This document shows, one piece after another, positions 1-64,000 of a stretch of 64,000 nucleotides of DNA (the stretch's first letter is position 1; the number at the start of each line of letters is the position of its first letter). The stretch is from Cynocephalus volans (Eukaryota; Chordata; Mammalia; Dermoptera; Cynocephalidae): contig NC_084462.1 of the NCBI RefSeq assembly GCF_027409185.1, positions 184,006,071-184,070,070 of the forward strand, written 5' to 3'. The position numbers were made by a program, and so were the translations under genes. A model generated the notes under the pieces. It saw only the letters and a program-made list of their open reading frames with translations. It ran no database searches and was not told the DNA's origin.

Positions 1-7951
<7,951 letters not shown>

Positions 7952-9755
7952 GCCTCGGGTGGAGGAGGCCGGCCTCCCTGTGTGAGTGTGTCCTGTGCCG
8001 CCCTGTCCATCACATGGCCCACCTGCCTGGCCGCAGATGGTTTTCCGTGGAAACCCCCACACGTGCCATAACCCCATGGACGGGCGCTTCCCACGCCCAG
8101 ACCCCCCCAGCTCCCAGCACACCTACAGCCTTGCCACCTGGGTGCCACCCCTCCCCCACGGGCCTCCTGGTGTGGCCGCAGCCAAGGGCAACCCCTCAAG
8201 GGCACATGCCCCACCCCTCTCCATTGCTGTCATTTTGTCTTTAGCTTTAAAGGAAAAAGTAGTCTGTGCCATTGCAGTCACTCCTCCAGGCTTGGCTGAA
8301 AGCCTCTCGGTCTGGAAGGGCCGTGAACTGCCCATCATGTCCTGCGTGCTGGCCCGAGGCCACGCAGAGGAGGAGAGGCTGGGCGCGGGGTCATTCAGTG
8401 CCAAACGTGGCTGGGGAGGGCTTGGGCATGTCCCCAGGACCTTTGAGGAAGACAGGGCTGGAGCTGCACAGGGTCCAGCAGCCAACGGCAGGCAAGTGGC
8501 CCATGGAGACACTGGGGGCAGGAACCTCACTGCTTTAAGCCTTTGGTGCCAACTCAGCTGCCAAACTCATTGAGCTTGGGGGCTATGCCAGTGGAGCCCT
8601 GCTGAGTGTGGGCCAGGGGCTGGCCAAGAGCCTGCCCGTGCACACACAGGTGCAGAGACACATGCATCATGCACACAGTTAGCCCAGACACGTTTCCAGG
8701 CTGCACTCAGAGCTATATGGCACATCCCAGCAAGGGGCTCTGGGCCTTTGCACTTGGGCTTCTGGTGGGTCTGGGTACAGCTGGGTGGGTGAGCAGCCCC
8801 TCAGGTGGAGGCGAGTGGTAGACCAAAGTGACAGGACACCAGGTTTCTGGAAGTGGCCTGGGCAACGTGCCCTCCCCTCCAGCCTCATCCCATCCTCCTG
8901 TGGGCATTAAGTGGGTATCTGCAGCAGGCTCCTGGGTGCCCGATCCCTCATGGGGGAGGGGGTTGGCAGGGACAGGCCTCAGGAACAGTTCCATTTTCTC
9001 AGGATTCTTTCAGCTGGGAATGTGCCAGGTGACAGATGAGCAGAGTGTGGCCCCTCCTGGAGCGGCCTCTAAGCCAAAGAGCCCCGTTGGCTGTGGTCAG
9101 GGGAGGTGGGGATGTCCCACCTCAACCAGGTGGGTGTGGTGTGCTCTGCAACCCTCCTGGCATGTGGCAAGTGTCGGGCCTGGACAGGGCCCAGCTGCTG
9201 GGGGAGGGCACTGTGAAGCCCAGACCCAGAGCCCAGAGCGGGTGGTGCCTCCCTGTTTACATTTAGCTGCTGTGGAGTCGAGTGCACAGGCCCTGGTGCC
9301 TCTGTGCCCCCAGCCCACCTGATGTCTATGTGTGTGTGTCAGGGGTGGGTGGCGGGGTCCCCACCCTGTCCCCACCCCTAGAGCCTGCTGTCCCTGTGGA
9401 GGAGGTGCTAGTCTGGCCCACCCGGGCCATGCCCACCCTGCATGCCCCGCACAGTCTGTCCCTGGAAACAAGCAGTGGCCGTCTTCCCCCGTCCAGGACT
9501 GCTCCGTCCACACGCCCCTCCCCTTGGGAATCCCTGTACAATTTTTTTTTTCATGAATTCGCGCTCCTCCCCACGTTGAGTTCTTTTATTCCTCCTCCAG
9601 CCTTCGACTTGGGGTTGGTGACCTATTTGTCTGGCTTCTCGGAGGCGTCTCTTTGTACATTTGTTCTCAGGTGGTCTCGTGGATGTCTTTCAGAAAATGG
9701 TTATTTTATATGATTTGCCATGGAATTTGTTCTAATAAATCATTCTTCTGTCACG
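7952..9755 (+). other. CEP170B: CEP170B 3' untranslated region
   Basis: This gene-free stretch follows the TAG stop directly and ends just past an AATAAA signal. The final 250 bases are AT-rich, with a T-run at 9542-9551, as is usual near a mammalian 3' end. No splice sites or interspersed repeats are evident inside it. The length of about 1.8 kb is plausible for this gene. The exact cleavage point is inferred. Confidence 0.7.
9734..9739 (+). terminator. CEP170B: CEP170B polyadenylation signal AATAAA
   Basis: A canonical AATAAA lies 1.8 kb after the CEP170B stop codon and is followed within 40 bases by a GT-rich stretch (ctggcgtctgtc), the usual downstream element. It is the only canonical hexamer I see on the + strand between the stop codon and this point. 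Confidence 0.75.
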
Positions 9756-11860
9756 CGGCAGCACACTGGCGTCTGTCACTTTGGCCTTGCTTCTCCATCG
9801 GTGATATTTGGGGTGCGGTGGGGCCCAGCACCCTGGAGGCTGGGCCTGGGGGTCTCCCTTCAAAAATACGATGTGACTCCGGAGACCAGGGGAGGCTGCA
9901 GTTCAGAGATGGCGCCACCAGGTGGCAGCCTAGGTGGCAAAGCAAAACTGGGAAACTTCCAGATGTTTGCTCCATAAAAAAGAGAAAAGATAGTTATTTT
10001 ATGAAAATCAGTCAATGATACAGCATCCAGGAGCAGTCTTTAAAAGTACGCCTCCACGCTGTGCAAAAACAGGTGGCAGAAGCAGGGCACAGGCGCTGTG
10101 CGTGCACCCCTTCCCCCTTCTTCCCTTTAGGGCTTCGGAGAAGAGCGTTGTAGGCACCTGCTCCCTGCGGTGACGTCACACGATTGAGTGCCTGCTCTCA
10201 TTGAGGGTCTCCACACCCTAGGCAGCCACTGGTCCCACCACCCTGCAGCACAGATGAAATTGGGGGGAGCATGTGTGTGGCCGGCAGGCTGGGACCACGA
10301 GGATGGCCATCACCAGAGCCCACACCTAGCCACTCAGCCTGTGGCCCCAGGAGTCACTTGTCCCTGCACATGGGCTGGCTGGTCAATGGAGACCTTCAGG
10401 AGAGCCAGAAGGGGGCTGTGGCAGCCCCACAGGCTTGAGTGGATGAGATGGGCTGGCAGGTGGCAGTGCTTACCCTGCCTGAGGGCTCTGATCACTGCTT
10501 GGCTGCCCACTGGTCCCACATCGTGACAGGTGGCCCTGCCAGCGGGCAGGCATCAAGATCTTCCTGGGTGTGAGGTCCTGTCTTCCCACCCCCAGTGACG
10601 CCTTTTGGAGAGAGAACATCACCAAACGGTCCTCCATCCATTGCATCCATGACGTGGGCCGCCTCCCCCACCGCGGGGACACCTCCAAGGCAAAGGTTCG
10701 AGAAGTGGGAGGGGTGACCAAGTTAAGCTACCCACCAAGAACAAGGGCGAAGACTGGGCTCTGAAGTCCTTGTCTGGGCCACTGTGGGCCCAGTCTCCTG
10801 CTGTGCCATCTGAGCCCCACTCCAGGGGCCACACCCAGGATGGACACCCCTGGCCTGGCCACCTTCATGCAGGAGGGTGGGTAGGGGGGCCTGAGTCTGG
10901 GCGGCAGACCACGTCTGGCCTCTCAGCCCCTCAGTGAGCCTTCCTGAATTCCTGCCATGTGCTGGGCACTGGGCCGTGGGAAGTCACTCTGAACAGACAA
11001 CCCCAGAACTGGTGGCTGCAGGAGGTGGAGGTGAGCCCGGCCCGAGGGGCCAGGTGGGGAGGGTAAGGTCTCAGCTCAGGCTGCAGGGAGGTCAGGCGGG
11101 GCTGGAGGGCCAGGCTGGCGATCTGGTTTGGTGCGCTCAACATTCAAGGCCTTTCTCTAAGGAATGTGGGCTTTTTTTCTTTGTTTTTTCCTGTCTAGTC
11201 AGATCAGAGCAAGGAATGCCTTGACTCTGGGCAGTGAGGCTGAGGCCGTAGGGGCTGTTGTGCAGAAAGGAGTTTGGCTTCTGTGTGGAAGACGGGTTGG
11301 CTGGTGCTGGAGAGGAAGCAGGGAGATGGGCCCGAGCCTGAACCAGGGCCGGTGCTGTGGGGCGGAAGGGCCAAGCCTCCTGGAAGAGGGTCAGAGAGGG
11401 CAGAGGAGACAGCTGGGTTTCCGACCCCAGTGGCCCGGAGGTAGACAGTGGCAGGGGCCGGCTGTGCAGGTGAGCTCCCATAAGAGCCTGGGGTGACACG
11501 CAGGGAGCTGGGCATCTGGACTGGGGTCAGAGATTGTAGCTCAGTGGCTCCAAGCCTGTTTTGGGTCTTGGGCCATTTGCAGAAACTAATAAGAGCACAG
11601 AAATGTCAATACATGAATTCATCTCCAATTAATTTTGTTGTCGGCAAATATATAAACCTGATCTTCAGGAAGAATTAAGTCCATGCATTTTCTATGCAAA
11701 AAATAATGGCTTTTCTCTCCCAAGGAAATTTTTTGGAAAAAAATTTCAGAGGAGTAATGGTCAAATATTCAAATTTTGCCTCCCCAAAAGAGTAAACTTT
11801 AATTCTGCTCAAAGTAAACTTTTAACAAGAAGGCCGTCATTATCTAGCTTGAGGAAGAAC
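9756..11860. other. Intergenic sequence, no gene recognised
   Basis: GC-rich single-copy-looking DNA downstream of CEP170B, becoming AT-rich after 11,580. Several open frames of 60-120 codons exist but have no splice context, no recognisable domain and overlap on both strands, so I do not call genes. No repeat family is recognised with confidence. Confidence 0.5.
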
Positions 11861-12450
11861 TTTAAACTTATGACACAGGAAACTTCTGCTTCTGGCCACA
11901 AGGGAGTGACAGAGATTTAAGAAGGATTTGCCCTCTCACCTTAAACACTGGGAAAACTGGAGAAAATACACAAAATGCAGCTTTCAGCAGCTGGACAACA
12001 GGCAGGCAGGGCTGTGATCCCTGAGAAAGAAGACAAATTAGGTGAGCCTGCAAGTGTCTGACTTACCAACTGGGCACAGAGTTTAGCAATGTTGCTGAGT
12101 TGAGATGCACATCAGAGTTCGAGAGGCCAAGGCAGCTAGAATTTGCCAACAAAACAGGGGCGAGGTGGGCACTGCACAGAGAGAGCTCCAGAGAGATGCA
12201 GAGAGGCCAGCCCCCGCACGCGCAGGAGAATCTCCATGAGGCTCCAGAAACCACCACCAGGAGGCTGGAGGCTGAACACGTCTTGGAGGTGATACAGGCT
12301 TGGGAATGTCTATTCCTGCTAGCTAGGGAAGAAACTCATGATGCACGGACATTGGATAGAGTCCTCGGGAGGGAATTGCCGTGTGTGTAGGGCTACGTTA
12401 GCCCACCGTCCTGCCTCTCCTCCCCAGCACAGCCTAAAAGCAGGTCTCAA

Positions 12451-12771
12451 AGAAAAGTCACTTTCCCAGAACCAAGTCCAACATTCCTTAAAGGAGTACA
12501 GTAAAACCCAGCCCCCAACAACGCAATGTCCAATCAAAAAGAAAAGTGACCACCCCAAGGGAGTCATGGTGCAGGATGTGCATGTATTGACACAACACAC
12601 TGTACCCCACAAATATGTACAAGTAAATGTTAAAATAAATAAATTAATTAAAAATAAAGGATTATAAGAAAGGGGGGGGCGGAAAGAGTAACTTTGCCAG
12701 AACAAAGTCTAATATTCCTTCAAGGAATAAAATAAAATCCAGCACCCAACAACATAATGTCCAATCAAAAA
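12451..12771 (+). repeat. 90-bp imperfect direct repeat flanking an L1 3' fragment
   Basis: Copy one is at 12,451-12,540 and copy two at 12,681-12,771. Both share the segments 'aacattcctt/aatattcctt', 'ccaacaac' and 'aatgtccaatcaaaaa'. Between them lies about 140 bp ending in an A-rich tail (12,600-12,660) that looks like an L1 3' end. Either an L1 insertion made an unusually long target-site duplication, or a local tandem duplication occurred within an older LINE. Confidence 0.6.
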
Positions 12772-12783
12772 TGCCAGGCAAGT

Positions 12784-12945
12784 GCTGGCCCGTGGCTCAC
12801 TCTGGAGAGTGCGGTGCTGATAACACCAAGGCCATGGGTTCGGATCCCATATAGGGATGGCCGGTTAGCTCACTTGGGAGAGCGTGGTGCTCACAACACC
12901 AAGTCAAGGGTTAAGATCCCCTTACTGGTCATTTTTTTAAAAAAA
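12784..12945 (+). mobile_element. Dimeric tRNA-Ile-derived SINE (CYN-like)
   Basis: Two head-to-tail tRNA-related monomers lie at 12,784-12,857 and 12,858-12,932. Each has an A-box-like segment (ggctcactctggagag; tagctcacttgggag) and a B-box-like segment (ggttcggatcc; ggttaagatcc), followed by an AT-rich tail. The second monomer closely resembles nuclear tRNA-Ile (starts ggccggttagctca). Dimeric tRNA-Ile SINEs are, to my knowledge, characteristic of colugos. It sits inside older LINE sequence. Confidence 0.8.
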
Positions 12946-14159
12946 GAGAGAGACCAGTCATGCAAAGGATCAGGATAATACTTAGAGATTAAAAAGCACA
13001 ACATCTGAAATGAAAACTGCATTGAATGGTATTCACAGCAGAAAGACAATGCAGATCAATACACTGAAGATGTAACAATTGAAACTACCCAAAACAAATC
13101 ACAGAAAAAAGACTTTAAAAAGAAAGAATGGAGCATCCCTGATGTGTGAGACCATATCAAGCAGTCTATCACAGGTGTAGCTGGAGTCCCAGAAGAAAGA
13201 GGGTGGGATAGAAAAAAAATTCAAAGAATGACAGGAAAATATCTTCTAAATGTGATGAAAACTGTAAACCAATGGATCTGATAATTCAACAACCCCCAAG
13301 AAAAGTATGAATGAAGACCATCGCTAAAACATTGTAAGTAAATTGCTGAAACTCAGCAATAGAGAAAGACTGAAAAGCAGGCAGAAATAGAAAGGTTGAT
13401 TACACACAGAGGGACAGAGATAGGAATGATGCGGATGCTAACGCGAATGTCAGCACTACAGTGACAGGTTGTCTAGAAGCAGAATAGAGTAGTCCCTTCC
13501 TGACTCTGGGGTAGCAGAGATCTCTTCAGTAGCACAGGAAGAGCACTAGCCATAAAGGATTTTTCATAAGTTGGGCTATCTGTTCATCCAAAGACACTCT
13601 GAAGAAAGTGAAAAGGAAAGATATTAACTATACTCAGATCCTACAAGTAATTTATATTCAAAATACATAATGATCACAAGCCAGAAAGAAAAAGACAGGC
13701 AACTCGATAAAAAATAGGCAAAGAACTTCAACAGGCACTTTACAAGAGGATATCCAAGTGGTCAGATAACTTCTATATGAAAAGAAACTCAACGTTATTT
13801 GTCAGCAGAAAAATGCAAATTAAAACCATAATGAGATACAACCATATCCACCAGAACAGCTCAAACCAGAATCCTTGGCATGGTGGGTGAGAGTATAGTG
13901 GTTCAACTATTTTAGAGAAAGTGGCAGTGTTCGTTAAAGCTATACATACACATAGGACCCAGCAATTCCACTGCTAGGTACAGTCCCAAGAGAAATGAAA
14001 GCATAGGATCACCAGCAGACATGCACAGGGATGCTCACGTAGTTTCATGTATATGTTAAAATGTATTAATTTGTACACTTTAAAATTTGGGCCCTCTCTA
14101 TATATGTACGTTATACTGAGATCAAAATTTGAAAAAATAAATAAATAGAAAACAAATTT

Positions 14160-16930
14160 AACAACATAAAGTCGTTCATAATATCCTCTTGTTGTCTTTG
14201 TCATCTGCAGGATCTGTTGTTGTGTCTCATGTTCGCTGCTGATGGCGGTGATCTGCACCGTCTCTCTCTGGTGTTGAGTCTCACTGGGGTTTGCCAATTT
14301 TATTATTCTTTTCATAGAGTCATCTTCTCAGTTTTATTGATTTTCTCTATTACACATTTGTTTTCTGTTTAATTCATTTCTGCTCTTATTTTTTATTTTA
14401 TATTTGTTAGTTTTTTTCCTTTCTTCGCTATTTGGAGGTTTCTTTCTTCTTTACTTTCTTCATGAGATGGGCAGTCACTGATTTTGAGCAAATCTTCTTT
14501 TCTGATATATGGATTTAAGGCTATAAATTTCCTTGTAAACATAACTTTAGCTGATCCCGTAAGGTTTGATGTATTGTATTTTCATTACCATTCAGGTAAA
14601 ACAATTCCTAGGACCCACTGTCATTTCTTTCTTGGACCATGAGTTACTTAGATCTGTGTTGCTACATTCCCCAACATTTGAGGATTTTCCAGTTACTTTT
14701 TGTTTTTAATTTCTAGCCTCTTTCCACTGTGGTCAAAATATATACTTAATATTATTCCTATCATTTAAAGTGTATAGAGAATGCTTTATGGCCCAATATA
14801 AAACCAATGTTGACAGATGTTATATGTGCCCTTGAAGAGGATATGCGTACTTTCACTTTTTTGGTGAGGTGTTCTCTTTTGTCAATTTCATCAAATTTAT
14901 GAATTGTGTGGAAATCTTTTATATCCATACTAATTTTTTATCTGCTTGTCCTATCAGTTACTGAGAGGCTGTGTTAATGTCTGCCACTATAATTGTGGAT
15001 TTATTTACTTATCCTTTTAGTGCTGTCAGTTTTTCTTTATTTTGAAGCTATGTTATTTGGTGCATGCATTTTAGAATTATATTCCTGGTTGATGGACACT
15101 TTTATCATTATAAAGTCATCTTTACATATAGTTATTTTTCTTACCTTAAGGTCTTCTTTGCCTGATATTGGTACAGTTATGCCAGCTTTCTTTCTTGTAA
15201 ATGTTATGATTTAACCTTTTCTATCCTTTCAATTAAACTTCTGTAGGGTTTGTTTCTAAAGGTTCAGTCTGACAATGTTTGTATTTTAATTGGAGTACTT
15301 TTGTATACATTTATTATGATTATCAATGTATTTAGGTTTAAATCTGCTACATTACATCTGTTTGTTCCATTTTTCCTCCATTTTTTCCTTTCTTAGAAGT
15401 AATCACATATTTTTGATTATTTCATGTCCTCCCACTTGCTTGTTAGTAATACTTTTATTATGCTGTTAGTAGGTACTCAAACAATATAAAATTTACCCTT
15501 CACTTATTATGGTCTAATGTAAATTGTCCTTTTAACTACTTCCTGGAAATCATAAACTTATAAAATTCAACTATAAAATTCATCCTTCACTTATTAGAGT
15601 CTAATGTAATTGGTACTTTTTTCACTTCCTGGGCCATGCAAAGACCTTCCAGACCTTTAAGCCCATCTGCCTCTCTCCCACTTTTTGTGTTATCATTATC
15701 AGGCATTTTAATTCTGCACAATAAATTGTTTTATTATTTTCTGGAGCCAACATATGTTTAAAGTTATCAACATAATTGCCTCCCTGGGTCTCTTCTTTTC
15801 TTTCCCTCCTGCATTTCCATGTTTCCATCTGGGATTATTTTCCAAAAGACTTCCATTTTGTTTTGTTTTATTTTGTTTTTTAGTGCACATTTGCTGTGAT
15901 TAGTTCTCCCAATCTACTTGGAAGGTTTGAAAAATGATTTTATTTTGCCTGTCCCTCTTCCTTGATATAGCATTCTAAGTTGGCAGTTGTTTTCTTTTGG
16001 AACTTAGAAATATTGTTCCAGCATCTCTGGCTTTCATTGCTTATGGAGAGAGGTCAAAAGCCCTCTCGTTGCACCTTTGAAGGTGGTGTCTATTTCTTCT
16101 GGCAGTCATAGATTCCATGTTCATGCAAAAGCTCTGTGAAAGATAGTCACACGTTGTTCCCAATTCAGAATTAAGGGTGACTCAGTGAAACGAAGCACAA
16201 AGTAGAATGTGAATTTATCCTGCTGAAGTTTTCCCTTTTCTACTTGTTATTAGGTCTTTAGTGGTTTCACTACATTGTGCCTAAAGTATCCTTGTGTGCA
16301 TCTGTCTTGAAATGTGCAGCACTTCTTGAATCTGGGGACTGACGGGTCTCATTGATTTTGGAAAAGTCTCACCCATTTTCTCTCCAGATATTGTTCTGAC
16401 CCGTTTTCAATCTTCTCCTTCTTGGACTCTATTGACACATATGTTAGACGTTTTTATTGTGTCCTATATGTCTCTTATGCTATTTTTATACGTTTTTCTC
16501 TTTGTGCTTCAGCCTTTTATTGTCCTCTGACCTAAATTATACTTCATTAATCATCTCTTCAGTTCTGTTCACTAATTGTCTGTTAACCCATTTATTACAC
16601 TCTTTACTTTGGTTATTTTATTTTTAATTCTAGAATTTCTATGATTTTTTTTTAAAGATTTCATTTTTTTTTAGTGAAAATATCCATCTTGTCACATTTT
16701 TCTGAACATAGTAATCACAATTATTTTAAAGCTTGTACTGGATAGCTCCAATGTCCGGATTCCCTGCTTTTGCTCTTGGTTCTATTTTTTTATATGTCTG
16801 ATGACTCTTGGTTTAAAGTGACAGACACTGTGACTGAAAGAATTGGAGAGTCTCTGGGATATTATGTTCCATCAGAGAGGACCCATCCTGTCCTCTGACG
16901 CAGAGTAGGGACAGATCACTTCAATCAAGT
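14160..16930 (-). mobile_element. L1/HAL1-type LINE, antisense, decayed
   Basis: AT-rich block whose reverse complement resembles L1/HAL1. Recognisable phrases on the + strand include 'ccactgtggtcaaaatata' (14,727), 'gcctgatattggtacagttatgccagctttc' split around 15,161-15,191, 'ttattgtgtcctatatgtctcttatgct' around 16,456 and 'ggatagctccaatgtccgg' (16,740). There is no open ORF and it is clearly old. It abuts the 3' end of the sense LINE at 14,150 in tail-to-tail fashion. Exact borders are uncertain. Confidence 0.65.
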
Positions 16931-18145
16931 CAGGGGCTGAGCTGTCTGCAGCTGGTGCCGGGCATGGTGAGGCTTGAGTTACTTCTTGTTTGCTCATGCT
17001 TCTAGGTCATACCCCTTCTGGAGCCCTATCTGGAAGTCAGGTGCATTTAGCAGCAGCCTCCTGCTTTGTAGGAGGTCCTGAACCCAGTTTTGTTCTCCCC
17101 AGAACCATAACACAGTTGGGTTTTGCTAAATTTTTCAGCCACTTTATGCTCAGTCTCTCAGCCCTGTGCAGCCAAGTCACCAAATGCCTCAAGAGGAAAA
17201 CTGGCACAGAAGGTCCAGCTATCTTCTCTGCTCCTCTATTCTCTTAATAATCTTGACCCCTCAAATCCTGGTGGCCTGGCAAGCTTGCACCCCAGTATTT
17301 ACCTCCCTAGCTTTGTAGGTTTGCCAAAATCTATCTTACATTTTCTGCTGCTGAGCAGTCTGCTCTGTACCCAGCTTCTCAGCCTCTCAGCCTCACTGCT
17401 TAATCTCTTTTTTTTCTACCCCCCTCCACCCCCTGCTGCCTTTACTGCTTAAGCTCTACCAATTGGAACACCTAGAATGTTAGCTAAAAATAAAATCAAA
17501 AATTAGACACAATTACAGGGAAAAAAAGAGAAATCCCCCTGTACCAGTGGTAAAGTGGGAACTGGAAGCCAGAATGGTCAGGGAGCTGACATCATCTCTG
17601 GGGGGCAGTTTGGACTCAGAAATGTCCGTAATAGCTAAGCGCTTGAGATCCATCCATACAGAGTCAGGAGATGAGGCCTTGTGCATGGTAAAGGGAGAAT
17701 TTAAATTAAGAATCCTGCTCAGAGCTGGGTGTTCAAAGGGTTGTACACACAGGGAAAAGGGCCAGGAAAACTCTACACATGGCCCCCATGAAAGGATAGG
17801 GAAGCTTCTCTATTCCTAGGCTCTGGGTGAATGGAAAAAAACTGCACTGAGAAATTGAAACATCTGGGAAAGCTGACCAGCTAATAAACAGAGCTAAAGA
17901 AACAGCTAGTAAATGGGAAGACTGATCATCAGAAATTAGGCAGATGCAGGAGATGAGATGAAGATATGTAAAATGTGAAAGGACATTGTGAGGCATGGAA
18001 GATAGAATGAAAAGTCCCAAGACATATTCAATGAGTCAAAGCATGAGGAAAAAGAAATGGGTAGTGGCACTGTTCAAAGAGATAATGGATGAGAACATTC
18101 TGGAAATAATCAAAGGCATACATCCTTAAATTTAAGCTGCACAAG

Positions 18146-18252
18146 GGCTGGCCAGTTAGCTCAGCTGGTTAGAGCATGGTGTTGTAACAGCAAAGTTGAG
18201 GGTTCAGATCCCAATACAGGCTAGCCGCAAAAAAAAAAAAAAAAAAAAAAAA
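18146..18252 (+). mobile_element. tRNA-Ile-derived SINE, monomeric, with perfect TSD
   Basis: It begins ggctggccagttagctcag, has a B-box-like ggttcagatcc, and ends in a 24-base A-run. A perfect 14-bp target-site duplication (ttaagctgcacaag) lies at 18,132-18,145 and 18,253-18,266, showing L1-type insertion into the old LINE. The full-length head and clean tail make it one of the younger copies here. It is not a functional tRNA gene: the acceptor stem and anticodon region do not fold as required. Confidence 0.88.
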
Positions 18253-18431
18253 TTAAGCTGCACAAGTCCCATGCAGAATATATAAGAATAAACTTAACCT
18301 GGGCACATCATGCTCAGACAACAGAACACCAGAGACAGGGAGAAAACCTTAAAAGAAAGACAAGGAACAACAATTAGATTGATGCATATTTCTCTACAGC
18401 AACATTATGGTTCAGAAGTCAATATTTTCAA

Positions 18432-18673
18432 TAGTAAAAATAAGTTCTAGTGGTCTACAGTAGTGCTAGGCATCTATAACAAACAATAATGTATGTTTTC
18501 AAATGACTAGAAGAGAGACGCTCAAATGCTCTCATCACAAAGAAATGATAAACTTTTGCAATGATGGATATGCTAATTACCCCAATTTGATCATCACATA
18601 TTGAAATATAACTGTATCTCATAAATATGTACAATTTAATATGTGCCTATTACAAAATAAATTAATTTTAAAA
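18432..18673 (+). mobile_element. 5'-truncated L1 3' end with TSD
   Basis: A 240-bp insert whose end (ataactgtatctcataaatatgtacaattt, split around 18,608-18,637, then an A-rich tail) matches L1 3' UTR ends. It is bordered by an 18-bp direct repeat at 18,414-18,431 and 18,674-18,691 that agrees at 16 of 18 bases. The host LINE continues on either side. Confidence 0.75.
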
Positions 18674-18724
18674 AGAAGTCAATGTCTTCAAACTATCGAA
18701 AGAAAATAACAACCGAGAATTCTG

Positions 18725-20309
18725 GTCAAGATGGTGGAATAGACGGTTCCCAGCATCACTCTCTCCCACAAATCAACCAATTTACAACTATAAAAATGTA
18801 ACACCAGCCAAGCTGGGGCTGCTGGAGCTCAGAGGAAGAGGAGGAGAGACCTACGGAGTTCATGAAGGTAGGAGAAACTACGATGAGAGAAAGAAAAAGC
18901 TGCTCTGAGCATTTCAGGCCACGGCTGCTTTAAGGCTGGAGTTGCTGAGCACATGGAGCAGGAGCCGGCAGAAGCCACAGCTGTGCCCTTCAGATGAGGT
19001 TGCTTGGAGGCAGCAGGGGAGAAAAGGGCCTTGGTGGCCCCCAGGAGAGCAAGACCACTAACAGGGTTTCTGTGGACCCATGCATGAGCGAGGAGCCAAA
19101 ACAGCTGTAAAAGGGGAGCCATTCAGAGGCTGGTGCGTCATTGCAAGGGACCAGCACACGGCCCATCCCGTGGGAAGTGTTTGGAGCACAGGTGGTAGGG
19201 GAGACGGGCCCACCAGGAGAACACTGAGACACAGCAAGGACAGGACCCAATCAGCACAGGACCACTCAGAGGAGACTGGTCAGGAATATAGAATTGCATG
19301 GGGTGCAGTTTGATGAAAGACTCAGGCCCAGATCAGAGATTCTGTAGAACACAGATCCACCGGGTCTCTGGAGAGCTGGAAGTACCTATAAAGTCAATCA
19401 TTAAACCCTGAGCTGCACAAAAAGCCTTCCCCAGGGAAACAGCAGCAAAGCAGCAATTTAGCTCAACCACAGAGCTCAAGTACTGGTCCCTACAGGAAGT
19501 TCCCCCATTTTAGAAGTAAGCAAAGGACAAAAAATTTGTTCTGGCCCAGGCACACCACCAGCACCTTGGGCCCTTCCTGGGAACCGGAGGCTTGGATCCG
19601 GGGACTGGACCCTGCTCCCAGTTCCAGGCAAACTGCACCAGTGCCTCGGGGCCCGCCCAGGGACCTGAGGTATGGAGAAGGGAACCAGCCACCCCTCCCA
19701 CAACCAGGCACATGGCGCCAGCACCTTGGGGCCTGCCCAGGGACCAGAGGCATGGAGAAGCGGACCAAACACACCCCACAACCAGGCATACTGCCAGTGC
19801 CAAGGAGCATACCAAAAACAGCACCTCCACGTGGGTGGCCCACCACAGCCACCACAATAACAATGGCTGCCACAAAAGTGGCTAGATGCCACAACCACCA
19901 CACAGATGGTCCACCAGCCACTGGAGTGCATTCACACAAGAAGAGTCACCAGCAGACACCAAAGAAAAGAAGAGGATGTCTCTTTCCACAAAGCCCATTC
20001 CAGAGTGACAGAAGCAGCTTCTGCTCTATGATAATATTGGGGGACCTGATCACACCTCTCAGCATTGGACAGATCATCTAGGCAACAAGTCAACAGAGTA
20101 ACCATTACTCTTTCAGAAGGAGGGAAGAAATCTAGGGCAATTAGAGGGGGGAGGGGGAGGGGGAGAGATTGGACAAGGGGCATAAAGAATAATGATTTGT
20201 AACAATATATATGTTAGTGATATTGATTTAATCAACATATCTCAATGTTCAACCCCCAAAATATGTATAATCGATTTTGATTCAATAAATAAAATAAGTT
20301 TTTAAAAAA
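18725..20309 (+). mobile_element. Composite, internally deleted L1-derived element with VNTR
   Basis: About 1.6 kb, bordered by a diverged 25-bp target duplication (18,700-18,724 and 20,310-20,335; both follow aagaaaa...taac and end in tt..g). The 5' part starts gtcaagatggtggaatagac, like an L1 5' UTR. It is followed by a GC-rich tandem repeat of about 79 bp, then a segment resembling L1 coding DNA (ccattggacagatcat-type phrase near 20,063), and then an L1-like 3' end with a G-rich tract (20,146-20,165) and an A-rich tail. There is no long L1 ORF, so it must have been moved in trans. The layout (5' unit, VNTR, L1 3' end) recalls SVA-type elements. Confidence 0.6.
19546..19860 (+). repeat. VNTR-like tandem repeat, about 79 bp unit
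   Basis: The anchor ccaggca occurs at 19,546, 19,624, 19,704 and 19,782, i.e. at spacings of 78, 80 and 78 bp. Each unit continues with a variant of 'ccagcaccttggggcc' and 'cccagggacc'. Three units are fairly complete and a fourth decays. It lies inside the composite L1-derived element. Open frames on both strands here arise from the repeat and are not genes. Confidence 0.8.
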
Positions 20310-20396
20310 AGAAAAAATAACGATTGATAATTTTGTACCCAGCTAAACTGTCAACTCAAGAGTAAGGGAGTGGATTTCAAAAGACAAGCACGCATG

Positions 20397-20402
<6 letters not shown>

Positions 20403-20466
<64 letters not shown>
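20403..20466. repeat. (CA)n microsatellite
   Basis: About 30 CA dinucleotides, preceded by a short cgcgcgc stretch. It is uninterrupted and therefore probably polymorphic. It lies within the last segment of the old LINE. Confidence 0.97.
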
Positions 20467-20470
<4 letters not shown>

Positions 20471-20834
20471 ATTGCGGGAGATATAGTCATTCTCAGAGTA
20501 TACAACCCGAGGGCTTAACTACTGTTAAAGCTATGATGAAAGAATCACTTACGGACAAACATTAGGAATAAAAAAAACACTGATTTTAGAAGGTAGGTGA
20601 TGCAGTGTGCAAGAAAAAACAGTGAGCAAAGAAACTAGTAAAGATGTGATAAATCTAAATAATCATTGAATGCTAAAAAGTTATAGCGACTTGAACATTT
20701 ACCAAAAAAAGTGAAACTAAAATGCCAGAGAATAAATAAAATGTAATCCTCTAGGAAGCAGCTGAAAGCACAACATTCTAAGCCCTTCTTGCTGTTCAAA
20801 AGGGTGGAGAGATTATTTAATCTAGACTTTTTAA

Positions 20835-21118
20835 TTTAATTTTATTTTATGTACAAAGAGCTAGCAGGGTTTCTTTCATTGGGGTGGATCCTTGGATAAT
20901 CCATTCGAGAAAGATCACCTAGTCAACTTGATGAAGCTTACATCCTTCACATAATGACGGAAACACTGACGTCACATTTTGAGGCTGTATTTCTGGATCA
21001 GAACATGCTGATTTGAGCAAACGGGGCAAGAGCAAAGACCCGGCCAGAATTTTTGCAGGTGGCTCCAGAGCCGGGCCATGCATGCACTCTTCAAATTGTA
21101 GGGACACGGTTTACCAAC
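20835..21118 (-). pseudogene. RPS29 processed pseudogene
   Basis: The reverse complement aligns by eye with ribosomal protein S29 mRNA: stretches such as ctggagccacc, gtttgctcaaa, ctgatccagaaata, cagtgtttccgtca, ttcatcaagttg, then a 3' UTR with gaaggattatcc-like sequence and a terminal ataaaataaa before an AT-rich tail at 20,835. There are no introns. A perfect 14-bp target duplication (tctagactttttaa) lies at 20,821-20,834 and 21,119-21,132. The coding part (about 20,919-21,083) is dead: bases are missing after the start codon, an in-frame stop replaces part of the CxxC region, and one base is deleted just before the stop. The parent assignment is from memory of the S29 sequence. Confidence 0.85.
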
Positions 21119-21910
21119 TCTAGACTTTTTAAAGTCAAGTGCGTGTTAAAAATTTAAAGGTAGCCACTGAATGGACAGAAAAATAATGGGGTTTTTCTTT
21201 CAGCTATATGGTGGATTAAGAATTTTGAAAAGACTGTGGGAGAAAACACCAAGATGTTGGCTAAATGGCAACAAAAATACTTTTACGTGCTTTTCTAAAC
21301 ACCAAAGAATGTACTGTATAATTTCAAAACCACCGGGAATGTGAGGTAAAACAAAATGAAGAAAATTCAATGATTTCAGCAGTAGGCAAGAAAGCAGAAA
21401 AAAAGAAGCAAGGAAAAAGCACAATAAAGCACAGTGTGATGCAAGTGTTAGATCCCCACACAGGTGCGGGCACCAGACCTGCCAGGAAAACACAGGGATT
21501 CTCAGGCTGCCGGGGAGACTCCTTGTGCACAGAGTTTGCTCCATGGTCTCCCTGCTGTATCAACTCAGTGACAAAAGTCAAACTCAAAGTTGCTTCTGCA
21601 TCCCCGACATTTCCCTTCCTGGGGTGGAGCCCACGTAGGACAGCCCGTGCGCTGAGTGCCCGAAGAGGTCAGGCAAAGCAGCAAGGGGAGGGCTCGCTCT
21701 CGGGAGGGCTTTTCCACACAGGGAGGGTGACGGCAGGTCGCAGCTCTGCGGGGTTGTGTAAGGAGATGTGAGGCCACGTGGACGTCAGCTTTGGTCTCTT
21801 CGTCTGTAGGTATGTTTTCTTCAGTTTCTAGTCACTGAAACTATTTTAGATACTGAGATGCAGTGATAAGGGCAGCCACAGTGCAGCTGTGCTCACCACA
21901 ATTCGAATAC

Positions 21911-22490
21911 AGACGGTCCCCAACTTAGGACGGTCGACTCACGATTTCTTTCAGCTTTACGATGGTGCAAAAGCGACCCGTGTTCAGTAGAAACCGAGCT
22001 TTGGGCACCCACACGACCATCCTGTTTTTCACTTTCAGTACAGTATCAGTAACTTACAAAAGATCCTGCCCCACCGCAGGCTGCTGTAAGTGTTCTGAGC
22101 ACGTTTGAGGTGGACTCGGCTGAGCTGTGATGTTCAGCAGGTTAAGTATATGAATGCATTTTCTTTTTGGGGGGGTTGAGGCTTGAGCCAGGGTTGGGGG
22201 AAAACTAGTGTGTTCTTGGTGTTAAGGGAAACTGAAGAGTGCCACTGGCTAAATGCAGGTTCTTGGTGTCTTGAGCAAAGAATCAGATGAGACACACCAG
22301 AGGCGAAAGACAAAGGACAGTTTTAAAAACAGTTTTAAAACAAAGCCAGTTGGCAAAGTGAGAATACACTCTGGAGAGGATGGAGCGGGCTCGAGCGAGA
22401 GACAGTGGCTCAAGAACCTCAAATGCATTTTTAATTTATGATATTTTTAACTTACGGTGGGCTTATAGGGATGTAGCCCCATCATAGGTC
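21911..22490 (+). mobile_element. Tigger-like (TcMar) non-autonomous DNA transposon, interrupted
   Basis: The left end reads ggtccccaacttaggacgg and the right end cccatcataggtcg, whose reverse complement resembles the left end, as expected for terminal inverted repeats. The interior includes 'cagtagaaaccgagctt' and 'gtaagtgttctgagcacgtt', which I recognise from a Tigger-class element. About 260 bp of foreign sequence (22,165-22,425) interrupts it, bounded by aatgcatttt on both sides. The family name is not certain. Confidence 0.55.
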
Positions 22491-22494
22491 GTGG

Positions 22495-24317
22495 TTATTT
22501 CTGAAGTGCCTACTGTGGGTGTGAGTGGCTCCTGTAGGTGACAGTGACCGCCTACACTTGTTCAGGGTGAAAAATACCGTAGCCTTGCTGACCAATAGTG
22601 AGTCCTTGTTGCCCACACAGTCAATTTTTGAAAGAAAGGAAATTAAAGAAAAACATATTTGCTTTATGGGAAATCTCCAAAGTCCCTCTCCTCCCACTGC
22701 CTGGCCACCGAGGACCCCAAGCCTCCAGGCAAGGCCTGAGTGGGGAGAGGGCTGGAAGGGAGCTGCCTCCGGCAGACCCTGGCTGCACCGCCAGCCTGAC
22801 AGCCACCTAGCGGCCCTTGCTGGGCCCCGGCCCCCTCCAGCCTCAGCCCTTCTCACCAGATGAGCGTTTTCAGGGGTCAAGAGGGCATGCCCACCAAGCC
22901 CGTGAGTCCCTTCCAGACCCCAAGGTCCCAGACTCCCTGCTCAGATGCCCTCAAGCCTGGATCCATTCTCGCAAGTTGGAGCCACCAGACCTGTGCCCAC
23001 TTGCAGCCCGGGGGCTGGCCAGAGGCAGGTGAGGCGGTTTGCTGGGGCTGTGGGTGAGTTCAAAGCCATGGGCCGGATGAGGCATGTGGGCTTGGGAGGC
23101 TCCTCACAGTGTGGGGCGTCAGGGTGGGCGCACGGCCGGCTGGGGCTGGGGCTGGGGCTGCTGCACCCATTCTTCCATGAGAATGCCAAGGAGCCAGGGG
23201 TCCCCCATCGCCCCAGCCTTCCAGACCTCATGCGACATGGTTGTCGAGGCAGGAGAAGAGAGCCCTTCTGTGTAACCACCTTTCACTTGAGTCCGGGGAA
23301 GGTGGGCTCTCTTCGTATTCGTGGCCCAGCCTTGTGCACTTTCCACCCAGCCAGGCCCACAGGCCACCCCTCACCATGCACCCCCTCACCCAGGAACTCA
23401 GGGCAGGAGCCTGGGGCACAGCTGCGCTCAGGCTGGGGCCTGGAAATGAGGCCCACACTAAGGCCAAGTGGGGCAGTGGGAAGGTGAAAGGACTGGGGCA
23501 GGGGCTCCGCTCTATTCACTTCCTGGCCACTCAGACTGGCCCGGGATGCTGTTGTCAAGCCCTGTCCTTGGGGAATGCTACCCACCCAAGTGGCTTCCTT
23601 TCCCTGTGGGCACCCTGAGGTCAGCACCCTGGACAGTGGACGCCGCAGCCTTCATTCACCCTGAGCGATGCCTCCAAGGAGGAACTGGAGCAGACACCCA
23701 GACCTCATTCAAAGTGGGGGGGCAGTGCTCAAGGTCCCAGTCTGAGGAGCAACAGGGTCCTGTATTCAGGGGACCCCAGTTGGAGGGGTGAGGGGTAAGG
23801 CAGATCCCCTTGCTGGGAACCTCTAACCAGGCCTACCTCTCCCAACAGGCCAGCTATGGCCCCACCTACTTTCTCCAGGATGGAGGTCCTCGCTGCCTCC
23901 ACTTCCAGCCTCCCTTGCAGCTAGGGGAAGCCATTGCACTAAGTTCTAGATCAAGTTCTAGATCACTTCTAGATCATAGATAAGTGGAAGTGCCCTGTGG
24001 GACTTCCAGGACATCTCCTCTGGGATGTCCCTTACTCTCTGCTAGGAATATAGAGGCAATGGCTGAGCTCCTGCAGCCATTGTGGGGCTGTGAAGCTAGG
24101 ATCCTAGGGACTGGGAGCTGAGAGATGGAGGGACCTGGCTCCTGATGCTGTCTCTACACCACTGGCCCCAGGACCAGGTTAGTGTGTGAGAGAAATAAAC
24201 AGTCTTGCTTAGGCCACTGTTCCTTGGGTCTCTGTGGCTTTGCTGTGAGGCCTGTGACTGCGGGCCACCTCCAGTTCTAGGAGGGTGGGGGAGGGATAGA
24301 TTTTCACTGGAGGTGTG
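22495..24317. other. Intergenic sequence, no gene recognised
   Basis: GC-rich, apparently single-copy DNA upstream of PLD4. It holds a short ggctggggctgg-type simple repeat (23,138-23,160) and a triplicated 'agttctagatca' motif at 23,941-23,975. Open frames up to 180 codons overlap on both strands without domain similarity or splice context. Confidence 0.5.
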
Positions 24318-24694
24318 TCTTGGGTTGAATGTACCCCCAAAGCTTAATCCTCACTGTAACTGCTGAGGGTGGTAAATACTATGATGGTGATTGAAAGCTG
24401 AGGCCTTGGGGAGGTGATTAGATTGTAGGACCATGCAGGAGTGAATGGATTAATAATGGTGGTCAGGGCTGCGGTTCTGAAGGCTTTAAAAAGAGAGTGC
24501 ATGAGAAGGTTAGTCCCTCAGCTCTCTCTGCTCCACCATTTCTGCAATGTGATACCTGCCTTCACTGTTGCCACTGCCAAGACCCTCACAGGATGTGTCC
24601 CCTGAACTTTGGACCTCCCAGCCAGAAAATTTCGTTTTATTATAAATCACCCAGTTTCAGGTATTTTGTTATAAACAGTAGAAACAGACAAATA
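24318..24694 (+). mobile_element. MaLR-type solo LTR (MLT/MST group)
   Basis: The phrases 'gggttgaatgtacccccaaa', 'gaggtgattagattgtagga', 'tttaaaaagagagtgcatga', 'ttataaatcacccagtttca' and 'tattttgttataaacag' occur in the order expected of MaLR long terminal repeats in sense orientation. No internal region is seen. This is an old, non-coding solo LTR; the subfamily is not assigned. Confidence 0.75.
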
Positions 24695-26475
24695 CAAAGT
24701 GAAAGTTCTCAGCCCCACCCTCTAGCTCGGCCACCCAGCTCCAGCTTTGCGTCCTGGGGTGGGAGGGGTGCTCAGGACAAAGAGGAAGTGGCTGAAAGAG
24801 GAAGCAGCAGGCTCCCAAGAGAAGGCAGGTAGGTGGCTGTGGGACAGAGGCAGTGCTGGAGCCTGCCTGGGTGAGCCGAAGGCCTGCAGTCTGTGGCTGG
24901 AGCCAGGATGGACACCAGGGCAGGGCCCCCAGAGGTATGTGCCAGAGAGGCCAGGGCCAGGTGGGGAAGAGCCAGGCCGAAGGCCCCAGGAAGGCACTGC
25001 CGTCTGCCTCCCCATGGCCCCATCCTCCCAGCAGCCCCAGGTCCAGAAGGTCACAAAGCCTCTGGCCGGCCCTGCAAATGACCCTTTCCTTCCGCAATCT
25101 ATGCAATGGGGAATACCGGGGCTCTGGGTCCCAGCGAGTTGACAGCCAGGCCCTCCACCCTAGCCTGGGACTGGAGCCATACCCCACACCCTGCAGTGCA
25201 CATTTAACCTCTGATACCTGTGGGGTCTCATGGCTGCCCACCATGGGGCTGGGAGGCTCAGAGTCCCACAGGGGTCTCCCAGCCCAGCACAGCTCTGAGA
25301 TGCCAGTACTAGTTCTCTCCAAAGAGCTGACCCCATCCCAGGTACACACAGGATCCCCAGAGCCACAGCGAGTGAACAGATCTGCAGCTGCCTGGAGCTA
25401 TGTGGGGGGCTGGCCTCCCCAGGTCCCAGAGCAGTTCCCAATGGTCAGGAGGAAGTGGTGACGTGCTCTGGGGGTCTGTGGCTCCGGGAAGTGCCTGGGA
25501 CAGGCTCTGATTCTGAGATGGGGGACTGCGAGAGGAGGCTGGCTGTGACCTGCCTGCCTGCCTGGGGCATTTCAGGAGGGTGAGGTGCAGGCAGGGGTGG
25601 GGAGCAATCCCCCGAGGATTTCCCTCTGCCCCCTCCGCCCAGCCTCAGTCCAGGACTCTGCCCTGTCTGCCTCTCCTGAAAGTTATTGAAGAAGGCACGA
25701 GAGCCTGAGGCTGGCTCTGTCCCCCTGGCAGTGGGGGTGGGTGGGAGAGCATCCTCGAGAGCCTCAGCTCAGCTGTGGGGTGGGGGCAGCACCCCGATGG
25801 GTGGGAGGGTTGTGGGGCCTTGGTGACTGCCTGAGTCCCCTGGCCCCCACACCTCGAGGCTCTCCCACTGGGGTTTCCAAGGTCTCCACCGTCCTGTAAG
25901 CTACGGCACCAGAGTGGAAAGAGCCCCCATGCCCAGCTCCTATGGCCACCCCTCCCCACACTGAGGCAGGCCAGATTCTCTGAAGGCCTCAGCCCTGGAC
26001 CATGGGAGGACAGCCCGGAAATGAACCTGGAGACCTGGAGGCTGAGCCCGGCTGCTCCTGGGTGGACAGCCTGACCCATAGAACCCTGGGCCTGGGTCCT
26101 GGCACCCAGCCTAGCTGCACACACCTGAACTGCAGAGCCCCACCCCCACCCCATCCATCACTGTGCAGCAGCGAGGCCTGCACCTGCCCCTCGTGAATGG
26201 CAGAGGCTAGATGGCCAGTTGACCTAGTTTGCTGTGCATAGGCCCTTCCCTGCGTCCCAGGGAGGGCACCCTGCTCCGTGGTGACACTCAGGCAGCCTGT
26301 CCGCTTCAGGGTGGGAATGGGAGCCCTCTCCAGCAGGGGTCCAGCAATGCAGGGCTCCAGCCACCCCTGTCCTCTCCATGCCTCGCTGTCCTTGCCAGGA
26401 GGGGGCCACTGCCCAGCTGCCTGCCTTGACCTACAGCTCCCAGGAGGGGGCCCAGCCCCAAGGAAGGGAAGCGGC
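24695..26475. other. PLD4 upstream intergenic region
   Basis: GC-rich DNA with no recognised repeat and no gene. ORFs of up to about 220 codons on both strands are compositional. Regulatory DNA for PLD4 is likely here, but nothing specific can be named apart from the proximal sites listed separately. Confidence 0.45.
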
Positions 26476-26540
26476 TATTTATAAACCACTAGTGAGGGAA
26501 ACAAGCAGTGAAAGTAGAAATGGTACTTTCAGGCTCAGTT
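26476..26540 (+). promoter_or_regulatory. PLD4: Candidate PLD4 core promoter: TATA-like box and ISRE-like GAAA repeats
   Basis: A TATA-like tatttataaa (26,476-26,485) is followed by gaaagtagaaa (26,510-26,520), two GAAA half-sites as in IRF-bound elements, and by a reversed TTTC pair (26,527-26,542). A ggaagggaa ETS/PU.1-like string precedes it (26,462). PLD4 is known to be expressed in plasmacytoid dendritic cells, B cells and microglia, which would fit PU.1/IRF control. The position, about 400 bp before the start codon, is plausible. No transcript evidence is available. Confidence 0.35.
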
Positions 26541-26891
26541 TCAGTTGTGGTTCAAACAAGGAACTGAGATTCAGAAACCCAGACACCCAGCAGGAGGGAG
26601 ACCCAGAGAGGGGAAAGCTCAGAAAGCCAGCTGGCAGGCACAGGCTCGACACTCACAGCCACTAGCGAGAGCGAGCAGGGAGGGGACCACATGGAGGCCA
26701 CCACCCGCAAGCCAGGGAGGGACAGCAGGGTGGAGCTCAGGGACTGGCCCCACACACAGGGCGTGACCTCGGGCAGCAGTGGGGAGGCTTTGGGGGGTTT
26801 GAGTGGTGTCTGTAGGGACCCATGAGGGGGAGTCCCCAGTACCCAGGCACTGGGGGGTCAGTTCCCAGTGGGATTAGGGGAGCTGCCAGTG

Positions 26892-29800
26892 ATGCCAGGC
26901 TGCTCCGTGCAGACACTGAAACCTCTTCAGAGAGCAGCGGCAGCCCCCGAGTGGGCCTATTCCACACCGCCCCGCAGCCCACGGGACAAAGAGGCTGGCA
27001 CGGTAGGACTGGGGGCCCGAGGGTGGGGGTGGTCAGGGACCCAACAGCCTCGCAGGGCCCCTGCGCCAGAGTGGAGAGGACAAAACCAGCCATGGGGGAG
27101 CCTCAGAGAACAGGGGATACCCCGAATAGTGGGCGAGGGAAGTCACCTGGGTGCTTGAGACATGGCCCACGTCCCTCTGCCAGGGCGGATTTGGGTGGAC
27201 TGGGGACAGCCAGCTACTGTGCAGCCACAGCATTGCAGAGTGGGCTGCAAGCCACTTGTCCCCCCAACACGGTGGGCCCTTCTCTCACAATCTTCCCCCT
27301 CCTGTGCCCACCTCCAGCCCCACCCCAGCTGCAGCCCAGGTCCTCCCTGGAGCCTGGACAGCCTCTGTCTCAGTACCAGATAGTGGGGCCCCATAACCAG
27401 AAGTGGAGGCCACAGCTGTGCAGGAACGCCACGGGTGACGCCCCTCTCCGACTGCAGGTGCTGGCAGCACTGGCCATGCTGGGGCTGGGCTTCGTGGCTC
27501 TCACCTACCACTTATTGCAAGTGCCCCCTCCTCCCACCTGGGGCCAGGCACACCCCAAGGAAGTGAGCGGCTCCATCCTGGCCTGGAAGCCTCTGGGAGG
27601 GGAGGCCAGGCAGCAGAGGGACTCCTGCCGGTGAGTGAGCCACGGGGCCCACAGGGGGCGGGTGGTCTCTGCTTCAGGCACTGCCTGCATCCGGCCATTG
27701 GATCTCCCCTGGGATAAGCACTGCCCCTCACCAGCTCCCGGGGGAAGACGCAGGTCACTGGGGAGGGTCTGGACCGTGTGGTCTGGAGTGAGGACCTGGA
27801 CAGGGCGATGTGGGTGCTCTTTGCAGCAAACAGACGCTGCCACCTGGGCAGACAGGGGCCCAGCACCTTCACAGTCCTTCCATCCCGGGGGTAGTTTTTC
27901 TGCCCCTGCCTGCACCGCAGCACCCTGTCTGCCCCTCCTGCCTTGCTGTTGGGGTCCTGGAGTCCCAGAACCTCCCCTGGTGGGAACCTATTGGTCCATC
28001 CTGCACACGTGCCCCCAAGACCGGTGCTCTCCAGCTCCTGGCCCAGCCCCTCCTTCTGGGTCATCTCTGGCGTTCACCAAGGGCTTCCACGCCAGAGGCC
28101 ACCCAGACTCAACAGCTCCCTCAAGGCAGCACCTTGGGGTTGGAGTGGAGCCTGGGTCCCCCAGTCTGGCCTGCTCTGGAGTGGCCAGCCCCTGTCCACT
28201 CAGGCTCCTTCCTGGACATGCCTCTGGACTTGAGAACCTCCAGCTAGGCCAGCACGGACACAGTGGGTAGTGTGAGGCCTGCTGGTGGCTCCTGCCCTCA
28301 CTCAGACTTCTGCCTGACCCTCTCCGCAGGCTCGTCCTCGTGGAAAGCATCCCCCAGGACCTGCCATCTACAGCCGGCAGTCCGGCTGCCCAGCCCCTGG
28401 CCCAGGCCTGGCTGCAGCTGCTGGACACTGCCCAGGAGAGTGTGCATGTGGCCTCATACTACTGGTCCCTCACGGGGCCTGACATCGGGGTCAACGACTC
28501 GTCTTCCCAGCAGGTGTGTCCCAGCCCTGCCCTGGTGCTAGGCACACAGCAAGTCAGGCCACCCCTCTGTGCAGAGCTCTGGCACTCCAGGCCCAGGGCT
28601 CAGCTCCCTGGGGACTGGGCTAGGACAGAGCACGGGACAGGCTCTTACTTGGGGGCTGTCAGGGCCGAGGGGTTGGGGGGTGGGCCCCTGGAGGACCGAG
28701 CACTCGGACTGTGCCTGAGTGAAGTTTGGCTCCTAGTAAAGGTTCATCCAGATGCTTGACCCAACTCTGATCTGTGGGCAGACAGGGGTGGCCTCCTGCA
28801 GGGAGGCCTGGGTCCTGGGGAAAGGGGAACACAGGGTCATCTCTCACGGCTGGCCTGGCCTTGCAGGGAGAGGCCCTTCTGCAGAAGCTGCAGCAGCTGC
28901 TGGACAGGAACGTTTCCCTGGCTGTAGCCACCAGCAACCCAACACTGGCCAGGAAGTCCACCGACCTGCAGGTCCTGGCTGCCCGAGGTGGGTGCCTGCA
29001 CTGTCCTGGGTCCTACAGCCCTGGTACTGAGCACGAGCTGTCTTGCTGGCATTATGGAACTGGGACAATGACAAAGAAAGGTGGAGCTGCCCAAGGTGTG
29101 AGGGGTGGGAAAGTGCTTCCCCAGGACACCCAGGAGGGCAGGGGCCCAGGGTCTGAGCTCCCTCGAGTTGGGTCCACCTGAGGACGGGGATGTTCCAAAG
29201 ACCCAGAGTGTCATTTTCCACAGGGCAGAGCACAGAGTGGCTTCAGGGCCCTGCTGAGCCTAGCTGCTCTGACTGGGGGATGGAGGCTCTGGCTGGGGAG
29301 CAAGACACCGCGGACACTGTCAGTACAAACATGGAGGATCCTGGGCCGGTCTGTGCCTCAGTTTCCTTGTCCGTAAAATGGGGACGATAATAGCATCAAC
29401 TTAGCAGGGATGTTATGAAGATAAATGCGCCAACTCAACCGTAAAGAGCTCAGACCCAGGCTCTCGTGAAGTTGGCACTAACAAGAGATGGTTCATCCTG
29501 TCGTCCTGAACCCTCGACCAGGTGCCCAGGTGCGACAGGTGCCCATGCAGCGGCTCACCGGGGGTGTTTTGCACTCTAAATTCTGGGTTGTGGATGGGCG
29601 GCACATCTACGTGGGCAGCGCCAACATGGACTGGCGGTCCCTGACACAGGTGAGTCCAGGCCCAGAGGTGGGAGGCCCGCCTGGAGCTCTTCCCTCCTGC
29701 ACCCCTTCCCTCCTGCACCCCAGCGGGCTTTGCCTGAAGTCCAGCAAGTCTGGAGAAAGTCAGTGTCCCAAGAAGTGAGCAAACAGAACCCAGGGTCACG

Positions 29801-32495
29801 TAGCCACATCTGCAGTGTCACCACAGCCTAATCAGTTGCAGACTGGCCCCACACGTTACGGAATTCAGCATGGGCAACAAAATGTGGGATAATATTTAAC
29901 AACGTGGAAAGAAGTTTAAGTCGCATCACCCAGGGAAACGTGCAGATTGCAAAGCACAAGCCTTTTTAGGAAAAGCGATGCTTTAAAAATGAGGAGAAGA
30001 TGATCGTGGACACGGTCACATGGCCGTCGCCTGACCGTGGGATTAACAATGATTGTTTTCTGCATGCTCTTATGCATTTCCTATTGTTTTCAGTAATAAC
30101 GTGTATCGCTTTTATCGCTGGAATACAACGTTAAAAAAAACCAGGGGCCGCTGGTCACCCCTCCAAGTACACCATCTACCAGATTCCTGCGGGTGGCGCT
30201 GGCGAGGAGAGGCTGCAGCTGGCTGGGGCTGTGCTCTGCACCCCCACAGCCGCGACCCTGGTCTCTGCAGGTGAAGGAGCTTGGCGCCATCGTCTACAAC
30301 TGCAGCCACCTGGCTGACGACCTGGAGAAGACCTTCCAGACCTACTGGGTGCTGGGGGCGCCCCAGGCCGTCCTCCCCGAAACCTGGCCTCGGAACTTCT
30401 CGTCCCACATCAACCGCTTTCAGCCCCTCCAGGGCCGCTTTGACGGGGTGCCCACCACTGCCTACCTCTCGGTAAGGCGGGTCAAGGGGGGGCCCGCCGG
30501 ACCACAGGGAGCCCCGCGCCTGGCCCTGCAGACCCCGTCAGCACCTGCAAGGTCACAGGAGCCGGTGCATGATGGGGCCACGGTGCCGGGGCAAGGGGCA
30601 GGCTGGACTGCAGGAGAGGACGCCGGTCAGCGCCATCCACGGGAGACAGGCGCCTGGGAGGTGGTGGGGAGTCCTGTGGCCCTCGGAATCTCCAAAGAGA
30701 CTGTCAGGAGGGGACGGGGGCTCCAGTCCAGCCGTCCCCTTACTCTGCGGGGAAGGAAGGGAAGATGGAAGGCAGGCCGGCTGCACCTGGGCAGACCCCT
30801 GCGTGGAGCACAGGGTGGGGTGGACAGCGGCAGGTCTACAGAGGAAACCCCCCACACGTGGGGGCCCACCCTGAAGCGAGTAACTGTTTCTGGGAAGTCA
30901 GTCCAGCCAGGGCCCGGGGAAGGCTGGCTGCTTCTGGCTGTCCCCGCCGGGACTCCGGGCCAGCACCAAGCACCCTGTGTAGACCCTTCCACTTCCCCCA
31001 GCCTTCCAGGGAGCACCTCTCTGCCTCCTCCCTCCACCACCACATGGGGCCTCTTGGGTGGTACACGGTGGACTCGTGGGTCCAGAAAACCAGGAGCCTG
31101 CAGGGACGCCTCTCCCCGCACAGGCATCGCCGCCCGCGCTCTGCCCCCAAGGCCGCACCCGGGACCTGGACGCGTTGCTGGCAGTGATGCGGGCAGCCCA
31201 GGAGTTCATCTATGCCTCGGTGATGGAGTACTTCCCCACCACGCGCTTCAGCCACCCCGCCAGGTGGGACTGGGTGGGAGCCGGGTGGCCATGGAGGGTG
31301 GAGACCCGCTCTGCTGACGGGCAGCTCCTGGGCATGTCCCCTCCTGCCAGGACCCCTACTCATCCCAAAGCTTGTGGGCAGGACCCTGACCCTCCCCTTC
31401 CCCAGGTACTGGCCGGTGCTGGACAATGCACTGCGGGCGGCAGCCTTCAGCAGGGGCGTGCGCGTGCGCCTGCTGGCCAGCTGTTGGCTCAACACGGACC
31501 CCACCATGTTCCCTTACCTGAGGTCCCTGCAGGCCCTCAGCAACCCCTCGGCCAACATCTCTATAGACGTGGTGAGGAGCCGCCTCAGGGCCGGGCTGTG
31601 GGGAAGGTGGCCCTTGTTCCCTCCCTGCCTGACTCGTTCCGTCTCTGTTCCCCCAGAAAGTCTTCATTGTCCCAGTGGGCAATCATTCCCACATCCCATT
31701 CAGCAGGGTAAACCACAGCAAGTTCATGGTCACCGAGAAGGCAGCCTACATAGGTGAGTGGCTGGGAGGAGGTCTGTGGGTGGTGGGCTCTGGGCCCTTG
31801 AGTCTATGGAGGGGCATCAGGTGCCATGGAGGCCACACAAACCCACAGAAGGGTCGTGTGCCCTGGGCGGTGGCTGGGCCAGGGTGCTGAGGCAGACACT
31901 GCTGTCCAGCATGGGCCCCTCAGGACAGAGGGGCTGCTGGGGGGGCCAGGGTCTCAAGTGGAGTTCTAGGGACCAAGCAACCAGCCCAGCTGTCAGCTGG
32001 CCCTCAGGGGCAGGTGGGGAAATCCTGAGCAGCGGCCCCCAGAACAGTGAGTGAGGACGCCTGTCCCAGGGTGACACAGGGGGTGTTGCACTCTGAAGAG
32101 CTAGCTGGCCCTCCACACCCAGGTGAGGGCTGGAGTCCACACCTAAGCGAGGGGCTGTCCGGCTGGAGCTTGGTGACAGTAGAGCGGCCAGTGTGCCCAC
32201 TCTCCGCAGCTCTGCGGCTGGGGCATGGTACTGGGCCGGGCTGCAGAGGGGTCTGCGTGAGCGCAGTGGCTTTCATGCCCACCTCCCCGCAGGCACCTCC
32301 AACTGGTCAGAAGACTACTTCAGCAGCACCTCAGGCGTGGGCCTGGTGGTCAGCCAGAGGGCCCCACGCACCCAGCCAGGGGTGGCCACAGTGCAGGAGC
32401 AGCTGCAGCAGCTCTTTGAGCGGGACTGGAATTCCCGCTATGCCGTAGGCCTGGACGGGCAAGCCCTGGGCCAGGACTGTGTCTGGCAGGGGTGA
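26892..32495 (+). CDS. PLD4: PLD4, 5'-3' exonuclease PLD4 (phospholipase D family), complete
   Basis: Ten exons: 26892-27002, 27458-27630, 28330-28513, 28867-28987, 29522-29649, 30271-30471, 31124-31263, 31406-31571, 31657-31753, 32293-32495 (TGA). All junctions keep phase and give 507 residues (human 506, from memory). Residues 38-59 ([20 protein letters not shown]...) form the single signal-anchor helix of a type II membrane protein. HKD motif 1 is His214-x-Lys216-x4-Asp221 followed by GSANMDW; motif 2 is His428-x-Lys430-x4-Glu435 followed by GTSNW, the PLD3/PLD4 form with Glu in place of Asp. Several N-glycosylation sequons fit a lumenal enzyme. Known role: acid 5' exonuclease on single-stranded DNA/RNA in endolysosomes that limits TLR9/TLR7 signalling. 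The start chosen is the first in-frame ATG (G at -3); the codon corresponding to the human start is not ATG here. Confidence 0.93.
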
Positions 32496-34040
32496 GGCCT
32501 GGGCCTTCTTGGCTCCTGGGCCCCACTGCCCTTGGTGGACACTGCTCCCCCTGGACCTCCCCCTCTGTCCCTCAGCCTGGGCTTTCAGCAGTTCCTTCCA
32601 CCCAAGCCCCAGTCAGGGTCAGGACTGCTCAGCACTGCCACCCTCTGGGCAGCTGCAAACTGCCCCCTGCTCTCCAAATCCAGCTCCTCCTGAACCCACC
32701 CCCTGAAGAGTACTGACATGCTTCCCTGTCCTTCTGTGTGAGTCCCACACGGGGCTCCTCCCCTCCTCCTCCTCGGCCCTAGACTGGAGTTTGCACTGTG
32801 GGACCCTGCAAAGGGCCAGTCTTTAAGCAGCCACCCTGGCGAAGCCAGGCCGCATCCCCGCCATGGGAAGCCCTTCCCCAGTCCAGGGGACAGAGCAGGA
32901 GTGGCTGTGCTCCGGAAGCTAAATTCCGGCTTCTCGGCTGCAGGCTGGGTCAGGGTGCGGGGGGTCAACATTAATGGGGGGAGGGGAGCGCGAGCCCACT
33001 GACAGGCCGCATGAACACCCAGGGCGTCCCGGGCACGTGCAGGTGCGGAGAGGGCAGGCCCAGAGCACGGGGTTGGGCCCAGGACCCGGATGCAGCCCCA
33101 GAACCTATGGGTGGGGTCGAGAGGACGTGGATTTGAGCTGGTGTGGAGGAAAGTGACACCCAGCTGGGATGGGGACTTGGGTGCAGCCCCATGGTTCTGA
33201 ACAACGCCTAAGGCCCATAGGCCCTGGTGAGGCCCACTGAGCTCAGGGATGGTTCAGTGGTGTGAAGTGGCACTGGATTCTGCGTGGGCACCAAGGTCCT
33301 GCACTTGGGGTGCAGTGCTAGGGGTAGCTCTTCCCTGCCCTCCCCCGATCCTCTCTGCTCTGGAAGAGCTGGCAGAGTCATGTCAGGCATGGCACAAGTT
33401 CTTTGTTTGATCGGGGTCCTTGCACTTCCCCTTCTGAAGGACACCTTAGACCTCAGCGTCCTCTTCAGTGCAGAAGGCCCCCTAAACCCATCCTGCCTCC
33501 CTGCCCAGATTCACGAGTAGCTGGAGAGTGTGTCATGGATGTGGAAGGCCCAGGGACCCATGCAGCCCTGCAAGGCCTCTAGAGCCTCTGGGAGCTGGTC
33601 TGTGTGTGAGCTGCCCTGGACCAAGCGAAGCCCCAGCAGCTGCCCTGTCCTCTCCCTGTGGCTTTCCTTACCCGCCCATGCTCCAAATCTCCTCTGCAAC
33701 CTGTTTGCCAAAAAGCTGCATGGCAACACCCCTGCAGCCCAGACCCGGCTCTGCCTGCAGCGTTGCATGTGCAGGTCTGCTCTCTGACTCTTGGGCCTAT
33801 AGCAGAATGTGTCCTGGGGCACTCAGCCAGCCATGTTCCAGGAGGGCTCTGTGCTCCAGCCATGACTGGGACAACTGCCTGGTGGCCCTCAGCCAGTGAA
33901 AGGCCTGTTTCCGCACAGTCTGCGGATGGAAGCCACACCTCAGGGGCAGCCTCAAAGGCCTGCGCCAAAGCAGACCCCGCTCCAAAGGAGACCCAGCTTG
34001 ACAAGGCTCGGGAGGCCCCAGGAGGGCACCAAGATGTGGC
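32496..34040 (+). other. PLD4 3' flank
   Basis: Contains the PLD4 3' UTR, whose end I cannot place: no canonical AATAAA or ATTAAA is seen in the first kilobase. The rest is GC-rich sequence with no gene or recognised repeat. Confidence 0.4.
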
Positions 34041-34563
34041 TGCTTCTGGGATGTGGTGGACAGACCTATGATCCCTGCTTCCTGGTACTCACGTCCATGC
34101 GTAATCTCACCTTGAGTGTGGTCAGGATCTGTGCCTTGCTTGTAACCAGAATACACAACATTAATGGGATGTCACTTCTGTGATTACACGACATAAGGCT
34201 GTCTCTTACTCACTTTGATGTAGTGAGCTGTAAGGCTGGGAGCTGTCCTATGGAGAGGCCCATGTGGCAGCGCACTGGGGGTGGCCTCCAGCCAGCAAGA
34301 AACCAAGGCCCTCAGTCACCCAGGCCACAAGGAATTGAACTCTGCCAGCAACCATGTGAGCTTCAGAAGTCTCTCTCTCCCCAGTCGAGTCTGGAGATGA
34401 GACTGCAGCTCCAGCTGACACTTTGATTGATGCCTTGTGGGACCCTGAGCAGAGAACCCAGTGGAGCCATGCTTGGAATCCTGACCTCAGAAACTGGGAG
34501 ATCATAAATATGTGTGGTTTTGAGCTGCTGATTTATGGTGATATTCTTACACAGCATAGACAA
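34041..34563 (+). mobile_element. MLT1-type MaLR solo LTR
   Basis: The characteristic order of MLT1 phrases is present: 'ggtggacagacctatgatcc', 'ccttgagtgtggtcagga', 'gggatgtcacttctgtgatt', 'gtgagctgtaaggctggg', 'cccagtcgagtctggagatg', 'gacaccttgattg'-like text at 34,418, 'cctgacctcagaaactggga' and a final 'cagcatagacaactcac'. It is nearly full length and non-coding, and lies between the convergent genes PLD4 and AHNAK2. Confidence 0.85.
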
Positions 34564-35774
34564 CTCACACACGGGGAACCAAGGCCATGTGGGAATATTG
34601 TGGCAGCCTCTGCTGCTCAGCTGCTCCCCAGTTGGTGTGGCGGCTGCCTGTCTGGCCTCCAGCACCAAGGTCCCACTATCCCAGGCCTTGACTGCAGGTT
34701 CAGAGCAGGACAAGAGCCCCCTGGAGCCAGGCAGACTGCCACTGCAGTGCTCCCTGGATTGCACTCACCAAGCCTGTCTAGCACACACGAGTTGGAGCAG
34801 AGAGAGGGAGGGAGCCCTGGGCTGGGAGAGCACCCCTGCCCAGCTCCACTGCACACAAAGGCCCACTGACTCCCTCACCCCACCCCAATCGTGAGCCACC
34901 CTGGGGCCCTGTGTGAGCTCACTTTCCAGAGGCTTCCATTTTTCCTAACTTGGGTGACTCTCCCAGCCAGCCACAGGGAAGACATGATGTGTCCATTGTG
35001 GCACAGGGAGAGGCATAGTCTCTCCTGCCCCCCTGCCCTGTGTTCCTACACCCCACAGCCTCCACCCTTCTGGGGCCTCTCAGGGCAGCATAGGGAGTGG
35101 CAGGCCACCCCCTGGGCCCACAGTGCTCCAGAGCAGCTCACAGCACAGCTGTGGGAGCAGCTTTCCTCCCCAAGGGAGAAGGAGTGCTTGTTGCCAGAAG
35201 CCCTGCTGGGCCAGGAGGGAGCTGGGCCCAGGTTCCAACCACCCCTCAGAACACTGCAGACCCATGAGCCCAGGAGGGGTGTCTGAGGGCAGCTGAGCAG
35301 AGATTTGACCACTGAAAGGGTATAGGAAAGCCCTGGAACCTCATCCCGCTACCCCATGTGGACTTGCTTCCTGTGGCTGCCTGCAAGGGCACAGATGGTG
35401 AAGCAAGCGTTTGAGGACGGGCCCCGAAACATGACCAAGGACCCAGCTAGCCCTCCAGGACAGGGACTTCTGTCTGCGTGGTATCTGCTCAGTGCATCTT
35501 CCTCTGTCCTGGAGCCCCCTTCCAGCCAGTGGGAGGGAGTGTGCCTGTGTCCCCTGCCACATGTGAACTCAGGGTCCCTATCTTGTCTGCCTCATAGCCT
35601 CTGGCTTAGACAAGGATCTGGACAAACAAATGGCAAGTCAACAGCACTCTTGGATCCATCCTTGGCTCTGTTTTCTAGAGCAAATCGGTAGAGACAAGGA
35701 CTGGAGGTGCGCAGGAGGAAAGCGTGGGCTCTGGTGAATTTTGACCCAGAAAAAAAGACCTCAGCAGCTACCAC
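34564..35774. other. Convergent intergenic gap between PLD4 and AHNAK2
   Basis: GC-rich sequence with no gene, RNA or repeat that I recognise. ORFs of 60-150 codons on both strands have no support. Confidence 0.45.
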
Positions 35775-36565
35775 TGTGGGGCACATCACTTCCTTTATTT
35801 CCCACCCAGGAAGCAGCCAAGCCAGTCCCATGTGCAGTCTGGCTGCAGTGTGTACATAAGGGGATCAGGGGTGACAGTGTGGCATGATGTGCACACAGGA
35901 GAGGCACTGACAGATGCCGGCAGGCAAGGGGACACGTATTGACGTCTCGTGATAACTCGTGGATGTCTTAACGACCTCTGCTGGCTCATCTCACCCAGTG
36001 CACTGGGTACAGTCGCTGGTCAGCCACTGACCATCATGCTTCCGCCCAGCACGTACGCATCATCACACAAAGCATCCCGAAGCGTGCCACCAGCAAGACA
36101 TTTGACAAAGGAGTAAGCTCATAAGTGAGCAGGAAACGGTTTCCTGGAATACACTGTACTCTGCCTGAAAGAAGAAAGCCACGTTCATCAGGAAGCAGCA
36201 GCAGCAGGACAGAAGCTACACTGAAAACTGCACCCACAGCCATTGGAACTTCCCCCAGAGAAGCAGCGTGTTCTGCTGGGCCTCACGGGCAGGTCTCTCG
36301 AGACTTACATGGTGCAGACCAGCCATCTTCTGCCAGAGCACCGGTATGCCGCGTGAATCCAGTGTCCTGTGTGAAGTCAGGTGCCTTTGGTGCTTTTAGA
36401 GCTCTGAGAGAGCTGGGCACATTTTTGGTTCCATTTCTGGGGGGCCATGTGACAGTGACACAGAGTTCTCACTTCTGTACACCAAGGGGACGTGCAGGGT
36501 TGCTGGCCTCTGTGCTGTACCTGAGCCGCCCAACTCTCCCCCACTGATGAGCCACTGTCCAGCCT
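35775..36565 (-). other. AHNAK2: AHNAK2 3' untranslated region
   Basis: This stretch lies on the minus strand between the AHNAK2 TGA (complement of 36,566-36,568) and an AATAAA at 35,794-35,799. It has no splice sites and no repeats. A length of about 790 bases is normal for a mammalian 3' UTR. Confidence 0.7.
35794..35799 (-). terminator. AHNAK2: AHNAK2 polyadenylation signal AATAAA
   Basis: On the + strand it reads TTTATT. On the minus strand it is followed about 30 bases later by a T-rich segment (gaggtctttttttctggg), a good downstream element. Confidence 0.75.
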
Positions 36566-39500
36566 TCATTCGGTCACGGGCCTGGACACAGGGTCATCAC
36601 CAGCTTCTTTGTCCTGCTCCAGCAAGATCAACTCTGTTCTCGCCCTGGACGCCACCATCGCTTTGGAGCCTGGCCTGGCACCCATGGCGTCCCCCGGCTC
36701 ACCTTCCTCCTCCTCTTCAGGGGAGAAGCTTTCCTGGGCGTCAAAAAAGGTGACTGTTTCTTCTTGAAGTTTTTGCTCTGCCAGGTCTGCCTCATCTTCG
36801 GTGCTTTTGCTCTTCTTGGTAGGAGAAGAGGAGAACCCTAATTTGGGAAATCGGAACCAGCCCGCCTTCTCCTGCTTCTTAGGCAGCTCTGCCTCCGGCC
36901 GGGCCTCGGGCTGCGTTTGAACAGGAGCAGATCTTGGGACGTCAGCTTTGGAATCAGCACTTGCCTCACCCGCAGAAGAAGAAAACCCAATGTTTGGAAG
37001 CCAAGACCAGAACAGGCCAGAAGATTTTTTACTTTCTGGCTTCTCTTTTGGAGCCCTGTGTCCATCTGCCTGGGGGGTGGTGGCCTCTTGGCTGTCTTCA
37101 GCAGAAAACTCGAGAATTTCTGCTGGTTCCTCATCGGAGCAGCTGCCTGCAAGCTGGCGGCTGGGACGCACTTCAAACGTGAATGCCTGTGGTTCTGGTG
37201 CGCTGACGCTGGAAGAGATGATCTCAAACGGTTCTCCGCTGTCAGGCTGCAGATCTGCAGACATCGAGTCCACTCCTGGAGCAGCTGCAGCGGGAGCCTC
37301 TTCCAAGCCCTCCCGCATCGGAGAGTCTTGAGTCACCGTGCACACTCTAGCCTGCCTGGGGGGCTCTGGGATTTTCACCTTCAGCAAGGAAAATCCATAA
37401 GAAGGCATTTGAATCTCAGACGCAGGGATCTCTGATTCCCTTATGATCTCAGTGGAAAACGCCTCAGGCGCCGAGAGATCTGCAAATTCTGGTGTCAACC
37501 TGCTGTGTATGGTAACCTCCTGACTCTGCACATGAGCACCCTGAATATGCACTCTGACCCTGGGAACTGCGGAAGCTTCCAGGGAGCCATCAAGCCCCAC
37601 AGGCTGCTCCCTGGGGATCCCAGTGCCTGCCTTCAGGATGCTGGCCCCCCAGAGCTCGGGGCTCTCCTGAAGGGCGAGGTCAATCCTGGTCTCTGGACAC
37701 CGCACTTCCCTCACAGTGGGGACGAACACGTCAGCCTCCGAGCTGGCAGCAGGGAAGGAGAACCGTGGCGTTCTCAGTCTGGGGAATCTGACAGTTAGAA
37801 CAGAGTCCTCCCAGAGTCGATCCACGTTGACCACGGAAACCTGGGAGGGCACTTCAGTGCTGGAAGCCTTCAGTGTCAGGGGACCTTCGGGCTGGGAAGA
37901 CCGTCTCTCTGTTCTCTCCTCCACCTGGGCAGGTTCATGTCCTGCCGGCCTAGGAGGGGGCATCTTGGCCATCTCTCCTGCAGGAGCCTGTGTTTCTGAA
38001 AGTCTCGTGCCAGACACCTGAAGAGGGAGGGAGCTTTCGGCTGGATGGATGCTGCCCTTGGAAGGGGAAAGATCAGCCTCGGACATCGCAGCAGCGGGGA
38101 GGGACAGCTTCAAGCCTGTGCCCTCCATATTATATCTAAGGACGTCTGCGTGCAACGGGCCCTTGGAAGCTGTCACATCTGCTTCTGCTTCTGGGGGCCA
38201 CAGAGACATACCTGCCTCCACCTTGGGCCCAGAGACGTGGACCGCCTTGACTCCAGCTGCCTCTTCCTCTGGGGTGGCGCTGGCAGGGGGTGGGAGCTCC
38301 AGCACCTCCCGCCCGCTGGCCCCACCTCTCTCCTTGGACGAGGAGCGTCTGAAGCTGGGCATGCGGAACTTGGGCATCTTAAACCAGCTCTCTGGTGCGT
38401 CCCCTCTCATTGCTCCCGCAGGGGCTCCCTCCTCCGGGCTATCCATTGTGGGCACTTCAGCATCTATTTGTTGACAGGATGTCTGAAGGGGGTCTTCTGT
38501 GGCTAGGGCTGTCCCCTCCCCACAGGGCTGGCTGGCTGGGACATCCCTGAGCCCCATGCCTTGGCTTCCACCTCCGACAGATGGGTCATGTTTGGGAAGA
38601 GGCAGGTCAGCTTTAGACTGGCTCACTTCTACCTTGGCCTTGGAGGATCTGAGATCAGGTTTGGCAAAGCCCAAACTGGGAATGCGGACTTGTGATGGAT
38701 GGACGTCCAAGCCCTCTCCTGGGGAGTCCATGGTTGCAACAGTGTCCCCCCGGCCCCCACCACTGCTGGGCTGCTCTGTGGCTTGGACGTCCCCTCCTGC
38801 CACGGCACTGGAAAGTGAAGGATGCACGTCTGCCTGTCGCAGGCCCACCCCGCCTTTAGAAGCCTTCATTTTGGGAAGAGCAAGTTTCGGCATGGCAAAG
38901 CCAGACATCCTGAGCCTTCCCTTCTCCCCGTCCTTCTCAGGAGGCACATCCGGGGGCACCTCCATGTCAGACACAGCAACCCCAGCCTGGGTGTCCGCCT
39001 GCTCCACGTCTAAAACCACGCTGAGTTTGGCGTCCTCCAGGCTGCATTCAGGGTCCCATCTTGGCTCCACCTCCTTCTTTGGAGACCAGTTAAAAGATGG
39101 AAGCTTGAACCTGGGCATCTTGAAGGGACTCCCTTTCCCTTCACGGTCAGCATTGTCAGCTGGAGCTTCTCCTGGAGCTGTTCCCAAGGGGCCCGACTGA
39201 TCCTCTCTACCCTGGGACACAGGGGTACCCGTGGGGAGCAGCTCGGTGCTTGGCAGTGGGGACACCTGGCCGTCCTCTCCTGAAGAGTCTCCCCGCCACC
39301 CCAAGGTTGAGGAAGACAGAGCTGCAGCATCCCCTGCTGCACGCAAGTCTCCCTCAGGAACTGCCGCTTTCACAACTGGAAATGCAAACTTTGATTGATA
39401 AAACTTAGGAAAAGTCACCTCATGGTAAGATGCAGGAATTAGGGCATCCGCTTTGCCAGGATGGCTGTCGGTCTGTGACAAGGGAATGTCCTCAAGGGCA

Positions 39501-42500
39501 TTCAGGTCAATACAGCTTTGTGGGCTGGGAAGGGGAACATCGGTCTGTGACCCAGAAGAAGATTCCTGAGAAAACTCAGGGCCCAGGGGAGCTCGGGAGA
39601 GAGTCACCTGGTATTTCGTAAGTGTGACACCCCCACCAGTGTGGACAGATGATTCCACATGCGGGCCAGTGAGATCAAGGCTGGCTGAAGCAAAACCCGA
39701 CAGTCCCACCAGGGGCACAAGAGTAGACGGCCCACGGTCCAACCCACACTGCCCCGGCGCCTCAGCGGGCTGCAAGTCCAAAGACATAGCCTCTTGACTC
39801 CGGGGAACACGTGCCCCAAAACCACCTTCAAGGTGTTTAATGTCTTTCCGAGACTTCCCTGAGGAAAAAAAGCCTTTGCGGATGTTAATATGAAGTTTCT
39901 CAGGTTCGGCTTTCTCTTCATCTTTCCCAAATGAGTGACCCAAATCAGTTTCAATATTAAAATCATCAAGACAACCTCCAGGAAGGGTGACAGCAGAGTC
40001 CACCTCACCTAAAATGGAAGCCTCTTCACTAAATGTAATCCTCCCCTCCACCTCTTGAACACTCACAGCAGCCTTACTAGGGGACCATGAAAAAGAAGGA
40101 ATACTGAACTTGGGTATCTTAAACTTGCTGTCTTTGGCGGCCACGTCCTTGTCTCCCAGGGAGAGGTCCCCCTCCAGCTTGGCACCCGGCGCCTGGAGGT
40201 CCACGTCCACGCTGGGCAGCCCCACCTCCACCTCGGGGGCGGTCACCTCCCCCTTGGGGCCTTTCACGTCCAGCTTGGGGCCCTTGATGTCCACCTGGGG
40301 GCCCTTGAGGTCCACTTTCGGCATCTTGATGCTGGGCATCTGCACCTTGGGCAGGTGGCCCTTCAGGCCGGCGCCAGCTGCCTGTGCGCCAAGCTCTCCC
40401 TCGGGCAGGCGGCCCTCCGGGAGCTTCACGCCCACCTGGCCAGCCTTGACGTCCACGTCGGCAGAAGGGGGCTGAATGCTGAGGTCAGTGCCCTTGAGGT
40501 CGCCCTGCACGGAGGGGAGGGTCACGTCCGCCTCCACCTTGGGCGCGGACACGTCCACCGAGGCCTCGATGGTCTTGCCTGGGGCCGACACCCCGAAGGA
40601 CGGCATCTTGAACTTGGGCATCTTGAACTTGCTGTCTTTGGCGGCCACGTCCTTGTCTCCCAGGGAGAGGTCCCCCTCCAGCTTGGCACCCGGCGCCTGG
40701 AGGTCCACGTCCACGCTGGGCAGCCCCACCTCCACCTCGGGGGCGGTCACCTCCCCCTTGGGGCCTTTCACGTCCAGCTTGGGGCCCTTGATGTCCACCT
40801 GGGGGCCCTTGAGGTCCACTTTCGGCATCTTGATGCTGGGCATCTGCACCTTGGGCAGGTGGCCCTTCAGGCCGGCGCCAGCTGCCTGTGCGCCAAGCTC
40901 TCCCTCGGGCAGGCGGCCCTCCGGGAGCTTCACGCCCACCTGGCCAGCCTTGACGTCCACGTCGGCAGAAGGGGGCTGAATGCTGAGGTCAGTGCCCTTG
41001 AGGTCGCCCTGCACGGAGGGGAGGGTCACGTCCGCCTCCACCTTGGGCGCGGACACGTCCACCGAGGCCTCGATGGTCTTGCCTGGGGCCGACACCCCGA
41101 AGGACGGCATCTTGAACTTGGGCATCTTGAACTTGCTGTCTTTGGCGGCCACGTCCTTGTCTCCCAGGGAGAGGTCCCCCTCCAGCTTGGCACCCGGCGC
41201 CTGGAGGTCCACGTCCACGCTGGGCAGCCCCACCTCCACCTCGGGGGCGGTCACCTCCCCCTTGGGGCCTTTCACGTCCAGCTTGGGGCCCTTGATGTCC
41301 ACCTGGGGGCCCTTGAGGTCCACTTTCGGCATCTTGATGCTGGGCATCTGCACCTTGGGCAGGTGGCCCTTCAGGCCGGCGCCAGCTGCCTGTGCGCCAA
41401 GCTCTCCCTCGGGCAGGCGGCCCTCCGGGAGCTTCACGCCCACCTGGCCAGCCTTGACGTCCACGTCGGCAGAAGGGGGCTGAATGCTGAGGTCAGTGCC
41501 CTTGAGGTCGCCCTGCACGGAGGGGAGGGTCACGTCCGCCTCCACCTTGGGCGCGGACACGTCCACCGAGGCCTCGATGGTCTTGCCTGGGGCCGACACC
41601 CCGAAGGACGGCATCTTGAACTTGGGCATCTTGAACTTGCTGTCTTTGGCGGCCACGTCCTTGTCTCCCAGGGAGAGGTCCCCCTCCAGCTTGGCACCCG
41701 GCGCCTGGAGGTCCACGTCCACGCTGGGCAGCCCCACCTCCACCTCGGGGGCGGTCACCTCCCCCTTGGGGCCTTTCACGTCCAGCTTGGGGCCCTTGAT
41801 GTCCACCTGGGGGCCCTTGAGGTCCACTTTCGGCATCTTGATGCTGGGCATCTGCACCTTGGGCAGGTGGCCCTTCAGGCCGGCGCCAGCTGCCTGTGCG
41901 CCAAGCTCTCCCTCGGGCAGGCGGCCCTCCGGGAGCTTCACGCCCACCTGGCCAGCCTTGACGTCCACGTCGGCAGAAGGGGGCTGAATGCTGAGGTCAG
42001 TGCCCTTGAGGTCGCCCTGCACGGAGGGGAGGGTCACGTCCGCCTCCACCTTGGGCGCGGACACGTCCACCGAGGCCTCGATGGTCTTGCCTGGGGCCGA
42101 CACCCCGAAGGACGGCATCTTGAACTTGGGCATCTTGAACTTGCTGTCTTTGGCGGCCACGTCCTTGTCTCCCAGGGAGAGGTCCCCCTCCAGCTTGGCA
42201 CCCGGCGCCTGGAGGTCCACGTCCACGCTGGGCAGCCCCACCTCCACCTCGGGGGCGGTCACCTCCCCCTTGGGGCCTTTCACGTCCAGCTTGGGGCCCT
42301 TGATGTCCACCTGGGGGCCCTTGAGGTCCACTTTCGGCATCTTGATGCTGGGCATCTGCACCTTGGGCAGGTGGCCCTTCAGGCCGGCGCCAGCTGCCTG
42401 TGCGCCAAGCTCTCCCTCGGGCAGGCGGCCCTCCGGGAGCTTCACGCCCACCTGGCCAGCCTTGACGTCCACGTCGGCAGAAGGGGGCTGAATGCTGAGG

Positions 42501-45500
42501 TCAGTGCCCTTGAGGTCGCCCTGCACGGAGGGGAGGGTCACGTCCGCCTCCACCTTGGGCGCGGACACGTCCACCGAGGCCTCGATGGTCTTGCCTGGGG
42601 CCGACACCCCGAAGGACGGCATCTTGAACTTGGGCATCTTGAACTTGCTGTCTTTGGCGGCCACGTCCTTGTCTCCCAGGGAGAGGTCCCCCTCCAGCTT
42701 GGCACCCGGCGCCTGGAGGTCCACGTCCACGCTGGGCAGCCCCACCTCCACCTCGGGGGCGGTCACCTCCCCCTTGGGGCCTTTCACGTCCAGCTTGGGG
42801 CCCTTGATGTCCACCTGGGGGCCCTTGAGGTCCACTTTCGGCATCTTGATGCTGGGCATCTGCACCTTGGGCAGGTGGCCCTTCAGGCCGGCGCCAGCTG
42901 CCTGTGCGCCAAGCTCTCCCTCGGGCAGGCGGCCCTCCGGGAGCTTCACGCCCACCTGGCCAGCCTTGACGTCCACGTCGGCAGAAGGGGGCTGAATGCT
43001 GAGGTCAGTGCCCTTGAGGTCGCCCTGCACGGAGGGGAGGGTCACGTCCGCCTCCACCTTGGGCGCGGACACGTCCACCGAGGCCTCGATGGTCTTGCCT
43101 GGGGCCGACACCCCGAAGGACGGCATCTTGAACTTGGGCATCTTGAACTTGCTGTCTTTGGCGGCCACGTCCTTGTCTCCCAGGGAGAGGTCCCCCTCCA
43201 GCTTGGCACCCGGCGCCTGGAGGTCCACGTCCACGCTGGGCAGCCCCACCTCCACCTCGGGGGCGGTCACCTCCCCCTTGGGGCCTTTCACGTCCAGCTT
43301 GGGGCCCTTGATGTCCACCTGGGGGCCCTTGAGGTCCACTTTCGGCATCTTGATGCTGGGCATCTGCACCTTGGGCAGGTGGCCCTTCAGGCCGGCGCCA
43401 GCTGCCTGTGCGCCAAGCTCTCCCTCGGGCAGGCGGCCCTCCGGGAGCTTCACGCCCACCTGGCCAGCCTTGACGTCCACGTCGGCAGAAGGGGGCTGAA
43501 TGCTGAGGTCAGTGCCCTTGAGGTCGCCCTGCACGGAGGGGAGGGTCACGTCCGCCTCCACCTTGGGCGCGGACACGTCCACCGAGGCCTCGATGGTCTT
43601 GCCTGGGGCCGACACCCCGAAGGACGGCATCTTGAACTTGGGCATCTTGAACTTGCTGTCTTTGGCGGCCACGTCCTTGTCTCCCAGGGAGAGGTCCCCC
43701 TCCAGCTTGGCACCCGGCGCCTGGAGGTCCACGTCCACGCTGGGCAGCCCCACCTCCACCTCGGGGGCGGTCACCTCCCCCTTGGGGCCTTTCACGTCCA
43801 GCTTGGGGCCCTTGATGTCCACCTGGGGGCCCTTGAGGTCCACTTTCGGCATCTTGATGCTGGGCATCTGCACCTTGGGCAGGTGGCCCTTCAGGCCGGC
43901 GCCAGCTGCCTGTGCGCCAAGCTCTCCCTCGGGCAGGCGGCCCTCCGGGAGCTTCACGCCCACCTGGCCAGCCTTGACGTCCACGTCGGCAGAAGGGGGC
44001 TGAATGCTGAGGTCAGTGCCCTTGAGGTCGCCCTGCACGGAGGGGAGGGTCACGTCCGCCTCCACCTTGGGCGCGGACACGTCCACCGAGGCCTCGATGG
44101 TCTTGCCTGGGGCCGACACCCCGAAGGACGGCATCTTGAACTTGGGCATCTTGAACTTGCTGTCTTTGGCGGCCACGTCCTTGTCTCCCAGGGAGAGGTC
44201 CCCCTCCAGCTTGGCACCCGGCGCCTGGAGGTCCACGTCCACGCTGGGCAGCCCCACCTCCACCTCGGGGGCGGTCACCTCCCCCTTGGGGCCTTTCACG
44301 TCCAGCTTGGGGCCCTTGATGTCCACCTGGGGGCCCTTGAGGTCCACTTTCGGCATCTTGATGCTGGGCATCTGCACCTTGGGCAGGTGGCCCTTCAGGC
44401 CGGCGCCAGCTGCCTGTGCGCCAAGCTCTCCCTCGGGCAGGCGGCCCTCCGGGAGCTTCACGCCCACCTGGCCAGCCTTGACGTCCACGTCGGCAGAAGG
44501 GGGCTGAATGCTGAGGTCAGTGCCCTTGAGGTCGCCCTGCACGGAGGGGAGGGTCACGTCCGCCTCCACCTTGGGCGCGGACACGTCCACCGAGGCCTCG
44601 ATGGTCTTGCCTGGGGCCGACACCCCGAAGGACGGCATCTTGAACTTGGGCATCTTGAACTTGCTGTCTTTGGCGGCCACGTCCTTGTCTCCCAGGGAGA
44701 GGTCCCCCTCCAGCTTGGCACCCGGCGCCTGGAGGTCCACGTCCACGCTGGGCAGCCCCACCTCCACCTCGGGGGCGGTCACCTCCCCCTTGGGGCCTTT
44801 CACGTCCAGCTTGGGGCCCTTGATGTCCACCTGGGGGCCCTTGAGGTCCACTTTCGGCATCTTGATGCTGGGCATCTGCACCTTGGGCAGGTGGCCCTTC
44901 AGGCCGGCGCCAGCTGCCTGTGCGCCAAGCTCTCCCTCGGGCAGGCGGCCCTCCGGGAGCTTCACGCCCACCTGGCCAGCCTTGACGTCCACGTCGGCAG
45001 AAGGGGGCTGAATGCTGAGGTCAGTGCCCTTGAGGTCGCCCTGCACGGAGGGGAGGGTCACGTCCGCCTCCACCTTGGGCGCGGACACGTCCACCGAGGC
45101 CTCGATGGTCTTGCCTGGGGCCGACACCCCGAAGGACGGCATCTTGAACTTGGGCATCTTGAACTTGCTGTCTTTGGCGGCCACGTCCTTGTCTCCCAGG
45201 GAGAGGTCCCCCTCCAGCTTGGCACCCGGCGCCTGGAGGTCCACGTCCACGCTGGGCAGCCCCACCTCCACCTCGGGGGCGGTCACCTCCCCCTTGGGGC
45301 CTTTCACGTCCAGCTTGGGGCCCTTGATGTCCACCTGGGGGCCCTTGAGGTCCACTTTCGGCATCTTGATGCTGGGCATCTGCACCTTGGGCAGGTGGCC
45401 CTTCAGGCCGGCGCCAGCTGCCTGTGCGCCAAGCTCTCCCTCGGGCAGGCGGCCCTCCGGGAGCTTCACGCCCACCTGGCCAGCCTTGACGTCCACGTCG

Positions 45501-48500
45501 GCAGAAGGGGGCTGAATGCTGAGGTCAGTGCCCTTGAGGTCGCCCTGCACGGAGGGGAGGGTCACGTCCGCCTCCACCTTGGGCGCGGACACGTCCACCG
45601 AGGCCTCGATGGTCTTGCCTGGGGCCGACACCCCGAAGGACGGCATCTTGAACTTGGGCATCTTGAACTTGCTGTCTTTGGCGGCCACGTCCTTGTCTCC
45701 CAGGGAGAGGTCGCCCTCCAGCTTGGCACCCGGCGCCTGGAGGTCCACGTCCACGCTGGGCAGCCCCACCTCCACCTCGGGGGCGGTCACCTCCCCCTTG
45801 GGGCCTTTCACGTCCAGCTTGGGGCCCTTGATGTCCACCTGGGGGCCCTTGAGGTCCACTTTCGGCATCTTGATGCTGGGCATCTGCACCTTGGGCAGGT
45901 GGCCCTTCAGGCCGGCGCCAGCTGCCTGTGCGCCAAGCTCTCCCTCGGGCAGGCGGCCCTCCGGGAGCTTCACGCCCACCTGGCCAGCCTTGACGTCCAC
46001 GTCGGCAGAAGGGGGCTGAATGCTGAGGTCAGTGCCCTTGAGGTCGCCCTGCACGGAGGGGAGGGTCACGTCCGCCTCCACCTTGGGCGCGGACACGTCC
46101 ACCGAGGCCTCGATGGTCTTGCCTGGGGCCGACACCCCGAAGGACGGCATCTTGAACTTGGGCATCTTGAACTTGCTGTCTTTGGCGGCCACGTCCTTGT
46201 CTCCCAGGGAGAGGTCCCCCTCCAGCTTGGCACCCGGCGCCTGGAGGTCCACGTCCACGCTGGGCAGCCCCACCTCCACCTCGGGGGCGGTCACCTCCCC
46301 CTTGGGGCCTTTCACGTCCAGCTTGGGGCCCTTGATGTCCACCTGGGGGCCCTTGAGGTCCACTTTCGGCATCTTGATGCTGGGCATCTGCACCTTGGGC
46401 AGGTGGCCCTTCAGGCCGGCGCCAGCTGCCTGTGCGCCAAGCTCTCCCTCGGGCAGGCGGCCCTCCGGGAGCTTCACGCCCACCTGGCCAGCCTTGACGT
46501 CCACGTCGGCAGAAGGGGGCTGAATGCTGAGGTCAGTGCCCTTGAGGTCGCCCTGCACGGAGGGGAGGGTCACGTCCGCCTCCACCTTGGGCGCGGACAC
46601 GTCCACCGAGGCCTCGATGGTCTTGCCTGGGGCCGACACCCCGAAGGACGGCATCTTGAACTTGGGCATCTTGAACTTGCTGTCTTTGGCGGCCACGTCC
46701 TTGTCTCCCAGGGAGAGGTCCCCCTCCAGCTTGGGACCCGGCGCCTGGAGGTCCACGTCCACGCTGGGCAGCCCCACCTCCACCTCGGGGGCGGTCACCT
46801 CCCCCTTGGGGCCTTTCACGTCCAGCTTGGGGCCCTTGATGTCCACCTGGGGGCCCTTGAGGTCCACTTTCGGCATCTTGATGCTGGGCATCTGCACCTT
46901 GGGCAGGTGGCCCTTCAGGCCGGCGCCAGCTGCCTGTGCGCCAAGCTCTCCCTCGGGCAGGCGGCCCTCCGGGAGCTTCACGCCCACCTGGCCAGCCTTG
47001 ACGTCCACGTCGGCAGAAGGGGGCTGAATGCTGAGGTCAGTGCCCTTGAGGTCGCCCTGCACGGAGGGGAGGGTCACGTCCGCCTCCACCTTGGGCGCAG
47101 ACACGTCCACCGAGGCCTCGATGGTCTTGCCTGGGGCCGACACCCCGAAGGACGGCATCTTGAACTTGGGCATCTTGAACTTGCTGTCTTTGGCGGCCAC
47201 GTCCTTGTCTCCCAGGGAGAGGTCCCCCTCCAGCTTGGCACCCGGCGCCTGGAGGTCCACGTCCACGCTGGGCAGCCCCACCTCCACCTCGGGGGCGGTC
47301 ACCTCCCCCTTGGGGCCTTTCACGTCCAGCTTGGGGCCCTTGATGTCCACCTGGGGGCCCTTGAGGTCCACTTTCGGCATCTTGATGCTGGGCATCTGCA
47401 CCTTGGGCAGGTGGCCCTTCAGGCCGGCGCCAGCTGCCTGTGCGCCAAGCTCTCCCTCGGGCAGGCGGCCCTCCGGGAGCTTCACGCCCACCTGGCCAGC
47501 CTTGACGTCCACGTCGGCAGAAGGGGGCTGAATGCTGAGGTCAGTGCCCTTGAGGTCGCCCTGCACGGAGGGGAGGGTCACGTCCGCCTCCACCTTGGGC
47601 GCGGACACGTCCACCGAGGCCTCGATGGTCTTGCCTGGGGCCGACACCCCGAAGGACGGCATCTTGAACTTGGGCATCTTGAACTTGCTGTCTTTGGCGG
47701 CCACGTCCTTGTCTCCCAGGGAGAGGTCCCCCTCCAGCTTGGCACCCGGCGCCTGGAGGTCCACGTCCACGCTGGGCAGCCCCACCTCCACCTCGGGGGC
47801 GGTCACCTCCCCCTTGGGGCCTTTCACGTCCAGCTTGGGGCCCTTGATGTCCACCTGGGGGCCCTTGAGGTCCACTTTCGGCATCTTGATGCTGGGCATC
47901 TGCACCTTGGGCAGGTGGCCCTTCAGGCCGGCGCCAGCTGCCTGTGCGCCAAGCTCTCCCTCGGGCAGGCGGCCCTCCGGGAGCTTCACGCCCACCTGGC
48001 CAGCCTTGACGTCCACGTCGGCAGAAGGGGGCTGAATGCTGAGGTCAGTGCCCTTGAGGTCGCCCTGCACGGAGGGGAGGGTCACGTCCGCCTCCACCTT
48101 GGGCGCGGACACGTCCACCGAGGCCTCGATGGTCTTGCCTGGGGCCGACACCCCGAAGGACGGCATCTTGAACTTGGGCATCTTGAACTTGCTGTCTTTG
48201 GCGGCCACGTCCTTGTCTCCCAGGGAGAGGTCCCCCTCCAGCTTGGCACCCGGCGCCTGGAGGTCCACGTCCACGCTGGGCAGCCCCACCTCCACCTCGG
48301 GGGCGGTCACCTCCCCCTTGGGGCCTTTCACGTCCAGCTTGGGGCCCTTGATGTCCACCTGGGGGCCCTTGAGGTCCACTTTCGGCATCTTGATGCTGGG
48401 CATCTGCACCTTGGGCAGGTGGCCCTTCAGGCCGGCGCCAGCTGCCTGTGCGCCAAGCTCTCCCTCGGGCAGGCGGCCCTCCGGGAGCTTCACGCCCACC

Positions 48501-51500
48501 TGGCCAGCCTTGACGTCCACGTCGGCAGAAGGGGGCTGAATGCTGAGGTCAGTGCCCTTGAGGTCGCCCTGCACGGAGGGGAGGGTCACGTCCGCCTCCA
48601 CCTTGGGCGCGGACACGTCCACCGAGGCCTCGATGGTCTTGCCTGGGGCCGACACCCCGAAGGACGGCATCTTGAACTTGGGCATCTTGAACTTGCTGTC
48701 TTTGGCGGCCACGTCCTTGTCTCCCAGGGAGAGGTCCCCCTCCAGCTTGGCACCCGGCGCCTGGAGGTCCACGTCCACGCTGGGCAGCCCCACCTCCACC
48801 TCGGGGGCGGTCACCTCCCCCTTGGGGCCTTTCACGTCCAGCTTGGGGCCCTTGATGTCCACCTGGGGGCCCTTGAGGTCCACTTTCGGCATCTTGATGC
48901 TGGGCATCTGCACCTTGGGCAGGTGGCCCTTCAGGCCGGCGCCAGCTGCCTGTGCGCCAAGCTCTCCCTCGGGCAGGCGGCCCTCCGGGAGCTTCACGCC
49001 CACCTGGCCAGCCTTGACGTCCACGTCGGCAGAAGGGGGCTGAATGCTGAGGTCAGTGCCCTTGAGGTCGCCCTGCACGGAGGGGAGGGTCACGTCCGCC
49101 TCCACCTTGGGCGCGGACACGTCCACCGAGGCCTCGATGGTCTTGCCTGGGGCCGACACCCCGAAGGACGGCATCTTGAACTTGGGCATCTTGAACTTGC
49201 TGTCTTTGGCGGCCACGTCCTTGTCTCCCAGGGAGAGGTCCCCCTCCAGCTTGGCACCCGGCGCCTGGAGGTCCACGTCCACGCTGGGCAGCCCCACCTC
49301 CACCTCGGGGGCGGTCACCTCCCCCTTGGGGCCTTTCACGTCCAGCTTGGGGCCCTTGATGTCCACCTGGGGGCCCTTGAGGTCCACTTTCGGCATCTTG
49401 ATGCTGGGCATCTGCACCTTGGGCAGGTGGCCCTTCAGGCCGGCGCCAGCTGCCTGTGCGCCAAGCTCTCCCTCGGGCAGGCGGCCCTCCGGGAGCTTCA
49501 CGCCCACCTGGCCAGCCTTGACGTCCACGTCGGCAGAAGGGGGCTGAATGCTGAGGTCAGTGCCCTTGAGGTCGCCCTGCACGGAGGGGAGGGTCACGTC
49601 CGCCTCCACCTTGGGCGCGGACACGTCCACCGAGGCCTCGATGGTCTTGCCTGGGGCCGACACCCCGAAGGACGGCATCTTGAACTTGGGCATCTTGAAC
49701 TTGCTGTCTTTGGCGGCCACGTCCTTGTCTCCCAGGGAGAGGTCCCCCTCCAGCTTGGCACCCGGCGCCTGGAGGTCCACGTCCACGCTGGGCAGCCCCA
49801 CCTCCACCTCGGGGGCGGTCACCTCCCCCTTGGGGCCTTTCACGTCCAGCTTGGGGCCCTTGATGTCCACCTGGGGGCCCTTGAGGTCCACTTTCGGCAT
49901 CTTGATGCTGGGCATCTGCACCTTGGGCAGGTGGCCCTTCAGGCCGGCGCCAGCTGCCTGTGCGCCAAGCTCTCCCTCGGGCAGGCGGCCCTCCGGGAGC
50001 TTCACGCCCACCTGGCCAGCCTTGACGTCCACGTCGGCAGAAGGGGGCTGAATGCTGAGGTCAGTGCCCTTGAGGTCGCCCTGCACGGAGGGGAGGGTCA
50101 CGTCCGCCACCACCTTGGGCGCGGACACGTCCACCGAGGCCTCGATGGTCTTGCCTGGGGCCGACACCCCGAAGGACGGCATCTTGAACTTGGGCATCTT
50201 GAACTTGCTGTCTTTGGCGGCCACGTCCTTGTCTCCCAGGGAGAGGTCCCCCTCCAGCTTGGGACCCGGCGCCTGGAGGTCCACGTCCACGCTGGGCAGC
50301 CCCACCTCCACCTCGGGGGCGGTCACCTCCCCCTTGGGGCCTTTCACGTCCAGCTTGGGGCCCTTGATGTCCACCTGGGGGCCCTTGAGGTCCACTTTCG
50401 GCATCTTGATGCTGGGCATCTGCACCTTGGGCAGGTGGCCCTTCAGGCCGGCGCCAGCTGCCTGTGCGCCAAGCTCTCCCTCGGGCAGGCGGCCCTCCGG
50501 GAGCTTCACGCCCACCTGGCCAGCCTTGACGTCCACGTCGGCAGAAGGGGGCTGAATGCTGAGGTCAGTGCCCTTGAGGTCGCCCTGCACGGAGGGGAGG
50601 GTCACGTCCGCCTCCACCTTGGGCGCGGACACGTCCACCGAGGCCTCGATGGTCTTGCCTGGGGCCGACACCCCGAAGGACGGCATCTTGAACTTGGGCA
50701 TCTTGAACTTGCTGTCTTTGGCGGCCACGTCCTTGTCTCCCAGGGAGAGGTCCCCCTCCAGCTTGGCACCCGGCGCCTGGAGGTCCACGTCCACGCTGGG
50801 CAGCCCCACCTCCACCTCGGGGGCGGTCACCTCCCCCTTGGGGCCTTTCACGTCCAGCTTGGGGCCCTTGATGTCCACCTGGGGGCCCTTGAGGTCCACT
50901 TTCGGCATCTTGATGCTGGGCATCTGCACCTTGGGCAGGTGGCCCTTCAGGCCGGCGCCAGCTGCCTGTGCGCCAAGCTCTCCCTCGGGCAGGCGGCCCT
51001 CCGGGAGCTTCACGCCCACCTGGCCAGCCTTGACGTCCACGTCGGCAGAAGGGGGCTGAATGCTGAGGTCAGTGCCCTTGAGGTCGCCCTGCACGGAGGG
51101 GAGGGTCACGTCCGCCTCCACCTTGGGCGCGGACACGTCCACCGAGGCCTCGATGGTCTTGCCTGGGGCCGACACCCCGAAGGACGGCATCTTGAACTTG
51201 GGCATCTTGAACTTGCTGTCTTTGGCGGCCACGTCCTTGTCTCCCAGGGAGAGGTCCCCCTCCAGCTTGGCACCCGGCGCCTGGAGGTCCACGTCCACGC
51301 TGGGCAGCCCCACCTCCACCTCGGGGGCGGTCACCTCCCCCTTGGGGCCTTTCACGTCCAGCTTGGGGCCCTTGATGTCCACCTGGGGGCCCTTGAGGTC
51401 CACTTTCGGCATCTTGATGCTGGGCATCTGCACCTTGGGCAGGTGGCCCTTCAGGCCGGCGCCAGCTGCCTGTGCGCCAAGCTCTCCCTCGGGCAGGCGG

Positions 51501-54500
51501 CCCTCCGGGAGCTTCACGCCCACCTGGCCAGCCTTGACGTCCACGTCGGCAGAAGGGGGCTGAATGCTGAGGTCAGTGCCCTTGAGGTCGCCCTGCACGG
51601 AGGGGAGGGTCACGTCCGCCTCCACCTTGGGCGCGGACACGTCCACCGAGGCCTCGATGGTCTTGCCTGGGGCCGACACCCCGAAGGACGGCATCTTGAA
51701 CTTGGGCATCTTGAACTTGCTGTCTTTGGCGGCCACGTCCTTGTCTCCCAGGGAGAGGTCCCCCTCCAGCTTGGCACCCGGCGCCTGGAGGTCCACGTCC
51801 ACGCTGGGCAGCCCCACCTCCACCTCGGGGGCGGTCACCTCCCCCTTGGGGCCTTTCACGTCCAGCTTGGGGCCCTTGATGTCCACCTGGGGGCCCTTGA
51901 GGTCCACTTTCGGCATCTTGATGCTGGGCATCTGCACCTTGGGCAGGTGGCCCTTCAGGCCGGCGCCAGCTGCCTGTGCGCCAAGCTCTCCCTCGGGCAG
52001 GCGGCCCTCCGGGAGCTTCACGCCCACCTGGCCAGCCTTGACGTCCACGTCGGCAGAAGGGGGCTGAATGCTGAGGTCAGTGCCCTTGAGGTCGCCCTGC
52101 ACGGAGGGGAGGGTCACGTCCGCCTCCACCTTGGGCGCGGACACGTCCACCGAGGCCTCGATGGTCTTGCCTGGGGCCGACACCCCGAAGGACGGCATCT
52201 TGAACTTGGGCATCTTGAACTTGCTGTCTTTGGCGGCCACGTCCTTGTCTCCCAGGGAGAGGTCCCCCTCCAGCTTGGCACCCGGCGCCTGGAGGTCCAC
52301 GTCCACGCTGGGCAGCCCCACCTCCACCTCGGGGGCGGTCACCTCCCCCTTGGGGCCTTTCACGTCCAGCTTGGGGCCCTTGATGTCCACCTGGGGGCCC
52401 TTGAGGTCCACTTTCGGCATCTTGATGCTGGGCATCTGCACCTTGGGCAGGTGGCCCTTCAGGCCGGCGCCAGCTGCCTGTGCGCCAAGCTCTCCCTCGG
52501 GCAGGCGGCCCTCCGGGAGCTTCACGCCCACCTGGCCAGCCTTGACGTCCACGTCGGCAGAAGGGGGCTGAATGCTGAGGTCAGTGCCCTTGAGGTCGCC
52601 CTGCACGGAGGGGAGGGTCACGTCCGCCACCACCTTGGGCGCGGACACGTCCACCGAGGCCTCGATGGTCTTGCCTGGGGCCGACACCCCGAAGGACGGC
52701 ATCTTGAACTTGGGCATCTTGAACTTGCTGTCTTTGGCGGCCACGTCCTTGTCTCCCAGGGAGAGGTCCCCCTCCAGCTTGGGACCCGGCGCCTGGAGGT
52801 CCACGTCCACGCTGGGCAGCCCCACCTCCACCTCGGGGGCGGTCACCTCCCCCTTGGGGCCTTTCACGTCCAGCTTGGGGCCCTTGATGTCCACCTGGGG
52901 GCCCTTGAGGTCCACTTTCGGCATCTTGATGCTGGGCATCTGCACCTTGGGCAGGTGGCCCTTCAGGCCGGCGCCAGCTGCCTGTGCGCCAAGCTCTCCC
53001 TCGGGCAGGCGGCCCTCCGGGAGCTTCACGCCCACCTGGCCAGCCTTGACGTCCACGTCGGCAGAAGGGGGCTGAATGCTGAGGTCAGTGCCCTTGAGGT
53101 CGCCCTGCACGGAGGGGAGGGTCACGTCCGCCTCCACCTTGGGCGCGGACACGTCCACCGAGGCCTCGATGGTCTTGCCTGGGGCCGACACCCCGAAGGA
53201 CGGCATCTTGAACTTGGGCATCTTGAACTTGCTGTCTTTGGCGGCCACGTCCTTGTCTCCCAGGGAGAGGTCCCCCTCCAGCTTGGCACCCGGCGCCTGG
53301 AGGTCCACGTCCACGCTGGGCAGCCCCACCTCCACCTCGGGGGCGGTCACCTCCCCCTTGGGGCCTTTCACGTCCAGCTTGGGGCCCTTGATGTCCACCT
53401 GGGGGCCCTTGAGGTCCACTTTCGGCATCTTGATGCTGGGCATCTGCACCTTGGGCAGGTGGCCCTTCAGGCCGGCGCCAGCTGCCTGTGCGCCAAGCTC
53501 TCCCTCGGGCAGGCGGCCCTCCGGGAGCTTCACGCCCACCTGGCCAGCCTTGACGTCCACGTCGGCAGAAGGGGGCTGAATGCTGAGGTCAGTGCCCTTG
53601 AGGTCGCCCTGCACGGAGGGGAGGGTCACGTCCGCCTCCACCTTGGGCGCGGACACGTCCACCGAGGCCTCGATGGTCTTGCCTGGGGCCGACACCCCGA
53701 AGGACGGCATCTTGAACTTGGGCATCTTGAACTTGCTGTCTCTGGCGGCCACGTCCTTGTCTCCCAGGGAGAGGTCCCCCTCCAGCTTGGCACCCGGCGC
53801 CTGGAGGTCCACGTCCACGCTGGGCAGCCCCACCTCCACCTCGGGGGCGGTCACCTCCCCCTTGGGGCCTTTCACGTCCAGCTTGGGGCCCTTGATGTCC
53901 ACCTGGGGGCCCTTGAGGTCCACTTTCGGCATCTTGATGCTGGGCATCTGCACCTTGGGCAGGTGGCCCTTCAGGCCGGCGCCAGCTGCCTGTGCGCCAA
54001 GCTCTCCCTCGGGCAGGCGGCCCTCCGGGAGCTTCACGCCCACCTGGCCAGCCTTGACGTCCACGTCGGCAGAAGGGGGCTGAATGCTGAGGTCAGTGCC
54101 CTTGAGGTCGCCCTGCACGGAGGGGAGGGTCACGTCCGCCTCCACCTTGGGCGCGGACACGTCCACCGAGGCCTCGATGGTCTTGCCTGGGGCCGACACC
54201 CCGAAGGACGGCATCTTGAACTTGGGCATCTTGAACTTGCTGTCTTTGGCGGCCACGTCCTTGTCTCCCAGGGAGAGGTCCCCCTCCAGCTTGGCACCCG
54301 GCGCCTGGAGGTCCACGTCCACGCTGGGCAGCCCCACCTCCACCTCGGGGGCGGTCACCTCCCCCTTGGGGCCTTTCACGTCCAGCTTGGGGCCCTTGAT
54401 GTCCACCTGGGGGCCCTTGAGGTCCACTTTCGGCATCTTGATGCTGGGCATCTGCACCTTGGGCAGGTGGCCCTTCAGGCCGGCGCCAGCTGCCTGTGCG

Positions 54501-57500
54501 CCAAGCTCTCCCTCGGGCAGGCGGCCCTCCGGGAGCTTCACGCCCACCTGGCCAGCCTTGACGTCCACGTCGGCAGAAGGGGGCTGAATGCTGAGGTCAG
54601 TGCCCTTGAGGTCGCCCTGCACGGAGGGGAGGGTCACGTCCGCCTCCACCTTGGGCGCGGACACGTCCACCGAGGCCTCGATGGTCTTGCCTGGGGCCGA
54701 CACCCCGAAGGACGGCATCTTGAACTTGGGCATCTTGAACTTGCTGTCTTTGGCGGCCACGTCCTTGTCTCCCAGGGAGAGGTCCCCCTCCAGCTTGGCA
54801 CCCGGCGCCTGGAGGTCCACGTCCACGCTGGGCAGCCCCACCTCCACCTCGGGGGCGGTCACCTCCCCCTTGGGGCCTTTCACGTCCAGCTTGGGGCCCT
54901 TGATGTCCACCTGGGGGCCCTTGAGGTCCACTTTCGGCATCTTGATGCTGGGCATCTGCACCTTGGGCAGGTGGCCCTTCAGGCCGGCGCCAGCTGCCTG
55001 TGCGCCAAGCTCTCCCTCGGGCAGGCGGCCCTCCGGGAGCTTCACGCCCACCTGGCCAGCCTTGACGTCCACGTCGGCAGAAGGGGGCTGAATGCTGAGG
55101 TCAGTGCCCTTGAGGTCGCCCTGCACGGAGGGGAGGGTCACGTCCGCCTCCACCTTGGGCGCGGACACGTCCACCGAGGCCTCGATGGTCTTGCCTGGGC
55201 CCGACACCCCGAAGGACGGCATCTTGAACTTGGGCATCTTGAACTTGCTGTCTTTGGCGGCCACGTCCTTGTCTCCCAGGGAGGGGTCCCTCTCACTTTC
55301 TTCTGTTCCCTTTTTAATTTTTGTTGTGTGTTTCTGAGTTTCTTCATGTCGTGTGATATCCCTGACTTCACTGTCATCTGTTATTTTTGTTTCCGTCTTT
55401 TCCTTTGTGATATGGATGTCTTTTTCTGTCTCTGTTCCTTGTATGGGTTTTGCTTCATCTGTCCTTTGCTCCTTGCTGGGTGACCACCCAAATGAGGGCA
55501 TTTTAAATTTGGACATTTTGGTCTTTTCTTCCCTCTTTTCCTTGTCCTTGTCGTCAGTCTGTTTGTCCATTTTTCTGTGCTCCTCTGCATCCTTTTCTGT
55601 CACCTCCCCTTGCCCTGACCCACGTTCCAGGGCTTCTCTGGCCCCCAAACCCTCTTCTCCTGGCTCCCTCTCAACCTCGGGTCCGGGTTCTTCTGCAGAG
55701 CGTCTGCTGTGCTGCAGCTGCAGCTCCGCGGCAGAAATGCCTGTTTCTGTTTTCCTCACAGTGTCTTTTCTTAATCCAAATTTGGGTGCCTTTAAATCGG
55801 GTATTCTGACCCGGATTTCTGGCGTGCGACTCTGTGTGACTCCCTGGGTGGTTGTGTCTTGTAGGGACAGTCTGGCGATCCCAATTTCCAGGCTCTGTAT
55901 TTCTTCCCCTTCAGTCTCCCAGCTCATCCTGGGAGCTGGCTGGGCCCCACTCTTCTTCGGGGTCGTGGTCTGCTCCTGTGCCTTCATCTTTTTCTGACGC
56001 CTGGCTGCCAGGCCGGCTGCTTTTCCTGGTGCCCCCTCACCAGGTTCTGCGGGCCTCTCTGTGACCTGCATGGGTGGCATGTCTTGCACTAGTGCTGCTC
56101 TCTCCTCTTTCCTGCTGCCTACGGTACCCCCTGTCTCCTCAAGCCTGTCGTCGCAGGTCCCTGACTCCTCCAAGACCCCAGTATGACCCATCCCTCCCTG
56201 GGCCTCTGCTCCTGGTTGCACCACCAGAGATGGGCCCCGGCCCGAGCCCGTCCTGAATCTCAGGCCCAGGAATCTCCTCCTCCTGTCGCTGCCCAGCCCT
56301 GCCTTCTGCCGTGGGTGCTCATCCGGGAGCTGCACCTCTGTGTCTGTGCTCGTGGGGGACACATCGGGCACATCCCCACGCTCGTAGGCCTCTGACGAGC
56401 TGTGGGACCTCCGGGGCCCTCGCTTGCTCCTTATTGCTTGGAATTTGGGCCAGGAGAGTCGCTCCTTCTGGGGCCGCCGGCCTCTCCCCACCTTGGGTTT
56501 GATGAGTCTCTCCCTGTCTCCTTCTCCTTCCAGTGTCTTCGTGGGGGTCTCTGTGCATCCATCAGCAATGTCCTTCTCCTGAAAAACAGGGACAGGGGAC
56601 TCATTGGTGCCCGTTCAGGAAGCTTGAGGCCCTGGGCTCAGGAGACAGGGTGGGCGTGCTGGCCCACGTCAGCCTCAGAGGGGGCAGTGACGCCAGCGGG
56701 GTCCAGCCCAGTGGGGCAGGGGTCCTCACCTGCTTCTCCATGCCCTGGGCGCCGTGCCGAGCACTGCTGGACCACTCCTCATCCTCCCTGGCTGGGAGTT
56801 TCCGTTTGATTTTGAACTGAACCTTGTATGGCTCTGAGTACTGAAGGATTTTGAGAGCATCTTCATATTTAATGTCATCAAAGAATATGGTTGCACTGAG
56901 GAGCTGATCCCCTAGACAGAGAAAGAGCAGCCCCCGGGCCTTAGTCCTGTTGCTGGCGGGGAGGGGCCCGCAGAGTCATGAATGTGCTCCCCTGAGCACT
57001 TCAGCAACAGGAAGTGGGGGTCACCCCACTTCACAGATGAGAAAGCCAGGGTGCAGCGGGTGGCCTCCAGCCTGTAAGCAGCTGAGCAGAGGCATGAGGG
57101 GGTCATCCTGAGCTCTGAATGTGGCCCCACCCCTCTAGGGCCCCCTTCCACGTCCCTCCCATCCTGGTGGGGTCAATGGGGACCCCAGGGATGGGGTGGC
57201 TATGGCACCTTCTCTCAAGCTAAAGAGCTTGGCAGCTGAGGAGTCCTTCAGCACTTGCTTGACAAATATCCCCTGGTTCCCGCCACCTGTGACACTGTAG
57301 CCACTGGCTCCAGCCTCCACCTCGGTCTTCAGCGTCACCTCTGTTGCCTCCTGCATGGACTGGGGCAGAAGCACATCAGGGCCATAGTGAGAAATTGCCT
57401 GTCACCACAGGCATCATTGCTGGGGGCCTATGTCTCCTGAGGACCTCATCGTCCTGCCCCTCAACCCAGGAAACACAGGACAAGGGTGGTGGCACCCAAC

Positions 57501-59281
57501 CCGGTGCGCCCAGATTGCTCTGTCCACGCCTTGGAGGAGCCTGGTACAGGCAGCCTCATGTGGAAGCTGCTTCCTCTTGTCCCCTCAACCCCACCCCTGG
57601 CCTCCCAGGACTTAGGAGCAGCCTGTCCATGGCTGTTCAGGCCCAGAAGGGCTCCAGGAACAGAGGAGAGGCTTGTGCCTGCACTGCAGCCAAAGCTTTC
57701 CTTCATCTGCTCCATCACTCCTTCTGCACAGGTGTTCAAAGCACCAACAGCATGTAAGGCACCCAGAGCTCAAACCAAGAAAGGACATAAATGCCAAGGA
57801 AAGCACAGGACACAGGTGTAACCAGCCTGATGGTGTACAGGGTGAGGCCCCAGTGTCCAGCAGAACTTTCAAAATGCTGGGGCCCCAAGGAGAGAACATG
57901 TGGCCTTGGAGGCAGTATGCCCCCCTTGCCAGGAGTCGACAGAGTCCAGCCCCTCCCATGGCCACACCACCCCATTGTACAGATGAGAAAACTGAGGCCT
58001 GCACACCAGATCCACCTGGATAGCAGTCCAGCTCTTCATCTCAGGGGTAGAGGGGAAAGTCTGGAGCCTCTGAAGCCACAGCCCCTCCCCATAGCTGACA
58101 ATGGAGAGAGAAACACCCTTCCCCAGGGCACAAGAGCACACTGCCAGCCTCCTTGTTTTTTGCCTTCCTGCTCTGGCCTCAGCCCCCCTGGCTGGAGCCC
58201 TTGTGGAGGGGCATACCTCCCTGACCCTCAGCTCCCATGTACCCACCTCTGGACGACTCATCCTGGAAAACGTCCTCGAGTCCCCCGAATCCCACTTCCA
58301 CCAGGATCTCCGTCTTCCCGAGGAGGCTTGCCTGCCCAAGGTGTCTTCCTGCAGCCACAGTGCTGGGAGTTACCCACCTGCCCCAGCCAGGGCACAGGGT
58401 TGGGGGCGGGAAGCTGGGCACTAGGCGGGGAGACCCAGTTCCCAAGAACCTCCAAGGTGCAGCCATATGCAGAGAGGACTGAGTCCCCCCAGGCCTTTCC
58501 ACTGGGGAAAGGCAGCTCTCTGCTCTCCTGCTTCCTAATGGGGTACAGCCCACAGCCTCCAGTTTCTGCAGGGAAGCCCCACGGCAACCGGAGTTTTGTA
58601 GGGAGAAGGGAAGAAAGAAGTTCAATAGGACAAAAATGAATTCTTCAGTAAACACGCCTCCTCTGATCCCCTCCCCAAGTCCTCCTGTCCAGAGGAAGCC
58701 ATGGGGACTCCGTTTGTGTCTCCTCCCCAAGGACAGCATGTGTCACACAGGTGCATATGTGCTATGTCCTGTACCCTTTCCACAGCCCCACAGAGGAACA
58801 CAAGGTCTGATCCCCATCAGCATAGACATATGTACTCAATTGTGTCTTGGACAGCTGAAGGGAGGGATGCCCAAGGGGACACAGAGGAGTCAGAGGAAAT
58901 GGCCAAGTAGGCACAGCTATGGCCCAGTTGGCAGAGGGCAGGGCAGTGTGGCTTCAAGACACAGGGTGGTAGAGGAGGAAATGTGGGTGCTTGTGACCCC
59001 GGCTTACCTGGAGTCTGAAGCTGGAGCCCTCAATGGTGCATTCGTAAACAGGTGAGGACCCCTGTGGCCGTGGCCGAATGATCTCATCCACAGGCCCTTC
59101 AGTCACCTGGCAGGAGGAGAGAATCAAGGTACCTTCAGCTACCTAGATCTTCCAAAGCCCAGGAAAGGATGGGGGTGGGGAGGGTCTGAGCAGGGCACAT
59201 GTCCTCCCTGGGTCTCACTTACAGAGTGGCCCTCTTCAGTTTCTGCAGCTGGTTCCTCGGGCTGCAGCTGCCGGCCAGACA
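36566..59281 (-). CDS. AHNAK2: AHNAK2, giant AHNAK-family scaffold protein (5' exon(s) outside window)
   Basis: Six minus-strand exons in reading order: 59281-59223 ([11 protein letters not shown]), 59106-59008 ([20 protein letters not shown]), 58348-58247 ([10 protein letters not shown]), 57359-57209 and 56911-56730 (PDZ-like domain), and one 20-kb exon, 56578-36566, ending in TGA. Phases agree throughout, giving about 6,867 residues in the window. The first coding exon must lie beyond position 64,000. The large exon encodes about 430 unique residues, then the 30-unit 168-residue array rich in [29 protein letters not shown] and [15 protein letters not shown], then about 1,185 residues of degenerate AHNAK-like sequence (for example [34 protein letters not shown]). 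Family role: submembrane and costameric scaffolding. The protein is longer than human AHNAK2 (about 5,795, from memory). No frameshift or stop is seen. Confidence 0.95.
40122..55283 (-). repeat. AHNAK2: Coding satellite: 30 near-identical 504-bp (168-codon) AHNAK2 units
   Basis: The string gctgtctttg recurs from 40,127 to 55,247 at exact 504-bp steps, giving 30 periods. I find only nine departures from consensus: 45,711 (c to g), 46,735, 50,263 and 52,783 (Ala to Pro in the PGAKLEG motif), 47,099 (silent), 50,109 and 52,629 (Glu to Val in KVEADV), 53,743 (Lys to Arg) and 55,200 (Ala to Gly). This was judged by comparing three overlapping reading frames, so few changes could be missed. No unit has an indel. 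The flanks change abruptly to unique sequence at 55,284 and below 40,122. Each unit codes for one AHNAK-type repeat in AHNAK2. Confidence 0.97.
56730..57359 (-). other. AHNAK2: PDZ-like domain of AHNAK2, encoded by two exons
   Basis: Exons 57359-57209 and 56911-56730 join in phase 1 (Gly codon split). The sequence [63 protein letters not shown] shows the beta-strands and helix of the PDZ-like fold shared by AHNAK2 and periaxin, for which domain-swapped homodimers are known. The donor after 57,209 is GTGCCA, a weak match to consensus, but the frame and the family sequence continue across it. Confidence 0.88.
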
Positions 59282-59845
59282 CTGCAAAAAGAGATGCCAT
59301 TAATGGAGACATGCAGATGGGTGGGCCAGAAGGTAAGCCCAGGGACCCAGGAGAGTGTGTGTGCCCATGGAGGTGGGATGTCCTGTCCTGGACACTGAGT
59401 CTGAGAGCAGAAGCAGAGTCAGGGGGAGATCTACAGCCACTGAGCTGGTGGTCAGAGAGTCAGGACTGGGGAGGTCAGATATCGTAGATGGACTTCTCAG
59501 GTATAGTCCAAAAAAGTAACTAGAAAAACACACAAATACCACACCCTGCAGAGGGACCAGAATCAAGAACTGCTGAACTATCTAAATAACTTAATTATCT
59601 AAATGTCCAGCATTCAACAAAAAAATTACAAGTCATGCAAAGAAACAAGAATATATGCTCCATACTGAGGAACAGAGTGTCTCTCAATGTCCACAGATGT
59701 TGGACTTAAGACAGACTTCAAAGCAACTACTAAAAATTTGTTCAAAAAAGTAAAGGAAATCATGTATAAAGAATTAATGGAAAACATGATGACAATGGCT
59801 CAATGAAGAGATAATCTCATAAAAGAAATAGAACTTTTTTTTTTT

Positions 59846-59933
59846 TAACCAATTAGAGCATAGTGGTGATAATATCAAGGTCCAGGGCTTGATCCTTGTA
59901 CTGGCCAGCTGCCAATAAATAAATAAATAAAAA
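59846..59933 (+). mobile_element. tRNA-Ile-derived SINE, 5'-truncated
   Basis: It starts at aaccaattagagcatagtgg, without the A-box head, and continues to ccagctgccaataaataaataaa. It is more diverged than the other copies here and is preceded by a T-run. Confidence 0.75.
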
Positions 59934-60430
59934 GTCACATTAAAATTCTGGGGTTAAAAACTTACTAGCAGTGCTCAACACCAGATTTGAGATTCCAGAA
60001 GAAGAAATTTTAAACTAGAGTTTTAATAGAAATTAACAAATTTGAAGAACAGAGGGAAAAGATTGATTGAAGAAAAGTAAACACAGCCTCAGAGATCTGT
60101 GGGATAACATTAATCATAAGAGCGAGAGGCAGAAAATATATAGTTGAAGAAGTAATGGCTGAAAATAATCTACAGATCCAAGGAGCTCAACAAACCCTGC
60201 GTAGGATACACAAAGAGATTCACACCTTAACACACCATAGTCAAAACACTTAAGAGAAAGAGACCCATCACATGTAAGGGCACAAAAATACAATTAACAC
60301 CTGACTCCTCATCCGAAACCATGGATGCCAGGAGGAAGTGGAACAATATATTCAAAGAGCTGAAAGAAAAATGTTGTCAACCAAGAATTTGCTATGTAGC
60401 AAACTATACTTCAAAAATAAAACCAAAATA

Positions 60431-60521
60431 GGCTGGCTGGTCTGCTCAGTCAGTTACAGCACAGCATTGATAACACCAAGGTCAAGGGTTCAGATCCCCT
60501 TACCAGCCAGCCGGCCAAAAC
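60431..60521 (+). mobile_element. tRNA-Ile-derived SINE in L1
   Basis: It starts ggctggctggtctgctcag and contains the B-box-like ggttcagatcc. The flanking repeat aaaccaaaata / aaaccaaagta (60,420-60,430 and 60,522-60,532) matches at 10 of 11 bases. It interrupts an L1 fragment whose sequence resumes at 'ggcatttccaaatgaacaaa'. Confidence 0.8.
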
Positions 60522-60770
60522 AAACCAAAGTAAAGGCATTTCCAAATGAACAAAGACTGAGAAAAGTCATTGCTAGCAGATCTGCCTTAGAAGAAATGCT
60601 AAAGAAGTTCTTCAGGTTGAAAGCGACTGACACCTGACACTAACTCAAATCCACAGAAAGAAATGAAGAATGCAGAAAATGGTAAGTATGTGGCCAAATA
60701 TAAATGACTCTATATTTTTTTCTCATTTCATCTCCTAAGTTCTTTAAAAGACACCAGATTATATAAAGCA

Positions 60771-61120
60771 AGAGTTGGCAAACTTTTCTTGTAAAAGGCC
60801 AGATAGCAAATATTTCAGGTTTCACAAGCCATGTGATCTCTGTTGCCGCTCTGTGATTGTTGTGTAGAAGCGGCTGAAGACAATACATAACTGAACGTGC
60901 ATGATTGTGCTTCAATACAACTTTACCTATAAAACAGGGAGCAGGGGTGGGCTAGTTAGCTCAGTAGGTAGAATATGGCACTGGCAACACTGAGGTCACG
61001 GGTTCGGTTCCCCTAACTAGCCAGCTGCCAAAAAAAAATAAAATAATATAAAAAGAGAGAGAGAGAGAAACAAATGGAGCAGGCTGAATTTAGAACACAG
61101 GCTGTGAACCCCTTACATAA
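60771..61120 (-). mobile_element. MER1-type hAT (Charlie-like) DNA transposon, SINE-interrupted
   Basis: The sequence 'agttggcaaacttttcttgtaaaaggccagatagcaaatatt' (in two pieces at 60,771-60,812) and 'ttcaatacaactttacctat', together with 'ggctgaatttagaacacagg' after the SINE, follow a well-known hAT element of mammals. Strand follows my memory of the consensus. Copy is decayed and has no coding capacity. Confidence 0.6.
60946..61067 (+). mobile_element. tRNA-Ile-derived SINE inside hAT element
   Basis: It contains gggctagttagctcag, a B box (ggttcggttcc) and an A-rich tail with (ga)n. The flanks aaaacagggagcagg (60,931-60,945) and aaacaaatggagcagg (61,068-61,083) form a diverged target duplication. 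Confidence 0.8.
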
Positions 61121-61139
61121 GGTGGTAATTCTAACACCG

Positions 61140-61460
61140 TACTGTTGGGATTATGACATATACAGATGTCATATATATGTGACAATGATAACAAAAAGAG
61201 GGTCAGGAGAGGAGATATGCTGGATCAGAGCTTCCATATTTTACCAGAAGTAAGCTGGCATTGCCTGGGGCTGGGAGTGGGTACTGACTGTAAACAGGGT
61301 TGAGAGAATTTTGAAGGTGATGGAAATGTTCCAGAACTCGATTGAGGTGATGGTTACTTTAGTAACAAAGTTACTAAAAATGATGGAATTGTCCATTTAC
61401 AGTGGGTGGATTTTATGGTTTATAAGTCATACTTCAATGAAGCTGTAAAAGAAGAAGGTA
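61140..61460 (+). mobile_element. L1M-type 3' end
   Basis: Contains 'ggtgatggaaatgttccaga', 'aattgtccatttacagtggg', 'ggattttatggtttataagt' and 'caatgaagctgtaaaa', typical of an L1M 3' UTR end in sense orientation. Confidence 0.65.
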
Positions 61461-61913
61461 ACTAACTGTAAAAAACAAAAGTCATAAAGTGTAGCAGTTA
61501 ACAAATGGAGAGGTAAAGCAGGTACCAACCGGAATGTGTGGGGTGGGGCTGGGGCAATAGAAGCTGCTGTTGTAAAGTTCTTACATTACACAGTGCTGGA
61601 AGCAGTCTGGTGCTATTTAAAGGTATACTGTGATGAGGTAAAGTTACATAGTATAAACCATAAAGCAACAATTTAGAAAATAAAAATATGTATACCTAGT
61701 AAGCCAGCAGTGGAACTAAAATGGAATACTAAAATACATATCATAGATAAATATATATCACTTCTGTATTTACATATATTACTGTTTATATATGTTTATT
61801 TATATTCAATTAATCCAAAAAAGAAGATAAAGAAAGAGAGAAAGAGGAACAAAGAATGGGTGGGAAAAAACAGAAATCAATTAGCAGGATGGTAGGATTT
61901 AAATCCAACCACG

Positions 61914-62019
61914 AGGGCTGGCCAGTTTAGCTCAGTTAAAGCACAGCCTAATAACACCCAGTTCAAGGGTTTGGGTCCTCACATGAGCCAACTGCCAATA
62001 AATAAATAAACAAACAAAC
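61914..62019 (+). mobile_element. tRNA-Ile-derived SINE with TSD
   Basis: Starts agggctggccagtttagctc and ends in (aaat)n(caaa)n. Target duplications aaatccaaccacg (61,901-61,913) and aaacccaaccacg (62,020-62,032) agree at 12 of 13 bases. Confidence 0.85.
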
Positions 62020-62179
62020 AAACCCAACCACGTTGACAATTACATTAACTATAAATGGATTTAAAACTTCAAACAGAAGGTAGAGACTGTCAGAGTAGAT
62101 GAAAAAGCAAGACAGTTGCATGCTGTCTCCAGCAAATGAACTGTAAGTGTGAAGATGTGGGTAGCTTAAAAGTGAGGGA

Positions 62180-62282
62180 GGGACTGGCCAGTTAGTTCAG
62201 CTGGTTAGAGCATTCTTATAACACCAAAGTCAAGGTTCAGATCTGAACTGGCAGTCACCAAAAAAAAAGAAAGAAAGAAAAA
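62180..62282 (+). mobile_element. tRNA-Ile-derived SINE
   Basis: Contains ggactggccagttagttcag, ggttagagca, ggttcagatc and a tail of (aaag)n. The middle of the tRNA-like region is slightly deleted. I see no clear target duplication. Confidence 0.78.
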
Positions 62283-62639
62283 GGAAAGAAAAATGTATAC
62301 CATGAAAAACTCATAACATTTCATAATGATTAAGGTAAGAATTCATCAAAAAACACAACAAACCTAAATCTGTTTTTAAAAACAGTAGAGTGAAAACTGG
62401 CAAAACGGAAAGCACGAACAGAAAAATCCACCATGACAGCAGGAGACGTGAACAGGCCTGTCAGCCTTACGAAACAGACCAGGTGAGGCTAAGGAATGCG
62501 TGAGCCCCCGGCAAACCCCAAGAACATGTGGGCACTCCCCCTGACAACAGCCAAACACGCCCTGCTCTCAGGTACACGTGGGACGCTCATCAGGGCAGAC
62601 TGCATGGTGGCGCATAGAAAATGTCTTAAACTTAAAATA

Positions 62640-63450
62640 ATTTAAATAATACCAGGCATTTTCTCTGAAACCCCCCCCCGGGGTAGACACATGTGTGGTA
62701 GAAATATATAGATCAATGGAACAGAATATGAAATCCAGAACAGACCCACCCTTTACATGGCCAATTATTCCTGACAAGGCAGCCAAGTTATTTCAATAGA
62801 AAAAGAAGTCTTTTCACCAAATGAGACCTGGACATCCGTTTGGAAAGAAATGAACCTGGGCCCTTACATCACATCACGGATAAAAATGAACTCAACGTGA
62901 ATCGCAGGCAGTCGGTTAGAGCGTGGTGCTGATGAGTCATAGAGCTAAATGTAAGACCGAAAACTCTGAAATTGCCAGAGAAAAACAGAAGAAATTCTTT
63001 GCCACCTTGAAGGATGCAAAGTTTGCCTAGACGGGATACAAAGGTGTGAATCATACAAGGAAAACTGATAAAGTAGAGTTTATCATGATTTAAAACGTCT
63101 GGTCCTGAAAGCCATTCCTAAGGGGAATGCAGTCAGCTCACGTACCTGCCAAAGCGCATGTATCCAGAACTCGTACAACTCAGTGCAAGAAGACAAAAAA
63201 TTCGATTAAAAACAGGCAAGAGATCTGAACAGACATTTCACAAAAGAAGATGTACAAATGGCCAATAAGCACAAGAAAAGATGGTGGACATCCTCAGTCA
63301 TTGGGGAAATGCAAATTAAAACCAGAAGAGAAATCCCAGAAATAGACTCGTCCAAAAATAAAGCAGTGGGAAAGGAATGATCTTTTCAATGAACGGTGCA
63401 GGGTCCCCTGGATATCCACTTGGAAAAATATCAACATTACGTCCGATTTA
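62640..63450 (+). mobile_element. L1 ORF2 3' fragments, chimeric
   Basis: Contains 'tatagatcaatggaacagaa', 'tacatggccaattattcctg', 'ctaaatgtaagaccgaaaac' and 'caaatggccaataagcacaa'. It then jumps back to an upstream ORF2 phrase ('ttttcaatgaacggtgcagg', 63,386), so two L1 pieces are joined out of order. A short SINE-like piece (ggttagagcgtggtgctgat, 62,914) is embedded. It has no open ORF. Confidence 0.65.
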
Positions 63451-64000
63451 GCGATTACCTACCAGCTCTCTGAGGTTTAGCCCTCTTGCACCACCCCGGC
63501 CGCTCCACAATTCCCTGCTCGGTGCTTCTTCAATAGTTATAGGACATTTTTAATTACATCAAGATTCGGTGACAGTTATCATTATGCAAATATTTAGAAC
63601 TGACTTTGTAATATTCTAGTTATATTTTCTTGTAGTTTTTTGGTTTATCCCTATATTAAAAATTGCCTCCTTGTTTATTCTTGCTTAGTTTTCTATGTGT
63701 CATCCACATCCACAAACCAGGCCAGAGCTGAACAACGTGCTCTCAGTAGGATCAAGAGCATTCTGCTCTTCCTGCCGTGCCCGCTAGGACCCTCCACCGT
63801 CCGTCCCCTGTCCCCAGTCCAGGCCAGCTGCTCTCAGGCCGGAACGTGTGGCTGTGGCGCTGGGATTCCTCCCTTTACTTCTGTTCCCTACCAGACCCTG
63901 GATCCTGTGCTGTTCTCTCGCTGTCTCTCTCCTCTTTCTCCTTTGCCCTAATGAACGACCTTTCCTCCCTGTTTTTGGTTTGGTACAGCCTTCAGAATTC
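63451..64000. other. Unassigned intronic sequence at window edge
   Basis: AT-rich at first, then GC-rich with pyrimidine tracts. No gene, exon or repeat is recognised. Confidence 0.4.

Follow-up and report, generated by a model that had tools for sequence, protein, structure and literature searches.

The window, a 64,000-bp stretch of DNA from the colugo Cynocephalus volans, carries AHNAK2, whose giant last coding exon is occupied for 75.8% of its length by a tandem array of nearly identical coding units. We consider it likely that this array represents the central repeats of AHNAK2 and that its uniformity results from concerted evolution within one exon, through GC-biased exchange between units and a recent reset. 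The features are listed in Table 1. The initial annotation had described 30 units of exactly 504 bp with nine non-consensus bases, and our unit-by-unit comparison bore this out: the array (15,162 bp) contains no indel, and the nine bases, which fall at six positions of the unit, amount to 0.06% of 15,120 bp. The consensus is matched exactly by 22 of the 30 units, the nine bases are distributed over the other eight, and there are seven distinct unit sequences. The nine bases do not represent nine independent events, as one site is common to three units and another to two. Units at the borders are about as uniform as inner units, up to both edges of the array, and in the tested stretches beyond it (38-57 kb) the identity at a 504-bp offset drops to 0.23-0.34, which is close to chance. 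Tandem Repeats Finder gave no 504-bp row because its maximum period is 500.

Table 1. Positions in the window of the AHNAK2 exons, the repeat array and the traces of unit exchange.
Feature	Position	Strand	Basis or remark
Coding tandem array, 30 x 504 bp (168 codons) + 42 bp	40122..55283	-	Unit-by-unit comparison
Giant last coding exon of AHNAK2, 20,013 bp, 6,670 codons + stop	36566..56578	-	Acceptor AG located; open frame
N-terminal non-repeated part of giant exon	55284..56578	-	GC3 0.69 to 0.33 towards array
C-terminal non-repeated part of giant exon	36566..40121	-	GC3 0.36 in 100 array-adjacent codons
Exon, second half of PDZ domain	56730..56911	-	Translated match; boundaries by eye
Exon, first half of PDZ domain	57209..57359	-	Translated match; boundaries by eye
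Two-variant haplotype, E>V (unit 19) + A>P (unit 20)	50109..50263	-	Recurs at 52629-52783
3,478-bp stretch that recurs letter for letter, with its variants, 2,520 bp later	47744..51221	-	

The PDZ domain and the neighboring genes identify the gene as AHNAK2, in agreement with the initial annotation. The spliced PDZ peptide (84 residues) matched the AHNAK2 structure 4cn0 with an E-value of 3.9e-46 and the periaxin structure 4cmz with one of 1.1e-27. A CEP170 C-terminus match was found in 670-2895 (E 3.7e-150) and a PLD-like match in 30100-31314 (E 2.2e-5; 24.7 bits, below the Pfam cut-off of 27); in the human gene order, AHNAK2 adjoins PLD4 and CEP170B. The same genome has a separate AHNAK-like open reading frame on C4 and a periaxin-like one on C18, both labeled by architecture. 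The minus-strand frame of AHNAK2 is open throughout the array (6,682 codons from stop to stop) with a single terminal stop, and it encodes a protein of nearly 700 kDa. Diverged pieces resembling the unit occur in its non-repeated C-terminal part, as do FKMPxFxMPSF-like motifs. For the unit itself, there was no match among solved structures (up to E 1) or Pfam families (up to E 0.01). The predicted structure of two units, made without an alignment, had a pLDDT of 37 and a pTM of 0.23, and therefore we claim no fold; the repeat is charged and Lys-Pro-rich and is probably a disordered scaffold. The window lies on contig number 3 and ends 3.1 Mb from the end of that contig. ARAGORN reported one tRNA-Val-like element, which gives no support to the tRNA-Ile origin of colugo SINEs, and SINE signatures yielded one poor match for B1 and three for an elephant SINE, which we attribute to chance.

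We compared silent and replacement sites among the units. Variant copies number two in 3,750 silent sites and seven in 11,370 replacement sites, and the variable sites per unit are two of 125 and four of 379, respectively, three of these six being C<->G. Unit divergence is approximately 0.1% in both classes (π 0.00115 per site), so that the units are alike at silent sites, as concerted evolution predicts. Therefore, copying between units explains the array and selection on the protein alone does not, as the initial annotation had argued. Strong purifying selection on the unit could have kept the copies alike, and it would agree with the frame kept in all 30 units and the identical amino acids in 23 of them. 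However, uniformity is about equal at silent and replacement sites, amino-acid changes result at four of the six variable sites, and the units of AHNAK have diverged despite the same architecture. As a sole cause, purifying selection is contradicted by the silent-site uniformity, and we regard this explanation as extremely unlikely.

The AHNAK repeats (again labeled by architecture) are 384-bp units whose identity to the neighboring unit at the best lag has a median of 0.742 and a maximum of 0.977 in 29 of 35 windows, six having been dropped for N. When the genome was searched with the AHNAK2 unit as protein, these repeats showed 32-48% identity to it (26 rows). AHNAK is thus like AHNAK2 in architecture and has related repeats, but its units are diverged and its GC3 is near 0.5 (0.495, with a CpG observed/expected ratio of 0.11). 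UBC of the same genome resembles the AHNAK2 array in that its coding units are homogenized, follow one another head to tail within a single open frame and have high GC3 (0.823), although its units are fewer (nine), shorter (228 bp) and less identical (mean 0.978, with a third-position divergence of 5.3%). UBC is a loose control, as it encodes an unchanging protein and is located in another region.

These two genes also bear on whether the uniformity was produced by assembly or polishing, with real units that are diverged or a unit number that is wrong, as the initial annotation had cautioned. One report describes the copy number of mouse Ahnak2 as mistaken in GRCm39 (PMC12903361), and another describes poorly supported stretches in the IGH locus on SUPER_3 of the C. 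volans VGP primary assembly (GCA_027409185.1) (PMC12090573). This IGH locus is probably near AHNAK2. However, nine scattered variants survive in the array without any indel and with the frame unbroken, the same assembly separates the diverged units of AHNAK and UBC, and smoothing at the base level would not create the step in GC3 against the flanks described below. The longest exact repeat within the array is 5,087 bp and could be bridged by longer reads, such as usual HiFi reads, which exceed this length. This weakens the artefact explanation, and we judge what remains of it to be very unlikely. A genome search with the unique flanks of the array, in which a second haplotype was sought, gave one match each, the window itself.

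Next, the GC content of the unit was compared with its surroundings. GC3 is 152/168 (0.905) in the unit, compared with 917/1629 (0.563) over the remainder of the frame (Fisher P 1.8e-20, a test of one unit, in which the thirty near-identical copies were counted once). The pieces that touch the array have GC3 values of 0.33 (43 codons) and 0.36 (100 codons), so that GC3 steps from approximately 0.35 to 0.90 at the borders. GC at fourfold sites is 0.88 in the unit against 0.57 and 0.52, and the CpG observed/expected ratio is 0.55 against 0.40 and 0.38. First-position GC is likewise higher in the unit (0.72 against 0.59 and 0.63), and second-position GC is lower (0.41 against 0.49 and 0.51). Silent GC therefore lies above that of the neighboring stretches, as GC-biased conversion predicts, for what is one unit only. 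The variants comprise one strong-to-weak, one weak-to-strong and four neutral changes, six sites being too few to reveal a bias. The GC3 step, which is new here beyond the initial annotation, is predicted by long-running GC-biased gene conversion and not by a one-off amplification, and it favors the former. A study on X palindromes with more than 99% arm identity describes GC above that of the flanks and GC-biased conversion, and the doubt of a GC-rich founder is raised there as well (PMC8981503). High GC and an excess of C<->G changes in human segmental duplications have been attributed to GC-biased conversion in a further study (PMC10172114).

We also found traces of exchange in blocks. The linked variant pair spans 155 bp and is found twice, in the same register, at positions separated by five units (2,520 bp); each of the two units with 411A is followed by a unit with 61G (chance 0.007). 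The 3,478-bp identity in Table 1 is the trace of a five-unit block copy. The first 11 units (40122-45665) are identical to the letter, but such a run lacks significance (P 0.14-0.28). Rare variants are moderately over-represented (D -1.76). In simulations of steady-state exchange, which assumed a fixed 30-unit array and a single lineage with no population and no GC bias, a π this low with six segregating sites arose in 0.9-5.3% of runs, where short runs may stop before equilibrium at low exchange rates. Single-copy variants alone were not unusual, as at least four occurred in 6.2-16.8% of runs. Given the recurring linked block and the excess of rare variants, the last reset of the array was probably recent. 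Neither a G-quadruplex pattern nor the human-type PRDM9 13-mer, which may differ from the animal's own motif, was found on either strand of the unit.

These observations were weighed against a single recent amplification of one unit, GC-rich by chance or descent, with no lasting homogenization. The star-like excess of rare variants and the uniformity of the edge units up to both borders are consistent with it. Moreover, π and a rate of 2.2e-9 substitutions per site and year place its age at roughly 0.26 million years, and a founder that was GC-rich by chance is possible because the GC3 test concerns one unit. However, this scenario does not predict the GC3 step, and copying of linked variants took place after their origin. 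Human AHNAK2 also has a long array, with 24 copies of a 165-residue unit according to a review (PMC10682155); given this similar array with another unit length, an array of this kind has probably existed for long and been renewed, and is not a new formation. A single amplification therefore seems to us unlikely. The initial annotation had left recent amplification and continuous homogenization side by side; the GC3 step favors long-running GC-biased homogenization, and the variant spectrum tends to favor an additional, recent reset.

Under the concerted evolution that we prefer, misaligned sister or homologous arrays would swap blocks of whole units by crossover or conversion, which could be meiotic or mitotic, one haplotype having been read. 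As 504 bp preserves the frame, each event would shift the protein length by 168-residue steps or replace units. Repair of heteroduplexes favoring G and C would drive silent sites to high GC over a long time, and the present array would lately have been reset, having probably expanded from a single unit or a few. The protein may need a general repeat and not an exact unit number or sequence, so that unit exchange would be tolerated. Protein length may thus vary in 168-residue steps, which are hard to detect with short reads. A more speculative possibility, which we consider less likely than not, is that the exon sustains its own role as a target of recombination: exchange would raise GC and identity, identity would sustain exchange, and repair bias rather than selection would write most of the silent sequence. 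In our simulations, each point mutation corresponded to about 6-60 exchanges per array, depending on block size; with a mutation rate of 1.2e-8, this possibility, if true, would imply unit exchange in approximately 0.1-1% of gametes, and therefore protein length would change within pedigrees. AHNAK2 and AHNAK, a homogenized GC-rich array and diverged GC-neutral repeats of the same design, offer a natural contrast in one genome, which allows a test of how far recombination bias, rather than selection, shapes coding sequence.

Large near-identical units within one exon are also found in filaggrin (FLG), whose copy-number alleles arise by unequal exchange of such units; its unit is longer and its copies are fewer than those of the AHNAK2 array. 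Flg is also named in the mouse report, which describes coding VNTRs with changing copy number and, over 251 genes, GC above the reading-frame average, and mouse Ahnak2 as a long coding VNTR (PMC12903361). The inter-unit diversity given there is 8.95e-3 for Ubc, 7.99e-2 for Fam186a and 0.107 for Muc4, compared with 1.15e-3 for the colugo 504-bp unit. In the literature searched, we found no paper that treats AHNAK2 together with concerted evolution. An AHNAK2 interval with 11,844 bp in 24 copies appears in a table of repeat-filled introns (PMC4079513). Human AHNAK2 has the same layout as that of the colugo, with a PDZ start, a giant exon of approximately 17,559 bp, a central array and a C-terminal tail, and its 24 x 165 residues, a unit length on which the review passages and the initial annotation agree, compare with 30 x 168 in the colugo (PMC10682155). 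Mutual overwriting of copies, the apparent cause of the uniformity, is a known process, of which the colugo array is an extreme case.

The repeat array (40122-55283) comprises 30 full 504-bp units plus 42 bp and lies within an open frame on the minus strand that ends at 36566. The exon carrying it starts at 56578, as set by a splice acceptor, which gives a coding length of 20,013 bases, or 6,670 codons plus the stop. Two upstream exons, whose boundaries were placed by eye, encode a PDZ domain. Its match to the AHNAK2 PDZ structure has an E-value of 3.9e-46, versus 1.1e-27 for periaxin. One side of the gene has a match to the CEP170 C-terminus and another, weak and under the Pfam cut-off, that is PLD-like (see table), the arrangement also found at human 14q32. 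The array-bearing gene is AHNAK2; the PDZ and neighbouring matches back the initial annotation on this point. Each flank of the array has one match in this genome assembly. Frames labelled from their architecture as AHNAK-like (5,912 codons, contig C4) and periaxin-like (1,297 codons, adjoining a PDZ match, contig C18) occur elsewhere in the genome. tRNA-like interspersed elements were also seen at 12781-12940, 18140-18240 and 60450-60530, and ARAGORN reported one tRNA-like element (12858-12932), scored as tRNA-Val. The elements resemble those of colugos, a point in favour of Cynocephalus volans as the probable source, although the tRNA-Val score speaks against it. Also in favour, the contig is number 3 and the window stops 3.1 Mb short of its end, and the primary IGH haplotype of C. 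volans is placed on SUPER_3 (PMC12090573); the reading of the array is independent of the species.

Variable sites of the array and neighbouring reading frames (units and unit positions numbered from 0, starting at 40122)
Feature	Window position	Strand	Location
Variable site 47			unit 11
Variable site 61			units 13, 20, 25
Variable site 425			unit 13
Variable site 411			units 19, 24
Variable site 12			unit 27
Variable site 462			unit 29
CEP170B-like reading frame	670-2895	+	gene's 3' end side
PLD-like reading frame	30100-31314	+	gene's 3' end side

Unit-by-unit comparison revealed zero indels, with the register kept throughout, and returned the counts claimed initially, namely 30 units of 504 bp with nine non-consensus bases, which are spread over six unit positions. 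The consensus is matched exactly by 22 of the 30 units. Of the 435 possible unit pairs, 233 show no difference, and two units differ on average at 0.58 positions (pi 0.00115). A unit has 125 silent and 379 replacement sites, of which two and four, respectively, are variable; counted as variant copies over the array, this is 2/3,750 and 7/11,370. These figures bear out the earlier view that protein-level selection alone is insufficient. Since six variable sites, a small number, give no sign that replacement variants are removed more strongly than silent ones, the uniformity of the units is a matter of DNA copying. On the plus strand, an antisense frame without a stop (40091-55483, 5,130 codons) spans the entire array; this is expected of a unit whose length is a multiple of three and that lacks a stop in that frame, and the frame showed no sign of being a gene.

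The silent-site GC content offers a lead that the initial annotation did not contain. GC3 is 152/168 codons in the unit against 917/1,629 in the remainder of the frame (P 1.8e-20), where the latter count takes in 12 codons that precede the acceptor. By quarter of the unit it is 0.98, 0.81, 0.90 and 0.93, whereas ahead of the array it declines from 0.69 and stands at 0.33 in the final 43 codons; in the first 100 codons past the array it is 0.36. Because the step falls at the array borders, it is unlikely to stem from the base composition of the region. Fourfold-site GC is 0.88 in the unit versus 0.57 and 0.52 outside, CpG depletion is weaker (0.55 versus 0.40 and 0.38), and GC is higher at first positions (0.72 versus 0.59 and 0.63) and lower at second positions (0.41 versus 0.49 and 0.51). 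Repeated exchanges between units, with GC-biased repair of heteroduplexes, would predict the GC3 step. A single recent amplification of one unit would not, unless the founder unit had been GC-rich beforehand, and we regard it as improbable. If silent sites are near equilibrium and mutations favour AT by a factor of two to three, we infer that GC-biased repair would need a bias of about B = 2.7-3.1. The same pattern is described in reports on sex-chromosome palindromes (PMC8981503) and segmental duplications (PMC10172114), the latter also describing more frequent C<->G changes. Three of the six variable sites in the array are of the C<->G type, a resemblance that is suggestive only.

Units 19-20 and 24-25 carry the same variant pair (155 bp span) within a 3,478-bp exact match offset by five units, and both 411A units directly precede a 61G unit (chance 0.007, given two 411A and three 61G units). 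Therefore, the copying of a block very probably postdates the origin of the linked variants. The third 61G, in unit 13, requires either a further copying event or a recurrent mutation. Pure steady-state exchange is countered by an excess of rare variants (D -1.76). For each model, 95-130 simulated arrays had six segregating sites; among these, pi was as low as observed in 0.9-5.3%, no variant exceeded three copies in 2.1-7.1%, and four or more variants were single-copy in 6.2-16.8%, the last of which makes the excess only moderate. A recent reset atop lasting homogenisation fits both the block copying and this excess. Simulations reproduced the observed variation level with some 6-60 exchanges for every point mutation, depending on block size. 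At typical mutation rates, and to an order of magnitude only, the present unit set would be near 0.26 million years old, with exchanges in 0.1-1% of gametes.

Older unit generations seem to have decayed in the exon ends, beyond the reach of homogenisation. Against the unit, the C-terminal part scored 172 in alignment (best of 100 shuffles, 76) and the N-terminal part 99 (best shuffle, 64). The C-terminal part (36566-40121) also contains unit-like stretches and the FKMPxFxMPSF motif in several diverged versions. The unit protein has 168 residues (17.2 kDa, pI 5.5), and the stop-to-stop frame product is 692 kDa. Self-similarity of the unit, tested over lags 1-39, peaks at 5 and 7 residues, in agreement with short Lys-Pro motifs, and structure prediction yielded no fold for the unit protein. 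By analogy with what is reported for the related periaxin tail (PMC7072810), the repeat region may be a flexible scaffold.

Array copy number is the weakest point of this analysis. The array's longest exact internal repeat measures 5,087 bp, so the units can be ordered with reads well over this length. An uninterrupted CA repeat (31 copies, 20405-20466) might serve to phase array alleles. Mouse Ahnak2, Ubc and Flg are among the genes with a wrong copy number in GRCm39 (PMC12903361). Human AHNAK2 is listed among the ten ClinVar genes with the most loss-of-function calls on T2T-CHM13, with 30 calls (PMC12581843); the same difficulty may be part of the reason.

Two arrays of the same genome allow comparison. 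The polyubiquitin array UBC has nine units with an identity of 0.978. The paralogue AHNAK shares the design of AHNAK2, but its 384-bp units are diverged, with a median adjacent-unit identity of 0.742 over 29 of 35 windows (six left out for N), a value flattered by taking the best lag per window; 22 of the 29 fall under 0.85. Five of the 29, in the AHNAK sequences L016-L017 (codon windows 1066-1322 and 2218-2346), are 0.92-0.98 identical and are small local duplications or conversions. Given the low median identity in AHNAK, architecture alone does not force the uniformity seen in AHNAK2.
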